This document shows positions 1 to 64,000 of a DNA stretch of 64,000 nucleotides, piece by piece; within the stretch, counting starts at the first letter, position 1; the number at the start of each line of letters is the position of its first letter. Made by a program: the position numbers and the translations under genes. Below the pieces are notes generated by a model, which saw nothing but the letters and a program-made list of their open reading frames with translations, had not been told where the DNA came from and made no database searches. The stretch covers positions 682,001-746,000 of the forward strand of contig NZ_JACOFU010000001.1 in NCBI RefSeq assembly GCF_014284275.1, written 5' to 3'. This DNA comes from Affinundibacterium amnicola (GTDB taxonomy: Bacteria > Pseudomonadota > Gammaproteobacteria > Burkholderiales > Burkholderiaceae_D).

Positions 1-1281
1 AGCGACTTCTTTGGTAGAAAAACCAGGTAAGAAAACCAATTGAAAGGCTTCATCATCAGTACGCGCTTCGTGAGCATTGATCAAGCCTTTTGAAATGGCT
101 TTTTCACGCAACCGGTTCGCATCCATGCCTTTGCCATCATCAGTGACTTCGATCATGACACTGCTGGCTTCTTGCCAAGCTTTGAGTAAAATTTTTGCGC
201 GGGCAGGCTTACTGGTTTGTGCGCGCTCGTCAGCCGTTTCAATGCCGTGATCCAGTGAGTTGCGTAGCATATGAACCAGTGGATCGTACAAACTATCGAC
301 GACAACGCGATCCACTTCTGTTTCGGCACCAGAGATTTCCAAGTCCACGTCCTTACCTAAATCTTTGGCAAGTTCTCGAATCAAGCGTGGGAATTTTTGG
401 AACAAGCGTCCAACTGGCTGCATGCGCGTCGCCAGCGTTGCTCTTTGCAACTCGGTCGAGTAACGTGAAGCGCGATTAAGCGTCTCTGTTAGTGCTGACA
501 TTAAAGGCGCTGCATCGCCGTCAAATGAATATTGTGACAGCTTTTCGAGTAACACGGCAGCTTGGTTTGCCGCCTGAACAGATTCACCAGCGACTTCCAG
601 CAAAACGTCGAGTTTCACTGCGTCGATACGTATGCTTTCTTCTTTGACCGGAGCGTTTTGTTTGGTCTCATTGCTTGCCAACGAAGTTTTGACCGCTTCC
701 TGTTCTTGCTTCATTACAGGATTGACGACGGCTGGTTCTGGTAATGTGCCAGCGGGAACAACTGCGCGATAGTACGCATCCCAAGGTACTTCACCTTCAG
801 CCATTGGCGCGGGTGCTGCCGCTACGATAGCACTGGCATTTGCATTTGAAGATGCTTGAACCTCTGCTGCTTTATTGGCTGGGGCGCTTGAAGATGATTT
901 ACCTTCAATCGCATCATTGAGTAATTGCTCTAGCGCTGAAGGCATGGTGGATAATTGGTCAGGATCCGTACCATTTGATAATGCGGTTAACTGATCCGAT
1001 ACAAAACCACTAGCTTCAAGAGCTGCTTCTATGGCGATAGGCGTTACTGGCGATTTTCCGGTTCGTAGAGCATCAAATAAGTTTTCAGTTAAATGGCATG
1101 CGGAAACCATGGCAGACAAGTTCATGAAGCCTGCACCGCCCTTGATCGTGTGAAATGACCTAAACACCGCGTTGAGCGTATTCATATCCTCTGGATTGCG
1201 TTGCAAAGAGAGCAGGTGCTCTTCTACATTGATCGCCAGATCTAATGCCTCAACGACAAATTCTTTGAGCATGTCATCCAT
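1..1281 (-). CDS. cheA: Chemotaxis histidine kinase CheA, C-terminal part missing
   Basis: The first 427 codons of the chemotaxis kinase that phosphorylates CheY and CheB in the receptor array. I translated it from the minus strand. It opens MDDMLKEF and carries the HPt phosphorylation box RSFHTIKGGAG, with His about residue 44. A linker rich in Ala, Ser and Pro follows, then the dimerisation and start of the kinase region, including the N-box-like HMLRNSLDHGIE and a VTDDGKGMD segment. The G2 and CheW-like regions lie beyond position 1. The ATG directly abuts the TAA of cheZ upstream, so the two are surely co-transcribed in the order cheZ-cheA. The gene is open to the window edge, so it is partial only because of the cut. 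Confidence 0.95.
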   Translation of the reverse strand, partial: MDDMLKEFVVEALDLAINVEEHLLSLQRNPEDMNTLNAVFRSFHTIKGGAGFMNLSAMVSACHLTENLFDALRTGKSPVTPIAIEAALEASGFVSDQLTALSNGTDPDQLSTMPSALEQLLNDAIEGKSSSSAPANKAAEVQASSNANASAIVAAAPAPMAEGEVPWDAYYRAVVPAGTLPEPAVVNPVMKQEQEAVKTSLASNETKQNAPVKEESIRIDAVKLDVLLEVAGESVQAANQAAVLLEKLSQYSFDGDAAPLMSALTETLNRASRYSTELQRATLATRMQPVGRLFQKFPRLIRELAKDLGKDVDLEISGAETEVDRVVVDSLYDPLVHMLRNSLDHGIETADERAQTSKPARAKILLKAWQEASSVMIEVTDDGKGMDANRLREKAISKGLINAHEARTDDEAFQLVFLPGFSTKEVA

Positions 1282-2019
1282 TTAGAAACCCAAACTGTCA
1301 AGTAGGTTATCTACATCGTCCTGCTCTAGTGCAGCATTTGGAACGGACGGGCCTTCCATCAATTCAATGGCTTTTTCTTTCAGTTCAGTAGGGGCATTAT
1401 CGAGCAAAATTTGCGCTAATTCATGTTCAACTGCTTGTGTGATGATTAATACTTTTTTGATTAACTGACCAGTTAAATCTTGAAAATCTTGCGCCATCAT
1501 GATGTCTAAGAGTCGCGCTTTTTCGGCATCAGTGGAGGCTTGCACTTTACTAGCGAAGGACTTTGAGTCTGAAGCCAGTAATTTAAAATCATCAACACTC
1601 ATTTTGCCGCTAAATAGTGTCGTCCAACGCTCTTCGATATCTTTTGCATTCTTACCCAAACCATCTTGTTCGGGAATACCCGCATCAGTTGCATTCAATA
1701 CTTTATTAGCCGCTTGTTCCGTTAGTGATGCAACATATTCGAGTCGGCCTTGGGCATCTGCAATTTGTGATGCAACGTCTGATAAGGAGCGGTCATAACC
1801 CAATTCGCGCATAGAGTCATGCATCATGCGAACCAAATTACCCAATCGGTCAAACATTGGTTTGCTTGCTTCCTGGCCTTCGAGATCGAGTGAAAGCTTA
1901 CTATGCGTTACTTCAGGCGCTGGTGCCGTTACAACTTGTGGAGCCGCTGGCGCAACTGTCTCTCTTTGACTGGACATCTCTTCAAACAATGCATCTAGAT
2001 CATCTGCTGAATCTGCCAT
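1282..2019 (-). CDS. cheZ: CheY-P phosphatase CheZ
   Basis: Removes phosphate from CheY-P to end the tumble signal; cytoplasmic and associated with the receptor array. The 245-residue product has the family active-site segment MAQDFQDLTGQLIKKV, with the Asp and Gln used in catalysis. It ends in DDVDNLLDSLGF, which matches the conserved CheY-binding tail of CheZ. The middle is long and helical, as expected for the four-helix dimer. A Shine-Dalgarno AGGAG lies about a dozen bases before the ATG. The next gene, cheA, starts at the base after its stop codon. Length is slightly above the enterobacterial form. The identification is secure. Confidence 0.96.
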   Translation of the reverse strand: MADSADDLDALFEEMSSQRETVAPAAPQVVTAPAPEVTHSKLSLDLEGQEASKPMFDRLGNLVRMMHDSMRELGYDRSLSDVASQIADAQGRLEYVASLTEQAANKVLNATDAGIPEQDGLGKNAKDIEERWTTLFSGKMSVDDFKLLASDSKSFASKVQASTDAEKARLLDIMMAQDFQDLTGQLIKKVLIITQAVEHELAQILLDNAPTELKEKAIELMEGPSVPNAALEQDDVDNLLDSLGF

Positions 2020-2243
2020 AATCTTTTTCTCTCCTAAACGCCAATCGTGATGTGCGAACTTGCGGTGAAAGTTGCTGGTAATTGATGATGAAATTTCAAT
2101 GAACGTTCTTATTCAAAGTTTAATATTTGCTAAACTAAGAATGTATGAAAATATTTATCGATAGCAACCTGACTTACGTGTTGTAAGGATAACCCCGAGC
2201 AACAAAATTTGTCATCACTTTATTGTGCATTTAATGAAATTAG

Positions 2244-2690
2244 TTACAAAACTTGCGCTTTTGCAACTAGGCGAGCAACAAATTTCTCTGGGGTTTCTAT
2301 AATGAATAGATTCATATTCTGTATTTTCCTTGCTAGCTTGAGAAGTGCTTTGTCTTTCGTTACCAGCACTTTTGCTTCAGCGTCTCTAGAAGTTTCAAGA
2401 AATTTCTGATCGTCTTTGTCGCTACAAGCTGGAAGTTTGATTTCTTTTGTCGGATTTTTCTCTAACAAAATGTATTCATCAAAACTTGATACAATCCGCT
2501 CTCGATTTTCGTCGTTGACGGGTAAATGCGGATAGTTTAAAACCGCTAGCCATTCGTCTCGACAATCTTCTCGTGTTATCGCGTTCAATTCCTTATTTTG
2601 CAGACCTTCCAGGATTTGTTGCCAACGCGGATCTTTGAATACAAATAAATCCAGACAGACGTTGGTATCCAAAACAATTTTTAATGACAT
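2244..2690 (-). CDS. PIN-domain protein, orphan putative RNase toxin
   Basis: A 148-residue PIN-domain protein of the putative toxin-antitoxin PIN family (COG1569 type). It starts LKIVLDTNVCLDL, giving the first acidic metal ligand. Further acidic positions follow at SDKDDQKFLE and LVTKDKALL, the usual places for the catalytic Asp/Glu residues of PIN nucleases. No small antitoxin gene lies on either side: 2020-2243 downstream and 2691-2840 upstream hold no convincing ORF. The gene is AT-rich compared with its neighbours. It may be a stand-alone RNase or a remnant of a toxin pair; its target cannot be told from the sequence. Confidence 0.8.
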   Translation of the reverse strand: MSLKIVLDTNVCLDLFVFKDPRWQQILEGLQNKELNAITREDCRDEWLAVLNYPHLPVNDENRERIVSSFDEYILLEKNPTKEIKLPACSDKDDQKFLETSRDAEAKVLVTKDKALLKLARKIQNMNLFIIETPEKFVARLVAKAQVL

Positions 2691-2840
2691 ATTTGTTGCC
2701 CAGTTTTTGAGATGAGTTTGAGCTTCGAGTGCAAATCGACACTGATCGAGCTGATCTTGCTTAGTGTATTTAGTGAATGTGCGTTAGTTGTCTATTGAAG
2801 CACATCATCAATTGTTGTTCCATTTTACTGTTCTTATTTT

Positions 2841-3617
2841 ATGCTGATTTTGTTATCCCCTGCGAAAAGCCTTGATTTTGATACGCCCAGTTTGGTGAAG
2901 GAGGTAAGTGAGATTCAGTTCCCACATGAGGTCGAATACCTTGCATCGGTTGCGGCCAAGCTTACTAGCTCAGATTTACAACAATTAATGAGCATATCGC
3001 CAGCACTTGCTAACTTGAATGTCGCACGATTTTCTGATTTGCTTAATGACGACCCTAAAAAGCACAAAAGGCAAGCAGTCTTTGTTTTTGATGGCGATGT
3101 TTACTCTGGTTTACAAGCTAGACAATTGGCGAAAAAGGAGATTTCCTATTTACAAAAGAAATTGAGAATTTTGTCCGGATTATATGGAATGTTAAGGCCT
3201 TTGGATTTAATTCAGGCTTACCGTTTAGAAATGGGGACTGGACTAAAGAACATTGCTGGCAACAATCTATATGCCTATTGGGCAGATAAGTTAACTGCGT
3301 ATCTTCAGCATGAAATACGCCAAACTAAGGCAAAGTGCATTGTGAATTTGGCGTCTGAAGAATATGCAAAGGTCATTAAATTTAAATCACTTGAGCTTCC
3401 TGTTATTCAACCGATATTCCAAGATTATTCAGCTGGAAAATACAAGGTGGTTTCGTTTTATGCCAAAAAGGCACGTGGCAGTATGGTGAGATATTGTGCA
3501 TTGAATCAGATTAAGAAACCTGCGGAATTAAAAAGCTTTATGGAAGAGGGTTATCGTTTTTCTGAACAAGAATCAACAGAAACCAATTTTGTATTTCGTC
3601 GGAAAATGAGCGCGTAA
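2841..3617 (+). CDS. yaaA: Peroxide stress protein YaaA (DUF328)
   Basis: A 258-residue member of the UPF0246/YaaA family. In E. coli the protein lowers free iron and protects DNA during hydrogen peroxide stress, and it binds DNA. The signature N-terminus MLILLSPAKSLDFDTP is present. Also present are DGDVYSGL, LSGLYGMLRPLDLIQAYRLEMGT and the conserved C-terminal LNQIKKPAELKSF, giving a full-length protein. It is monocistronic: a bidirectional terminator follows and bamD converges on it. Its exact biochemical activity is unknown family-wide. Confidence 0.95.
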   Translation: MLILLSPAKSLDFDTPSLVKEVSEIQFPHEVEYLASVAAKLTSSDLQQLMSISPALANLNVARFSDLLNDDPKKHKRQAVFVFDGDVYSGLQARQLAKKEISYLQKKLRILSGLYGMLRPLDLIQAYRLEMGTGLKNIAGNNLYAYWADKLTAYLQHEIRQTKAKCIVNLASEEYAKVIKFKSLELPVIQPIFQDYSAGKYKVVSFYAKKARGSMVRYCALNQIKKPAELKSFMEEGYRFSEQESTETNFVFRRKMSA

Positions 3618-3621
3618 AATA

Positions 3622-3648
3622 AAAGCCTCAAGGTTCTCTTGAGGCTTT
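3622..3648. terminator. Bidirectional terminator between yaaA and bamD
   Basis: A perfect 10-bp inverted repeat, AAAGCCTCAA and TTGAGGCTTT, with a 7-base loop. A-rich and T-rich flanks let it work on both strands. It lies between two convergent genes. Confidence 0.85.
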
Positions 3649-3681
3649 CAAATTGTTGAGAAGATTGGGATTTATCTCAGA

Positions 3682-4479
3682 CTAGCTCCAAAACTTCCAC
3701 CAGCTTTTCTTGCTACCATAAGTGTCAAGTAGATTACTTTTCGGGAAATTACTGGTGAAGACACGTTTTGCGTCATCCCGCAATTCAACCATGCCCATCG
3801 CGTCGTAAGCTTTAATCAACACAACCAGTGCTTCTTCTACTGCAGGTGCATCAGGATATTCTTTGATTGCAGATTGGGCACGATTAGCAGCTGCGACAAA
3901 AGCATTTCTGCGTAAATAGTATTTTGCTACGTGTAGATCATATTGGGCCAATGCATTGACTAAATATTTCATGCGCGCAATCGCATCTGGCGTATACTTG
4001 CTGTTTGGGAATCTGACTGCTAATTCTTTAAACGCATCAAATGAGTCACGAGTTGCTTTAGGGTCGCGTTCGGTCACATCTTGGTTGGCGATAAAGCTGA
4101 AAAAGCCCATATCGTCATTGAAGTTAATTAAGCCACGCAAGTAATACATATAGTCAACGTTGGCATGATTTGGGTGTAATTTAATAAAGCGATCAACCGC
4201 AGCTAGCGCTTGTGCTTGGTCACCTTGTTTATAATGTGCATACGCTATTTCAAGTTGCGCCTGTTGTGCATAAGCACCGAACGGAAAACGTGATTCGAGT
4301 TTTTCGAACAATTGTACTGAGCGATCATAAGAACCAGATGCGAGTTCATCCTTTGCTTCAGCGTATAATTTCTCAGCGGTCCAATTCTTACTTTCCTCTA
4401 CTTTATCGCCGAAGATACCGCAACCAGCAAGTGATAAAGACAGAGCCAAACCTAACAATTTCATATATTTAATGTGCAT
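3682..4479 (-). CDS. bamD: Outer-membrane assembly lipoprotein BamD
   Basis: An essential lipoprotein of the BAM complex that folds beta-barrel proteins into the outer membrane, anchored on its periplasmic side. The 265-residue precursor has a lipoprotein signal ending in LSLAGCGIFG, a lipobox with the acylated Cys at about residue 20. Tandem TPR-type helices follow (ASGSYDRSVQLFEKLESRFPFG, YKQGDQAQALAAVDRFIKLHPNH, and so on). The length is typical. It diverges from rluD with only 42 bp between the start codons, a widely conserved arrangement in proteobacteria. Confidence 0.96.
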   Translation of the reverse strand: MHIKYMKLLGLALSLSLAGCGIFGDKVEESKNWTAEKLYAEAKDELASGSYDRSVQLFEKLESRFPFGAYAQQAQLEIAYAHYKQGDQAQALAAVDRFIKLHPNHANVDYMYYLRGLINFNDDMGFFSFIANQDVTERDPKATRDSFDAFKELAVRFPNSKYTPDAIARMKYLVNALAQYDLHVAKYYLRRNAFVAAANRAQSAIKEYPDAPAVEEALVVLIKAYDAMGMVELRDDAKRVFTSNFPKSNLLDTYGSKKSWWKFWS

Positions 4480-4521
4480 AAACTTTGCGTGTGCATGAGA
4501 ATAATTTACGGATTATAGCCG

Positions 4522-5556
4522 ATGGTAATTAATGTTATACCAAAAGACCAAATGATTTTAACCGATACTGAGTTAGATCTCGATGAAATCGATCATGAAG
4601 TCTCAATAAAGTCTGCTCAAGACCATGATCCTATCAGTTTAACCTTACCAGATAGTATTTGTGGTGATCGTTTAGACAAAGTCTTGTCAAAACTGGTGCC
4701 GCAATATTCGCGCGGGCGCTTGCAGCAGTGGATAGAGGCGGGGCATGTACAAGTTGATGGTCAGCCATCGAAGATAAAAACGACAATGCTCGGCGGTGAG
4801 TTAATTACAATTCAACCTCAGCTCGCGATTGAAGACAATGCTTTTGTTCCCGAAGATATAGAACTCAATATCATTTATGAAGACGAAGCCATTTTAGTGC
4901 TAAATAAACCGGCAGGTTTAGTCGTACACCCGGGGGCTGGCAATTGGTCTGGTACTTTATTGAATGGTTTGCTATTTCATCGCCCAGCATTGGCGATGGT
5001 TCCACGTGCGGGAATTGTGCACAGACTAGATAAAGACACATCTGGGCTGATGGTGGTAGCGAAAACCTTGACAGCCCAAACGGAATTGGTGCGTCAGTTG
5101 CAGGCGCGCACGGTCAAGCGTGAATACGCTGCGCTGGTTTGGGGGACACCGAATGCTTCCGGTACGGTTGATGCCGCGATGGCACGCCATTCGCGTGATC
5201 GTCTGAAGATGGCCGTGTCTATGAGTATTTTGGCTAAACCAGCGATTACCCATTTTCAACGAATTTCAGTGGGAATGTTAGAGAAGTTCCCCGTGAGCTT
5301 AGTTGCCTGTCACTTGGAAACTGGACGTACGCATCAAATTCGCGTTCATATGTCGTCATTGGGATTCCCTTTGGTTGGCGATACTTTGTACGGAAAGCAG
5401 CATTTGGTTCGTTTTTTCCCGAGACAAGCGTTACAAGCGCGTAAACTTGGCTTGATTCATCCAAGTACGCAATTGCCAGTTGAATGGAGCATCCCCTTGG
5501 AGGTAGATTTTGTGGACTTGCTTGATCGTGCTGGCATGCCTCAGCCATGGCGCTAA
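4522..5556 (+). CDS. rluD: 23S rRNA pseudouridine synthase RluD
   Basis: Makes pseudouridines in helix 69 of 23S rRNA. The order is an N-terminal extension of about 45 residues, an S4 RNA-binding domain (CGDRLDKVLSKLVPQYSRGRLQQWIEAGHVQVDG), then the RluA-type catalytic domain. That domain has the invariant Asp in GIVHRLDKDTSGLMVVAK and the later LETGRTHQIRVHM motif. There is an in-frame ATG at 4552, and neither start has a clear Shine-Dalgarno, so the first 10 residues are uncertain. The pgeF reading frame begins inside its last codons, so the two are translationally coupled. Confidence 0.94.
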   Translation: MVINVIPKDQMILTDTELDLDEIDHEVSIKSAQDHDPISLTLPDSICGDRLDKVLSKLVPQYSRGRLQQWIEAGHVQVDGQPSKIKTTMLGGELITIQPQLAIEDNAFVPEDIELNIIYEDEAILVLNKPAGLVVHPGAGNWSGTLLNGLLFHRPALAMVPRAGIVHRLDKDTSGLMVVAKTLTAQTELVRQLQARTVKREYAALVWGTPNASGTVDAAMARHSRDRLKMAVSMSILAKPAITHFQRISVGMLEKFPVSLVACHLETGRTHQIRVHMSSLGFPLVGDTLYGKQHLVRFFPRQALQARKLGLIHPSTQLPVEWSIPLEVDFVDLLDRAGMPQPWR

Positions 5557-6335
5557 TTCGTGATAGTGACACTGGCTTGGTATTAATTCAGGCCGACTGG
5601 CCTGATTGTCCTGCCAATGTGCACGCGTATTCCAGTACTCGTATGGGTGGGGTCAGTCTCGCTCCATACGGTGATGTTAATGGTGACGCAGGCTTAAATA
5701 TGGGGGAGCATGTTGGCGATAGTCGAGACGCAGTTCGCATCAATCGCGACTGTTTATTAGATTACATGCCGAAGCCTGTCACATTCTTATCACAAATTCA
5801 TGGCAATATTGCTGTTGACCTTGCTAGTGTGGTGGCTGACCAGATCATTGAAGCCGATGCCTGTTTTACCAGCCTGCCGAATCTAACTTGTGTCGTTCTG
5901 ACCGCCGACTGTTTGCCGCTCTTACTTGCTTCTGCTGATGGCGAGTGCGTGGCCGCAGTACATGCTGGCTGGCGAGGATTGGCAAATGGCGTGATCGAAT
6001 CTACCTTGAAGCACATGCGGCTAAAAACACGAGCCGAGATTTCCGCTTGGATGGGACCGGCAATTGGACCAAACGCTTTTGAAGTGGGTTCTGAAGTACG
6101 TGAGATTTTTTCTCGGAAATCACATAAGCACGCGCTAAACTTCATACCTAATAAGCAAGCAGAAGGTAAGTTTTTTGCGAACATATATGGCTTAGCCAGC
6201 GATGTGCTGAAGGCTTGTGATGTTCAAAAAATTTCAGGTGGAAATTTTTGCACTTATACGGACGAAGAACTTTTTTACTCTTATCGACGTGATGGTGTTA
6301 CTGGTCGGATGGCAAGTTGGATTTGGATTGGCTAG
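5547..6335 (+). CDS. pgeF: PgeF/YfiH-type peptidoglycan editing factor (multicopper polyphenol oxidase family)
   Basis: A 262-residue protein of the YfiH/LACC1 fold. E. coli PgeF removes wrongly placed L-serine from peptidoglycan precursors, and relatives have purine-nucleoside activities. The active-site pieces are visible: FLSQIHGN, VLTADCLPLLLA and AAVHAGWRGLANGVIE, supplying His, Cys and His, plus the C-terminal YSYRRDGVTGRMASWIWI. It overlaps the end of rluD by 10 bp, the usual pairing. Its 3' end overlaps the tail of the minus-strand gene at 6298-6561 by 38 bp. Confidence 0.93.
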   Translation: MALIRDSDTGLVLIQADWPDCPANVHAYSSTRMGGVSLAPYGDVNGDAGLNMGEHVGDSRDAVRINRDCLLDYMPKPVTFLSQIHGNIAVDLASVVADQIIEADACFTSLPNLTCVVLTADCLPLLLASADGECVAAVHAGWRGLANGVIESTLKHMRLKTRAEISAWMGPAIGPNAFEVGSEVREIFSRKSHKHALNFIPNKQAEGKFFANIYGLASDVLKACDVQKISGGNFCTYTDEELFYSYRRDGVTGRMASWIWIG

Positions 6336-6561
6336 TGGTTTTTTGCGGCTCTTCTTGTTTTTGTTGTTCACGTAGCGCGAGTTCTTTTGCGCGAATTTGT
6401 CGTTTGCGTGCAGGGGAGCTGAGTATGTATAACACGAGGCCAAGTGGAATGATGCAGTAAAAAATGAAGGTCATGATGCCTGCAATCAAAGATGATTCGG
6501 CTAAAGACATTAAGAGTACGACATAAATCCACGCGATTGCGATAAGATATAAAAAGGCCAT
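6298..6561 (-). CDS. Small two-span inner-membrane protein, unknown
   Basis: An 87-residue protein I do not recognise. It has two hydrophobic helices (about residues 2-20 and 24-47). A strongly basic and Gln/Glu-rich cytoplasmic tail follows (ARKRQIRAKELALREQQKQEE), fitting an inner-membrane hairpin with the tail inside. It converges on pgeF and overlaps it by 38 bp at the 3' ends. Gene-like features are a clear membrane/charge layout and a sensible ATG. No function can be proposed. Confidence 0.65.
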   Translation of the reverse strand: MAFLYLIAIAWIYVVLLMSLAESSLIAGIMTFIFYCIIPLGLVLYILSSPARKRQIRAKELALREQQKQEEPQKTTSQSKSNLPSDQ

Positions 6562-6654
6562 ATTATTTCAAATAAGATGTTAAGTTAATCATTGATGCTG
6601 AATTGATAAACGTCAGTGCTGATGACAATACTCTATAACCAGGAAAATTGCATA

Positions 6655-8388
6655 ATGAGTGACACCTCTCAGACGATGTATGCGAATTGGATGCAAGAAT
6701 TAATGAAGCAAAATCCTTTGCAGGAATGGATGAAAATTAATGGAGTGGGGATGCAAAACCCATTTGCGCAAGACTCCTCAATTTTAACAACATTAAAAGA
6801 ATATGGTGCCGAAATAGATCCTGCAGTGCTTAGTCGACTGCAATCAGAATATATGACGGAACTAGCGAATTTGTGGAAGGACTTTATTGCTTCCAAATTA
6901 CCGCAGTTTGATGACAGACGTTTCTCGGCCACGGATTGGCATCAACAAACAACACATGCCTATAACGTGGCGATTTATTTACTTAATGCCCGATTTCTGG
7001 GTCTACTGACCGAATCTGTTCAAGCTCCAGAAAAGAAAAAACAAAAAATTCGATTTGCTGTTCAGCAAATGGTTGATGCGATGTCACCTGCTAACTTCCT
7101 GGCGACAAATCCAGAAGCGCAGGCGAAATTGATTGAAACTGGCGGCGAGAGTTTAATGACAGGCATTGCGCAAATGCTCGAAGATCTGCAAAAAGGCAGA
7201 ATCTCGCTGACAGATGAATCTGCATTTGAAGTCGGTAAGAATGTTGCCACCACAGCGGGCTCAGTGGTCTTTGAAAATCGCATGTTTCAACTGATTCAAT
7301 ATAAGCCAACGACAAAAACGGTACATCAACGTCCTTTATTGATGGTGCCGCCTTGTATCAATAAATTCTATATCTTAGATTTGCAGCCAGAAAATTCTTT
7401 AGTCCGCTATGCGGTGGAGCAAGGGCACACTGTGTTCTTAGTTTCTTGGGCGAATCCTGATCAAAGTATGTCCGATGTCACTTGGGATGATTACATAGAA
7501 CAGGGTGCAATTAAAGCTATCGAAGTAGTGCAAGACATCAGTAAACAAGATAAGTTAAATGTGTTTGGATTCTGTGTTGGTGGAACGATCGTATCGACCG
7601 CTTTAGCAGTACTTGCTGATCGAGGAAATCATCCTGCAAGTAGCTTAACTTTATTAACGACTTTATTGGACTTCACGAATACAGGTGTTCTAGACGTGTT
7701 CGTTGATGAACTACAAGTGAGTCTGCGCGAACAAACGCTTGGCAGTGGCGGATTGATGCCAGGCAGGGACCTTGCCAGCACTTTTTCAAGCTTACGTCCG
7801 AACGATTTGGTTTGGAATTACGTGCAGTCAAATTATCTGAAGGGTCAAAAACCACCTGCATTTGATCTTCTGTATTGGAACTCTGATAGCACCAATTTGC
7901 CTGGTCCTATGTTTTGCTGGTATCTGCGCAATACTTACTTGGAAAATAGTTTGAAAGAGCCAGGAAAATTAAATGTCGCAGGAAGTAAGCTGGATTTAGC
8001 GAAGATCGATGCGCCAGTGTTTATTTATGGCTCTAAAGAAGATCACATTGTTCCATGGCAAGCAGCTTTTGCTTCAGCAAGCATTTTGAATCCGAAGAAA
8101 AAAAGCAGAAATCGCTTTGTGCTTGGCGCGTCAGGCCATATCGCAGGTGTCATAAATCCCGCATCAAAGAATAAGCGCAATTATTGGATTAACGATAAAT
8201 TAGTAGCAGATCCACAAACCTGGCTAAATGCCGCCACCGAGTGCCCGGGCAGTTGGTGGCCGCAATGGGCAACATTTTTGGCTGAACATGCTGGAAAAAT
8301 GGTAAAAGCTCCCGCTAAAGTTGGGGCGGTAGGGTATAGTGAGTTAGAGCCTGCACCTGGGCGATATGTCAAAGTGCGCGCGGATTAA
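6655..8388 (+). CDS. phaC: Class I poly(3-hydroxyalkanoate) synthase PhaC
   Basis: Polymerises 3-hydroxybutyryl-CoA into PHB on the granule surface. I take the ATG at 6655, preceded by AGGAAA about 9 bases upstream, rather than the in-frame ATG at 6616. This gives 577 residues, typical for class I. The lipase-like box GFCVGG holds the catalytic Cys, about residue 307. The catalytic Asp is about 463 in GSKEDHIVPW and the His about 495 in GASGHIAGV. The N-terminal PhaC_N domain is complete. The reductase gene phaB follows after 67 bp in the same direction. The usual phaA thiolase gene is not between them. Confidence 0.96.
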   Translation: MSDTSQTMYANWMQELMKQNPLQEWMKINGVGMQNPFAQDSSILTTLKEYGAEIDPAVLSRLQSEYMTELANLWKDFIASKLPQFDDRRFSATDWHQQTTHAYNVAIYLLNARFLGLLTESVQAPEKKKQKIRFAVQQMVDAMSPANFLATNPEAQAKLIETGGESLMTGIAQMLEDLQKGRISLTDESAFEVGKNVATTAGSVVFENRMFQLIQYKPTTKTVHQRPLLMVPPCINKFYILDLQPENSLVRYAVEQGHTVFLVSWANPDQSMSDVTWDDYIEQGAIKAIEVVQDISKQDKLNVFGFCVGGTIVSTALAVLADRGNHPASSLTLLTTLLDFTNTGVLDVFVDELQVSLREQTLGSGGLMPGRDLASTFSSLRPNDLVWNYVQSNYLKGQKPPAFDLLYWNSDSTNLPGPMFCWYLRNTYLENSLKEPGKLNVAGSKLDLAKIDAPVFIYGSKEDHIVPWQAAFASASILNPKKKSRNRFVLGASGHIAGVINPASKNKRNYWINDKLVADPQTWLNAATECPGSWWPQWATFLAEHAGKMVKAPAKVGAVGYSELEPAPGRYVKVRAD

Positions 8389-8455
8389 ATGATGTAGTGA
8401 ATAAGTTTTCTGGTTAGTGTAGTAGTGCCTTTTATAAAAACTCTGGAGATTAAGT

Positions 8456-9196
8456 ATGTCAAAGCGAATTGCTTATGTAACTGGTGGTATGGGTGGTATT
8501 GGAACTCCAATCTGTAAACGTTTGTGTAGAGATGGCTATACCGTAGTTGCAGGTTGCGGGCCAAATTCTCCGCGTAAAGATAAATGGCTGGCCGATATGC
8601 GTGCAGAAGGCTTTGATGTTCATGCATCTGAAGGTAATGTCTCTGATTGGGAATCGACCCGTGCAGCGTTTGAGAAAGTCCGTACTGAAATCGGTGAAGT
8701 CGATGTTTTAGTCAACAATGCTGGCATTACTCGTGACGGCCAGTTCCGTAAAATGAGTAAGGCAGATTGGGATGCGGTCATTGATACTAATTTGAATTCC
8801 TTGTTCAATGTCACGAAACAAGTTATTGAGAGTATGGTTGATCGCGGCTGGGGACGTATTATTAATATTTCTTCGGTCAACGGTCAAAAAGGACAATTTG
8901 GTCAAACTAACTACTCCACTGCAAAAGCAGGTATTCACGGCTTTAGTATGGCATTGGCACAAGAAGTCGCGACGAAAGGTGTGACAGTAAATACCGTTTC
9001 ACCGGGCTATGTCGGAACTGACATGGTGCGCGCGATTCGTCCAGATGTTTTGGAAAAGATCGTTGCAGGTATTCCCGTCAAGCGCTTGGCAGAACCTGAA
9101 GAAATCGCTTCCATTGTGGCTTGGATTGCGTCTGATGAAGGTGGTTATGCGACTGGCTCAGACTTCTCTATCAACGGTGGTTTGCATATGGGATAA
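8456..9196 (+). CDS. phaB: Acetoacetyl-CoA reductase PhaB
   Basis: An NADPH-dependent short-chain dehydrogenase that makes (R)-3-hydroxybutyryl-CoA for PhaC. The 246-residue protein has the nucleotide-binding TGGMGGIG near residue 10. It also has NNAGITRD, a catalytic Ser in NISSVNGQKGQFGQ and the YSTAKAG active-site Tyr/Lys motif. The long acetoacetyl-CoA reductase pattern (GYVGTDMVRAI, SDEGGYATGSDFSINGGLHMG) separates it from fabG. A Shine-Dalgarno CTGGAG lies 8 bases before the ATG. It is likely co-transcribed with phaC. Confidence 0.95.
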   Translation: MSKRIAYVTGGMGGIGTPICKRLCRDGYTVVAGCGPNSPRKDKWLADMRAEGFDVHASEGNVSDWESTRAAFEKVRTEIGEVDVLVNNAGITRDGQFRKMSKADWDAVIDTNLNSLFNVTKQVIESMVDRGWGRIINISSVNGQKGQFGQTNYSTAKAGIHGFSMALAQEVATKGVTVNTVSPGYVGTDMVRAIRPDVLEKIVAGIPVKRLAEPEEIASIVAWIASDEGGYATGSDFSINGGLHMG

Positions 9197-9244
9197 TCAT
9201 TTGGCTTTCTGCAAATGAACTATTCCCAAGAATTTTGTACTAAG

Positions 9245-9250
9245 TATAAT
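9245..9250 (+). promoter_or_regulatory. Candidate -10 element in the phaB-phaR spacer
   Basis: An exact TATAAT, with no good -35 at 17 bp. It would start transcription near 9257, about 30 bases before a strong terminator hairpin. This makes a short RNA or a phaR leader possible. Confidence 0.35.
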
Positions 9251-9288
9251 GCTGTCATGTAGCAAGCTTGTCAGCGCAAAATTCGCCC

Positions 9289-9340
9289 AAGATGCTTACG
9301 ATGAAGATGGGGATTCGTAAGCATCTTAGTTTTATTTTTT
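9289..9340 (+). terminator. Strong intrinsic terminator before phaR
   Basis: A perfect 12-bp stem, AAGATGCTTACG and CGTAAGCATCTT, with a 15-base purine-rich loop, then AGTTTTATTTTTT. The T tract ends just before the first possible phaR start codon at 9342. It could end phaCB, end a short RNA, or attenuate phaR. Confidence 0.85.
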
Positions 9341-9365
9341 AATGCAGTTTTTGAACGAGAATGCA

Positions 9366-9917
9366 ATGAATAGCACAAAAAAAATAAACAAGCATTTGAT
9401 TAAGAAATACCCAAATCGTCGCCTATACGATACACAAACTAGTAGCTATATCACCTTGGTCGATGTGAAGCAATTCGTGATGGAAAATGATGATTTTGCA
9501 GTGGTCGACGCCAAAACTGGTGAAGATTTAACACGTAGTATTTTGCTGCAAATTATTTTGGAAGCTGAGGCCGGCGGTGCGCCGATGTTTTCTAGCGTCG
9601 CTTTAGCGCAAATTATTCGCTACTACGGTCATGCGATGCAAGGCATGATGGGTTCTTATCTTGAGAAAAATATTCAGGCATTCATCGATATACAAAATAA
9701 ACTGACCGAAGGTGCTGGTGGCGGTGTAGAAGGAAAACCATTTAGTCCGGAAATGTGGACACAGTTTATGAACGTGCAAGGGCCGATGATGCAAGGCATG
9801 ATGGGCAATTATATCGATCAAAGTAAAAATTTGTTTGTACAAATGCAAGAGCAGATGCAGAACCAATCAAAGAATATGTTTGGCTTTCCATTCGTTCCAG
9901 ACGATAAGAAAAAGTAA
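9366..9917 (+). CDS. phaR: PHB synthesis repressor PhaR
   Basis: A DNA-binding repressor that senses PHB granules and controls phasin and often its own gene. The PHB/PHA accumulation regulator domain is unmistakable: KKYPNRRLYDTQTSSYITLVDVKQFV and DAKTGEDLTRSILLQIILEAE. A second part follows with Met/Gln-rich repeats (MQGMMGSYLEKNIQAF, MQGMMGNYIDQSKNLF). I prefer the ATG at 9366 over 9342, since GAGA lies 8 bases upstream of it; this gives 183 residues. The first possible start at 9342 sits directly on the U tract of the upstream terminator. Confidence 0.93.
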   Translation: MNSTKKINKHLIKKYPNRRLYDTQTSSYITLVDVKQFVMENDDFAVVDAKTGEDLTRSILLQIILEAEAGGAPMFSSVALAQIIRYYGHAMQGMMGSYLEKNIQAFIDIQNKLTEGAGGGVEGKPFSPEMWTQFMNVQGPMMQGMMGNYIDQSKNLFVQMQEQMQNQSKNMFGFPFVPDDKKK

Positions 9918-9974
9918 TGAATTCAAACGCTTGCAGCGAATCTATCGTTGTACAAGCTGTAGTAAGTAGCTAAG

Positions 9975-10011
9975 AAAGGGTACAATAGCGAATTGCTTTG
10001 TATCCTTTTTT
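9975..10011 (+). terminator. Terminator of phaR, touching the rimO start
   Basis: An 11-bp stem, AAAGGGTACAA and TTGTATCCTTT with one G-T pair, a 12-base loop and a run of six T residues ending at 10011. Only three bases separate the T run from the rimO ATG. Confidence 0.75.
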
Positions 10012-10014
10012 ATT

Positions 10015-11397
10015 ATGTCTAACGAAACTCTCATTTCTGCATCCACCCAAGTAGCGCCCAAAGTTGGTTTTGTCTCTCTCGGGTGCCCGAAAGCCTTGGT
10101 CGATTCAGAACAAATTCTTACGCAATTGCGTGCAGAAGGCTACGAAACTGCTAAGTCTTATGATGGCGCCGATTTGGTCGTCGTGAATACTTGTGGATTC
10201 ATTGATGCAGCCGTGCAGGAATCTTTAGATGCAATCGCTGAGGCGCTTAATGAAAATGGCAAAGTGATCGTGACTGGCTGTCTAGGCGCGAAAAAAGATG
10301 CCGATGGCAATGATCTGATCAAAAGCATACATCCGAAAGTCTTGGCAGTGACGGGACCACACGCATTGACGGAGGTGATGAGCGCCGTGCATTTGCATTT
10401 GCCAAAACCGCATGAGCCTTTCATTGACTTAGTTCCGGCACAAGGCGTGAAGCTGACACCAAAACATTTTGCTTACTTAAAAATTTCTGAAGGCTGTAAC
10501 CATCGTTGCAGCTTCTGTATTATTCCATCGATGCGTGGTGATTTAGTGTCGCGTCCAATTGGTGAAGTCATGGTCGAAGCTGAGAATTTATTCAAAGCTG
10601 GCGTTAAAGAATTGCTGGTTATTTCTCAAGATACTAGTGCTTATGGTGTGGATGTGAAATTCCGTACTGGCTTCTGGGATGGTAAACCAGTCAAAACACA
10701 CATGACACAATTGGTGGAAGCACTGGGTGAACTCGCGAAACGTTACGATGCCTGGGTGCGTCTCCACTATGTTTATCCTTATCCTCACGTCGATCAAATC
10801 ATTCCATTTATGAATAATGGCCACGTGTTGCCGTATTTGGACGTACCTTTGCAGCATGCGCATCCTGACGTATTGAAGCGGATGAAGCGCCCAGCCAGTG
10901 GCGAAAAAAATATTGAACGTATCAAAGCTTGGCGTGAAATGTGCCCAGAAATTACGATACGTTCGACTTTTATCGCTGGTTTCCCGGGCGAGACAGAAGA
11001 AGAGTTCGAATATCTTTTAGACTTCTTGAAAGAAGCTGAAATTGATCGCTTAGGTTGCTTTGCGTATTCTCCAGTTGAAGGCGCTACTGCAAACGAATTA
11101 GCAAATCAATTGCCAGATGAAGTGCGCGAAGATCGTCGCCGTCGCGTGATGGAATTGCAAGAGACGATTTCTAAAAAACGTTTGCAAGCGAAAGTTGGTA
11201 AGACGATGCGCGTGTTGATTGATAGTCTCGATCGTAGTGGTGGTGTCGGTCGTAGCTCAGCTGATGCACCTGAAATTGATGGCGTAGTGTATGTTAAGCC
11301 GCCATTTGAACCGCATCGTAAATTGAAGGTTGGTGAATTTGTTGAGGTAAAAATTACCGCTGCCGATGCTCACGATTTGTGGGGTGAGGCAATTTAA
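10015..11397 (+). CDS. rimO: Ribosomal protein S12 methylthiotransferase RimO
   Basis: A radical-SAM enzyme that adds a methylthio group to an Asp of ribosomal protein S12. Its 460 residues run as an N-terminal UPF0004 domain with three cluster Cys ([27 protein letters not shown]). The radical-SAM motif [18 protein letters not shown] follows, and a C-terminal TRAM domain ([10 protein letters not shown] to [17 protein letters not shown]). The start ATG has no Shine-Dalgarno, because the phaR terminator ends three bases before it. Translation is leaderless-like or starts downstream. The first 14 residues before [11 protein letters not shown] are not conserved family sequence. Confidence 0.95.
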
Positions 11398-11418
11398 TCT
11401 TCGTTTTGTTTGATTGAG

Positions 11419-11446
11419 AGGGGCGATTTTTCGCCCCTATTTTTTA
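11419..11446 (+). terminator. Terminator of rimO
   Basis: A perfect 8-bp stem, AGGGGCGA and TCGCCCCT, with a TTTT loop, followed by a T-rich tract (ATTTTTTAT). Confidence 0.88.
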
Positions 11447-11476
11447 TCTATTTAGACTTTTATCGACGACATTATT

Positions 11477-12646
11477 ATGACTGACAAACAGCAAGGTTCT
11501 AGTACCACGATTGTTCATCCTGCTTATGAGTCGCCCGATGGATTTTCTGCGTTTCCTACCGCCATTCATCATGCTTCGACAGTTTTATTTAAAGATGTTG
11601 AAGCAATGCGTGCCCGTAGTTGGCTTAACAAGTCGACGTACACATATGGTTTGCATGGCACGCCAACCAGCTTTCAATTGGAAGGTGAGATAGCTCAAAT
11701 TGAAGGTGGCAATCATTGTGTATTAGCGCCAAGTGGGTTGGCCGCGATCAGCTTGGTGAATATGGCGTTTCTTGAGGCTGGTGATGATGTTTTGGTGCCT
11801 GACAATGCTTATGGACCAAACAAAGAGCAAGGGGCGTGGCTTCAACGAAGTTTTGGCATTAGCGTTCGCTTCTATGACCCGATGATAGGTAGTGGCATTG
11901 CGGACTTAATTTTGCCAAATACTAAATTAATCTGGACAGAAGCACCAGGTTCTGTATCGATGGAGGTTGCGGATGTGCCAGCCATCTGTGCAGCTGCGCA
12001 TAGCAAAGGTGTACTGGTTGCGCTAGATAACACTTGGTCCGCAGGTCTCGCCTTTAAACCTTTCGAACACGGTGTCGATATTTCTATGCAGGCGCTGACG
12101 AAATATCAAAGTGGTGGTTCTGACGTGTTGATGGGAGCGGTTATCACCAAAGACGTCGAGCTAAATAATCGCTTATTGATGGCACACATGCGCTTAGGTT
12201 TAGGCGTTGGCATGGATGATGTGTACTTGGTGTTGCGTGGATTGCAGAGTATGAAGCTGCGCTTTGATGCACATGACGCAGCAGCACGTAAGCTTGCAAC
12301 GTGGTTAAAAAGCCGACCAGAGATCGCGAAGGTCTTGCATCCGGCGTGGGAAGATTGTCCAGGACATGAAGTTTGGAAGCGCGATTTTACCGGTGCAGGC
12401 GGTTTGTTTTCTGTGCTCTTTGACGAAAAATATTCAGAAGCACAAACCGACCAATTCGTGAACCAATTGAAGCTCTTTAAGATTGGCTTTAGTTGGGGTG
12501 GTTCGCATAGTTTATGTGTGCCATATCGTATAGAAACCATGCGCCAAAGTTGGAGCGACAAGGGAATTCTGGTGCGCTTTAATATTGGTTTGGAAGATGT
12601 AGAAGATTTGATTGCTGATATAGAGCAATCTTTGAATTCACTTTAA
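11477..12646 (+). CDS. metC: Cystathionine beta-lyase (Cys/Met metabolism PLP enzyme)
   Basis: A PLP enzyme that splits cystathionine to homocysteine, ammonia and pyruvate in methionine synthesis. The 389 residues match the Cys/Met metabolism family. They include YGLHGTPTSFQLEGEIAQIEGG, the phosphate-binding APSGLAAISL, and LVALDNTWSAGLAFKPFEHGVDISMQALTKYQSGGSD. The latter holds the Schiff-base Lys of the SxTKY-type motif, here ALTKY. The NTWSAG segment favours the MetC branch over MetB or MetY. A GNAT gene follows closely (27 bp to its chosen start). Confidence 0.9.
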   Translation: MTDKQQGSSTTIVHPAYESPDGFSAFPTAIHHASTVLFKDVEAMRARSWLNKSTYTYGLHGTPTSFQLEGEIAQIEGGNHCVLAPSGLAAISLVNMAFLEAGDDVLVPDNAYGPNKEQGAWLQRSFGISVRFYDPMIGSGIADLILPNTKLIWTEAPGSVSMEVADVPAICAAAHSKGVLVALDNTWSAGLAFKPFEHGVDISMQALTKYQSGGSDVLMGAVITKDVELNNRLLMAHMRLGLGVGMDDVYLVLRGLQSMKLRFDAHDAAARKLATWLKSRPEIAKVLHPAWEDCPGHEVWKRDFTGAGGLFSVLFDEKYSEAQTDQFVNQLKLFKIGFSWGGSHSLCVPYRIETMRQSWSDKGILVRFNIGLEDVEDLIADIEQSLNSL

Positions 12647-12672
12647 ATTTTAAAAATTTGTCGAGGTTTACT

Positions 12673-13152
12673 TTGTCAATCAGTATTCGTAAAGCAGTTC
12701 CGGCAGATGCTGCCACCATTCACGGCTTCATTGTTGAACTCGCCGTCTATGAAAAAGCAGAGCATGAAGTGAAAGCTAGCATCGCAGAAATCGAAAGCAG
12801 TATATTTTCTGCGAACTCACCCGCTAAAGCCTTGATTTGTGAATTGAACGGCGTTGCAATCGGCTTTGCAGTTTATTTCTACAACTATTCAACATGGCAG
12901 GGCAAGAAGGGACTGTATCTGGAGGATCTTTATGTCTCTCCAAAACATCGCGGCCTAGGTGCAGGCAAATTCTTGCTTCGTCATCTTGCGCAAATTGCCG
13001 TGGACGAGGGCTGTGGTCGCTTTGAGTGGAGCGTCTTGGATTGGAATCAACCAGCGATAGATTTTTATAACGCGGTTGGTGCTAAAGCGCAAGCAGAGTG
13101 GGTCAAATACCGTTTGGCTGGCGATGACTTATTGAATTTTGCCAATACGTAA
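12673..13152 (+). CDS. GNAT family N-acetyltransferase
   Basis: A 159-residue acetyltransferase of the spermidine/spermine-acetyltransferase-like GNAT branch. The acetyl-CoA binding loop is LYVSPKHRGLGAGKFLLRHLA, followed by WSVLDWNQPAIDFYNAVGAKA. I choose the TTG at 12673 because GAGGT lies 5 bases before it and the protein then opens MSISIRKAVPADAATI, a normal GNAT N-terminus. An upstream TTG at 12658 would add five residues without a ribosome site. The substrate is unknown. It is probably the second gene of a metC unit, ended by a strong hairpin. Confidence 0.85.
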   Translation: MSISIRKAVPADAATIHGFIVELAVYEKAEHEVKASIAEIESSIFSANSPAKALICELNGVAIGFAVYFYNYSTWQGKKGLYLEDLYVSPKHRGLGAGKFLLRHLAQIAVDEGCGRFEWSVLDWNQPAIDFYNAVGAKAQAEWVKYRLAGDDLLNFANT

Positions 13153-13198
13153 TTGGATAGACGACATTAGAAATTTTCTTTTATAAATTAAAATTTCT

Positions 13199-13244
13199 AA
13201 AAACAAAAGCCAGACTTCCATAGCGAAGCCTGGCTTTTGTTTTT
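13199..13244. terminator. Long bidirectional terminator after the GNAT gene
   Basis: Twenty-base arms with one mismatch (AAAACAAAAGCCAG with CTGGCTTTTGTTTT at the core), a 6-base loop, and A and T runs on the two sides. It separates convergent transcription units. Confidence 0.9.
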
Positions 13245-13263
13245 GGCAGAATCTGCTACTTAT

Positions 13264-13542
13264 TTATTTGCTTGCAGATGTAGATGCGGAAGCGGCTGCT
13301 GGGCTTGCCTCGACTGCCGGTGCAACAGGTGCTGATGCTGTAGACGCTGCAGTATCAACAGCAGGCGCTGGTACGGTGGCAGCAGATGCGGACGAAGCAG
13401 CTGGATCAGCGACCACGTGTTCAGAAGCTGCGCCAGTATGCGCACCAGCTTCACCTTGCATGTCCATTTTGTCGCCAGCTTTAAAAATAAAAAATAGTGC
13501 GACTGCTGCAAAAACTAAAAAACCTACTAGTGCCTTCCACAT
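13264..13542 (-). CDS. Small anchored protein with Ala/Ser/Pro-rich tail
   Basis: I start at the ATG at 13542, which has a near-perfect AAGGAG 6 bases upstream, rather than the longer frame from 13599. The 92-residue product is MWKALVGFLVFAAVALFFIFKAGDK, one membrane span, followed by a low-complexity tail of Ala, Ser, Pro and Val to the C-terminus. It is probably an inner-membrane protein with the tail in the periplasm, though the tail composition leaves the side uncertain. No family is recognised. It stands alone downstream of acnA, separated from it by the acnA terminator. Confidence 0.7.
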   Translation of the reverse strand: MWKALVGFLVFAAVALFFIFKAGDKMDMQGEAGAHTGAASEHVVADPAASSASAATVPAPAVDTAASTASAPVAPAVEASPAAASASTSASK

Positions 13543-13609
13543 ATTGCTCTCCTTGTTGTTAAATTTTACTAATAACTTATTAAAAAACCTGTGATTCAAA
13601 TTCGTTTCG

Positions 13610-13648
13610 AAAAAAAAGGAATGCGCCGATTAAAGTCACATTCCTTTT
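13610..13648 (-). terminator. Terminator of acnA
   Basis: Read on the minus strand: a 10-bp stem (AAAAGGAATG and CATTCCTTTT), a 15-base loop and a run of eight T residues. It lies 20 bases after the acnA stop. Confidence 0.82.
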
Positions 13649-13668
13649 CTTTGTTTATGCCATGTTAA

Positions 13669-16404
13669 TTACGCAGCTAACAACTGACGCAACACGAATG
13701 GCAAGATGCCGCCGTGTTTGTAGTAATCCACTTCGATCGGTGTATCGATGCGCAACAAGACTTTGACTTCTTGCTTGCTGCCATCGGCACGATTGATGAC
13801 CAGAGTTACTTGTTGTTGCGGTTTGATATCGTTTTCGATACCTTTCAAGTCGAAAGATTCATTGCCAGTGATGCCCAAAGAATCAACGCCGTCAGTGCCG
13901 ATGAATTGCAAAGGCAATACACCCATACCCACTAAGTTAGAACGGTGGATACGTTCAAAAGATTTAGCGATAACGGCTTTAACACCCAACAATTGCGTGC
14001 CTTTTGCCGCCCAGTCACGGGAAGAACCTGTACCGTATTCTTCACCACCGAAGATCATGGTTGGCGTGCCTTCTGCAACGTATTTCATCGCTGCATCGTA
14101 GATTGCCATTGGTTCGCCAGTTGGTTGGAACAATGTTTCGCCGCCTTCGACGCGGGAACCGTCTTCCTTGGCTGGGATCATCAAGTTTTTGATACGTACG
14201 TTGGCGAATGTACCGCGCATCATGATTTCATGGTTACCACGACGTGAACCGTAGGAGTTGAAATCAGCTTTCAATACGCCGTTTTCTTTCAACCATTTAC
14301 CGGCAGGGCTAGATTCTTTGATCGAGCCAGCAGGGGAGATGTGATCGGTCGTGATGGAATCACCAAATACGCCCAAAGCACGTGCGCCAGTGATGCCTGT
14401 CGCTGCTGCTTTTGGCTCCATCGTGAAGTCAGCGAAGAACGGTGGTTCTGCGATGTAAGTAGAACTTGGCCAGTCGTAGACTTGGCCTTCTGCCACGCCT
14501 TTGATGTCTTCCCACAATTTACCTGGCGCACCCTTAACGTCGGCATAGTTCTCTTTGAATGTTTTGGAATTCATCGCGAACTTCATCAACTTGTTGATCT
14601 CTGCGCTGGTTGGCCAGATATCGCCCAAGAAAATGTCTTTGCCTTTGACGCGACCAACAGGTTCAGTCATCAAATCTTTGTTCATGTTACCAGCGATTGC
14701 GTAAGCGACTACCAACGGAGGTGATGCCAAGAAGTTGGAGCGAATGTTCGGGTGAATACGTGCTTCGAAGTTACGGTTGCCGGACAATACCGCCGCTGCA
14801 ACGATGTCGTTCGCTACAATCGCTTCATTCATCGCAGGCGTCAAATCACCAGCATTACCGATACAAGTTGTACAGCCATATGCAGTCACGCCGAAGCCGA
14901 GTTTTTCCAAATACGGCAACAAGCCAGCAGCTTCGAGATACTTAGTTACAACGCGGGAGCCAGGCGCTAAGGATGTTTTGATGTGCGGAGATACTTTTAA
15001 ACCAGCTTCAACTGCTTTTTTCGCTAACAAACCAGCTGCCAGCAAAACGCTAGGATTAGAGGTGTTCGTGCAAGAAGTAATCGCAGCGATCAAGATGTCG
15101 CCGTTTTTCACTTTAACGCCATCGGTATTGGTGTACACCGCTGTCAAATCTTCTGCTTTTTTGTTGAAACCGCTTTCTGAGGTTGGCTTGCTGAACAAGT
15201 CGCTGAAAGTGGATTTGACGTTGCCGATTTCGATACGATCTTGTGGACGTTTTGGACCAGCTAATGATGGTGCCACCGTTGATAAATCTAATGACAATTC
15301 TGTCGTGTAATCGATGTCGCCTTTTTTCGGAATACCGAACATTTTCTGTGCTTTGAAATAGCCTTCAAATGCGTCGATTTCTGCTTTAGTGCGGCCTGTA
15401 CCTTTGAAGTAATCGATAGTCGCTTCATCAACTGGGAAGAAGCCCATCGTTGCGCCGTATTCTGGTGCCATGTTCGCGATAGTTGCGCGGTCAGTCAGAG
15501 ATAAAGTACGTGTACCTTCGCCGAAGAATTCGACAAACTTACCAACGACTTTTGCTTTACGCAGCATTTCTGTAATTGTTAATACCAGATCGGTTGCGGT
15601 ACAACCTTCACGCAATGCGCCGGTCAAATTCACGCCAACAACGTCAGGTGTCAAGAAATAAACTGGTTGACCGAGCATGCCCGCTTCAGCTTCGATACCA
15701 CCCACACCCCAACCAACTACGCCGATACCGTTAATCATGGTAGTGTGAGAATCTGTACCAACCAAAGTATCTGGGTAATACACATCGTTTTTCTTCGCAT
15801 CAGATGCTTTGTGTACGCCACGTGCCAAGTACTCAAGATTGACTTGATGCACGATACCAAAGCCTGGAGGCACCACGCCAAAAGTATCAAAGGCTTGCAT
15901 GCCCCATTTCATGAACTGGTAACGCTCGTTATTGCGTTGAAATTCCAGTTTCATGTTCAAATCAAGGGCTTTCTTTTCACGGAAATGATCGATTTGTACG
16001 GAGTGATCGACGACCAGATCAACCGGTACCAATGGTTCAATGTTCTTTGGATTTTTGCCTTGTTTTGCTGCGACGTTGCGCATTGCAGCCAAGTCAGCCA
16101 GTAAAGGGACGCCAGTAAAGTCTTGCAATACCACGCGAGAAACCACGAATGGAATTTCATCGGTACGCGCTGCAGTTGCACCCCAGTTCGCCAATTGTTT
16201 GACATGTTCTTCAGTGACTTTTTTACCGTCGCAGTTACGCAAAACGGATTCCAATACGATACGGATAGAAATCGGTAAACGTGAAACTTTCACGCCCAGA
16301 TTTTTTTCCAATGCTGGCAAAGAAAAGAATTTACCTTTCTTGGTGTCAGTGATTTTAAAATCTTTCAGCGTTTTAAACGCGTCTTGATAATTGGCTTGGC
16401 TCAT
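13669..16404 (-). CDS. acnA: Aconitate hydratase A
   Basis: Isomerises citrate to isocitrate through a 4Fe-4S cluster. The 911 residues are the full length of the AcnA/IRP branch. Cluster Cys sit in [14 protein letters not shown] and [12 protein letters not shown]. Substrate-binding stretches include [26 protein letters not shown] and [17 protein letters not shown] in the C-terminal swivel domain. A Shine-Dalgarno AAGGAA lies 7 bases before the ATG. It is the last of the minus-strand TCA genes counted from mdh and has its own terminator, so it may also have its own promoter in the 95 bp before it. Confidence 0.97.
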
Positions 16405-16499
16405 GGCTGTTCCTTATATTCGATGATGAACAATGAAGTGAGGTGATACGGATTTGAAACTTAAAACTAATAAACTAGCGAAATAATTCTTTCTGGCTT

Positions 16500-17009
16500 T
16501 TACTTCACTTGTGTTTCTGTGACGCTTAAGCTGGCAACTTTGGTACTCTTGCATTCGTTTGCTAATTGATGGCCGCGACGTGAGTCAAGTAACATGCCTT
16601 TGGATGGAATATTAATCCACACCAAACCAATTTTCTGATTCTCAAAACGATGCGCGCCGGTGGAAGTTTCTACTCGGGTTAATTTGTACAGGCGGTTTCT
16701 CCAACGCATAGCCAAGCTTTGATTGTCTTCTGGATGGGCATACATCACCAGAGAATTGCCGAGCTCACATTTGTATTCTGTATCTACGTTTTGATCAATA
16801 TTCGGTTCTGGTTCGCTAGTATCGATCTCAGATTTTTTGCTATCGGCTTTAGCATTTTTTGTTGTTTTTGCTTTGGTTGTTTTTTTGCTGATAGGATCTT
16901 TGGTTGCATCGGCCGCAATCGCAGATACAGATAAGCCAGTTGCACATAAAGTAATAAGTAACTTTGCCAATAGCTGCGGCTTTAAAGGTGAAAATAATGT
17001 TGATTTCAT
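16500..17009 (-). CDS. Secreted protein with an MliC-like (C-type lysozyme inhibitor) domain
   Basis: A 169-residue precursor with a signal peptide (KLLITLCATGLSVSAIAAD, cut near residue 33). A Lys/Thr/Ser-rich linker of about 45 residues follows, then a C-terminal domain from YKCELGNSLVMY to HQLANECK. That domain has the MliC pattern: a first Cys after Tyr, an apolar strand, the STGAHRFEN turn, and a final Cys. MliC/PliC proteins block host C-type lysozyme at the cell envelope. There is no lipobox, so it should be periplasmic. The match is by pattern only. It sits between acnA and the CitE-like gene with no functional link visible. Confidence 0.6.
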   Translation of the reverse strand: MKSTLFSPLKPQLLAKLLITLCATGLSVSAIAADATKDPISKKTTKAKTTKNAKADSKKSEIDTSEPEPNIDQNVDTEYKCELGNSLVMYAHPEDNQSLAMRWRNRLYKLTRVETSTGAHRFENQKIGLVWINIPSKGMLLDSRRGHQLANECKSTKVASLSVTETQVK

Positions 17010-17108
17010 GATGCCCCTCGGTGATTCAATTCAGTGATTCAAATTCGATACAAAACTACGCTTTATTTCTCATGCATAAGCTACTTAGTTTAGCTTAACT
17101 TAGCTGTC

Positions 17109-18146
17109 CTAGACCAAGTATTGTGCACCTTCGGGCAAGTTGATGCCACTCATACTAGCTTTCTTCAGAACTGTCCAATAATAGCGATAACTCGCTCTGT
17201 CGTGCAGGCGTCCGTGCATTTCTATCGGTCCCCAGTGGTTTTCTTGTGCTGTGCTCAAAATCGCAACCGCTTCATTAATCTCTGCACTGCGCGGTGCCAT
17301 CGCTTTAATAATTGGTTTGATTTGGCTAGGATGTATGCTCCACATCCTGGTGTATCCAAATTCCTGACCAGCTCTGGTCGCATCGCTGATGGTTACCGAT
17401 GGATCTTTAAAATCGGTGGTGACATTGTGTGATGGTACTTTGCCATGTAAATGACAAGCCGCTGCAATTTCCAGTTTGGCACGTATCACTAATGGATGGG
17501 TGAATTGCGATGGCGAGCGCATCGCACTCGCTGGAATAGCACCCCAATGCGATGACACGAAATCCATAATGCCGAAGGACAGACATTCCACTTGAGGAAT
17601 CGCTGCCAAAGCCTGTACATGTGCCAGCGCAGTTTGTGTTTCAATTAGCAAATGTACAGGAATGGATTGGCGCGCATGGCGTTGTGAGAATTGGTTGATG
17701 GTATTAATGGCTGTGTTGACCTCATCAACCGTATTTACTTTAGGAAGTACAATGTAAGCCAGTTTTTCACAGGCTACACGATTGCATAAAAGCTGTTGAA
17801 TATCTTGTTGAAATGCTGGGTGATCGAGATGGTGAACGCGCACCCCGATACGATTAAATTGATTACTGTCAGACGCGATCATCTGCGTCAACATGTGTAT
17901 ATGCGCCAATTCATTGCCAACTGCCGCGCCATCTTCACAGTCGAAAGTAATATCAAACACTGGCCCGAGCTCATTTTGCAGGCTCAAGGATTTGAGCATC
18001 AATTTTTCTGAACCAGCATAGTGATCACATACCGGTAAAAAAATTGGCGCTGCCTGATCTTGAAATAATGCTAGCGATGGATGCATCAGCGGTGATGTCA
18101 TTGATAAATCGAGTGGTAAATCGTCGTGTGGTAAATCGGATCGCAA
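17109..18146 (-). CDS. CitE-like HpcH/HpaI lyase (CoA-ester lyase family)
   Basis: A 345-residue TIM-barrel protein of the citrate-lyase-beta/malyl-CoA-lyase family. It has FLPVCDHYAGSEKLM near the start, then the metal-binding DITFDCEDGAAVGNE, IVLPKVNTVDEV, HLLIETQTALAHVQ and ECLSFGIMDFVSS. The stretch FGYTRMWSIHPSQIKPI is typical of the Mg/CoA site. Only the beta-type chain is present, with no citD or citF nearby, so it is not citrate lyase. A malyl-CoA or citramalyl-CoA type lyase is more likely. The frame opens with TTG at 18146; the ATG at 18101 is an alternative and neither has a clear ribosome site. It lies downstream of mdh, across a hairpin. Confidence 0.82.
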   Translation of the reverse strand: MRSDLPHDDLPLDLSMTSPLMHPSLALFQDQAAPIFLPVCDHYAGSEKLMLKSLSLQNELGPVFDITFDCEDGAAVGNELAHIHMLTQMIASDSNQFNRIGVRVHHLDHPAFQQDIQQLLCNRVACEKLAYIVLPKVNTVDEVNTAINTINQFSQRHARQSIPVHLLIETQTALAHVQALAAIPQVECLSFGIMDFVSSHWGAIPASAMRSPSQFTHPLVIRAKLEIAAACHLHGKVPSHNVTTDFKDPSVTISDATRAGQEFGYTRMWSIHPSQIKPIIKAMAPRSAEINEAVAILSTAQENHWGPIEMHGRLHDRASYRYYWTVLKKASMSGINLPEGAQYLV

Positions 18147-18183
18147 AACTTGTTACTTGAATTTAAACTATTTACAAACTAAA

Positions 18184-18207
18184 GGGCTTGCCCTGATAGG
18201 CAAGCCC
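18184..18207 (-). terminator. Hairpin terminator after mdh
   Basis: A perfect 9-bp stem, GGGCTTGCC and GGCAAGCCC, with a 6-base loop. On the minus strand it is followed by only a short T stretch (CCCTTTAGTTTG), so it may be leaky and let the lyase gene be read. Confidence 0.65.
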
Positions 18208-18220
18208 AGTTTTAGGTCAA

Positions 18221-19210
18221 TTAGCCGACCAAGTGTTTTACGCCATCACGCTCTTCTTGCAATTCTTTGAGAGTGACGTTGATACGTTCACGAGAGAATT
18301 CATCGATTTCTAAACCTTGAACAATCGTGTATTCACCGTTTTCTGTTGTAACAGGGAAGCCAAACATCGTACCTTCTGGGATGCCATAAGAACCATCCGA
18401 TGGAATGCCCATCGTTGTCCATTTGCCATTCGTGCCCAGTACCCAGTCACGAACGTGATCGATTGCTGCATTCGCTGCAGAAGCAGCAGAAGACAAGCCA
18501 CGGGCTTCAATGATTGCCGCTCCGCGTTTGCCGACTGTTGGCAAGAACACGTCTTTGTTCCATTCTTGATCATTGATCATGTCTTTAACAGATGCGCCGG
18601 CAACCGTTGCGAAACGGTAGTCAGCGTACATCGTCGGAGAGTGGTTACCCCAAACGCACAATTTTTCAATATCAGCAACTGCTTTGCCAGTTTTCGCAGC
18701 AACTTGTGACAGAGCACGGTTGTGATCCAAGCGCAACATCGCTGTGAAGTTTTTAGATGGCAGATTTGGTGCAGATTTCATGGCGATGTAAGCATTGGTG
18801 TTGGCTGGATTACCAACCACCAATACTTTGACATTGCGTGATGCAACTGCATCTAATGCCTTACCTTGCACTGTAAAAATCTGTGCATTTGCTTCGAGCA
18901 AATCTTTACGTTCCATACCTGGACCACGTGGACGTGCGCCAACCAACAACGCAACATCGATATCTTTAAACGCGGTCATTGGATCGCTATGTGCTGTCAT
19001 GCCAGCCAACAAAGGGAAAGCGCAATCGTCGATTTCCATCATTACGCCTTTCAGCGCTTTTTGTGCTTTCTCGTCAGGGATTTCCAATAATTGCAAAATC
19101 ACTGGTTGATCTTTGCCCAGCATGTCGCCGTTAGCGATTCTAAACAAGAGGGAATAGCCGATTTGGCCAGCTGCGCCAGTAACAGCAACGCGCATAGGGG
19201 ATTTAGACAT
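18221..19210 (-). CDS. mdh: Malate dehydrogenase
   Basis: An NAD-dependent enzyme that oxidises malate to oxaloacetate. The 329-residue protein is of the cytosolic-like, LDH-unrelated MDH type common in Burkholderiales. It has [23 protein letters not shown] at the N-terminus, the NAD site [28 protein letters not shown], and the active-site His in [19 protein letters not shown] lies 10 bases before the ATG. It diverges from gntR across a 368-bp spacer that holds one palindrome in its own leader and the perfect GntR-type palindrome next to gntR. Confidence 0.97.
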
Positions 19211-19250
19211 GGTATTTCTCCGCAGTGGTGTAAAAATAATATTGTAATGC

Positions 19251-19268
19251 TCTAATTCAAGAATTAGA
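19251..19268. promoter_or_regulatory. Inverted repeat in the mdh leader
   Basis: A perfect TCTAATTC-AA-GAATTAGA palindrome, 41 bp before the mdh start codon. It could be an operator or an mRNA hairpin. It does not share sequence with the GntR palindrome. Confidence 0.4.
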
Positions 19269-19519
19269 TTGAAACGTTTGTTTAGGACTCTGCTTAAGCA
19301 TCGGTCGGGTCGTCTATTTCATCAAAATCACCAAAATCGAATGTAAGTGAAATGAGCGGCTGAAATGATAACGCTGAATCACCTTCACATGCGATTGAAT
19401 TTACAATTGTGCCGCCTAATTTGCTTTGAATTTGTCAAAAATTGTGATCAACATTGCGCTAGATCAGCTTAATTGTTGGGAGTTTATTGCGCCACTTAGT
19501 TTGTGTCAATCGATATCTT

Positions 19520-19537
19520 ATGTCTTATATAAGACAT
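19520..19537. promoter_or_regulatory. Perfect 18-bp palindrome, probable GntR operator
   Basis: ATGTCTTATATAAGAC+AT reads the same on both strands. It has the GT-(N10)-AC form expected for GntR-family operators. It overlaps the likely -10 region of gntR, with a TTGTGT at 19501-19506 as a possible -35, about 40-60 bp before the gntR start, so autorepression is likely. Confidence 0.6.
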
Positions 19538-19596
19538 GATAAGTTTTTTACTTTTCTCTAGACTTTTGGACTGCTTTTGTGGTGAAATTGCGGACT

Positions 19597-20397
19597 ATGA
19601 ATCCAACGGTATCGTCAACTATGCAGTCTAATGAGTCGAAAAGTTTGCCAGCTTCCGATGCGGATTCGTATTCCTCCGCAGCGCCGACCTTTAGCCCACT
19701 GTATCAACAGATTAAAGGCTTAATCACGCAAAGCCTGCAATCTGGCGAGTGGAAGCCGGGTGAGCTAATTCCTAGTGAGATCGAATTAGCTGCTCGCTTC
19801 AAAGTTAGTCAGGGTACTGTGCGCAAGGCTATTGATGAATTATCTGCAGAGAATTTAGTCGTGCGCAGACAAGGGAAGGGCACTTTTGTTGCGACTCACC
19901 ACGAAGCTCGCTCGCAATTCCGTTTTTTGCGCTTAGTCCCTGATAATGGCGAGCGTTCCTATCCAGAAAACAAAATCATCGAAGTAAAGCGTTTGCGAGC
20001 GCCAGCCGAAGTGGCTCGTCTGCTGGAAATGAAGGTCGGTGAGTCAGTCGTTTTTTTAAAGCGTGTACAATCTTTCGCTGGTGTGCCGACAATTTTGGAA
20101 GAGTTATGGTTGCCGGGCTCTATTTTTAAGGGTTTAACCATCGAGCGTTTGAATGAGTACAAAGGGCCGATGTATGCCTTATTTGAATCGGAGTTTGGTA
20201 CGCACATGATACGTGCACAGGAAGAAATTCGTGCTGTGTGTGCCGAACAAGATACCGCAGATTTATTGCAAGTTGAAATTGGAGCGCCACTGTTAAGTGT
20301 GGAGCGAATTTCTTTTACTTATGGCGATAGAGCGGTGGAGTTGCGACGTGGCTTGTACTTAACGAATGCGCATCACTATCGAAACGAATTGAGTTGA
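19597..20397 (+). CDS. GntR-family regulator with UTRA domain (HutC type)
   Basis: Probably the local regulator of the TCA genes. It has an N-terminal tail rich in Ser and Asn, then the winged helix (PLYQQIKGLITQSLQSGEWKPGELIPSEIELAARFKVSQGTVRKAIDELSAENLV with the RRQGKGTFVA wing). A C-terminal UTRA effector domain follows (about residues 105-255 with GVPTILEELWLPGSIF). The effector is unknown. I use the ATG at 19597; GTG codons at 19579 and 19582 are in frame and cannot be ruled out. It sits between mdh and sdhC, facing away from mdh, with a perfect palindrome just upstream. Confidence 0.9.
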   Translation: MNPTVSSTMQSNESKSLPASDADSYSSAAPTFSPLYQQIKGLITQSLQSGEWKPGELIPSEIELAARFKVSQGTVRKAIDELSAENLVVRRQGKGTFVATHHEARSQFRFLRLVPDNGERSYPENKIIEVKRLRAPAEVARLLEMKVGESVVFLKRVQSFAGVPTILEELWLPGSIFKGLTIERLNEYKGPMYALFESEFGTHMIRAQEEIRAVCAEQDTADLLQVEIGAPLLSVERISFTYGDRAVELRRGLYLTNAHHYRNELS

Positions 20398-20555
20398 ACC
20401 GTGTGCTTGAGCAGGATTGAACCAGATTATTTGCTTAATTCTTGATCAAATTGAAGAATAATTCTCAGAAAACCGTCAAATCTGTTGGTGCAATGCATCA
20501 AAATAGGCGAAAATTATAAAGTTGTAGTGCTGAGTCATTTTGGGGGAGTTTATTT

Positions 20556-20969
20556 ATGTCTGAAGTTGTTAAAAATAAGAAGCGTTTTGGTGTGATGCGC
20601 CTTTCTGATGCAGTCTTTGGCGGTTATCGACTACCGCTAGCAGGCTTTGTATCGATTTTGCATCGTATTAGTGGCATGTTGATGTGTTTGCTGTTGCCAT
20701 TCGCATTGTATTTACTGGATCAAAGCCTTCGCTCTGAAGTGTCATTTGCCATGTTGCACGTTTTCTTCGCATCGATACCAGTCAAGCTCGTTGTATTGGC
20801 TTTGGTGTGGGCGTACTTGCACCATTTTTCTGCAGGCGTGCGTCACTTGTTGATGGATTTTCATATTGGTTTAGATAAAGACAGTGGTCGTCAATCAGCG
20901 GTCGCGGTGTTGTTCGTGAGCTTGGGTTTGACGGCTCTCGTTGCATTGAAATTGTTTGGAGTATTCTAA
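20556..20969 (+). CDS. sdhC: Succinate dehydrogenase cytochrome b556 subunit
   Basis: A membrane anchor of complex II. Its 137 residues have three hydrophobic helices. The family motif LAGFVSILHRISGMLM (quinone-site Ser/Arg region) comes before helix 1, and the haem-ligand His lies in the YLHHFSAGVRHLLMD region. GGGGGAG lies 8 bases before the ATG. It is the first gene of sdhCDAB. The 158 bp before it is AT-rich and probably holds the promoter, but no box is strong enough to name. Confidence 0.95.
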   Translation: MSEVVKNKKRFGVMRLSDAVFGGYRLPLAGFVSILHRISGMLMCLLLPFALYLLDQSLRSEVSFAMLHVFFASIPVKLVVLALVWAYLHHFSAGVRHLLMDFHIGLDKDSGRQSAVAVLFVSLGLTALVALKLFGVF

Positions 20970-20971
20970 AA

Positions 20972-21340
20972 ATGGCGAATAATAATATTGGATCAAAACG
21001 CCTGGTTGTTGGCGCAGGATATGGTATGCGCGATTGGTTAGCGCAACGCGTAACAGCCATTTTAATGGCGGTTTATACCGTCGTATTATTAGTTTTGTTT
21101 TTGACTTCGAAAGAATCAAGTTACATCGCTTGGAGTGGTATTTTTGCGATGCAATGGTTTAAGTTGTTAACCTTCGTCGTTGTTGTCGCTTTGCTCTACC
21201 ACGTATGGGTAGGCATGCGTGACGTTTGGATGGATTATGTGACGCACTCTGTTGTATTGCGTTTGGTATTTCAGGTCGCCACTATTGTGTGGCTGATCGC
21301 TTGTGCTGGCTACGCCGCACAGATTTTGTGGAGAATGTAA
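20972..21340 (+). CDS. sdhD: Succinate dehydrogenase hydrophobic anchor subunit
   Basis: The second membrane anchor of complex II, 122 residues with three helices. The N-terminal [29 protein letters not shown] is typical of beta- and gammaproteobacterial SdhD, and [16 protein letters not shown] carries the haem/quinone-side His and Asp. It starts 2 bp after the sdhC stop and is followed 2 bp later by the sdhA GTG, so translation is coupled. Confidence 0.94.
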
Positions 21341-21342
21341 CC

Positions 21343-23118
21343 GTGGCTGCAATCAAGTCTGCAATCCCTTCGCGTCGTTTTGATGCGGTAATCGTCGGTG
21401 CCGGCGGATCTGGCATGCGCGCATCTTTGCAATTGGCAGAAGCTGGCCTCAACGTGGCTGTTCTGTCTAAAGTTTTTCCAACCCGTTCTCATACTGTAGC
21501 CGCTCAAGGTGGTATCGGTGCATCTTTGGGCAATATGTCTGAAGACAACTGGTTCTGGCATATGTTCGACACCGTTAAAGGTGGCGATTACCTCGGTGAT
21601 CAAGATGCGATCGAATTCATGTGTCGCGAAGCACCGAAGGTCGTGTACGAATTAGAGCATTTTGGTATGCCATTTGATCGTAATGCGGATGGCACTATTT
21701 ATCAGCGTCCATTCGGTGGCCACACCGCGAATTTTGGTGAAAAGCCAGTGCAACGCGCCTGCGCCGCAGCTGATCGTACTGGTCACGCATTGCTGCATAC
21801 ACTGTATCAGCGCAATGTGCGTGCACGCACCCATTTCTTCGTTGAATGGATGGCGATTGATTTGATTCGCGACGCCTCTGGTGACGTTTTAGGTGTAGTT
21901 GCACTTGAAATGGAAACTGGCGAAGTGATGATGCTGGAAGCTAAAACAACCATGTTCGCCACTGGTGGTGCTGGCCGTATTTTTGCTGCTTCAACTAATG
22001 CATTTATCAATACCGGTGACGGTATGGGTATGGCTGCACGTGCTGGCTTACCTTTGCAAGATATGGAATTCTGGCAGTTCCACCCAACGGGTGTGGCCGG
22101 TGCTGGTGTCTTGATTACCGAAGGTGTGCGCGGTGAAGGCGGTATTTTGGTGAATAGCCAAGGTGAGCGTTTCATGGAGCGTTATGCACCGACATTGAAA
22201 GATTTGGCACCACGTGACTTCGTTTCCCGTTCTATGGATCAGGAAATTAAAGAAGGTCGCGGTTGTGGTCCAAATAAAGATCACGTTATGCTCGATTTGC
22301 GTCATATCGGCGCGGATACGATTCAAAAACGTTTGCCATCTATTTTGGAAATTGGTCACAAGTTTGCCAACGTTGATGCGACTAAAGAACCTATCCCAGT
22401 CGTTCCAACAATTCACTACCAAATGGGCGGTATTCCGACCAATATTCACGGTCAAGTCGTTACGACTAAAAATGGCGTGAATGAAGTCGTGAATGGCTTG
22501 TACGCTATCGGCGAATGCGCTTGCGTATCAGTTCATGGCGCGAATCGCTTGGGTACTAACTCCTTGTTAGATTTGATCGTGTTCGGTCGCGCTGCTGGTA
22601 ATCACGTTGTCGCAAGTAATCTCAAAGCACGTAGCAATAAAGATTTGCCGAAAGATGCGGCTGATTTGGCGATGTCTCGTTTATCTAAACTGGAAAACAG
22701 CACTGGCACAGAGCGCGTACAAGACGTAGCGAATGCGATTCGTAGCACAATGCAACAATATTGCGGCGTATTCCGTACTGATGAATTGTTGCAAACAGGC
22801 TTGGGCAAAATTATGGAGTTGGATGAACGTCGTAAGCACGTTTCTTTCAAGGATAAATCTAAAGTATTCAACACGGCACGTGTAGAAGCTTTGGAGTTGG
22901 ATAACTTGATCGAAACAGCAAAAGCGACGATTACTTCTGCAAATGCACGTAAAGAATCACGTGGTGCGCACGCCCATCGTGATTATGAAAAGCGTGATGA
23001 TGAAAACTGGATGAAGCACACATTGTGGTATTCAGAGGGTAATCGCTTAGATTACAAACCAGTTGTGACTAAGCCGCTCACGGTGGAAACCTTCCAACCT
23101 AAAGCACGTACATTCTAA
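21343..23118 (+). CDS. sdhA: Succinate dehydrogenase flavoprotein subunit
   Basis: Oxidises succinate to fumarate with covalently bound FAD. I take the GTG at 21343, two bases after sdhD, with GGAGA 8 bases upstream; the longer open frame starting inside sdhD is rejected. The product has 591 residues. Features are the FAD fold [22 protein letters not shown], the flavinylated His about residue 50 in [13 protein letters not shown], and the substrate-site segment around [22 protein letters not shown]. The C-terminal helical domain ends in the typical [16 protein letters not shown]. Confidence 0.97.
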
Positions 23119-23128
23119 AGAGATCACT

Positions 23129-23839
23129 ATGGCACGTACATTAAAATTTCAAATCTATCGCTACGATCCGGACAAGGATGCAAAGCCTTACATGCAGGAC
23201 CTGACGGTCGAATTGCAAGACACAGACAAGATGTTGCTCGATGCGCTGCAACGTATTAAAGCGGACGTCGATGATTCTTTAGCGCTGCGTCGTTCATGCC
23301 GTGAAGGTGTGTGCGGCTCTGATGCGATGAATATCAATGGTAAAAATGGTCTAGCTTGTACTACTAATTTGAACGAATTGTCTGAACCTATCGTTTTGCG
23401 CCCATTGCCAGGTTTGCCTGTGATTCGCGATTTGATCGTGGACATGACGCAATTCTTCAAACAATACAATTCGATCAAACCTTACTTGATCAACGATAGC
23501 ATTCCGCCTGAAAAAGAGCGTCTGCAATCACCGACAGAACGTGAAGAATTGGACGGTTTGTACGAATGTATTTTGTGCGCATGCTGCTCTACATCATGCC
23601 CGTCATTCTGGTGGAATCCGGATAAATTCGTTGGACCAGCTGGTTTATTGCAAGCCTATCGTTTTATTGCCGATTCACGCGATGAAGCGACGAGCGCACG
23701 CTTGGATAATCTGGAAGATCCTTACCGTTTATTCCGCTGCCACACGATTATGAACTGTGTTGACGTTTGTCCTAAAGGCCTCAATCCTACCCGTGCTATC
23801 GGTAAGATTAAAGAGTTGATGGTAAGACGTGCGGTGTAA
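23129..23839 (+). CDS. sdhB: Succinate dehydrogenase iron-sulfur subunit
   Basis: Carries electrons from FAD to quinone through 2Fe-2S, 4Fe-4S and 3Fe-4S clusters. The 236 residues show the plant-ferredoxin Cys set ([26 protein letters not shown]). The second ferredoxin domain follows ([19 protein letters not shown] and [22 protein letters not shown]). It begins 10 bp after sdhA. Two inverted repeats lie in the 114-bp gap to sdhE. Confidence 0.97.
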
Positions 23840-23894
23840 GTAGTTTCAATGTATCGCGTTAATGATTAAAGATTAGCGCATTGAAGTACTCTGT

Positions 23895-23930
23895 ACCAGA
23901 TTGACCGGGTTTTATACCTGTCAATCTGGT
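23895..23930 (+). promoter_or_regulatory. Intercistronic hairpin between sdhB and sdhE
   Basis: A perfect 11-bp inverted repeat, ACCAGATTGAC and GTCAATCTGGT, with a 14-base loop that can itself pair (GGGT with ACCT). No T run follows, so it is not a normal terminator. It may be an mRNA processing or stability element. A weaker hairpin (GCGTTAAT with ATTAGCGC) lies about 20 bp before it. Confidence 0.6.
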
Positions 23931-23953
23931 CAGTAAAAGAGATAGGAAAAATC

Positions 23954-24235
23954 ATGTCAGGTGTTATGTCTGGCTTGCATCAGAGTGATCCAGTCAATCG
24001 AGCAAGACTACGCTGGCGTGCGCGCCGCGGTTTGTTGGAAAATGATTTGATACTGACGCGCTTTTTGGATGCGCATGAAGAGAACATGTCAGATGAAGAG
24101 GTGGACGCGTTTAGTCGTCTGATGGATATCTCTGACAATGCACTGATGGATTTGTTGATGGGGAAAAACGAGCCTGAAGATCAGCTTGATTTACCTCATG
24201 TCAAAGCACTGCTGACGCGTCTGCGCGCAGCCTAA
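23954..24235 (+). CDS. sdhE: FAD assembly factor SdhE
   Basis: Helps attach FAD covalently to SdhA. The 93-residue protein has the family RGxxE-type motif, here RARRGLLENDLILTRFLDAH, followed by the compact helical bundle (DEEVDAFSRLMDISDNALMDLLMGK). GATAGGAAAAATC before the ATG supplies a ribosome site. Its place between sdhB and gltA is the usual one in Burkholderiales. Translation from the earlier ATG is preferred over the Met seven codons later. Confidence 0.93.
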   Translation: MSGVMSGLHQSDPVNRARLRWRARRGLLENDLILTRFLDAHEENMSDEEVDAFSRLMDISDNALMDLLMGKNEPEDQLDLPHVKALLTRLRAA

Positions 24236-24309
24236 GATTTTGTACTTTTTGATCATATTTTTTGATCGCATTTTTTCATTAACGACTCACCTGCAACGAA
24301 GGAAGAGCC

Positions 24310-25614
24310 ATGACTAACTCTGAAACAAAAGCAACGCTATCATTTTCTGATGGCTCCCCATCGATCGAGATGCCTATCTATAAGGGTTCTATTGGACCTG
24401 ATGTGATTGATATCCGTAAGTTGTACGGTGCCACGGGTAAATTTACTTATGACCCGGGTTTCATGTCGACTGCGGCATGTAATTCTTCCATTACCTATAT
24501 CGATGGTGATAAAGGTGAGTTGTTATATCGTGGTTACCCAATTGAACAATTGGCGCAAAACGGTGGTGATTTCTTAGAATCTTGCTACCTGCTGTTGAAT
24601 GGCGAATTGCCAAACGCAGAACAAAAGCAAAAGTTTGTGGACACAGTGACTAAGCACACGATGGTGCACGAACAGATGCAATTCTTCTTCCGCGGCTTCC
24701 GTCGTGATGCGCATCCTATGTCCGTATTGGTGGGTACAGTAGGTGCTTTGGCCTCTTTCTATCACGATTCTTTGGATATCAACGATGCCCATCATCGTGA
24801 AGTTTCCGCAATTCGTTTGATCGCGAAAATGCCAACTTTGGTAGCAATGGCGTATAAATATTCTATCGGTCAACCATTCGTGTATCCACGCAATGATTTG
24901 TCGTACAGCGCGAACTTCATGTACATGATGTTCTCGAATCCATGTGAGCCATACAAAGTCAATGAAGTTTTGGTACGCGCATTGGATCGCATTTTGATTT
25001 TGCATGCAGATCACGAACAAAATGCCTCTACATCTACAGTCCGTTTGGCTGGTTCTTCTGGTGCGAATCCATTTGCTTGTATCGCTGCCGGTATCGCATG
25101 CTTGTGGGGCCCTGCTCACGGTGGTGCGAACGAAGCGGCCTTGAGTATGTTGGAAGAAATCGGCTCCGTCGATAACATTCCTCATTTCATCGAACAAGTC
25201 AAAGACAAAAATTCTGGCGTGAAATTGATGGGCTTTGGTCATCGCGTTTACAAAAACTACGACCCACGTGCAAAATTGATGCGCGAAACTTGCTATGAAG
25301 TCTTGAATGAACTCGGTTTGCAAGATGATCCATTGTTCAAATTAGCAATGGCATTAGAAAAAATCGCATTGGAAGACGAATACTTTGTATCTCGTAAATT
25401 GTATCCAAACGTTGATTTCTACTCTGGTATCGTGCAACGCGCGTTGGGTATTCCAACTGCATTGTTTACAGGTATCTTCGCATTGGCACGTACTGTAGGT
25501 TGGGTCGCACAATGGAAAGAAATGATTTCTGATCCAGAACAAAAAATTGGTCGTCCACGTCAATTGTTTGTTGGTTCTCCGCAGCGTGATGTGCCAGCAA
25601 TGGATAAGCGTTAA
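24310..25614 (+). CDS. gltA: Citrate synthase (type II)
   Basis: Condenses acetyl-CoA and oxaloacetate. Its 434 residues match the NADH-sensitive type II enzymes of Gram-negative bacteria. There is an N-terminal extension, [37 protein letters not shown], the active-site His in [12 protein letters not shown] and the second His in [15 protein letters not shown]. The catalytic Asp lies in [23 protein letters not shown] lies 5 bases before the ATG. A strong terminator follows 72 bp after the stop, so sdhCDABE-gltA forms one block. Confidence 0.97.
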
Positions 25615-25685
25615 TCTGAACTTAAACGTCAAGTGGTAATCAGAAACCACAATATTAAATATTTAAGTAATTAAATATATTTTAT

Positions 25686-25715
25686 AAAAGCGAGTATAAA
25701 TTACTCGCTTTTTTT
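25686..25715 (+). terminator. Terminator of gltA
   Basis: An 11-bp perfect stem (AAAAGCGAGTA and TACTCGCTTTT), a 5-base loop and a run of seven T residues. Confidence 0.92.
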
Positions 25716-25860
25716 ATGGCGAAATATGTTATTCTCGCGTTTGATGTTGAAAGTCAATATTCCTCCTGTTTTATTTGAAGTGGTATTTGTTTTCCTACCG
25801 AGTCAAAATTTAGGTTGAAAATAGAATTTCGAATGAGTCCTTCCCCACAACTTGATGTGC

Positions 25861-25941
25861 AATCCGCTAACCGGTCAGGCCGTGTCGCGGAAGGTTAGAT
25901 TAACCCGCTAATCTCGCGAAGCGCGAAGAAAGGTGAGCAAT
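25861..25941 (+). ncRNA. Structured odhA leader, probable sucA RNA motif
   Basis: The 80 bases before the odhA start can form three hairpins. CTAACC (25867) pairs with GGTTAG (25893). AGATTA (25897) pairs with TAATCT (25909). TCGCG (25914) pairs with CGCGA (25922). The first two share bases, so they exclude each other, as in a switch, and the third ends next to the AAAGG ribosome site. A conserved structured leader, the sucA RNA motif, is known before sucA in Burkholderiales. Position and form fit it, but I could not test the match against its covariance model. The ligand of that motif is not established. Confidence 0.65.
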
Positions 25942-28797
25942 ATGATGCAACAATATAACGCTAACTCGTATCTGTTCGGCGGCAATGCGCCGTATGTTGA
26001 AGAACTGTATGAAGCGTATCTAAACAATCCTGGCTCCGTGCCGGATAACTGGCGGGCGTATTTCGACGCCATGCAACACGTTCCCGCTGTTGATGGTTCT
26101 GCTAAACCTGACGTCGCTCATGCGCCAGTCATTGCTTCTTTTGCCGAACGCGCAAAACAAGGTCCTATCCGTACCGTAAGTGCTGCTGGTGATGCTGAAA
26201 TGGGACGCAAGCGCGTCGCCGCTCAGCAATTAATCGCCGCATATCGCTTTTTGGGTAGCCGCTGGGCGAACCTCGATCCACTGCAACGTCAAGAACGTCC
26301 GCCTTTGCCGGAACTAGAAGCCAGTTTCTATGGTTTCACTGACGCAGATATGGACACCCAGTTCAACATCAGTAATACCTATTTTGGGTCAGAAACCGCC
26401 TCTTTACGCGATCTGCTCAATTCTTTACGTGATACTTATTGCCGTTCTATCGGCGCTGAATTCATGTATATCGGTGATCCAGCCGAGAAACGCTGGATGC
26501 AAGAAAAACTCGAATCTATCCGCTCCACACCAAACTTCACAGCAGAAAAGAAAAAACATATTCTGGATCGCCTGACAGCTGCAGAAGGTTTGGAACGCTA
26601 CTTACATACACGCTACGTTGGTCAAAAACGTTTCTCATTAGAAGGTGGCGAAAGCTTTATCGCTTCTATCGATGAGACTATTCAACGCGCGGGTGAACGC
26701 GGCGTAGAAGAAATCGTTATCGGTATGGCGCATCGCGGTCGTTTGAATGTGTTGGTCAATACCTTGGGCAAAATGCCGCAAGATTTGTTTGCTGAATTCG
26801 AAGGCAAACATGGCGATGATTTGCCAGCGGGTGACGTTAAATATCACCAAGGTTTCTCATCCGATGTATCAACGCCAGGCGGCCCAGTTCATTTGTCTTT
26901 AGCATTTAACCCATCCCATTTGGAAATCGTTAATCCAGTGGTCGAAGGTTCTGTTAAAGCACGTATGGAACGTCGTGGTGATAAAGATGGCGCGCAAGTT
27001 TTGCCTATCTTGGTTCACGGTGATGCGGCATTTGCAGGTCAGGGCGTTGTCATGGAGACCTTGAATCTGGCACAAACGCGTGGTTATGGCACAGGCGGCA
27101 CAGTGCATATCGTCATCAATAATCAGATTGGTTTCACTACTTCTGATCCACGCGATGCACGTTCCACTTTGTACTGCTCAGACGTGGTTAAGATGATTGA
27201 AGCGCCAGTGTTGCACGTCAATGCAGATGATCCAGAAGCGGTCGTGTTGGCAACGCAAATTGCGCTTGATTATCGTATGATTTTCAAGAAAGACGTTGTT
27301 GTCGACATTATCTGCTACCGTAAATTGGGTCATAACGAACAAGATACGCCAGCACTGACACAACCATTGATGTACAAAAAAATTGCGCAACATCCAGGTA
27401 CGCGTAAGATGTACGCGGATAAATTAGCAGCGCAAGGTACGATCGCTGCTGATGGCGGTGATGCAATGGTGAAAGCCTTCCGTGATGCGATGGATGCAGG
27501 TAAACACACCGTTGATCCAGTTATTTCCAATTTCAAAAATAAGTTTGCAGTCGATTGGATTCCATTCTTAAACAAGAAATGGACTGATGCAGCTGATACA
27601 GCCGTGCCAACCACTGAATTAAAACGCTTAGCTGAACGCATTACGAGCATTCCTGCAGATTTCAAACCACATAGTTTGGTTGAGAAAGTCTTGGGTGATC
27701 GTGCTGCGATGGGCCGTGGTGAAATGAATCTGGACTGGGGTATGGGCGAACACTTAGCATTCGCTTCTTTGGTTTCCTCAGGCTATGCGATCCGTTTAAC
27801 CGGTCAAGATGCTGGTCGCGGTACTTTCGTTCATCGTCATGCGGTATTGCATGATCAAAAACGTGAGCGTTGGGATGCGGGTACGTATATTCCTTTGCAA
27901 AATATCTCTGACAAGCAAGCACCGTTTACTGTGATCGACTCCGTGTTGTCCGAAGAAGCAGTGTTGGCATTTGAATATGGCTATTCCAGCGCAGAGCCAA
28001 ATACTTTGACGATTTGGGAAGCACAATTTGGCGATTTCGCGAATGGTGCGCAAGTTGTTATCGATCAGTTCATTAGCTCAGGCGAAGTGAAATGGGGTCG
28101 CGCTTGTGGTCTGGTGATGATGCTGCCACATGGTTACGAAGGTCAGGGCCCAGAGCATTCTTCCGCTCGTCCAGAACGCTTCTTGCAATTATGTGCTGAT
28201 AACAATATGCAAGTCGTTCAGCCAACTACTGCGTCACAGATTTTCCATTTATTGCGTCGTCAAATGATCCGTCAATTCCGCAAGCCTTTGGTGATCATGA
28301 CGCCAAAATCTTTGCTGCGTAATAAAGATGCGGGTTCTCCATTGTCTGAATTGGCAAAAGGTAGCTTCCATACCGTGATCGGTGAAGTTGATGAAACTAT
28401 CGATGCCAAAAAAGTGAAACGTGTTGTGGCTTGCTCCGGCAAGGTTTACTACGATCTGGTCAATGCTCGCAAAGAACGCGGTCAGTCTGATACAGCGATT
28501 ATTCGTGTTGAACAACTCTACCCATTTCCACATAAGAGTTTCGTGGCCGAATTGAAGAAGTTCCCGAATATGGTCGAATTGGTTTGGGCGCAAGATGAAC
28601 CTCAAAATCAAGGTCCATGGTTCCAGATTCAACACAATATCTTTGAAAGTTTGGATGAAGGTCAGAAGCTCGCTTACGCAGGCCGTCCTGCTAGTGCATC
28701 ACCTGCTGTCGGTTACTACGACAAGCATTATGCACAACAAAAAGCATTGCTTGATGCAGCCTTTTCGAAACTTAAAGGTTACATCCTGACTAAATAA
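25942..28797 (+). CDS. sucA: 2-oxoglutarate dehydrogenase E1 component
   Basis: The thiamine-diphosphate E1 of the 2-oxoglutarate dehydrogenase complex (also called odhA). I start at the ATG at 25942 with AAAGGTG 6 bases upstream; a GTG three codons earlier lies inside that ribosome site. The 951 residues are full length. They include the N-terminal E2-docking segment (SYLFGGNAPYVEELYEAYL), GMAHRGRLNVLVN, the thiamine/Mg stretch around HVNADDPEAV, YRKLGHNEQDTP, and a C-terminal transketolase-like domain with HGYEGQGPEHSSARPERFLQ. odhB follows after 68 bp. Confidence 0.96.
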   Translation: MMQQYNANSYLFGGNAPYVEELYEAYLNNPGSVPDNWRAYFDAMQHVPAVDGSAKPDVAHAPVIASFAERAKQGPIRTVSAAGDAEMGRKRVAAQQLIAAYRFLGSRWANLDPLQRQERPPLPELEASFYGFTDADMDTQFNISNTYFGSETASLRDLLNSLRDTYCRSIGAEFMYIGDPAEKRWMQEKLESIRSTPNFTAEKKKHILDRLTAAEGLERYLHTRYVGQKRFSLEGGESFIASIDETIQRAGERGVEEIVIGMAHRGRLNVLVNTLGKMPQDLFAEFEGKHGDDLPAGDVKYHQGFSSDVSTPGGPVHLSLAFNPSHLEIVNPVVEGSVKARMERRGDKDGAQVLPILVHGDAAFAGQGVVMETLNLAQTRGYGTGGTVHIVINNQIGFTTSDPRDARSTLYCSDVVKMIEAPVLHVNADDPEAVVLATQIALDYRMIFKKDVVVDIICYRKLGHNEQDTPALTQPLMYKKIAQHPGTRKMYADKLAAQGTIAADGGDAMVKAFRDAMDAGKHTVDPVISNFKNKFAVDWIPFLNKKWTDAADTAVPTTELKRLAERITSIPADFKPHSLVEKVLGDRAAMGRGEMNLDWGMGEHLAFASLVSSGYAIRLTGQDAGRGTFVHRHAVLHDQKRERWDAGTYIPLQNISDKQAPFTVIDSVLSEEAVLAFEYGYSSAEPNTLTIWEAQFGDFANGAQVVIDQFISSGEVKWGRACGLVMMLPHGYEGQGPEHSSARPERFLQLCADNNMQVVQPTTASQIFHLLRRQMIRQFRKPLVIMTPKSLLRNKDAGSPLSELAKGSFHTVIGEVDETIDAKKVKRVVACSGKVYYDLVNARKERGQSDTAIIRVEQLYPFPHKSFVAELKKFPNMVELVWAQDEPQNQGPWFQIQHNIFESLDEGQKLAYAGRPASASPAVGYYDKHYAQQKALLDAAFSKLKGYILTK

Positions 28798-28806
28798 TTC
28801 TTAGGT

Positions 28807-28838
28807 GGTGCCGCCAATAATAAATATAGTGCGGCACC
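28807..28838 (+). promoter_or_regulatory. Intercistronic hairpin between odhA and odhB
   Basis: A perfect 8-bp GC-rich stem, GGTGCCGC and GCGGCACC, with a 16-base AT-rich loop and no T run. It is probably an mRNA stability or processing element rather than a terminator. Confidence 0.55.
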
Positions 28839-28865
28839 GAATAGACATCCTACACGGAGAAAAAC

Positions 28866-30125
28866 ATGGCAATTATCGAAGTAAAAGTTCCTCAGTTATC
28901 TGAATCCGTCGCAGAAGCGACTTTACTGTCTTGGCATAAAAAAGTAGGCGAAGCAGTTACTCGCGATGAAAATCTGGTGGACGTAGAAACTGATAAAGTG
29001 GTGTTGGAATTACCAGCACCAGCAGCTGGCGTTATCACACAAATTATTAGCGGTGATGGCAGCACTGTGGTTGCGGGTCAAGTCATCGCAATGTTAGATA
29101 CTGAAGCTTCAGCTGGTACAGTTGCTAGTGCCCCGGCAGCCGCAGCGGCGGTGGCTGCTCCAGTTGCAGCTGCTGCAACAAGCAGTTCCGCAGCCGCAAG
29201 TTCAGCAGGCATAGCAATGCCAGCAGCGGCAAAAATTTTGGCAGAAAACAATTTGTCTGCAGGTGCAATTGATGGCACAGGTAAAGATGGCCGCGTAACA
29301 AAAGGTGATGCATTGGCAGCAGTAGCTGGCAAAGCAGCACCAGCTGTTGCGCCTTTGGCAGCTCCAGTTGCAGCAAAACCAGCATTGCAACAAGTATCAG
29401 CGCCTGCAGTGGTCAACCTCGGTGATCGTCCAGAAGAGCGCGTTCCTATGAGCCGTTTGCGTGCACGTATCGCTGAACGTTTGGTGCAATCACAGTCCAC
29501 TAACGCGATTTTGACGACCTTCAATGAAGTCAACATGGCACCAGTGATGGACTTGCGTAACAAGTACAAAGATAAGTTCGAAAAAGAACACGGCGTGAAA
29601 TTAGGTTTCATGTCTTTCTTCGTCAAAGCTGCAGTTGCGGCATTGAAAAAATACCCAATCATCAATGCTTCCGTTGATGGCAATGACATCGTGTACCACG
29701 GTTATTTCGACATCGGTATTGCAGTTGGTTCACCACGTGGGTTGGTAGTGCCTATCTTGCGCAATGCAGATCAAATGTCTATCGCTGAAATCGAAAAGAA
29801 AATCGGCGAATTCGGCGCGAAAGCGAAAGACGGTAAATTGACTTTAGATGATTTGACTGGCGGTACTTTCTCCATCTCTAATGGCGGTACTTTCGGTTCT
29901 ATGTTGTCGACACCGATTATCAACCCGCCACAATCTGCAATCTTGGGCGTACATGCGACGAAAGACCGCGCAGTAGTTGAAAATGGTCAAATCGTGATTC
30001 GTCCTATGAACTACCTAGCGATGTCTTACGATCACCGTATCATTGACGGTCGTGAAGCCGTGCTAGGTTTGGTCGCAATGAAAGAAGCACTGGAAGATCC
30101 AGCTCGTTTGTTGTTGGATCTGTAA
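28866..30125 (+). CDS. sucB: Dihydrolipoyllysine succinyltransferase (E2) of 2-oxoglutarate dehydrogenase
   Basis: The core of the complex (also odhB). Its 419 residues begin with one lipoyl domain whose lipoylated Lys is in [13 protein letters not shown]. Next come an Ala/Pro/Val-rich flexible linker, the E3-binding domain ([33 protein letters not shown]) and a second Ala-rich linker. The catalytic domain follows, with [13 protein letters not shown] near the C-terminus. ACGGAG lies before the ATG. A small SHOCT-PspC gene separates it from lpdA. Confidence 0.97.
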
Positions 30126-30152
30126 TCTTAACAATTACACTCACATCAAAAT

Positions 30153-30509
30153 ATGAATATTGCTGACGAAATTAAACGTCTGCACGAATTGCATCAGTCA
30201 GGCGCACTGACTGATGCAGAATTCGCTCAGGCCAAAGAAAAGTTACTTGCGTCACTTAATGCAAACGCAGCAAATGCTGCAAACGCCTCACATGGTGGCG
30301 CAAATGGCGAAAATCCATTTGCTCAACTCAATCAATTGCGCCGTTCCAAAACGGATCAATGGATAGGTGGCGTTTGTGGTGGCTTGGCCAAATTTACAGG
30401 AATGGAAGCTTGGATCTGGCGCCTGATGTTCTTTTTGTTTGTCGCCTGTTTTGGTTTTGGTGTGGTCGCGTATTTGTTGGCCTGGATTTTCATTCCAGAG
30501 GAAGCATAA
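30153..30509 (+). CDS. SHOCT-PspC two-domain membrane protein
   Basis: A 118-residue protein with an N-terminal SHOCT-type short helix pair (MNIADEIKRLHELHQSGALTDAEFAQAKEKLL). An Asn/Ala linker follows, then a PspC domain (KTDQWIGGVCGGLAKFTGMEAWIWRLMFFLFVACFGFGVVAYLLAWIFIPEE) with one or two membrane helices. PspC proteins act in envelope-stress sensing in enterobacteria. Here it lies inside the odhA-odhB-lpdA row, 27 bp after odhB and 99 bp before lpdA. No psp operon is nearby. A link between membrane state and the dehydrogenase complex would be speculation. Confidence 0.85.
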   Translation: MNIADEIKRLHELHQSGALTDAEFAQAKEKLLASLNANAANAANASHGGANGENPFAQLNQLRRSKTDQWIGGVCGGLAKFTGMEAWIWRLMFFLFVACFGFGVVAYLLAWIFIPEEA

Positions 30510-30608
30510 TTCAGCAATTTTTTGGGCGCAGGGCTAGAGTCATGACGATTCATTGCTGCGCTCATTTTACATTTATTTATTTTTCAGTAAGCCTGACAAG
30601 GTAAAACT

Positions 30609-32036
30609 ATGAGCAAACAATTTGATGTCGTCGTGATCGGCGGCGGTCCTGGTGGTTATATCGCTGCAATTCGTGCGGCACAATTGGGTTTTTCTACCGC
30701 GTGTATCGACGCATGGACGAATGAAAAAGGCGGCCCAGCGCTTGGTGGTACGTGTACTAATGTTGGCTGCATTCCATCCAAAGCTTTATTGCAATCGTCT
30801 GAACATTATGAACACGCTGGTCATGCATTTGCCGATCATGGCATCAATGTCAGCGGTTTGGAATTAGACGTTGCGAAAATGCTCAAGCGTAAAGATACGA
30901 TTGTTAAGCAAAATAACGACGGTATCGTTTATCTGTTTAAAAAGAACAAAGTCACTTTCTTTCACGGACATGGTTCCTTTGTAAAAGCGGCAGATGGCGG
31001 CTACGAAATCAAAGTCGCAGGCAAAGCAGAAGAAACTATCACTGGTAAGCACATCGTTGTAGCAACTGGCTCGAACGCCCGTGCATTGCCAGGCGCAGCA
31101 TTTGATGAAGAATTGATTTTGTCGAATGACGGCGCGTTGAAAGTTGGCGCTGTTCCTAAGAAGTTGGGTGTGATCGGCGCGGGTGTTATTGGCCTGGAAA
31201 TGGGTAGCGTTTGGCGTCGTTGCGGTGCTGAAGTCACCGTATTAGAAGCATTGCCAACTTTCCTTGGCGCAGTTGATGAGCAGATCGCTAAAGAAGCGCA
31301 CAAATTATTTGTGAAGCAAGGTCTGTCTATCAACCTCGGCGTGAAAATTGGCGAAATCGTCAAAGGTGCTAATGATGTCACAGTCAATTACACAGATGAC
31401 AAAGGCGCTGAGCACAAAGCGGTTTTCGACAAACTGATTATCTCTATCGGTCGTACACCAAATACCAATGGTTTGAATGCAGAAGCTGTAGGATTGGCTT
31501 TGGACGAACGTGGCTTCGTCGCAGTGGATGGCGATTGCAAGACGAACTTGCCTAACGTGTGGGCAGTTGGTGACGTCGTACGCGGTCCTATGTTGGCACA
31601 CAAAGCAGAAGAAGAGGGCGTCGCCGTCGCTGAGCGTATCGCTGGTCAACATGGCCACGTGAATTTCAACACGATTCCTTGGGTGATCTACACCTCACCA
31701 GAAATCGCTTGGGTTGGCCGCACTGAACAACAACTGAAGGCTGACGGCGTAGCATACAAAGCGGGCACCTTCCCGTTTATGGCAAATGGCCGCGCGCGCG
31801 CTTTAGGTGATACCTCAGGTATGGTGAAATTCTTAGCAGATGCGACGACTGATGAAATATTGGGCGTGCATATCGTAGGCTCTATGGCTTCTGAGTTGAT
31901 TTCTGAAGCTGTCGTAGCGATGGAATTCCGTGCATCTTCTGAAGATATCGCTCGTATTTGCCACGCACATCCATCTTTATCTGAAGCGACAAAAGAAGCC
32001 GCACTCGCAGTTGATAAGCGTTCATTGAACTTCTAA
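30609..32036 (+). CDS. lpdA: Dihydrolipoyl dehydrogenase (E3)
   Basis: A flavoprotein that reoxidises the lipoyl arm of E2. The 475 residues show the FAD fold [22 protein letters not shown], then the redox disulfide in [16 protein letters not shown]. An NAD fold ([21 protein letters not shown]) and [21 protein letters not shown] follow. The C-terminal dimer domain has the active-site His-Glu pair ([16 protein letters not shown]). It is third in the 2-oxoglutarate dehydrogenase row. An intrinsic terminator follows, so the odh unit ends here. Confidence 0.97.
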
Positions 32037-32065
32037 TCAAAGTCAATTCAAGGTTCCAGGTAAAG

Positions 32066-32100
32066 AGCGGAATAGATTCTCGACCATCTATTCCGCTTTT
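32066..32100 (+). terminator. Terminator of the odh-lpdA unit
   Basis: A perfect 12-bp stem (AGCGGAATAGAT and ATCTATTCCGCT), an 8-base loop and TTTT after the stem. Confidence 0.85.
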
Positions 32101-32152
32101 ATGTATCTACATCAGTCCAATTGAGCGATCAACTCATCACCACAGCCCAAGC

Positions 32153-33265
32153 ATGAATGTTCACGAGTTTTATCAAGAAGCAATCGACAAGCGCGGCTTT
32201 CAAGTTGATGCTGCACAAAAGCGCGCGGTAGATCGCTTGCAACAATCATATGATGATTGGGTGGCTTATAAAGCGAAGCGTTCAAATCGATTAGTTCGTC
32301 TGATCAGTCGCCCTGAGGTGCCGCGCGGTGTCTACATGTGGGGCGGAGTAGGGCGCGGTAAATCATTTTTGATGGACAGTTTTTATTCAGTTGTCCCAGT
32401 GGTTCGCAAAACACGTTTGCATTTTCATGAATTCATGCGTGCTGTGCATCGCGAATTAGATGAGTTGAAAGGCGTGGCAGATCCACTCAATGAAGTCGCC
32501 GCACGCATCGCCAAAAAATATCGACTGATTTGTTTTGATGAGTTTCATGTTTCTGATGTGGCCGATGCCATGTTGTTATACAACTTGATGAAAGCCTTGT
32601 TTGATAATGGGGTGTCTTTCGTCATGACTTCAAATTATCAACCAGATACGCTTTATCCGGATGGCTTGCATCGCGATCGTATGTTGCCAACCATCGCTTT
32701 GATTAAAGAACGTATGGATGTGATGAATGTCGATTCTGGTAATGACTATCGGAAGCGCGCACTTGAGCAAGTTGATGCTTACTTGACGCCGTTGGGTGCG
32801 AATACTGATCGATTATTGCGCGAAGCTTTTGGTCGATTGGCGGAAACTAAGGACGAAGATCATCATGTTGATATTGAAGGGCGGCGGTTGAAAGCCTTGC
32901 GTCGTGCCGGTACGACGATCTGGTTTGACTTCGCAACCTTATGTGGCGGGCCGCGTTCACAGAATGATTATCTAGAAATCGCGAGTCGATTTCATACTGT
33001 TATTTTGTCGTCGATTCCGCAAATGTCGGCTGGCATGTCTTCCGAGGCGCGTCGCTTCACTTGGTTAATTGATGTTTTCTACGATAACAAGGTGAAGTTG
33101 ATTATGTCTGCAGAAGTCGCGCCAGAATTGCTGTACATGCAGGGTACTTTATCGAACGAGTTTCATCGTACCGTTTCACGCATTATAGAAATGCAGTCTC
33201 AAGATTATATGAATGCCGATCAGCGTGAGATCGTGGCGATGCTTGATTCAGATCATTCACACTAA
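32153..33265 (+). CDS. zapE: AFG1-family ATPase ZapE
   Basis: A 370-residue AFG1-like P-loop ATPase. In E. coli ZapE acts at the division ring, with mitochondrial homologues in protein quality control. The Walker A is GGVGRGKSFLMD and the Walker B is LICFDEFHVSDVADAM. TSNYQPDTLYPDGLHRDRMLP (sensor) and the C-terminal ARRFTWLIDVFYD complete the family pattern. It stands after the lpdA terminator with its own, unidentified promoter. The following gene begins 10 bp after its stop. Confidence 0.94.
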   Translation: MNVHEFYQEAIDKRGFQVDAAQKRAVDRLQQSYDDWVAYKAKRSNRLVRLISRPEVPRGVYMWGGVGRGKSFLMDSFYSVVPVVRKTRLHFHEFMRAVHRELDELKGVADPLNEVAARIAKKYRLICFDEFHVSDVADAMLLYNLMKALFDNGVSFVMTSNYQPDTLYPDGLHRDRMLPTIALIKERMDVMNVDSGNDYRKRALEQVDAYLTPLGANTDRLLREAFGRLAETKDEDHHVDIEGRRLKALRRAGTTIWFDFATLCGGPRSQNDYLEIASRFHTVILSSIPQMSAGMSSEARRFTWLIDVFYDNKVKLIMSAEVAPELLYMQGTLSNEFHRTVSRIIEMQSQDYMNADQREIVAMLDSDHSH

Positions 33266-33275
33266 TGTCAATAGA

Positions 33276-33662
33276 ATGATAATTTTAATTAAGAAAATAA
33301 TTCTGAGTTTTGTGCTGGTATCGTCATATGCCTTTGCTATGACGTCCGATTTGAATAACATCACCACCGAATCTGCGGTTCAGGCACTTAGTAAGGAATT
33401 TTCTAGTGGCAGCATTTTGTCTGTACCACTAGCAGAGTTAGCGTTGAATAAGCTTGAACAGTTGCAAACCACTTTGCAAGTGGAGTTGCAGGAAAAAGAA
33501 ACGGCCTGTCTTGATCATTTTTTCACCAATGCATGCTTGCAAGAACTTCGATTAAAACGGCGTGAACTGCAAGCAATCTTGCGTAACATTCGTATCGAAG
33601 CCAAATCTTTTCTACGCGGTACGCGCGCAAATAAATCCAAGAACCTTGTTGAGCAAGATTAA
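33276..33662 (+). CDS. Small secreted helical protein, unknown
   Basis: A 128-residue precursor from the ATG at 33276, chosen because a signal peptide (MIILIKKIILSFVLVSSYAFA) then starts the protein. The longer open frame reads through the end of zapE. The mature part is helical and rich in Gln, Glu and Leu, with two Cys (KETACLDHFFTNACLQELRLKRRELQAILRN) that could form a disulfide. It probably rides on the zapE transcript. I know no function. The ribosome site is weak. Confidence 0.7.
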   Translation: MIILIKKIILSFVLVSSYAFAMTSDLNNITTESAVQALSKEFSSGSILSVPLAELALNKLEQLQTTLQVELQEKETACLDHFFTNACLQELRLKRRELQAILRNIRIEAKSFLRGTRANKSKNLVEQD

Positions 33663-33683
33663 GCAATGTTAGTGATTGCAATA

Positions 33684-34853
33684 CTATATTTTTTGTAAGC
33701 GTTCTAATGCATAGTCCAAAGTTTTGGTTTGTTTCGCAAAACAAAAACGCACTAGTTGATGTTGATTTTGATCACGATAAAACGCCGATAGTGGAATTGT
33801 CGCAACACCAATCTCCTTGGTTAGCCAAGTCGCAAAATCAAGCTCGGTTCGATCAGAGATCTCCGAATAATCAGCACATAAAAAATAGGTTCCACTGACC
33901 GGCAATAATTTGAATTTTGTTTTTGCTAAGCCAGCACAAAAGTAATCGCGCTTATTTTGATAAAACATAGGCAGATTCAGATGATGCGCTGGTTCTTGCA
34001 TAAAGTGGGCGATACCAATTTGCATCGGCGTATTGACGGTAAATACATTAAATTGATGAACTTTGCGAAATTCGGCGGATAAAACTTTGGGCGCTAACAC
34101 GTAGCCTATCTTCCAGCCAGTGACATGGTAGGTTTTTCCAAAGCTGGAAATAATAAAACTACGTTGTGCTAACTCCGCATGTGATGCTAGGGATAGATGC
34201 GATTTCCCATCAAATACCATGTGTTCGTAAACTTCGTCTGAAATCAATAAGATTTTCGTATCTCGAACCAGCGCCGCTAGATTTTCAAGGTCCTTGTTCG
34301 TTAAGCTCATTCCAGTTGGATTGTGTGGCGAATTAATTAAGATAAGGCGAGTCTTGCTGCTGATTTTGGAAGCGACAGCGTCCCAATCGATAGAGAATCC
34401 ATGCTGATCAAGCCGCATTGAAACTAGTACAGGAATTCCGCCAGCGAGTTGTATTGTTGGTAAATAACTATCGTAGGCTGGCTCAATCACAATTACCTCA
34501 TCCCCAGTGCGTACGCATGCAAGTATGGTGGTCATAATTGCTTGTGTGGCACCGGCTGTGACTGTCACCTCAGTATCGGCATCGTATGTTGCTTGATATA
34601 ACGTCTCTACTTTGCTTGCAATCGCGTGGCGCAAGATAGCAGCACCGGGCATCGGTGGATATTGATTGTGCCCGGCTAGCATCGCTTGATGTACCTGTTC
34701 AATTAACGCCGGATTGCAATCAAAGTCTGGAAAACCTTGGCCCAGATTAATCGCTTGATAGGACTGTGCTAATGCCGACATGGTTGAGAAAATAGTGGTC
34801 TTAACTTCGGGTAATTTGGATTCAATCAATGTGCCGTTGTTATTGGTAGTCAT
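33684..34853 (-). CDS. Class I/II PLP aminotransferase, probably methionine/aromatic type
   Basis: A 389-residue fold-type I aminotransferase close to the YbdL/kynurenine-aminotransferase branch. It has the INLGQGFPDFDCNP start, INSPHNPTGMSL, LISDEVYEHMVFDG and the PLP Lys in FIISSFGKTYHVTGWKIGYV. The substrate-binding Arg is near the end (LVRFCFAKQTKTLDYALERL). I start at the ATG at 34853 rather than the long frame from 34913. Methionine or glutamine is the usual substrate of this branch, but specificity cannot be read. It converges on the small gene before it with only 21 bp between stops. Confidence 0.85.
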   Translation of the reverse strand: MTTNNNGTLIESKLPEVKTTIFSTMSALAQSYQAINLGQGFPDFDCNPALIEQVHQAMLAGHNQYPPMPGAAILRHAIASKVETLYQATYDADTEVTVTAGATQAIMTTILACVRTGDEVIVIEPAYDSYLPTIQLAGGIPVLVSMRLDQHGFSIDWDAVASKISSKTRLILINSPHNPTGMSLTNKDLENLAALVRDTKILLISDEVYEHMVFDGKSHLSLASHAELAQRSFIISSFGKTYHVTGWKIGYVLAPKVLSAEFRKVHQFNVFTVNTPMQIGIAHFMQEPAHHLNLPMFYQNKRDYFCAGLAKTKFKLLPVSGTYFLCADYSEISDRTELDFATWLTKEIGVATIPLSAFYRDQNQHQLVRFCFAKQTKTLDYALERLQKI

Positions 34854-35110
34854 GTTGTGGTGAATAAGCCTAAGATTGTAATCCGAAGATTTTACTTGCA
34901 ATTTCAGTATCAAAGAACATGACGCTTAGATATTCTCTCTATAAGCTCATGTGCATTTTTATACGAGGTTTCCTCGTTGTTCAGCCTGGTAAGCATGTTT
35001 TTACATAAAGCATTGAATTACGGTGCTTTTCCAGCTCTTCTTCAGGATTCATTTTCATCTGATTGTTCGATAATTCAAGCTATACAAATCCCAATTGTGC
35101 CGAGGTGGCC

Positions 35111-38100
35111 ATGGATGTGGGGGCTTGGAATCACTCAACGACGAGGTCTGCAATGAACGATAATCAAATGATACTCAACCGACTCTCCATGGGCGCAATG
35201 GCAATTGATGCTGTCGATGCGGTAGATGATCTTCATCATGCCAATGTTGATCTAGTGAGTGATGATAGCCTGGCAGCACACGCGCGGATTGATATTAAAG
35301 GTATTCGTGCCGCGATAGCACGGGTTGAAGCAGAGGCGGAAGGCCGATCCGAGTCTCCAGTATTAACACCATCCTCTCCCACTAAAGCAAACATTTCACA
35401 ATTGCACATTCCTTCACCTGTCATGCAGGAGGAATCTGAAGAGCATACTTCATTAAAGGAAGAGGCCAAATTTCAAGCCGGATTGCGATTTAAGAATGAG
35501 CAAGCAGCAAAGAAAATGGTGATCGAACAAATTAAGATCGACACACAGCTTAATTTCAAAGCAAAAATAGATGCAGAACAGCTTGCCACCGAAGCCGAAA
35601 ATGCTAAGCAATGGGCCGCCGAGCGCGCTGCCGCATCATATGCAGCCAAGCAAGAGGCGATAGAACGTGCCAGAGTCGATGCACGCATTGCTGAACACGC
35701 ACGTGAGCGTGAACGTCAAGATCGTGAAGCGCGTATCAATGCTGAACGTCTAGCGAAAATTCGCAATGAATCGCAACAAATCAACCGTGAACGTGATCAG
35801 GCCGAAGCCATTGCTTTAGAAGTGTCATTAAGTCGCACGCCGCTAGAAATACGGGCACGTGAAGAAGCGCGTGGACGTGCGGTTTTAGAGCGAGAATATG
35901 AAGCCATTGCGCAGGCACGTGTCGATTCTGAAAAACGTGCGGCGGATGCGATTCAATTACGTTTGCAAGCCGAAGAAGCTTTGTTGGCGGCGGCCAATCG
36001 TCGCGAGCAAGCGGAAAAAATCGCAGCAGAGGCCGCTATCGCAAGAAGCGAGGCCGAAGAAAAAATTCGTTATGCGACCGAATCACGCATCGAAGCAGAA
36101 AAGGAATTGCAATCAAAAGCACTGATGCGTGTAGAAACTGAACAATATGCCGATGCAAACGCACGCGCGCGTTTAGAAGCAGAAGAAAAAGCGAATGAAG
36201 AGGCAAAACGTCGTCGCCAAGCAGAACTAGAAGCAACGCAAATGGCAAAACAGCGTCGTGAAGAAGAGGAACGTGCAGAAAAATATGCAAAAGAAAAGGC
36301 GAGTTTAGAACGCGAAGCAGTCCAATTAGCAAAAGAAAAAGCAGATGCTGAGCAAAAAGCATTAGCAGCGATTGCATTGCAAACAGAGTATTTGAAACGT
36401 GCCAATCAAGCAGCAAACTCCAAAGCGAAGAGTGTAATCGAGTTGGCGAAAGCAGAAAAAATGCGCGCCGAGGCAGAACAACGCGCTGCAAAAGCGATTC
36501 AAGCGAAAGTTTTAGTCGAACAAAAAGTGATCGCCGAAGCGGAAACGATTGCCAAAGTTGAGGAAACGCAAACAGAAGTTTTGAACATGCAACACCAGGC
36601 GCAACAGGCAATTCGGATTGCGCAAGAAACCAAGGTGGTTGCTGAGAAAATTACTCTGGAAAACACCGTAGAAAATGTAAAACTGGGTCAACAACTGGCG
36701 ATGATTGCGATTCAAAAGAATCAAGATTCGCAAGCCTTGTTAGAAACGCAGCAAGCGCGTGTTGATGCAGAAAGCAAAGCTTTAGAATTGATACAAGAAA
36801 AATTGGTCTTGGAGCACCGTCGGGCTGAATCCGCTGAAAAATTATTACTGGCTTCTGCGGAAAAATTGGCTAGCGAAAAAGATGCAGAGACAGCTGCCGC
36901 AGCACGCCTGAAAGCGGAAGAGGATGCAATTGCTTTAGCCGCGCAAAAAGAAGCCTTAGAATTGCAGCAACAAAAAGCTTTGCAGGCGAGTACCGAAGCA
37001 GAGCGCCAAGCGATCGAACAAGCACAAGTACAGGCTGAATTGCAGTGCAAGGCTGCCGCTTTAGCTTTGCTGAAAGCACGTCAAGTTGTAGAAATGACCA
37101 AGGCCGAACAAATACGTCTAGAAGCCGAACGCAACGCCGCAATCGCGAATCAAGAGAAATTAGAAGCGGAGCGCGAAGCTGCAGAACAAGTGTTGGCACG
37201 TGCGAAAGCGGATCGTGAACACGCTCAAATGCTCTTTGCACGTCAAGAGAAAGAGAAAGAATCCAAATTGGCACGTCAGGAATTATTGCAGGCAGAACAG
37301 GTACGTTTGCAAAAAATGACTGAGCACGCTGAGTTGCAAAGACAAACTGCAACAGTGGCAAAGTTTAAAGCAACTGAAGCCATAGAATTAACCAAATTGA
37401 TGCGTCAACGTGGGCAAGAAGAATCCCGCAAACTGGCTTTAATTGAAGAAAAAAAGGCGATAGAACTGCAATTAATCGCTGAATTGAATGCAAAATCAGA
37501 AGCGGAACAAAACGAAATTCGATTGAACCAAGAGCGCTTAGCTTCTGAGCAAAAAATTCGCTTGGCTTTAGAAGAAAAGGCGCAAGCTGAACAACAATTG
37601 ATTATTCAAAATCAAGAAAAAATTCAACTTGAGCAGCAAATTAAGGAAGCAACCGAGTTGCGTGCAAAACGCGCTTGTGAGTTGGCGGAAATTGAGAAAA
37701 CTAAGCTGCATGCGCAAGAAACTGCACTCAAAACCTTGGAAGAAATTAGTGTATTAGAAAAGCAGCAAAAAGAAGCTGCCTTGCAAGAAGCGCAATTGCA
37801 GCTTCAAAGACTTGAACAAGAGCGTGCTGCAACGGCTGATGCTGAAACTAAATTGACGCTGGAAAAACAAAATGCACAATTGGCTGAGGAGCGGGCGCAG
37901 GCAGAACAGAATGCAAAACGTTTGCAAGAAGAAAAGCTAGCGCAAGAGCAGGCGTTGCATGCAAAAGCGCATGCCTACGCAGATTTGCAAGATCAGGCGC
38001 GCCAAGTGCTAATTCAAAAAAAACAGCGCATCGCTGAGTTAGAAAAAACAGCAGAAGCTCGTTTAATTGCAGATCAGACTTTGTTGGCAACGACGAATGA

Positions 38101-40285
38101 CAAGCTAGCGATTGAACAATCAACTTTGCATCATGTAGAAAACCAGCAAAAAGCCGAACAGCTAGCATTAAAAAATGCGCAGATTAACGAAGGCTTGGCA
38201 GCGCTTGCACAGCAAGATGCAGAGAGTGCGCTTGGCAAGGAACTTTTATTGCATGAGGCGCTTGCTGCCAATGCAGAAGCGCAAAATATTTTCGCACGTT
38301 TGATGCAACAGCGCGTAGATGAAGAATTGAAGCTACATCAATTGCATGAAGAACGAATCGCGAAAGAAACCGTGGCATTGAGCTCGCTTGAATATGCACA
38401 AGTTGCAGAAAAAAATGCGATCGATGAGGCAATGCGTCTGCAGGCAACAGAAGAAGAAAAATTAGCGTTGGCAATTCAACGACAAAAACAAGATGAGCAA
38501 GCGCGTATTGAATTGGCGTCTTTAAATGCTGAAGAAGTAAACTATTTGGCACTTGCAGAAAAAGAGAGCGTCGCTCGTCAACAAGCAACCGCATCCTTAG
38601 AAGCAAAGAATCAAAGCTTGGCGACGGCTCTGGCGATTGCCGAAGAGCAGGCGCAAATAGAAGCACAACTAACAGCAGAGATTCAGCAAAAAATTCAAGA
38701 TGAGCAACGCGCTATGACAGCGTTAAATGAACGTTTGCGTTTTGAAACGATGTTGGCGGAGACCGAGCGTCAGCGCGCCGAAGAAGAAGAACTTGCGGCG
38801 CAAATTATTCAAGAGAAATTTGCGACGGAAAACGCTTTGTTGCTGAGTTCACGTGAACATGCTGAAGCGCAAAAAACAGCGCTGAAATTAATTGATTCAC
38901 GTTTGGCGCAAGCGCAAGAATTGAAAGCTTTTGAAGAGCAACGTATCGCAGTCGAATCACAAGAGTTACAACTATTGGCACAAAAAACAGTGGCTGAAAA
39001 ATATCTTGCTGAAGAAACACAGAAACGCATCGACGCTGAACAGGCGTATCTGTTGGAGTGTGAACGTCGGGTGCTGGCAGAGCAAGAGGCGAGAATTGCC
39101 ATGCAAAACCGTTTGGCGGCAGAAAATGAGGCGCGCGTTTTAGCAGAGCAACAAGCACAACTCGACACTGCCGCTGCGCAATTGGCGCAAGAGCATGCAA
39201 ATCAATTACTCAGTTTGCAGCAGTCTCAGATGACGCGTTTGGAGCTCGAAACCACGGTCGCTAATCAGTTAAATGCTCAGTTAGCGGCTGAAGAAGAGCT
39301 GATCAGATTGCATCAATCCAGCTTGCGCGACATCGAATTGAAATTAGAAGCAGAATCAATGATTATCGAGGAATCTAAGCGTCGTGCAGAATTAGAAGCG
39401 CAAGCCTTGTTGCAAGCACAAGAACGTTTGCAAGCAGAAAGCCAGGCAGCGCAAAATGAGCAAGCAAAATTTGAAGCTGAATTGGCCTTGACCATGGCTG
39501 CAAATGAAAAATTAGCGCAAGATTCCTTGCAGACAGATGCAATGCAGGCGAATCGCGAGCAACAAGAAGTTTTGGCGCAGATGGAACAAGATAATGTGGC
39601 AGTAGAAAAACACATTGCTAAATTGTTGGCCGAACAAATTATTGAAGCGCAGACTTTACGTCAAAACCATCTCGAACGTCTGCAGCGTGAACAACAAGCG
39701 CAGGCATTGATGCAAGAACGTTTGCTACAAGAACAGGCAGCTTTGATGGCGGCTAATCAAAAATGCGAAGAAGAACATACTTTGCTACTGAAAAATCAAG
39801 CATTGGAAGCGCAATTAAAGCAAGAAGTTAGTATGCAAAAAGAAAATTCTCTGGTTTTGCAGCAGCAAGTCGAGGCTGAAAAACAAGCGGCAGAAGCGTT
39901 GACGAAACAGTTGTTGGATCGTTTGACCTTAGAGCAAGGACATCATCAGCAATGGTGTGATCGTGCGAAAGAAGTATTACAAGCTTCGCCTATTCCAGTT
40001 GAATTGAATCTGCTGACGCCAGCAAATCCACGTCGCAAATTACGTTCACCTGTGCTGTTTAGCGTTTTGATGAGTATTGGTATGGTCGGCGCAGCAAGTT
40101 GGGGAATGTTACAGGCACAAACAAGTAATGCAGCAAATGTCAGTGCTTCTGCTGAGAAAAAATTACCCGCTGTTTCGCAAGCCAAAGTTAATTTGGTATC
40201 GCCAGCACAAGAATCCTTGCGTATGTCGTATCAAATCGAAACGAATGCGGATAAGGCAACCGCGCCAAAAAATGAAGCGATGTAA
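35111..40285 (+). CDS. Giant coiled-coil protein with one C-terminal membrane span
   Basis: About 1,724 residues, the largest gene here, not assignable to any family I know. The first ~225 residues are mixed: an acidic start, a Ser/Pro stretch (ESPVLTPSSPTKA) and basic helices. From 35792 to 39928 there are 1,379 residues of Ala/Glu/Gln/Lys/Arg/Leu-rich heptads without Pro or Gly-rich breaks. A short domain with two His and one Cys (QGHHQQWCDRAKEVL) follows, then a basic RRKLRS, one membrane helix (40052-40111) and a tail of 57 residues. Topology is probably N-in, C-out. GAGG lies 5 bases before the ATG at 35111. An ATG at 35153 has an equally good GAGG, and the frame is open from 35063. A scaffold or fibre tied to the inner membrane is an inference. 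Confidence 0.9.
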   Translation: MDVGAWNHSTTRSAMNDNQMILNRLSMGAMAIDAVDAVDDLHHANVDLVSDDSLAAHARIDIKGIRAAIARVEAEAEGRSESPVLTPSSPTKANISQLHIPSPVMQEESEEHTSLKEEAKFQAGLRFKNEQAAKKMVIEQIKIDTQLNFKAKIDAEQLATEAENAKQWAAERAAASYAAKQEAIERARVDARIAEHARERERQDREARINAERLAKIRNESQQINRERDQAEAIALEVSLSRTPLEIRAREEARGRAVLEREYEAIAQARVDSEKRAADAIQLRLQAEEALLAAANRREQAEKIAAEAAIARSEAEEKIRYATESRIEAEKELQSKALMRVETEQYADANARARLEAEEKANEEAKRRRQAELEATQMAKQRREEEERAEKYAKEKASLEREAVQLAKEKADAEQKALAAIALQTEYLKRANQAANSKAKSVIELAKAEKMRAEAEQRAAKAIQAKVLVEQKVIAEAETIAKVEETQTEVLNMQHQAQQAIRIAQETKVVAEKITLENTVENVKLGQQLAMIAIQKNQDSQALLETQQARVDAESKALELIQEKLVLEHRRAESAEKLLLASAEKLASEKDAETAAAARLKAEEDAIALAAQKEALELQQQKALQASTEAERQAIEQAQVQAELQCKAAALALLKARQVVEMTKAEQIRLEAERNAAIANQEKLEAEREAAEQVLARAKADREHAQMLFARQEKEKESKLARQELLQAEQVRLQKMTEHAELQRQTATVAKFKATEAIELTKLMRQRGQEESRKLALIEEKKAIELQLIAELNAKSEAEQNEIRLNQERLASEQKIRLALEEKAQAEQQLIIQNQEKIQLEQQIKEATELRAKRACELAEIEKTKLHAQETALKTLEEISVLEKQQKEAALQEAQLQLQRLEQERAATADAETKLTLEKQNAQLAEERAQAEQNAKRLQEEKLAQEQALHAKAHAYADLQDQARQVLIQKKQRIAELEKTAEARLIADQTLLATTNDKLAIEQSTLHHVENQQKAEQLALKNAQINEGLAALAQQDAESALGKELLLHEALAANAEAQNIFARLMQQRVDEELKLHQLHEERIAKETVALSSLEYAQVAEKNAIDEAMRLQATEEEKLALAIQRQKQDEQARIELASLNAEEVNYLALAEKESVARQQATASLEAKNQSLATALAIAEEQAQIEAQLTAEIQQKIQDEQRAMTALNERLRFETMLAETERQRAEEEELAAQIIQEKFATENALLLSSREHAEAQKTALKLIDSRLAQAQELKAFEEQRIAVESQELQLLAQKTVAEKYLAEETQKRIDAEQAYLLECERRVLAEQEARIAMQNRLAAENEARVLAEQQAQLDTAAAQLAQEHANQLLSLQQSQMTRLELETTVANQLNAQLAAEEELIRLHQSSLRDIELKLEAESMIIEESKRRAELEAQALLQAQERLQAESQAAQNEQAKFEAELALTMAANEKLAQDSLQTDAMQANREQQEVLAQMEQDNVAVEKHIAKLLAEQIIEAQTLRQNHLERLQREQQAQALMQERLLQEQAALMAANQKCEEEHTLLLKNQALEAQLKQEVSMQKENSLVLQQQVEAEKQAAEALTKQLLDRLTLEQGHHQQWCDRAKEVLQASPIPVELNLLTPANPRRKLRSPVLFSVLMSIGMVGAASWGMLQAQTSNAANVSASAEKKLPAVSQAKVNLVSPAQESLRMSYQIETNADKATAPKNEAM
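35792..39928 (+). repeat. Unbroken 14-residue (two-heptad) protein repeat, 197 heptads
   Basis: By hand the encoded protein divides into 97 units of 14 residues plus three single heptads, 1,379 residues with no insertion or loss. The unit is roughly [R/K]-[L/V/I]-x-A-E-x-x-A-x-x-x-[A/L]-x-[E/A], as in RLEAEEKANEEAKR, RVDAESKALELIQE, KLEAEREAAEQVLA and RIDAEQAYLLECER. The single heptads are LLLASAE, ISVLEKQ and SLRDIEL. The DNA (42 bp per unit) is not a near-identical tandem repeat, so the pattern is held at protein level. Confidence 0.85.
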
Positions 40286-40346
40286 TTGTTTTACAGGGAA
40301 ACGAGCTCAAATGAAGTCAGCTATCAGTTACTTTTTATGCGCTCGC

Positions 40347-41693
40347 TTAGTGGAACATTAGTAGAATTTCTAAGCCACCTTGTGCATGATTGTGGATATG
40401 CATTTTGCCACCGTGACGTTTGACGATGCGGTTCACAATCGCCAAACCTAAACCAGAACCGTTTGCTTGGCTGCGCGCGATTTCACCACGCGTGAATGGT
40501 CGTAGTAAACGTGGTATTTGAGTATCTTCAATTCCAGTGCCAAAATCTCGGAACTTAACAAGCGTGCCAGAATGGCTGGCACTGGCTTGTCGCCGGCATT
40601 CTATCTGTAGATGCAGCACTTGATCCTCTGGCGAGCGTCCATAGCGCATCGCATTTTGAATCAGGTTGTTAAATAGACGTTGAAATTCAATTTCTATTCC
40701 TGTTACATAGAGTTCTGGTTCGATCTGCAAATCGATACGCACATCACTTGATTTGGCTAAGTCAGTAAATAGTTTGTCAATCAGGCTACTAAGATTAAAG
40801 CTAGTAAACGTTGATTCATGTAAAGGTTTTGCGTAATCTAAAAATTGCTGAATGATGCTATCCATTTGCTGCAAATCACCTTGCATGGCCTCGCGCGTAG
40901 TAGCTTCAAGATTTGCCATCTCTAATTCCAATTGCAGACGAGTGAGCGGCGTTCGTAGATCATGTGAAATGCCAGCGAGGATCACGGTTCTATCTGTTTC
41001 TATACGCGCTAAATCGTCGACCATTTGATTGAAGCTGGTGTTGGTTTCGCGAATTTCTCGTGGTCCAGACTCAGATAGTGCGGGTGGGCGCTTTCCTCTA
41101 GCGAGCTGCCGTGCTGCTGCGCTCAAATTTGATAAAGGTGCGTTGATTCTTTGAGAAATAAATACGGCGGCAATCAAGGCCAATATTAAACTAATGAACG
41201 CCCAGCCAAAGAATTGCAGATTGGTTTCTGTTTGCAGGCGATCAGCCTCTAAGCGGAGCCAAAACTGATCTTCGTCAATCTGAAAGCTCAACCAAAATCC
41301 AACTTCACCATTAACACTTTGTGCGAACTGGGTCTGGCTACCCAGTTTGTCTTGAACTAATTTTCTTACTTCAATTAATAGCGGTGTTTCGTCGGTTTTC
41401 TTTATTTGATCATTCTCTTCTAATAGATAAATTCGTATTCCTTCGTTACTGGCAAGGTCAATGAGTAACTCGCGTCGTTTATCTTCGGCAGAATGAGTCA
41501 ACGCGGCACTGGTGATCGTGACAATAGAGACGATTTGATTCGCTAATTGCTGAGCACGGGGCTTACGTTCGAGTAACTTGATACTGACGAACCATGCCAG
41601 CATGCTGGCTGTGACAAGCACGGCTAATAACAAGAAAGTTCGCCAGAATAGGCTGTTTTGAAACCAACCGAAGCGCTGTAAATATTGTCGCAT
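40347..41693 (-). CDS. envZ: EnvZ-type sensor histidine kinase
   Basis: The membrane sensor kinase of the pair with the ompR-type gene upstream. It has an N-terminal helix (TFLLLAVLVTASMLAWFVSIKLL) and a periplasmic domain of about 120 residues. A second helix (FFGWAFISLILALIAAVFI) leads to a HAMP region (INAPLSNLSAAARQLARGKRPPALSESGPREI). The HisKA box is ILAGISHDLRTPLTRLQLELEM and the ATPase domain has NLIQNAMRYG, FRDFGTGIE and NGSGLGLAIVNRIVKRHGG. I use the ATG at 41693; a GTG at 41729 would add 12 residues. 83 bases separate it from the regulator's stop codon. The signal is unknown; orthology to E. coli envZ is by architecture. Confidence 0.88.
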   Translation of the reverse strand: MRQYLQRFGWFQNSLFWRTFLLLAVLVTASMLAWFVSIKLLERKPRAQQLANQIVSIVTITSAALTHSAEDKRRELLIDLASNEGIRIYLLEENDQIKKTDETPLLIEVRKLVQDKLGSQTQFAQSVNGEVGFWLSFQIDEDQFWLRLEADRLQTETNLQFFGWAFISLILALIAAVFISQRINAPLSNLSAAARQLARGKRPPALSESGPREIRETNTSFNQMVDDLARIETDRTVILAGISHDLRTPLTRLQLELEMANLEATTREAMQGDLQQMDSIIQQFLDYAKPLHESTFTSFNLSSLIDKLFTDLAKSSDVRIDLQIEPELYVTGIEIEFQRLFNNLIQNAMRYGRSPEDQVLHLQIECRRQASASHSGTLVKFRDFGTGIEDTQIPRLLRPFTRGEIARSQANGSGLGLAIVNRIVKRHGGKMHIHNHAQGGLEILLMFH

Positions 41694-41776
41694 TAAATTG
41701 AAAGTGGGTAGGTGATGAATACAGACCACGTCTACGCTAAGTAAGGCGCGTTCGAATTCGATAAACCTCAGTTGTC

Positions 41777-42502
41777 TTAATGACTTTGTCCATCAGGAAT
41801 AAATACATATCCCAATCCCCAAACCGTTTGAATATATTGCGGATTTGTAGGATCAATTTCGATTAATTTTCTTAGGCGAGAAATCTGTACGTCTAAGCTA
41901 CGATCAAAGACTTCATACTCGCGACCACGCGCTAATTCCATCAATTTTTCACGCGATAAAGGTTGACGGGCATGACGGGCAAAGACTTTGAGTACAGAGA
42001 ATTCACCTGTCGTTAAGCTCACGTTCTCACCGTTTTTCTTCAAATTTCTGGTGGATAAATCCAAAACAAATTCACCAAATTGAAAGCATTGACCTTGTTC
42101 CGTCGGTGCACCTGGAACTTCCTCTGGACCACGCCGGCGCAATACGGCATGAATGCGAGCAACTAATTCGCGGGGATTAAAAGGTTTGGGCAAATAATCG
42201 TCCGCCCCCATCTCTAAGCCGATGATGCGATCAACTTCTTCACCTTTTGCGGTAAGCATAATGATCGGTGTATTATCGCCACCACCACGCAGACGACGAC
42301 AAATTGATAAGCCGTCTTCCCCAGGTAACATGAGGTCTAGCACTAATAAATCATAACGTTCTCGCATCCAGAGCTTATTCATTGCTTGCGCATTTTCAGC
42401 AACAACAACTTGAAAACCTTGTTCACCTAAATAACGTCGCAATAAATCTCGTAATCGTAAGTCGTCGTCAACCACCAGAATTTTTGCTTTTGATTCATTC
42501 AT
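41777..42502 (-). CDS. ompR: OmpR-type response regulator
   Basis: A DNA-binding response regulator. The receiver domain has ILVVDDDLRLRDLLRRYL (acidic pocket), LLVLDLMLPGEDGL with the phosphorylated Asp near residue 56, MLTAKGEEVDRIIGLEMGADDYLPKPFNPREL (Thr and Lys), then a winged-helix output domain (SLTTGEFSVLKVFARHARQPLSREKLMELARGREYEVFDRSLDVQISRLRKLIEIDP). It is very like OmpR of beta- and gammaproteobacteria. ATG at 42502 is preferred over GTG at 42514. Three phased TTACA boxes lie about 80-100 bp upstream and could bind this protein itself. Confidence 0.92.
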   Translation of the reverse strand: MNESKAKILVVDDDLRLRDLLRRYLGEQGFQVVVAENAQAMNKLWMRERYDLLVLDLMLPGEDGLSICRRLRGGGDNTPIIMLTAKGEEVDRIIGLEMGADDYLPKPFNPRELVARIHAVLRRRGPEEVPGAPTEQGQCFQFGEFVLDLSTRNLKKNGENVSLTTGEFSVLKVFARHARQPLSREKLMELARGREYEVFDRSLDVQISRLRKLIEIDPTNPQYIQTVWGLGYVFIPDGQSH

Positions 42503-42582
42503 AACCGCGCTCACTTATTTGCACATGAAAAAAGCTTATCTTACTGCCAAACAATCAAATGCCATATAAACTTTTGAGAAGA

Positions 42583-42606
42583 TTACAAACTGTTACAGCG
42601 CTTACA
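42583..42606. promoter_or_regulatory. Three phased TTACA direct repeats before ompR
   Basis: TTACA at 42583, 42593 and 42602, spaced 10 and 9 bp, so all on one face of the helix. OmpR-family regulators bind such direct repeats. The site lies between ompR (minus) and the secreted-protein gene (plus), so either or both could be controlled. Confidence 0.5.
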
Positions 42607-42746
42607 GAAACAAGTCTATCTATCTTTTGGACTCAGCTTTAGACTTAAACTGTCGATGAAATTGCTTGGATGCGGTTTTGTTTGCTTATAAAATGCTGCT
42701 GATAGGCTTTTGTGATTGTAGGTTTTTGATTAACTGAAAGTGTGCT

Positions 42747-43145
42747 GTGTTTCCTGGGAAATGCCCATTATTTTGCTTGCTGATAGGCGCTGTGTTTTTT
42801 GTGAGCAGTGATGCATGTGCGTCACCTCCACAAACACAGGACGCCCAAGCGATGCAAAAAATCGAGAAGCGGCGCCAGCAATTTCGTGAGCTGCAAGAAC
42901 TGCGATTTAATCAGCGTCTTGAACGCATACAAGACGCTCAATCAGGCGCAGTGCGTGACAGAGGGGCGTTACCACCCATACGTGAAAGCTCGTCAGGTGC
43001 AATCGATCGTGATGAGCGATCTGCGGAGCGACCTATCATCAAGTTGAATCGTTTAAGCCCCGAAGAACGTCTTGCGCTTCGAAGGCAAATCCGCGAAGCT
43101 AGACAAGACATTTATTTGCGCCGACTTCAGAAACAAAAGAACTGA
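42747..43145 (+). CDS. Small secreted Arg/Gln-rich protein, unknown
   Basis: A 132-residue frame from a GTG, MFPGKCPLFCLLIGAVFFVSSDACASPP, with a signal peptide cut near ACA-SPP. The rest is highly basic and helical (KIEKRRQQFRELQELRFNQRLERIQDAQ, and LSPEERLALRRQIREARQDIYLRRLQKQK). The SPEERxxLRRQIREA stretch recalls small periplasmic proteins of the DUF3106 or CpxP-like kind, but I cannot place it. It lies opposite ompR across 230 bp. The start codon is uncertain. Confidence 0.6.
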   Translation: MFPGKCPLFCLLIGAVFFVSSDACASPPQTQDAQAMQKIEKRRQQFRELQELRFNQRLERIQDAQSGAVRDRGALPPIRESSSGAIDRDERSAERPIIKLNRLSPEERLALRRQIREARQDIYLRRLQKQKN

Positions 43146-43220
43146 CTTCTATTGCATCAATTGTCGGCCGATTTAAGCCGAAAAATATTTTGATTAATAC
43201 AATGTCTGCACGCCCTAATG

Positions 43221-43670
43221 TTAGCGGCGATGTTGTTTCATGATTTTTTGCTGCTCGCGTTGCCAATCACGTTCTTTTTCAGTTTCGCGTTTATCATGTT
43301 GCTTCTTACCTTTGGCCAAACCTATTTGGCATTTCACTCGTCCGTTTAAATAGTGCATATTTAATGGCACCATCGTGTAACCAGAACGTTCTACTTTTCC
43401 GATGAGTTTCTTAATTTCTTCCGCGTGAAGTAGTAATTTTCTGGTACGTACTGAATCTGGGTGTATGTGAGTAGATGCCGTCGGCAGCGCGCCAATATGC
43501 GCACCAAAGAGATAAATTTCACCGTTTTTGATAATCACATAGGCTTCTTTTAACTGTACGCGACCAGCCCGGATGGCTTTGACTTCCCAGCCTTGCAGTA
43601 CGATACCTGCTTCATATTGCTCTTCAATGAAAAAATCGTGGAATGCTTTTTTATTATCTGCGATGCTCAT
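43221..43670 (-). CDS. smpB: SsrA-binding protein SmpB
   Basis: Binds tmRNA and brings it to stalled ribosomes. The 149 residues are full length: [40 protein letters not shown], then [10 protein letters not shown], and the basic C-terminal tail [28 protein letters not shown]. No tmRNA gene is in the window. It diverges from ratA across 134 bp, the standard order in beta- and gammaproteobacteria. Confidence 0.97.
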
Positions 43671-43804
43671 ACTACTCTCTTGCTAATTCTGATTATTATG
43701 TAAGTTCTTCAACGCTAAATAGGAATGAATTTGCGCATATTCAACGAGAAGAGCGATGTTTCAGTTAAAATTCGGCCTGTGATCATACCAAATGACTTGA
43801 GATA

Positions 43805-44239
43805 ATGGCAGTCGTCAAAAAAAACGTTCTTGTATCCTTTAGTGCCGAACAAATGTTCGCACTCGTCGACAAAGTAGAAGACTATCCTTTATTCTTGCCG
43901 TGGTGTGGCGGCGTTCATGTTGCTGAGCGAACTGATACACACTTAAAGGCAACATTATCTATCAATTATCATGGAATCAAACAAAGTTTCACTACCCAAA
44001 ATATAAATTGTCCACCACACACAATGGAAATGCACTTGGTGGATGGTCCTTTTAAACAGTTGCATGGGTATTGGACATTTACGGCATTACGCAGCGATGC
44101 CTGTAAAATCGAGTTTGATTTGCGTTATGAATTTTCCAGTAAATTACTAGAGCATTTAATTGGTCCAGTGTTTAGTAAGATCACTAATAGCTTCGTCGAT
44201 GCATTTTGTGAACGAGCCGAGGTCGTCTATGGAAAATAA
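43805..44239 (+). CDS. ratA: RatA/COQ10-type START-domain protein
   Basis: A 144-residue polyketide-cyclase-like protein (VKKNVLVSFSAEQMFALVDKVEDYPLFLPWCGGVHV). The family includes yeast Coq10, a ubiquinone-binding protein needed for respiration, and E. coli RatA, reported to block 70S ribosome assembly. The sequence cannot choose between the two roles. The C-terminal LEHLIGPVFSKITNSFVDAFCERAEVVYG is typical. It overlaps rnfH by 11 bp. Confidence 0.92.
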   Translation: MAVVKKNVLVSFSAEQMFALVDKVEDYPLFLPWCGGVHVAERTDTHLKATLSINYHGIKQSFTTQNINCPPHTMEMHLVDGPFKQLHGYWTFTALRSDACKIEFDLRYEFSSKLLEHLIGPVFSKITNSFVDAFCERAEVVYGK

Positions 44240-44549
44240 TTTAAGTGCAACGATTCGCATACAGCTTTGCTATGCCATCGAAAAAATGAATCCAACCATC
44301 GTTATGTTGGAGCTGCCGAGGGACAGTAAAGTGACCCAAGCAGTGCAACATTTAGATCCGTCTCATCTCGCCATCGTTGAAGCACAACTGGATAAGCAAA
44401 GTGCTTGGGCAGTTTTTGGTAAGAAAAAAAATGCAGATTATTTGTTGCAAGATGGTGATCGGCTTGAATTGTGTCGTCCCTTGATTGCCGATCCTATGAG
44501 TGCTCGCCGCCACAGGGCAAAGCGCGAGCACAAATCGGGCAAGATGTAA
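44229..44549 (+). CDS. rnfH: RnfH/RatB ubiquitin-fold protein
   Basis: A 106-residue protein of the RnfH family with a beta-grasp fold (IRIQLCYAIEKMNPTIVMLELPRDSKVTQAVQ, then VFGKKKNADYLLQDGDRLELCRPLIADPMSARRHRAKR). I start at the ATG at 44229, inside the last codons of ratA. This gives the usual N-terminus and removes 23 residues read from ratA sequence. Function is unknown beyond its constant pairing with ratA. No rnf operon is in the window. Confidence 0.93.
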   Translation: MENNLSATIRIQLCYAIEKMNPTIVMLELPRDSKVTQAVQHLDPSHLAIVEAQLDKQSAWAVFGKKKNADYLLQDGDRLELCRPLIADPMSARRHRAKREHKSGKM

Positions 44550-44570
44550 TCGCGCTTCTCATCTTGATCT

Positions 44571-45080
44571 TTAGCGGCAATCTGCCAATACCTTCTTCAC
44601 GTCCGCCATTTCTTTTGTTCGCTGCGCTTCATCGAGCGGAGTGCGTTCGCCATTCTTGTCTCTGGACATGATCAAGATCCCTTCGTCCAAGCTTTGCTTG
44701 TACGACTTGGCACGTTCACAATTTTTAGTCTTATCAGCACTTTCTTGTTTCTGCGCTGCGCTTTTTTTATCTGCTTCTTCACGCGCTAACTTGCGTTTGT
44801 TGAAATCTTCATTTTTGCTGGCGGTTGTTACTGGCTTTTCGATCTTCGGGTTATCCGTCGCAGATTCTGTAGCATTCTGATTGGCTGTACTTGTCGTTGG
44901 ACGAGTGCTACCAAATGGGGACTTCAAAATTTTGTCTCGTGGGACTGATTTCGGTGGCGGGGTATCGGAGTATTGCTTAATTCCCTTCTCATTAAGCCAA
45001 ATGTATTGCGCCATTGCGATATTGGAAATCATTAGCGATGCGATAAGTCCAGATGCTAAAAAGCCGTATGTTTTCTTCAT
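44571..45080 (-). CDS. DUF4124 periplasmic protein
   Basis: A 169-residue precursor. The signal peptide MKKTYGFLASGLIASLMISNIAMA is followed at once by the DUF4124 signature QYIWLNEKGIKQYSDTPPPKSVP. A Thr/Asn/Lys-rich linker and a charged helical C-terminus follow (KNEDFNKRKLAREEADKKSAAQKQE and LDEAQRTKEMADVKKVLADC). The domain is common in betaproteobacterial envelope proteins; its role is unknown. It converges on rnfH with 21 bp between stops and diverges from guaB. Confidence 0.88.
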   Translation of the reverse strand: MKKTYGFLASGLIASLMISNIAMAQYIWLNEKGIKQYSDTPPPKSVPRDKILKSPFGSTRPTTSTANQNATESATDNPKIEKPVTTASKNEDFNKRKLAREEADKKSAAQKQESADKTKNCERAKSYKQSLDEGILIMSRDKNGERTPLDEAQRTKEMADVKKVLADCR

Positions 45081-45172
45081 GATGTACTCGAATATTCTGA
45101 AATGAAAGCGTTCTTTTTGAATAAATTAAGAGTGAGTTTTACACGGAACGAGACGGATCGGCAAGTTTTCTG

Positions 45173-46665
<1,493 letters not shown>

Positions 46666-46718
46666 TCACTAGACAGTTCCGAGATGTTTGATCAGGTGTC
46701 TTCAATACGGAGCAAGCA

Positions 46719-47768
46719 ATGGTGACATCCGCCGCAGGTGTTAGTCGTATGGATTTGTTTTTGGATGGCGCTGGTAGTTCAAGCGCCGATCCGAATAAGT
46801 ACGAGGCAAAGATTGCGCGATTTGAACGTCTTGGAATTCGTTTGTTCGGCGTCGCAAATTGCATCGTTAGCTTTGGCAATTTACGTGAGCGTTTTAATCG
46901 CAGTGAGCAATCGATGGTCTCGATTGAGGCAGCGTTTTGTGAAATGCTGGGCTTCTCTGAAGAAATTCGTGTCTTCAATAATTTAAATTTTGAAGAAGAG
47001 TATGCGAATCATCCCTCAGTAAAGGGTGAACCCCAGATTGTATTTTGCGCCCAGCATCCGATCTTTGACACGGATAACCAATGTGTCGGTAGCATTTATT
47101 TGATTGACTATGTCGAACATGCGTTTGACGACGAGTCTCGATTATTATTTGCTGATTTGGCAGTCATGGTTGAGCGCGAATTAACGATCGGTGCAGTAAA
47201 AGCGCATTATGCTGAGCTGGCGAAGCAGATTCGTAATCTCAAGCGAGATGCATTATTGGATCCAGTGTTAGGGATGTGGAATCGCGCTGCGATTACCCGC
47301 TCTTTGGGATTGGAGTTGGAACGATGCCAAAAAGCGGAAAAGCCAGCTTCTCTTCTTTACATCAGTATTAACCAGTACCAAAGTTTGAAAGAGCAATTTG
47401 GTAGTTCAGTCAGCGATGCGTTTTTGCTGAAAGTAGCTAGCCGTATGCGTTCATGTATCCGTCCTTTTGATGCACTTGGACGTTTTGAGAGTGACGCTTT
47501 TTTGATTGTTTTACCAGGCGCATCCAATTTGGTTGCCTCTGCAGTTGCAGAGCGAATCAGATTGGCCGTAATTTCTCGCGCTGAAATGGTGAATGACGAT
47601 AGCGTGGAAATAGAAATAAGTATGGGAATCGCTTCGACCAGTGTGTTTCCTAATGTTACACCTGAGGTACTAGTCGCTAATGCGGAAAAAGCTTTGCTCA
47701 CAGCGAAACGATTAGAGCGTAACCGAATTGTTCAAGCTGAAGCTGATCAGCTTGATATCCTTCTTTGA
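46719..47768 (+). CDS. GAF-GGDEF protein with degenerate active site, between guaB and guaA
   Basis: A 349-residue cytosolic protein. The N-terminal GAF domain (about residues 20-165) includes [24 protein letters not shown] linker helix leads to a GGDEF domain (about 180-345) starting [16 protein letters not shown]. The GGDEF motif itself is replaced: [14 protein letters not shown] gives E-S-D-A-F at residues 257-261. The early metal-binding Asp region reads YISINQYQ instead of the usual DIDHFK. It should therefore not make c-di-GMP, but could bind GTP or act as a receptor. GGAG lies 6 bases before the ATG. The gap to guaA is 16 bp, so it is co-transcribed with GMP synthesis genes. Confidence 0.88.
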
Positions 47769-47784
47769 TAATCTTTATAGAATC

Positions 47785-49377
47785 ATGCATTCAAAAATCC
47801 TTATTCTGGACTTTGGTTCCCAAGTCACTCAACTAATCGCCCGCCGTGTTCGTGATGCAGGTGTTTTTTCGGAAGTATTTCCTTACGATGTCAGCGATGA
47901 ATTCATTCGCAACTACGGTGCTTCTGGGATTATTTTATCAGGCGGCCCAAGCAGCGTAACTGAAGGAGATACACCACGTGCGCCTTTGGCTGTGTACGAT
48001 GCGGGCGTGCCAGTTTTGGGTATTTGCTATGGTATGCAAACCATGGCAGAACAGCTTGGCGGTAAAGTTGAAAATGGTAAGGTTCGTGAATTTGGCTATG
48101 CAGAAGTTCGTGCTCGTAGCCATACTAAATTATTAGACGGCATTAACGACTTCGTGACCCCTGAAGGTCACGGCATGCTCAAGGTGTGGATGAGTCACGG
48201 CGACAAAGTCAATGAAATGCCAGCAGGTTTCAAATTAATGGCATCCACCGACAATTGCCCAATCGCGGCGATGGCAGATGAAGACCGTCGTTTTTACGCA
48301 GTGCAATTCCATCCAGAAGTGACGCACACGATCCAAGGTGAAGCGATCATTGGTCGTTTTGTGCACGATATTTGCGGCTGCAAATCGGATTGGAATATGC
48401 CTGATTACATCTCCGAAGCTGTTGCTTCGATCCGCGCTCAAGTTGGCGACGATGAAGTGATTCTTGGTTTATCTGGGGGGGTGGATAGTAGTGTTGCTGC
48501 CGCCTTAATCCATCGCGCGATTGGCGATAAATTGACTTGCGTATTTGTCGATCACGGTCTATTGCGCCTCGATGAAGGCAAGATGGTCATGGAAATGTTC
48601 GCTGAAAATCTGGGCGTCAAAGTTATCCACGTTGATGCAACTGCACAGTTCATGGGGCATTTGGCTGGTGTTACCGATCCAGAAGCAAAACGCAAAATTA
48701 TTGGTCGTGAGTTTGTCGAAGTATTCCAAGTTGAATCGGGCAAGCTCAAGAATGCAAAATGGCTGGCACAAGGAACGATTTATCCAGACGTGATTGAAAG
48801 TGCTGGTAAAGGCAAAAAAGGTTCACATACGATCAAGAGTCATCACAATGTTGGTGGATTGCCTGATACTTTGAATCTGAAATTATTAGAGCCATTGCGT
48901 GAGTTGTTTAAGGATGAAGTGCGCAAACTCGGTGTGGCATTAGGTTTGCCGCATAGCATGGTGTATCGTCATCCGTTCCCTGGCCCAGGTTTGGGCGTAC
49001 GTATCTTGGGTGAAGTAAAGAAAGAATTCGCTGATTTACTGCGCCGTGCTGATGCGATTTTCATCGAAGAATTACGCAATACTTACGTTGATCCTAACGC
49101 GGAAAAACCACAAACTTGGTATGACGCGACTAGCCAGGCATTTGCTGTGTTCTTACCAGTGAAGTCGGTTGGTGTGATGGGCGATGGCCGCACTTACGAA
49201 TATGTTGTCGCTTTGCGCGCGGTTCAAACGCAAGACTTCATGACTGCACACTGGGCACATTTGCCGCATGAGCTGTTGGGCAAAGTGTCGAATCGCATTA
49301 TTAATGAAGTGCGTGGGATAAATCGTGTTGTGTACGATATTTCTGGAAAGCCGCCGGCGACAATAGAATGGGAATAG
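47785..49377 (+). CDS. guaA: GMP synthase (glutamine-hydrolysing)
   Basis: Aminates XMP to GMP. I start at the ATG at 47785 ([13 protein letters not shown]), the family N-terminus, not at 47728. The 530 residues comprise a class I glutamine amidotransferase domain (Cys in [17 protein letters not shown], His-Glu in [10 protein letters not shown]) and an ATP pyrophosphatase domain (P-loop [17 protein letters not shown]). The dimerisation domain ends in KPPATIEWE. No clear terminator follows; instead there is an 88-bp imperfect palindrome. Confidence 0.97.
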
Positions 49378-49396
49378 CTCCTTGCACTGATAAATC

Positions 49397-49484
49397 GCAG
49401 AAGCGGGCGCATTGCGTCGTTGCGAAGCCTCGCAATATCGACATATTGCTGCGTTTCGCGCCTAGCACTGCATCCCGCTGCTGC
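49397..49484. repeat. 88-bp imperfect palindrome after guaA (REP-like)
   Basis: The outer arms GCAGAAGCGGG and CCCGCTGCTGC match at 10 of 11 positions. The centre GCAATAT-CGAC-ATATTGC is a perfect 7-bp stem with a 4-base loop, and both share the same axis (49440/49441). Between them pairing is partial, with single-base shifts. It is more GC-rich than its surroundings and looks like a REP/BIME-type or MITE-like element. No second full copy is in the window. Confidence 0.55.
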
Positions 49485-49532
49485 AATTTCTCAGCGCAAT
49501 GAAACCTCCATTAAGCAACTAGGAATTTAGTT

Positions 49533-50168
49533 TTGAGCTACAGCATTAAAGAAATTTTTTACACTTTGCAGGGCGAGGGCACACATGCTGGGCGACCTGC
49601 TGTGTTTTGTCGTTTTGCCGGTTGCAATTTGTGGACTGGGCGTGAAGAAGATCGTAGCTCTGCAGTTTGCCAATTTTGTGATACCGATTTCATTGGCACC
49701 GATGGTGAGGGCGGTGGTAAGTTTAAAACACCGCAAGCGGTCGCTGCGCGCATTAATGCTTTGTGGCCCGACACGCATGAGGCGACTAAATTTGTCGTGT
49801 TCACTGGTGGTGAACCTTTATTGCAATTGGACGAAGCCTTGATCGATGCGATGCATGATGTGGGCTTTGAAATTGCGATTGAGACCAACGGCACGATAGA
49901 AGTGCCGACTGGTGTGGATTGGATTTGCGTTAGTCCGAAGATGGGTTCGCAATTGATTGTACTCAAAGGCGATGAGCTGAAAGTGGTCATTCCGCAGTTG
50001 GGTCAAGATTTGAAAGCTTACGAGGCGCTCGATTTTACCCACCATTATTTGCAAGCGATGGACGGCCCTTTATTACAAGATAATCTGCACAGAGCAATCG
50101 ATTATTGCAAAGCGCATCCGAAGTGGAAATTGAGTTTGCAGACGCATAAGTTGCTGCAGATTCCTTAA
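49533..50168 (+). CDS. queE: 7-carboxy-7-deazaguanine synthase QueE
   Basis: A radical-SAM enzyme of preQ0/queuosine synthesis that contracts 6-carboxytetrahydropterin. The start is TTG at 49533, supported by AGGAA 7 bases upstream and the family N-terminus SYSIKEIFYTLQGEGTHAGRPAVF. The cluster Cys are spaced C-x14-C-x2-C (AGCNLW to CQFCDTDF), the atypical spacing known from Burkholderia QueE, instead of CxxxCxxC. The 211 residues are full length. FTGGEPLLQLD and AIETNGTIEVP complete the pattern. queD follows after 71 bp. Confidence 0.95.
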   Translation: MSYSIKEIFYTLQGEGTHAGRPAVFCRFAGCNLWTGREEDRSSAVCQFCDTDFIGTDGEGGGKFKTPQAVAARINALWPDTHEATKFVVFTGGEPLLQLDEALIDAMHDVGFEIAIETNGTIEVPTGVDWICVSPKMGSQLIVLKGDELKVVIPQLGQDLKAYEALDFTHHYLQAMDGPLLQDNLHRAIDYCKAHPKWKLSLQTHKLLQIP

Positions 50169-50239
50169 ATATTTTTTTATTAGCTGTCGACATCGCGTGA
50201 TTACAGCGTTCTGTCTGACCTTATGTACACAGGCAATAC

Positions 50240-50683
50240 ATGTTAACCATTACCAGAAAAGTAGAATTCGATACCGGACATCGGATTCCAGATCACAATA
50301 GTCAATGCCGCAATTTGCATGGGCATCGCTATACCTTGTTGATTACCTTGACTGGTGATGTCGTCGAAAAAGACGGCGAATCTGACAACGGCATGATCAT
50401 GGATTTTGGTGATATCAAAGCACTCGCCAACAAACATCTGGTGGATCTTTGGGATCACGCGTTTATCGTCTATGAAAAAGATACCGCCGTACGTCAATTC
50501 TTAGAAAGTATGCCAGGGCATAAAACGGTCGTGATTGATCGCGTACCTACGGTAGAAAATCTGGCGAAGATTGCGTTTGATATGCTGAAAGATGTGTATC
50601 ACGATCGTTATGGTCGTCATTTATCTTTGACCAAAATCACCTTGTACGAAACGCCTAATTGCTGGGCGGAGATTGAGGGTTAA
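50240..50683 (+). CDS. queD: 6-carboxy-5,6,7,8-tetrahydropterin synthase QueD
   Basis: Makes 6-carboxytetrahydropterin from dihydroneopterin triphosphate, the substrate of QueE. The 147 residues show the zinc His set and catalytic Cys in FDTGHRIPDHNSQCRNLHGHRYTLLI. DFGDIKALANKHLVDLWDHAFIV and the C-terminal Glu in LYETPNCWAEIEG follow. It forms a two-gene unit with queE. queC and queF are not in the window. Confidence 0.96.
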   Translation: MLTITRKVEFDTGHRIPDHNSQCRNLHGHRYTLLITLTGDVVEKDGESDNGMIMDFGDIKALANKHLVDLWDHAFIVYEKDTAVRQFLESMPGHKTVVIDRVPTVENLAKIAFDMLKDVYHDRYGRHLSLTKITLYETPNCWAEIEG

Positions 50684-50721
50684 TCGTACATTCACAATTT
50701 GCCGAAGTTGCAATCTGTAAT

Positions 50722-51437
<716 letters not shown>

Positions 51438-51480
51438 TAGCCGATATCGATCGCTGATTATTGAAAACGAGTCATTAGCG

Positions 51481-52398
51481 ATGTCTTTTTCTTTCCCCAA
51501 AATACTGCCTGAAAATCCTGGTATCGCTATCGTTGCGCCCAGCGGAGCTGCTTTAAACGACACCAATATTGAAGCCGGTTTGAAGGCGCTGACAAGTGCC
51601 GGATTTAAGGTGCTCAATTACTACCAACATGCTGATCGTTTCGAACGTTTTGGGGCGGCAGATCAGGAACGTCTGGATCAATTCCATGCTGCGATAGATA
51701 ATCCCGAAATTGATATTGTGATGGCGCTACGTGGGAGCTATGGTTTATCACGGATTTTGCCTCGTATCAATTTACAGAAAATTGCGCGCAGTGGCAAATG
51801 GCTAGTTGGTTATAGTGACTTCAATGCTTTGCAGTTGGCGATGTTGGCCAAGACTGGCACAGCGAGTCTGTGTGGTCCTATGTTATGTAACGACTTCACT
51901 CGCGATGAATTACGTGCTTTTACACAAGACCAATTTTTGCAAGCGATTCATCAACGAAAAACACATCTCGAATTTGAATCAGATCAAGCAGCTGCGCTCA
52001 AGCTTGAGGGCACATTGTGGGGCGGTAATTTGGCCATGATTTGTCATTTACTCGGCACCGAGTATTTCCCGCAAATCGATGGTGGCATTTTATTTGTCGA
52101 AGATATCGCAGAGCATCCTTATCGGGTCGAGCGTATGCTATTACAACTTCATATGGCGGGTGTATTAACGAAACAAAAGGCCATCGTGCTGGGGAATTTC
52201 TCTGCCTACCGTTTAGCACCGCAAGACAATGGTTATGATTTTGCAGCGATGTTGAAATTTTTACGTTCGACCATTTCGACTCCGATTATTACCGGACTTC
52301 CATTCGGTCATTGCGATGATAAAGCGAGTTTGATGCAAGGTTCAACAGCGCGCCTAACCGTCACAGACGTGCAAGTAAGGCTCACAGCAGGCTACTAA
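51481..52398 (+). CDS. ldcA: LD-carboxypeptidase (peptidase S66)
   Basis: Removes the terminal D-Ala from cytosolic muropeptide tetrapeptides during peptidoglycan recycling. The 305-residue S66 protein has IAIVAPSGAALN, the nucleophile region MALRGSYGLSRILP (Ser), GYSDFNAL, LEGTLWGGNLAMICHLLGT with the Glu in ILFVEDIAEHPYRVERML, and the His in GLPFGHCDDKASL. It follows tadA by 43 bp. The thiolase gene starts 24 bp after it. Confidence 0.92.
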   Translation: MSFSFPKILPENPGIAIVAPSGAALNDTNIEAGLKALTSAGFKVLNYYQHADRFERFGAADQERLDQFHAAIDNPEIDIVMALRGSYGLSRILPRINLQKIARSGKWLVGYSDFNALQLAMLAKTGTASLCGPMLCNDFTRDELRAFTQDQFLQAIHQRKTHLEFESDQAAALKLEGTLWGGNLAMICHLLGTEYFPQIDGGILFVEDIAEHPYRVERMLLQLHMAGVLTKQKAIVLGNFSAYRLAPQDNGYDFAAMLKFLRSTISTPIITGLPFGHCDDKASLMQGSTARLTVTDVQVRLTAGY

Positions 52399-52422
52399 TC
52401 AATTAAAAAAATCGGAGACAAA

Positions 52423-53601
52423 ATGACAGACGCAGTGATCGTCGCGACAGCGCGAACCGGATTAGCAAAGTCATGGAAAGGTGCGTTCAATATGACGCAC
52501 GGCGCGAGCATGGCAGGGCCAACGCTAGCAGCAGTAATGAATAGAGCGCAGCTAGATCCTGCCGAAATCGAAGACGTGATGGTTGGCTGTGCCTTTCCAG
52601 AGGGCGCCAATGGCCGCAATATTGCCCGTCAAATTGCCTTGCGTGCCGGCTGTCCGGTGACAGTGCCTGGAATCACGATTAATCGCTATTGCTCATCGGG
52701 CTTGCAATCCATTGCTTTGGCAGCGCAGCGTGTGATCTCGGGTGAAGTCGATATCGTCGCAGCAGGTGGCGTTGAGTCTATCTCTTGCGTGCAAAATGAA
52801 ATGAATAAGCACATGCTCAGTGATCCTTGGTTACAACAGCATAAACCGCAAGTGTATATGCCTATGCTAGAAACTGCGGAGATCGTCGCTAAGCGCTATC
52901 AAATCTCACGCGAACGTCAGGATGAATATGGCGTGCGCAGTCAACAACGCGCTAGTGCAGCCCTGGCAGCTGGTTTATTTGATGCGGAAATCATTCCCGT
53001 GACGACGACGATGCGGGTGACCGATAAGGAAACGGGCGAACATCATTTGCGCGAGGTGACGATTTCAGCGGATGAAGGCATACGGGCTGGGACGACTTTG
53101 GAGGCTGTTTCTAAAATCAATACAGCGTTGCCCGATGGCGTGATCACTGCAGGAAATGCCAGTCAATTTTCAGATGGTGCAGCGATGACGATCGTGATGA
53201 ATGCACAGGTCGCTGAGCGCAAAGGCTTGCAGGCGCTGGGTGTGTTTCGTGGTTTTGCCGTCTCGGGCTGTGAACCAGATGAGATGGGTATTGGTCCTGT
53301 ATTCGCAATTCCGAAGTTACTCAAACGCGCTGGTTTAACAATCGACGATATCGGGCTGTGGGAACTCAATGAAGCGTTTGCTGTACAAGTATTGTATTGC
53401 GCAGACAAACTGTGTATTCCTATGGATCGTTTAAACGTGAATGGTGGCGCAATAGCAGTCGGTCATCCTTATGGCGTTTCTGGTGCACGATTAACGGGAC
53501 ATGCGCTGTTAGAGGGCAAACGCCGTGGCGTTAAATATGTGGTCGTGACTATGTGTATTGGCGGTGGGCAGGGCGCTGCTGGTTTGTTTGAGGTTTTATA
53601 A
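52423..53601 (+). CDS. Acetyl-CoA acyltransferase / thiolase
   Basis: A 392-residue thiolase. The nucleophilic Cys is near residue 89 in [16 protein letters not shown]. The C-terminal His is in [20 protein letters not shown] and the second Cys in [13 protein letters not shown]. It is closer to beta-oxidation (FadA-like) thiolases than to the biosynthetic PhaA in its N-terminal half, but specificity is not certain. It could supply acetoacetyl-CoA for the PHB pathway, which lacks a phaA beside phaC. CGGAG lies 8 bases before the ATG. A thioesterase and a reductase gene follow. Confidence 0.9.
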
Positions 53602-53642
53602 ACGTGTCTTGGCGTTTACCAATTTAATTTAGAGAAAAATAG

Positions 53643-54110
53643 ATGTCTGAATCTGCTCCGCACGCTAGCCAAAACTCTAGTGCTATTTCAAAGATTGAAA
53701 ATCCCTTCCTAGATTATCTCGGCATCGTGTCAGGTGAGATGAGAGAGGGTAAAGCGAGCTTGTATTTGGATCTGCATCACCACCACATGAACAGCTGGCA
53801 AATCACGCATGGCGGGGTCTTAATGACTCTGCTTGACGTCGTGATGGCAATGGCAGGACGCTCTTTGCATGATGACCAAAAAGGTGTGGTCACCGTCGAG
53901 ATGAAAACCACGTTCCTACAACCTGGTGGCATTGAGGGCGGGCGCCTCGAAGCACGCAGTGTCGCTTTTCATCAATCGACGACCATGTGTTTTTGCGATG
54001 GTGAAATCTGGAGTGGCGACAAATTAGTGGCAAAGGCGATGGGGACGTACAAGTATTTGCGTAGTCTCAAATCGAAAGCTGGTTTGGTGAAGATGGGTGG
54101 TAGTGATTAA
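53643..54110 (+). CDS. PaaI-type acyl-CoA thioesterase (hotdog fold)
   Basis: A 155-residue hotdog-fold protein with the PaaI-family motif ITHGGVLMTLLDVVMAMAGRSL (HGG then Asp). VTVEMKTTFLQPGGIEGGRLEARSVAFHQSTTMCFCDGEIW follows. It probably hydrolyses short or aromatic acyl-CoA. It lies 41 bp after the thiolase and is likely in the same transcript. Substrate unknown. Confidence 0.85.
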   Translation: MSESAPHASQNSSAISKIENPFLDYLGIVSGEMREGKASLYLDLHHHHMNSWQITHGGVLMTLLDVVMAMAGRSLHDDQKGVVTVEMKTTFLQPGGIEGGRLEARSVAFHQSTTMCFCDGEIWSGDKLVAKAMGTYKYLRSLKSKAGLVKMGGSD

Positions 54111-54179
54111 ATTCACAGAATTCCTTCGTAAGTCTTGTAGGGCGGGCGCAATAATCAAAGTTAAAAGGAAAAATTCAAT

Positions 54180-55181
54180 ATGCATGATCAATTTCAACGT
54201 ATCGTTTTAGCCTCACGCCCAAATGGCGAAGTGACAGCTGACAACTTTCGTCTAGAGACTGTGCCTGTTCCAACGATCGTGGAAGGCCAAGTTCTCATAC
54301 GAAATCATTTTCTATCAATCGATCCTTACATGCGTGTTCGTATGGATGATGCGAAAAATTATGCAGCGCCGCAAGCGCTAAATGAAACAATGATCGGTGG
54401 AACCGTAGGTGAAATTGTTGCTAGCAAAAATCCCCAATTTCAGGTCGGTGAGAAGGTGATCGGCATGATGGGCTGGGCTGAAATGGGTGTATCCGACGGC
54501 AGTTTATTACGCAAATTAGATACCACGCATATTCCTTTATCAGCCTATCTCGGCGCGGTGGGCATGCCTGGCATGACGGCTTGGTATGGATTAACCCAAA
54601 TCATGCAAGCGAAAGAGGGCGAGACGATTGTGGTTTCTGCGGCTAGTGGTGCGGTTGGTAGCGTGGTCGGACAGCTCGCCAAAATGCGTGGTTGCCGCGC
54701 GGTGGGAATTGCTGGTGGCGCAGAAAAATGTGCCTACGTGGTCGATGAGTTGGGTTTTGATGCTTGTGTGGATTATAAAGCCGGAAACTTGGAAGAACAG
54801 CTCGCAGTGGCAACGCCAAACGGTATCGATGCGATTTTCGAAAATGTTGGCGGTGCCAGTTTTGATGCTTGCTTAGCGCGTGTGAATCCGTTTGCCCGAA
54901 TTGCCATGTGTGGCATGATTGCTGGCTATGACGGTGGCGATATGGCGATCCACAATGCACGAGTCTTGTTGAGTATGCGCGTGAGTTTGCGCGGATTTAT
55001 TATTTCCGAACATTTGGATTTGTGGCCGCAAGGCTTGAAAGAATTAGGCTTATTGGTCGCACAAGGTAAACTAAAATTCAGAGAAAGCATCGCTCCTAAT
55101 TTAGCCTCAGCGCCGGAAGCCTTTATCGGTATGCTAAAAGGTAAAAATCTCGGCAAACAGCTAGTGCGCTTGATTCCGTAA
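54180..55181 (+). CDS. NADP-dependent MDR oxidoreductase (CurA/PTGR type)
   Basis: A 333-residue medium-chain reductase of the zinc-free CurA/leukotriene B4 dehydrogenase branch. It has SIDPYMRVRMDDAKNY, MPGMTAWYGLTQIMQAKEGETIVVSAASGAVGSVVGQLAKMRG (nucleotide site) and DYKAGNLEEQL. It reduces double bonds of alpha,beta-unsaturated ketones in known members. AAAGGAAAAATTCAAT precedes the ATG. It probably belongs with the thiolase and thioesterase in a fatty-acid or carbonyl metabolism unit. Confidence 0.88.
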   Translation: MHDQFQRIVLASRPNGEVTADNFRLETVPVPTIVEGQVLIRNHFLSIDPYMRVRMDDAKNYAAPQALNETMIGGTVGEIVASKNPQFQVGEKVIGMMGWAEMGVSDGSLLRKLDTTHIPLSAYLGAVGMPGMTAWYGLTQIMQAKEGETIVVSAASGAVGSVVGQLAKMRGCRAVGIAGGAEKCAYVVDELGFDACVDYKAGNLEEQLAVATPNGIDAIFENVGGASFDACLARVNPFARIAMCGMIAGYDGGDMAIHNARVLLSMRVSLRGFIISEHLDLWPQGLKELGLLVAQGKLKFRESIAPNLASAPEAFIGMLKGKNLGKQLVRLIP

Positions 55182-55216
55182 GTGTTTTGTACAAAAAGTA
55201 TGGAATGGAAATTAAA

Positions 55217-55645
55217 ATGAATCCAGAATTGCAAATTAAACTCGGCGAATGGTCAGAATTACAGGCAGATGCGCAAGCCGTGCGCACGGCCGTATTCGTC
55301 GATGAACAAAAAATCCCCGCAGAACTTGAATGGGATGTGATGGATGCACAATGCCTGCACGCTGTGGCTTACGATGCGCAAGGCAAGCCGATAGGCACAG
55401 GGCGCATACTGCCAGATGGGCACATAGGACGTATGGCTGTTTTGAGCTCGGCGCGTAATTGTGGTGTCGGTGCTGAAATCTTGCGTCAATTGATGGCACA
55501 AGCAAAACTTCGCGGCATGTTTGCGGTGCAGTTGAATGCACAAATTTCTGCGGAGCCTTTTTATCAACGTGAGGGATTTAATCGCGAAGGCGACTTGTTT
55601 ATGGAAGCCGGTATTCAGCACGTGCATATGAACAAAACACTGTAA
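55217..55645 (+). CDS. GNAT acetyltransferase (ElaA-like)
   Basis: A 142-residue GNAT protein: VRTAVFVDEQKIPAELEWDVMDAQCLHAVAYDAQGKPIGTGRILPDGHIGRMAVLSSARNCGVGAEILRQLM. The VFVDEQxxPxxLEWD opening is typical of the ElaA/YjcF-like group. I start at the ATG at 55217 (MNPELQIKLGEW), with GGAA 7 bases upstream; ATGs at 55187 and 55205 are in frame. Substrate unknown. A terminator follows. Confidence 0.85.
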   Translation: MNPELQIKLGEWSELQADAQAVRTAVFVDEQKIPAELEWDVMDAQCLHAVAYDAQGKPIGTGRILPDGHIGRMAVLSSARNCGVGAEILRQLMAQAKLRGMFAVQLNAQISAEPFYQREGFNREGDLFMEAGIQHVHMNKTL

Positions 55646-55665
55646 ATTTTGGTGCATTAAAAAAT

Positions 55666-55706
55666 AAGCCAATTTCAAAGCTAATTACTTTAGAATTGGC
55701 TTTTTT
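55666..55706 (+). terminator. Terminator after the GNAT gene
   Basis: Fifteen-base arms with a two-base mismatch (AAGCCAATT with AATTGGCTT at the base), a 7-base loop and six T residues at the end. A run of A residues before it allows weak activity on the other strand. Confidence 0.85.
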
Positions 55707-55736
55707 GTTAATGGTCGCCTTCGCGAGCCTTCATAC

Positions 55737-57623
55737 ATGAGCCAACATAGCCAATTCACCCTATTGAAAGAGCGCCGCTTTGCGCCGTTTTTTTGGACGC
55801 AGTTTTTTGGGGCATTTAACGATAACGTCTTTAAAACAGCCTTGCTCACGGTCTTGACCTATGATGCGTTGACTTGGACCACGATGGATGTGGGCTTGTT
55901 GAATAATCTGATTCCTGGTCTGTTCATTTTGCCTTTCGTTTTGTTTTCTGCGACTTCGGGTCAATTGGCAGATAAGTTTGAAAAAGGAAAGGTGGCGCGC
56001 TACGTTAAGTTGCTAGAGATAGCCATCATGGCAATCGCAGCGTATGGTTGGATGAGCAAAAATATTTGGATTTTAGTCGCCGCTGTCGCTGGCATGGGTA
56101 TTCATTCCACCTTGTTTGGCCCCGTCAAGTACGCCTATTTACCACAACATTTGCGTTCGGATGAATTAGTCGGTGGTAATGGTGTGATTGAAATGGGCAC
56201 CTTCGTCGGTATCCTTTTAGGCGAAATTTTAGGTGCAATGTTGGTCGTGCATAAACCTTGGGGTGTTGAGTTGGTCGCTGGTGGATGTATTTTGATTGCG
56301 GTTTTGGGTTGGTTGTTTAGCTTACGCATTCCTGTCTCACCCGCACCCGTACCCGATTTAAAAATCAATTGGAATCCAGCCACAGAAACAGTACGTAACA
56401 TCAGTTTTAGTAGAAAAAATCGCCCAGTTTTCTTATCTCTATTAGCGAACTCTTGGTTCTGGTTTTATGGTGCGATCTTGCTCGCGCAATTCCCTCTTTA
56501 CGCAAAAGACTATCTGCACGGCGATCACAGTGTCTTCGTTTTGTTGTTGACGATTTTTTCGTTTGGTATCGGTGCAGGTTCTTTGTTGTGCGAACGTTTG
56601 TCGGGACACAAAGTTGAAATTGGCTTGGTTCCGTTCGGTGCCATCGGTTTATCGATCTTCGGATTTGACTTGTATTTGTCGAGTTTACTGTACACGAATA
56701 CGGCTACAGTGACGGCAATGAGTTTTATCGATCAAGTCGGTAGCTATAAAATTTTGTTCGATATTTTCATGATTGGTATTTTTGGTGGTTTGTATATCGT
56801 GCCTTTGTTTGCCTTGATTCAAACCCGTTGCGATCCTAAACATTTGTCGCGCACGATTGCCGGCATGAATATTATGAATGCCTTATTCATGGTAGTAGCG
56901 GCTTTGGCAGCGATGCTGATGTTGAAGCAAGGATTCACGATTCCACAAATTTTTATGGCAACGGCGATTTTGAATGCCTTGGTGGCGATCTATATTTTCA
57001 GTGTGGTGCCAGAATTCTTGATGCGCTTTGTTGCATGGATTTTGATCCATACCGTGCATAGAGTAAAGGGCATCAATGTCGATAAAATTCCAGAAGAAGG
57101 CGCAGCGGTATTGGTTTGTAATCACGTTAGTTACATGGATGCGATCGTCATCATGGCGTATAGCCCACGTCCAATTCGTTTTGTAATGGATCACGGGATT
57201 TTCAAAATCCCATTTTTGTCTTGGGTATTCCGCACCGCTAAAGCGATTCCGATTGCATCAGCAAAAGACAATCCGTGGTTGATGGAAAAATCCTTTGTCG
57301 ATATCGCCCAGGCTTTGCATGAAGGCGATTTGGTGTGCATTTTCCCGGAAGGAAAACTCACACGTGATGGTGAGATCAACGAGTTCAAAGGCGGCGTGAT
57401 GAAGATCGTCGAACGGACTCCCGTTCCTGTAATTCCTATGGCATTGCGTGGGCTATGGGGCAGCTTGCTGTCGCGTGACGAGGGCAATCCATTTCATCGT
57501 TCTTTCCGCCGTGGACCTTTTTCTCGTTTGGAATTGGTAGTGGGTGAGCCACAAGATCCAGAGAAGATTTCACCAGAAAGTTTGCAGCAGCAGGTGAAAG
57601 AATTGCGTGGAGATTGGAAGTAG
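55737..57623 (+). CDS. MFS lysophospholipid transporter-PlsC acyltransferase fusion
   Basis: A 628-residue two-domain membrane protein. Residues about 1-415 are an MFS transporter of the LplT type (FFGAFNDNVFKTALLTVLTY at the start, about 12 helices). Residues about 430-628 are a PlsC acyltransferase with NHVSYMD (the NHxxxxD motif) and VCIFPEGKLTRDG. In the related three-domain Aas-like fusions an acyl-ACP/AMP ligase follows; here it is absent. A role in taking up and re-acylating lysophospholipids is likely. It is bounded by terminators on both sides and so is monocistronic. Confidence 0.9.
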   Translation: MSQHSQFTLLKERRFAPFFWTQFFGAFNDNVFKTALLTVLTYDALTWTTMDVGLLNNLIPGLFILPFVLFSATSGQLADKFEKGKVARYVKLLEIAIMAIAAYGWMSKNIWILVAAVAGMGIHSTLFGPVKYAYLPQHLRSDELVGGNGVIEMGTFVGILLGEILGAMLVVHKPWGVELVAGGCILIAVLGWLFSLRIPVSPAPVPDLKINWNPATETVRNISFSRKNRPVFLSLLANSWFWFYGAILLAQFPLYAKDYLHGDHSVFVLLLTIFSFGIGAGSLLCERLSGHKVEIGLVPFGAIGLSIFGFDLYLSSLLYTNTATVTAMSFIDQVGSYKILFDIFMIGIFGGLYIVPLFALIQTRCDPKHLSRTIAGMNIMNALFMVVAALAAMLMLKQGFTIPQIFMATAILNALVAIYIFSVVPEFLMRFVAWILIHTVHRVKGINVDKIPEEGAAVLVCNHVSYMDAIVIMAYSPRPIRFVMDHGIFKIPFLSWVFRTAKAIPIASAKDNPWLMEKSFVDIAQALHEGDLVCIFPEGKLTRDGEINEFKGGVMKIVERTPVPVIPMALRGLWGSLLSRDEGNPFHRSFRRGPFSRLELVVGEPQDPEKISPESLQQQVKELRGDWK

Positions 57624-57658
57624 AAAAGCGCTTACTGCAGACGAATTAGTGAAAAACA

Positions 57659-57696
57659 AAACGCCCTGAACCATGCATTCAGGGCGTTTATTTTTT
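57659..57696. terminator. Bidirectional terminator after the MFS-PlsC gene
   Basis: A perfect 12-bp stem (AAACGCCCTGAA and TTCAGGGCGTTT), a 7-base loop, T-rich on the plus side and A-rich on the other. It also closes the minus-strand lipid operon that ends at 57712. Confidence 0.9.
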
Positions 57697-57711
57697 GGTC
57701 GAAGTGCAAAT

Positions 57712-58137
57712 TTAGTTATGCACCTTAAACTGTCGCCGCAACCATCCAACCAAAGCACCCACAATCGGCAATTTCTCCCATAATTCTTCCGCCGCATCCC
57801 AATAGTCGCGGTGATCGGTGATTAATCCTCTGTCGTTGAAAGTCAACATAGAACCACCTTTCACAACATAGTTCTTGCCACGCAAACCGAAATGAAATTC
57901 CCATGTGAGGAAGGCTTTTGATTCTTGCTCTATCACTTCTTCAAAAATGAATTTGGGATACTGTGTCGTTGCGAACATGTGTTCAAAAATCGCTTGGATT
58001 GCCTTAACCCCTTGAACCTCGTTGAAGGGGTCTTTAAAGCGTGCATCATCAGCGTAATACTTGGTGATTTCTTCCAAGCTGGTTGGACTCAAATTCGCAT
58101 ACCAAGCCATGATGTTTTGAACTTGTGGTGTCATCAT
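57712..58137 (-). CDS. NTF2/SnoaL-like protein
   Basis: The last gene of the minus-strand lipid operon. It has 141 residues with the SnoaL-type cone fold pattern: WYANLSPTSLEEITKYYADDARFKDPFNEVQGVKAIQAIFEHMF, then GGSMLTFNDRGLITDHRDYWDAAEELWEKLP. Such proteins bind small lipophilic ligands or act as isomerases. It sits 35 bp after the SDR gene stop. Its product's ligand is unknown, but the company it keeps suggests a lipid-derived molecule. Confidence 0.82.
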   Translation of the reverse strand: MMTPQVQNIMAWYANLSPTSLEEITKYYADDARFKDPFNEVQGVKAIQAIFEHMFATTQYPKFIFEEVIEQESKAFLTWEFHFGLRGKNYVVKGGSMLTFNDRGLITDHRDYWDAAEELWEKLPIVGALVGWLRRQFKVHN

Positions 58138-58172
58138 TATCTATCTCGTAATCATTGTTTGGAACACGTAAT

Positions 58173-58967
58173 TTAAGCGACAACAAAGCGACGTATCAAC
58201 GCAAATCGTAGACGGTACGGTAACATCTGCATCAATTTTAATCCCATCGTGAAACGCTTGGGGAAATGGATTTCAAAATCACCATTGGCAATTCCAGCCA
58301 GTATGGCATGCGAGGCCTGCTCTGGTGTTTGTAAAGCTGGCATGGTGAAATCATTTTTGCTGGTGAGTTCAGTGCTTACAAAGCCAGGGTTGACCAAATA
58401 CACGTTGATATTCTTTTCGTGCAGATCGCTATATAGCAATTCAGTTAAATTGATGAGCGCAGCCTTACTTGGGCCATACACACTAGCATTAGGCAAACCA
58501 AGATAGCCAGCCACGCTGGCGAGTATGGCTAAACCGCCGTTGCCGCGTTGAAGCATGCCGGGTAAGACAGTCTGTAATCCGTGATAAACGCTTTCTAGAT
58601 TAATTTTTAGCGTATCCGCAGCGTCATTCGCATTCACTTCCCAACTGCGCTCGGGTTGATATTTCGCAGCACAAAAAATGACTAAGTCAATCTGTGGGAA
58701 TTTATCCTGCAACTGTTGGCTTGCGCTTTGCCAAGCGTTTTGATCTGCAACATCAAACGCAAGTATGTGAGCGCGTGGATGGGCGTTGGCCACAGATTCT
58801 AGATTCGCTTGACGTCGCGCTGATAAGATGACGTTGGCATCCAGGCTCAATAAAGATCTAGCCAACGCAGCGCCGATGCCACTTGAGGCACCTATAATCC
58901 AGATAGTCTGATTTTGCCAATCACGCACGGGGCGATTGAGTGGTTGCAAGAATGGGAATCGCATCAT
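58173..58967 (-). CDS. Short-chain dehydrogenase of the stress-lipid operon
   Basis: A 264-residue classical SDR. After an N-terminal extension of about 20 residues come TIWIIGASSGIGAALARSLL, the FCAAKYQPE region in place of NNAG, LASVAGYLGLPNASVYGPSKAALINLTELLYSDL (Ser, Tyr, Lys triad), and VNPGFVSTELTSKNDF. The start overlaps the stop of the DUF3833 gene by 4 bp. Likely substrate: a lipid carbonyl or alcohol, by context only. Confidence 0.88.
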   Translation of the reverse strand: MMRFPFLQPLNRPVRDWQNQTIWIIGASSGIGAALARSLLSLDANVILSARRQANLESVANAHPRAHILAFDVADQNAWQSASQQLQDKFPQIDLVIFCAAKYQPERSWEVNANDAADTLKINLESVYHGLQTVLPGMLQRGNGGLAILASVAGYLGLPNASVYGPSKAALINLTELLYSDLHEKNINVYLVNPGFVSTELTSKNDFTMPALQTPEQASHAILAGIANGDFEIHFPKRFTMGLKLMQMLPYRLRFALIRRFVVA

Positions 58968-59503
58968 CCTCTCCGGCGGAAGAATAAAGTCACTTCGCCA
59001 ACCTCAAAACCGAATTTGCTCATTTTGGCGCGATTGACCATGGTGTTCTCATCGATCAGATACATCCAATCATCCATCGCCATCTCATAGATACTGCCAT
59101 CGACAGGTAGAAGCAGGGTGTATTGCCATTTGAATGCATTTCCCGCGACTTCACCAAGCGCGTCACCTTTGACGTCGTCTGCTTTGCCTATCCAACGACC
59201 ATCCGCATTCTTGCGTAAGTGCCAGATACGTTGTTGTTTGCTGCCATCGTCATACACAAAGCGCTCGTCGAGGACCAACTCTTCGCCGATTTTCTTCGTG
59301 TCAATGACGACATGAAAACGTTTAATGACCGCGCCGTTTCTTTGTTGGAACATGCCCCAGGCGTCTGTCGTGCCGAGAAAAAATTTCTCTAGGTCGAGTT
59401 GTGGCTTGACGTCTTTGTAGTGATTGACATCAGTGATGGCACAAGCACTGAGAAAGAAAGTGAAAGACACTGCGCCAAGGGCGAGAAGAAATTTTTTGAT
59501 CAT
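58964..59503 (-). CDS. DUF3833 lipoprotein
   Basis: A 179-residue lipoprotein precursor. The signal ends in FTFFLSACAITD, a lipobox with Cys at about residue 21. The DUF3833 body follows: YKDVKPQLDLEKFFLGTTDAWGMFQQRNGAVIKRFHVVI, then VLDERFVYDDGSKQQRIWHLRKNADGRWIGKADDVKGDA. The family is tied to the Cfa/DUF1365 clusters. Function unknown. It overlaps both neighbours by 4 bp (ATGA), showing strict coupling. Confidence 0.9.
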   Translation of the reverse strand: MIKKFLLALGAVSFTFFLSACAITDVNHYKDVKPQLDLEKFFLGTTDAWGMFQQRNGAVIKRFHVVIDTKKIGEELVLDERFVYDDGSKQQRIWHLRKNADGRWIGKADDVKGDALGEVAGNAFKWQYTLLLPVDGSIYEMAMDDWMYLIDENTMVNRAKMSKFGFEVGEVTLFFRRRG

Positions 59504-60783
59504 GATGGAGTGCTCTTAGAAAAATGACGAAGTAAAAAGAGCGCGATCAATTTGAAAGCGCAGGGGAGAACCGCATAGGTGAAAGTTAAGGCCATCAAAC
59601 CACTTGCTTGATTCACTTGATTGGCTTGGTAGCTCAGTAAGGCAAGCAAAGAAAGACTAAGACCCGCTAAGGCCAAAGTGAATTTTCCAACGAGCGACCA
59701 CAAACCAAAATAGGCGCCCATGTTTTGTTTGTCGTCGACAAGTACAGTGAGTAAAACTGGCGGCAGTGCTAAATCAGCACCCAGAGCAAATCCTGATGCA
59801 ATACAGACCAACAAGAAAGCATTGGCATCACCAGCACCAAGCATGCTCGCACTGACAAAACTCAATACGGCAATCAACATGCCGAGCTGCCAGGATCGTT
59901 GCGCGCCAATGCGTTTTGCTAATTTGATCCATAGTGGCAAGCCACATGCCCCCGCAATAAAGTAAGAAGATAAAAACAGCGCCGTTTTTTCTGGTGTTTG
60001 AATTCTGTCGTTGATGAAAAACAGAATCAGGCTAGCTGGAATCGCAACAGATAAGGAATTGAAAAAATAAATACGTAAAAGTGCGACGAATCGTGGATTT
60101 TTAAGCAAAATGCGTAAGGCGATGATGGCATGGGCTCCACGCTGCAAAGGCTTGACTGCGCCAAACAACAGAGCGACAACGGCAGCCAATACTAAGGCAG
60201 CAAATCCCATTGCATACTGCACTAATTGTGTCTCGGTCGAGCTCTTATCTTGCAGAATAATCCAGCTTGGTATGATGCTCGCGACGATGACACCAAGCAT
60301 GCCAAAAGCTTCACGCCATGCCGAAGCACCAAGCAGTTGATGATAACTTGCAGCTTGTTGATCGCTGTTGCTTGTTCCTTGGCTTTCAAGGCTAGAGCCC
60401 CACGCTAAGTAAGCGATGTTGAGCATGCTATGCGCCGTGTAGGCGAGGCTGAGCATCACACCTAACCAAATCAATAAGCTGGTGTTTGAATTACGTGCAA
60501 AAGCAGGTGGTAGCCAAAGACCAGCAAATGTTAAACACAGTAATGCGGCCGAGACGAAGATCCAGATTCGATTACTACATCCCAATTTATCAATGATTTG
60601 TCCGATAAAGGGATCTTGCACAGTATCAAACATGCGCGCAAAAAATAATACTAAACCCGTGCTCGCTAAGGGTAAGCCAAGTTGTGCCGTGTAGTAGTTT
60701 GGAATCTGCACATACACAGGTAAGGCTGCCATTGCCAATGGCAGTCCCAGCAAACCATAAAAAATCAATGAAGAGATTTTCAC
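59500..60783 (-). CDS. MFS (GPH-type) transporter of the stress-lipid operon
   Basis: A 427-residue membrane protein with about 12 helices. It resembles the GPH/MFS_2 sugar-cation symporter family (PLAMAALPVYVQIPNYYTAQLGLPLASTGLVLFFARMFDTVQDPFIGQIIDKLG). In the proteobacterial clusters of this kind a GPH-type transporter is a regular member, and it probably moves a lipid or amphiphile rather than a sugar. It overlaps the genes on both sides by 4 bp. Confidence 0.87.
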   Translation of the reverse strand: MKISSLIFYGLLGLPLAMAALPVYVQIPNYYTAQLGLPLASTGLVLFFARMFDTVQDPFIGQIIDKLGCSNRIWIFVSAALLCLTFAGLWLPPAFARNSNTSLLIWLGVMLSLAYTAHSMLNIAYLAWGSSLESQGTSNSDQQAASYHQLLGASAWREAFGMLGVIVASIIPSWIILQDKSSTETQLVQYAMGFAALVLAAVVALLFGAVKPLQRGAHAIIALRILLKNPRFVALLRIYFFNSLSVAIPASLILFFINDRIQTPEKTALFLSSYFIAGACGLPLWIKLAKRIGAQRSWQLGMLIAVLSFVSASMLGAGDANAFLLVCIASGFALGADLALPPVLLTVLVDDKQNMGAYFGLWSLVGKFTLALAGLSLSLLALLSYQANQVNQASGLMALTFTYAVLPCAFKLIALFLLRHFSKSTPS

Positions 60784-61352
60784 ATTGAGGAACCAGTGAT
60801 TGCCGCTGTGGATTTATTATTGCCCAATAGTTGCTGACGCAAATTACTATCTTTGGTGCGTGGATCTAACCAAATCGAAAAGAAAGCATTCGCAAATATT
60901 TCATCGGGAATCTCTGCCAACAATGCTTGTTGACTGTAAAAACGGCAGCCAATTCCTGGCAGGAAAACACCGATCAATTGATCGCCCGACTTCACATCGA
61001 TAAAGGCTTTTTCCATGTACTGGCGCCATGACTTCAATTTGTCCGCGTTAAATTTGTCACCATGTAAGCGCTTGATTTCATCGATGCTAGAATCAACAAA
61101 CCGATCGCGACTAATCGATTTGTTATATGTGATTTCTAAAGCAAAGCTCGCGCTTTGATCAAGACCACCATCTTTGTTCGGTGTCTGCTGCCAAATTCTT
61201 GCGGTGTAGATCGAAAATCCCCACCAACGAAACTCACCACCACCTAACATTTTTGCTTGTGGCAAATGTTGTTTCCACACTTGCGCGCCAGCATTGACGC
61301 TAAGTAGAAACGTCAAACTGAACAACAGGACTTGTAAATGGCTACGCATCAT
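60780..61352 (-). CDS. Periplasmic chalcone-isomerase-like protein
   Basis: A 190-residue precursor with a signal peptide (VLLFSLTFLLSVNAGAQ). The chalcone-isomerase-like fold follows: GGGEFRWWGFSIYTARIWQQ, then SFALEITYNKSISRDRFVDSSIDEIKRL and GVFLPGIGCRFYSQQALLAEIPDEIFANAFFSIWLDPRTKDSNLRQQLLG. Bacterial members of this fold bind fatty acids and are not flavonoid enzymes. Overlaps of 4 bp with the MFS gene and with cfa place it in the operon. Confidence 0.88.
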   Translation of the reverse strand: MMRSHLQVLLFSLTFLLSVNAGAQVWKQHLPQAKMLGGGEFRWWGFSIYTARIWQQTPNKDGGLDQSASFALEITYNKSISRDRFVDSSIDEIKRLHGDKFNADKLKSWRQYMEKAFIDVKSGDQLIGVFLPGIGCRFYSQQALLAEIPDEIFANAFFSIWLDPRTKDSNLRQQLLGNNKSTAAITGSSM

Positions 61353-62590
61353 GAACTCTTCTGCAATAAGAATTGATAAACATCGGTGCGACCCTCGTCG
61401 AAACCGGCTTCACAATAAGAAAAATATAGTTGCCAGATTCGTTGGAAGGCGGTGCCAAAACCTAGGCCTTGAATTCCTTCTATATTATTTTCAAAGTCAT
61501 GATTCCAACGACGCAAGGTTTCTGCGTAATCCTTCCCGAATGCGTATTGATCGCATGTTTGCAAACCATGCTGTTGCGCGATTTGCATAAAGCGTGGCGG
61601 GCTAGGGAGCATGCCGCCGGGGAAGATGTATTGTTGAATAAAATCGGTACCACTACGATATCGTTCAAAGCGCGCTTCATCAATGGTGATTGTTTGTATC
61701 AATGCCTTGCCACCCGCTTTTAGACGTTGATTGACTGTTTTGAAATAGACCGGCCAGTATTCTTCACCGACGGCTTCGAACATTTCAATCGACACGATCG
61801 CATCGTAACTTCCGTCGAGATCACGATAGTCACACAACTCTAGTTTCACCAAATCTTGACGCTGCAGTTGCTTCATTCTTTGCTCAGCGATTTCAAGTTG
61901 AGATGGTGAAATCGTTACTCCATGCACATAGATTCCGATCGACGATGCATGTTCGGCGAACCCGCCCCAGCCGCAACCGATTTCCAAGACGCGATCACCC
62001 GCTTTCAAACCAAGTACATCGATGATGCGTTGGTATTTGCGATACTGCGCTTCTTGCAGGTTGATCGCATAATCGCCATAAAAAATCGCACTCGAATAAG
62101 TCCAGCTGGCATCTAACCACAATTGATAAAAGGAGTTGCCAATGTCGTAGTGTGCATGAATGTTTTTGCGACTACCTTTGCGCGTATTTGGGCGCAACAG
62201 GTGTTTGAGCTTGTACCATAAACCCATTAACTTACCGCCGAAAATGGCCTTGTCCAAAGCTGCCTCATTTTGAATCGCCAAGCGGAGCAGGGCGGTTAGA
62301 TCAGTAGTGCTGATCCATCCGGCTTCGTAGCTTTCAGCAAATCCAATGTCGCCGCCCTGTAAGATTTTTCTACAGGCTTGCCAATCGTGAATAGTTAAGA
62401 TCACTGATTGTGCTAATTGTTGATCACCAAATTTTAAAACATCGCCGCTTGGCGTCACGATATGCAAATTGCCGTGCTTAATTCTGCTTAGCATGCGGAT
62501 AAAAAGCTTGGCACTTGGCGGCATCGCAGATAGTTTGATGGCGTCGGAATTCTTTGTCATTTCGCTAGATGTGCTTGGAATTGAACTCAC
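61349..62590 (-). CDS. cfa: Cyclopropane-fatty-acid synthase family methyltransferase
   Basis: A 413-residue SAM-dependent enzyme that modifies double bonds of membrane phospholipid acyl chains. It has an N-terminal lipid-binding domain (about residues 30-130), then NIHAHYDIGNSFYQLWLDASWTYSSAIFYGD. The SAM site is DRVLEIGCGWGGFAEHASSIGIYVHGVTISPSQLEIAEQRM, and YDAIVSIEMFEAVGEEYWPVYF follows. It is the Cfa2-like branch that travels with DUF1365 and an FAD amine oxidase, so its product may be other than a simple cyclopropane (for example a methylated or furan-type chain). It overlaps its neighbours by 4 bp. Confidence 0.92.
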   Translation of the reverse strand: MSSIPSTSSEMTKNSDAIKLSAMPPSAKLFIRMLSRIKHGNLHIVTPSGDVLKFGDQQLAQSVILTIHDWQACRKILQGGDIGFAESYEAGWISTTDLTALLRLAIQNEAALDKAIFGGKLMGLWYKLKHLLRPNTRKGSRKNIHAHYDIGNSFYQLWLDASWTYSSAIFYGDYAINLQEAQYRKYQRIIDVLGLKAGDRVLEIGCGWGGFAEHASSIGIYVHGVTISPSQLEIAEQRMKQLQRQDLVKLELCDYRDLDGSYDAIVSIEMFEAVGEEYWPVYFKTVNQRLKAGGKALIQTITIDEARFERYRSGTDFIQQYIFPGGMLPSPPRFMQIAQQHGLQTCDQYAFGKDYAETLRRWNHDFENNIEGIQGLGFGTAFQRIWQLYFSYCEAGFDEGRTDVYQFLLQKSS

Positions 62591-63390
62591 TTTGTCTGCT
62601 CCTGTTCTTTTGATTTGCCAGTGGTAATTTGTTGATTAGTGAAATGCACCTGACGCCGAAACGGCACCTTCTTTATCCACAAAAGTAGGGCGTGCCAGTG
62701 AATACGAAAAAACACACCGAAAGTCAAAAACGGTTGCTTAAACAGTGCGCTTAATAAATGCTTGTTGCTGAGTTGTTGTGACTTACCGATGATTGCTGTT
62801 TGAATCAACAAGCCTTCGTCATCGTAGTAGTCGATATTCACTTTGATTTTTTTACAGCTTTCAGCAAATCCAAATTGATAGTGGCCTTTAACCTCACAGA
62901 ACGGTGACACATGCATCATCTTCGTGCTGATCAATTGGGTGCTCGCATCGATGACAGCATTATCGGCAGCTTTCAATAAGTAAAAATGGTGTTCGCCAAA
63001 CGTATTGTTAACTTCCGCTAAAATCGCGATCAGCTGAGATGCGTTGTTGTAGCAATACCAAATGCTGATGGGGTTAAATGCATAGCCAAAGACACGTGGG
63101 AAGCTGAGCAATTCTATTCTGTCGATCTGCGGAATCTGATGTGCCTGCAATATTTGCTGCATCCACTGTTTCAGATCTGAACCATCGCGCGGCCCGTAAT
63201 CTTTGGTATGAATCGAAATTGGTCGCCAACAATTAATTCCAAATAGCATGCCAGTTGGCATTGCCGAAGAATTCGATGCATTTAATTCATCAAGATCGAG
63301 CTTAAGCATAAACACCGGATAGACAAATTTGTGCTTAACTGGTCGCAGTCGCTGGTGCATTACTAAAGCTTGGATAATGCGAGATGCCAT
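62587..63390 (-). CDS. DUF1365 protein of the stress-lipid operon
   Basis: A 267-residue DUF1365 protein: the VMHQRLRPVKHKFVYPVFMLKLDLDEL start, KQWMQQILQAHQIPQIDRIELLSFPRVFGYAFNPISIWYCYN, and LLAEVNNTFGEHHFYLL-like text (here IAILAEVNNTFGEHHFYLL). The family is always found with Cfa-type methyltransferases and FAD amine oxidases and is thought to act on modified fatty acids. No catalytic mechanism is known. Its stop overlaps cfa by 4 bp; the FAD oxidase gene ends 12 bp before its start. Confidence 0.92.
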   Translation of the reverse strand: MASRIIQALVMHQRLRPVKHKFVYPVFMLKLDLDELNASNSSAMPTGMLFGINCWRPISIHTKDYGPRDGSDLKQWMQQILQAHQIPQIDRIELLSFPRVFGYAFNPISIWYCYNNASQLIAILAEVNNTFGEHHFYLLKAADNAVIDASTQLISTKMMHVSPFCEVKGHYQFGFAESCKKIKVNIDYYDDEGLLIQTAIIGKSQQLSNKHLLSALFKQPFLTFGVFFRIHWHALLLWIKKVPFRRQVHFTNQQITTGKSKEQEQTK

Positions 63391-63402
63391 TTTCTATTTG
63401 CC

Positions 63403-64000
63403 TTATTCGGTACGTGCCCAAGCGGGGCTAAGATCAAAATGTTTAACGACACGTAGCGCAGATTTCAAACCATCTTCATGAAATCCGTAGCCGGTCCAGG
63501 CACCTGCAAACCATGCTTTGTTTTTTCCTTGAATTTGAGATAGATCTCGCTGTGTATCAATCGCTTTCTGATCAAATACCGGATGCGCGTATTCAAATTT
63601 TGCGAACACACTTTCTGGTTGTGGTTCATAGATGGGATTTAAGGTGACGATCACTGGAGTTTGTGTATCAAGTCGCTGTAGCTGGTTCAATAAGTAACTG
63701 ACACAGACAGCACTTGTTTGTGCGCTTCCGTCCATCTCGGCATCGGCGCTTTGGCCGATATAGTTCCAGGCACTCCACACTTTTTTCGAGCGTGGCAATA
63801 AGGATATATCGGTGTGCAGGTAGGCCGTATTGGCTTGATAGCGTGCTTTGGAGAGTAATTCATATTCCGCTTCACTTGCATCCGTCAACATGCTCAGCGT
63901 ATCTGGTGCATGGGTAGCAAAAATAACTTGGTCGAATAATTCGGTACTGCCCTTAGATGTGACCATAACAGCTTGTTCAGTGCGCTTGACAGCGCTTACA
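63403..64000 (-). CDS. FAD-dependent amine-oxidase-like protein, C-terminal part
   Basis: The C-terminal 198 residues or so of a flavoprotein of the NAD(P)/FAD amine-oxidase type that precedes DUF1365 and cfa in these clusters. The frame is open to the window edge (…SAVKRTEQAVMVTSKGSTELFDQVIFATHAPDTLSML). The FAD-closing motif KAWFAGAWTGYGFHEDGLKSALRVV is at the end. Related proteins oxidise or desaturate lipid chains. The ATG at 63966 is internal, not the start. In many genomes the ECF sigma factor and ChrR-type anti-sigma genes lie next, which here would be past 64000. Confidence 0.9.
   Translation of the reverse strand, partial: VSAVKRTEQAVMVTSKGSTELFDQVIFATHAPDTLSMLTDASEAEYELLSKARYQANTAYLHTDISLLPRSKKVWSAWNYIGQSADAEMDGSAQTSAVCVSYLLNQLQRLDTQTPVIVTLNPIYEPQPESVFAKFEYAHPVFDQKAIDTQRDLSQIQGKNKAWFAGAWTGYGFHEDGLKSALRVVKHFDLSPAWARTE

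Follow-up and report, generated by a model that had tools for sequence, protein, structure and literature searches.

Positions 35792–39928 of the window, the 64,000-nucleotide stretch of Affinundibacterium amnicola DNA analyzed here, translate without a stop into 1,379 residues that a sequence-only reading had described as a coiled coil in one unbroken register, naturally raising the question of which protein carries such a coil and what a rod of this kind could do. The segment is real but incomplete, being the central part of a longer protein: the gene spans 35153–40285 on the forward strand and encodes 1,710 aa from an ATG start (MNDNQ...), and the true start, an N-terminal motif, a transmembrane helix and a conserved tail had all been missed. 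The reading frame is open from a TTG at 35063 (35063–40285, 1,740 codons), and the start was assigned to the Met at 35153 because homology in relatives begins there.

Layout of the protein and its 14-residue unit

To describe the protein we used an alignment of 29 Undibacterium proteins, the window included. From 40 matching Undibacterium genomes 31 loci (again with the window) were taken, and two were dropped, L058 with its 5' end cut and L056 with its frame lost at about residue 1450; L048 was cut back to its conserved Met. The genome of L056 (G015) shares an identical first 95 residues with G013, in which the frame is intact, and the loss may be either real or a sequencing error.

The protein begins with a conserved N-terminal region, continues as a long rod of helix, crosses the membrane with a single predicted helix and ends in a short tail. 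Three conserved parts flank the rod, namely this N-terminal region, a helix with an invariant Trp before the membrane, and an LxMSYQL tail motif. The N-terminal region (35153–35338, forward strand) contains the MNDNQMILNRLSMG peptide, an acidic linker and then RIDIKGIRAAIARVEAEA; in Undibacterium it follows the pattern MNDNQ..LNRLS.G and then RIDIKGIRAAIARVEAEA, with 12 invariant columns among 19 Undibacterium rows, and its core IREAIARVEAEA is recognisable in other genera. The invariant Trp (residue 1601, corresponding to W151 of a 260-aa C-terminal piece compared in 22 rows) lies in a helix near the end of the membrane-proximal neck. The transmembrane helix is predicted at 40052–40138, where the 19-residue hydropathy reaches its maximum for the whole protein (1.7, from residue 1634), while residues 1–1600 stay at or below 1.14 (at residue 6). 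The tail motif, LRMSYQI in the window (40217–40237), matches the pattern [LMIV]x[MLIVF][ST][YFVL]x[LI] in 26 of the 29 Undibacterium rows, and the other three start with F. Since RRKLR precedes the membrane helix, the established positive-inside rule suggests an N-in, C-out topology, in which the rod is predicted to lie in the cytoplasm and the tail in the periplasm.

AlphaFold2 models, made on family alignments as single chains and thus uninformative on partners, were consistent with this layout. The model of the first 330 residues placed helices at 3–12, 38–42, 48–66 and 94–329 (pTM 0.31), and that of the last 260 residues (pTM 0.40) gave a long helix, a low-confidence helix over the membrane stretch (184–212 of the C-terminal piece, low pLDDT) and then no structure. 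The predicted helix therefore outreaches the segment first noticed, running from about residue 94 to about residue 1611, which at 0.1485 nm per residue corresponds to about 225 nm, and to about 187 nm for residues 200–1455.

Autocorrelation of the 1,379-residue segment gave identity peaks at lags 14, 28, 42 and 56 (z 7.7, 9.3, 9.7 and 5.8 against shuffles), as the sequence-only reading would lead one to expect, and no peak at lag 7 (z −0.3); the unit is therefore 14 residues long, and its two heptads are unlike. We then scored the segment with a cyclic HMM of 14 states, its emissions trained exclusively on 17 relatives from other genera and its background taken from Undibacterium; the score was +191 versus −300 (sd 15) for 20 shuffles. 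Within the segment the HMM found 7-residue shifts only and no heptad-breaking shift, which bears out the unbroken heptad phase. The proposed unit count held in its principle, 14-residue units with single heptads between them, but not in its number, as the HMM preferred four half-unit shifts over the three single heptads claimed. The shifts fall at residues 557, 884, 1384 and 1551 with the other-genus-trained HMM and at 557, 886, 1390 and 1551 with an Undibacterium-trained one (36821–36823, 37802–37810, 39302–39322 and 39803–39805, forward strand), and the last sits 41 residues before the segment end. The place of the first is common to 18 of 20 other-genus loci with a membrane helix, which have a 7-residue shift at residues 580–605 in their own numbering.

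The segment contains a proline at residue 230 (35840–35842, within R[TA]PxE), which is present in 28 of the 29 Undibacterium rows, the remaining row having a gap, and in both Noviherbaspirillum rows. Just upstream of the segment the phase is broken, with the HMM phase track showing a net shift of 10 mod 14 across residues 134–152 (35552–35608), and 26 of 29 other-genus relatives likewise have a non-heptad shift at residues 159–182 of their own numbering. Tandem Repeats Finder detected no DNA tandem repeat in 30000–46000; the repeat of the rod is visible at the protein level only.

In the average unit (HMM, 29 Undibacterium rows), position 1 is Lys or Arg (69%) and position 5 Asp or Glu (72%), with Ala/Leu at position 2, Ala at 4, Gln at 6 and Ala/Leu at 8, 9, 11 and 12. 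The apolar residues (positions 2, 4, 8, 9, 11 and 12) make one face, and the segment contains 12.8% Leu, 19.5% Ala and 4.5% Ile. The two heptads of the unit are thus unlike, one bearing a K/R–D/E pair at the centre of the apolar surface and the other being a plain Ala/Leu patch.

A distal rod of constant length and a variable neck

Comparison of the 29 orthologs divided the coil into two parts. Residues 200–1455 (35750–39517, forward strand) are exactly 1,256 residues long in 27 of the 29 Undibacterium orthologs, and the 26 length-locked rows besides the window have 40–85% identity to it over this stretch. The exceptions are L050, in which a 243-residue insertion at 1022 brings the stretch to 1,499 residues, and L054, the most divergent row, with 1,212 residues. 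The dropped L058 aligns with L050 with 4 gaps in 1,736 positions, and this near-gapless alignment indicates that it shares the insertion. The L050 insertion shifts the heptad phase once. The neck (39518–40018), by contrast, differs in length and register among species: the stretch 1455–1660 measures anywhere between 203 and 356 residues, with 18 lengths among the 29 rows. Counted as distinct indels, there was 1 in residues 200–1454 versus 38 in 1455–1660, and of 28 rows, 1 versus 21 carried indels in these parts. The binomial P for 1:38 is 1.6e-31 under a uniform model in which events are treated as independent, which within a family they are not, and gap placement in a repeat is soft; the plain lengths are therefore the sounder statement. 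The rod is accordingly a length-locked distal part joined to the membrane by a free neck, and because the neck varies, the total reach of the protein is not kept constant.

In pairs with at least 58% identity, coil indels occurred only at residue 1491 or beyond in the first member's numbering, on a pairwise map covering residue 136 up to the last 150 residues. Eight rows, including the window, share a gapless coil of 1,378 residues, the most distant having 39% identity. Sequence identity to the window drops less sharply than indels rise, as in L046, where it goes from 0.34 (residues 1050–1455) to 0.21 (1456–1620). The length changes in the neck do not follow the heptad, as only 1 of the 38 distinct neck indels is a multiple of 7. 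A first count over all pairs, with 1,267 gap runs of which only 2.6% had a length divisible by 7, had seemed to argue against register keeping, and that argument was rejected, since mapping puts nearly all indels in the neck.

The protein is under purifying selection. Seven pairs were tried for dN/dS; two gave no ratio owing to saturated dS, and of the five usable pairs two share a row. Over residues 130–1460 these five gave 0.035, 0.063, 0.115, 0.027 and 0.037, the last from a pair with dS near 1.1. The neck gave 0.051–0.152, above the distal rod in each of the same five pairs, and the membrane helix and tail 0.113–0.166. Conservation is highest in residues 151–350, where the majority share per 50-residue bin is 0.76–0.80 versus 0.42–0.48 for residues 1451–1600.

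These lengths bear directly on the suggestion, made in the sequence-only reading, that the rod may be a ruler with repeat number setting its length. Such a molecular ruler would be as long as its number of 14-residue units dictates, and open frames do differ in length across genera (737–1,997 aa, leaving aside frames below 600 aa, several of which are at contig ends) while being similar within several of them. However, a distal rod constant in 27 of 29 orthologs next to a neck whose indels are hardly ever multiples of 7 argues against repeat counting, and between genera the ends and the membrane helix change along with the length. We consider a ruler very unlikely. The other guesses offered with it, a filament or a spacer, are still possible accounts and are weighed below.

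Distribution, gene neighbourhood and a second rod

The rod gene was matched in 40 of 43 Undibacterium genomes, including all 35 of good quality. At E 0.01 a profile of the 116 N-terminal residues matched 145 of the family's 245 genomes, including 132 of the 217 of good quality, in 25 of 44 genera. In the order, 13 of 300 genomes matched, seven of them outside the family and some at weak E-values, and in the class only the 4.58-Mb window genome itself (1 of 274, E 1e-4). The window rod had no match in Pfam or NCBIfam at E 0.1 nor among PDB sequences at E 0.01, and five relatives had none in Pfam (E 0.1), so that the rod has no annotated family, in line with the sequence-only reading. A search of the open-licence literature on Undibacterium or Oxalobacteraceae coiled-coil proteins and Burkholderiales scaffolds gave no paper on the rod protein among the matches listed. 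It is thus an undescribed, conserved giant protein of many genera of the family.

The comparison with other genera rests on 29 genomes, fetched from 128 that matched. The 14-residue period is present in these loci, with a lag-28 z of at least 3.7 in 28 of 29 and 2.4 in L106. A C-terminal membrane helix (hydropathy at least 1.46 within 121 residues of the C-terminus) was found in 20 of the 29, and the tail pattern in 17. The nine loci without a membrane helix come from six genera and are short, eight having frames between 770 and 1,095 residues long and L106 one of 1,200. They keep the period more weakly (lag-28 z 3.7–5.4 in the eight; lag-14 z 1.8–4.9 in the nine), and eight of them, aligned to the window, match its N-terminal half. 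These nine (L098–L101, L103, L104, L106, L107 and L109) also lack the tail motif, and in seven a stretch of the form [RH]EV[IL][GE]R[FL] was read by eye near the end. In L147, a relative from another family of the order, a membrane helix was read by eye. L149, also from another family of the order and a weak match (E 1.4e-5), is a 929-aa coil in which a membrane helix near the C-terminus and the tail MKLSTEL were likewise seen by eye; perhaps it represents the same tail logic elsewhere.

In the window the rod gene stands alone, with a methionine aminotransferase gene on one side and EnvZ/OmpR-type genes, which are on the opposite strand, on the other. Neighbours differ among genera and none names a function. 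A TPR protein lies downstream on the same strand in 8 of the 29 other-genus loci (L083, L084, L085, L087, L090, L093, L094 and L097), followed in 7 of them by a YkuD-type L,D-transpeptidase (Pfam run on one such locus, L093), and the window genome carries a relative of the TPR protein elsewhere. We considered a link to wall synthesis on this basis and set it aside as too weak to use. Upstream of the aminotransferase gene, a 149-aa ORF (33213–33662) has relatives in 17 Undibacterium loci, the window included, and no match in Pfam or NCBIfam. Scans for promoters (3 found versus 5.7 expected) and terminators (11 versus 10.1) gave chance-level results.

A second rod of 913 aa, found through a weak match, is encoded on another contig of the window genome (G000:C30:171248-173986; L150:2749-5490). 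It has the same 14-residue period (z 10.3) and a short tail, and its hydropathy peaks at 1.95 (residue 827). At E 1e-6 it has matches in 12 of the 43 Undibacterium genomes, in G027 over 133 residues only, and these are the genomes in which the main rod either has at least 53% identity to that of the window or is in pieces. Among 250 genomes of the order no other was found at E 1e-10 (best three or fewer candidates per genome). The second rod may be a partner of the main one.

Packing, proposed function and known systems

We asked whether the charges of the coil favour a particular pairing. By a hydropathy-based core assignment, positions 1/8 and 5/12 form the centre of the apolar face, which would place the K/R and D/E residues in core layers. 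A parallel homodimer in register would bring like charges together in 160 of 394 core layers in the window (155–167 in the other seven of eight ortholog rows), and such a pair looks unfavourable on these predicted core charges. A parallel pair staggered by 7 would have 12 like and 7 opposite charges in 392 layers, and antiparallel pairings would be mostly opposite; one example, taken over the eight rows, has 638 opposite charges and 44 like ones of 2,320. A four-charge network in a parallel pair is possible. The best antiparallel charge match, 34.9 over the eight sequences (4.36 each), did not exceed the maxima of a null that keeps the phase blocks (4.62, sd 0.20, 40 shuffles). A special antiparallel register had stood out (2.88 versus 2.09, sd 0.13) under a null that shuffles all 14-residue blocks, which is an unfair control, and was discarded when it vanished with the phase-block-keeping null. 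Under the block-breaking null some parallel staggers were also slightly raised, with z up to 4.0 at lag 515 versus a typical null maximum of 3.2. Charge correlations over the eight orthologs thus established no preferred lateral stagger.

The charges also bring up a lone stable helix, a single alpha-helix domain held by salt bridges between Lys/Arg and Asp/Glu four residues apart and forming no coiled coil, which the like charges of the in-register pair would suit; the high apolar content gathered on one face, and a heptad phase kept across the segment that a lone helix would not need, make this the least probable account of all.

We propose instead, with a probability of about 0.4, that the protein is a tail-anchored scaffold rod, with rods packed in register and tied to the envelope. 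The C-terminal helix would sit in the inner membrane, with the LxMSYQL tail in the periplasm and the rod in the cytoplasm. Rods would be held in a fixed register, either alongside one another or on a regular partner, and this would keep residues 200–1455 nearly free of indels, and the neck would be free in length because it would only link the assembly to the membrane. The conserved N-terminal region and the N-proximal rod would bind a partner in the cytoplasm and the tail motif one in the periplasm, so that the protein would tie an inner scaffold to the envelope, with a putative role in the envelope or in cell shape. An exact 1,256 residues beside a free neighbour implies that residue position along the rod matters relative to something outside the chain, and that its distance from the membrane is unimportant. 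The simplest cause of the length lock is packing of the rods side by side in register, and a rod binding a regular partner along its length fits the same facts. The low dN/dS of the distal rod, the high conservation of residues 151–350 and the presence of a conserved head, membrane helix and tail motif also speak for a scaffold tied to the envelope. A comparative study (PMC5082667) links coils constant in both length and sequence, such as myosin, to functional residues throughout the coil, and coils constant in length alone to spacers. The same study states that coiled coils are in general less variable in length than other regions (3.6-fold on average), and this general constancy counts against the scaffold, as do the L050 insertion, the nine helix-less loci, the lack of a stagger and the uninformative neighbours. 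The split between rod and neck offers a clean handle on whether coiled-coil length is kept for reach or for register.

A plain fixed-reach tether, in which a golgin-like coil would hold the head about 200 nm from the membrane to capture a partner with no side-by-side assembly, is the alternative that survives best. It has the same order of head, long coil and C-terminal membrane helix, and giantin is described in PMC5082667 as a length-conserved spacer with a C-terminal membrane segment. A spacer should hold the length from head to membrane, yet residues 1455–1660 range from 203 to 356 residues; and spacers are said to diverge in sequence, yet this rod has a dN/dS of 0.027–0.115. We regard a tether as possible but on balance doubtful. 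Somewhat less probable still is a cytoplasmic skeleton of the intermediate-filament kind, of which the helix-less forms would be the basic type and the membrane helix a lineage-specific addition. The nine helix-less loci, eight of them matching the N-terminal half of the window protein and all keeping the period more weakly, would suit it, but the helix is widespread (20 of 29 other-genus loci and, by eye, L147), so that its loss in the short forms fits equally well. We think it unlikely that the protein forms a membrane skeleton of new design, in which rods would interlock in 14-residue steps (about 2.1 nm) through apolar patches and salt-bridge stripes alternating every heptad, as a sheet or bundle tied to a periplasmic partner, with the second rod as a co-component in some species.

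Several known systems resemble the scaffold rod that we favour. Scy and FilP of Streptomyces are bacterial coiled-coil proteins with a special repeat, from a different phylum. The repeat of Scy has 51 residues, unlike the 14 of the rod. Crescentin and other intermediate-filament-like proteins share a long heptad rod near the membrane, and the known ones are proposed to be skeletal, according to PMC10873595. Filaments of the crescentin kind consist of parallel dimers, and for the rod an in-register parallel pair looks unfavourable on its core charges. In crescentin the C-terminal half contains a stutter and the first 27 residues attach the protein to the membrane, whereas residues 214–1592 of the rod contain no non-heptad shift, its phase breaks lying upstream (134–152) and, in other species, in the neck, and its membrane helix is C-terminal.

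The claim of the sequence-only reading that no bacterial family has this form is right as to annotated families, but long helical membrane-bound rods are known. GPR, the growth pole ring protein of Agrobacterium, is marked by a ring of foci at a growth pole. According to PMC8262873, GPR is a membrane-anchored protein of 2,115 aa with 1,700 aa of continuous helix and a bulk predicted to be cytoplasmic. It shares with the rod the giant, helical, membrane-bound build and the predicted cytoplasmic location, but it has two N-terminal membrane helices and PF01442 apolipoprotein matches, whereas the rod has one C-terminal helix and no such match. PF01442 was absent from the Pfam results for the window rod and five relatives (E 0.1), a PF01442 search of the window genome gave two weak places, neither in the rod gene and none above the cut-off, and the low hydropathy of residues 1–1600 leaves no N-terminal membrane helix like those of GPR. 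Golgins come closest in layout, with giantin (PMC5082667) combining a long coil, an N-terminal head, a C-terminal membrane helix and a conserved length. The predicted order of head, long coil and single C-terminal membrane helix was found in the rod, as a likeness of layout and not of descent: golgins are eukaryotic and the rod bacterial, and homology, looked for against PDB sequences alone, gave no match. We therefore file the rod as a probable variant of the membrane-anchored long-helix scaffold, one that would work like golgins and GPR while being a member of neither.
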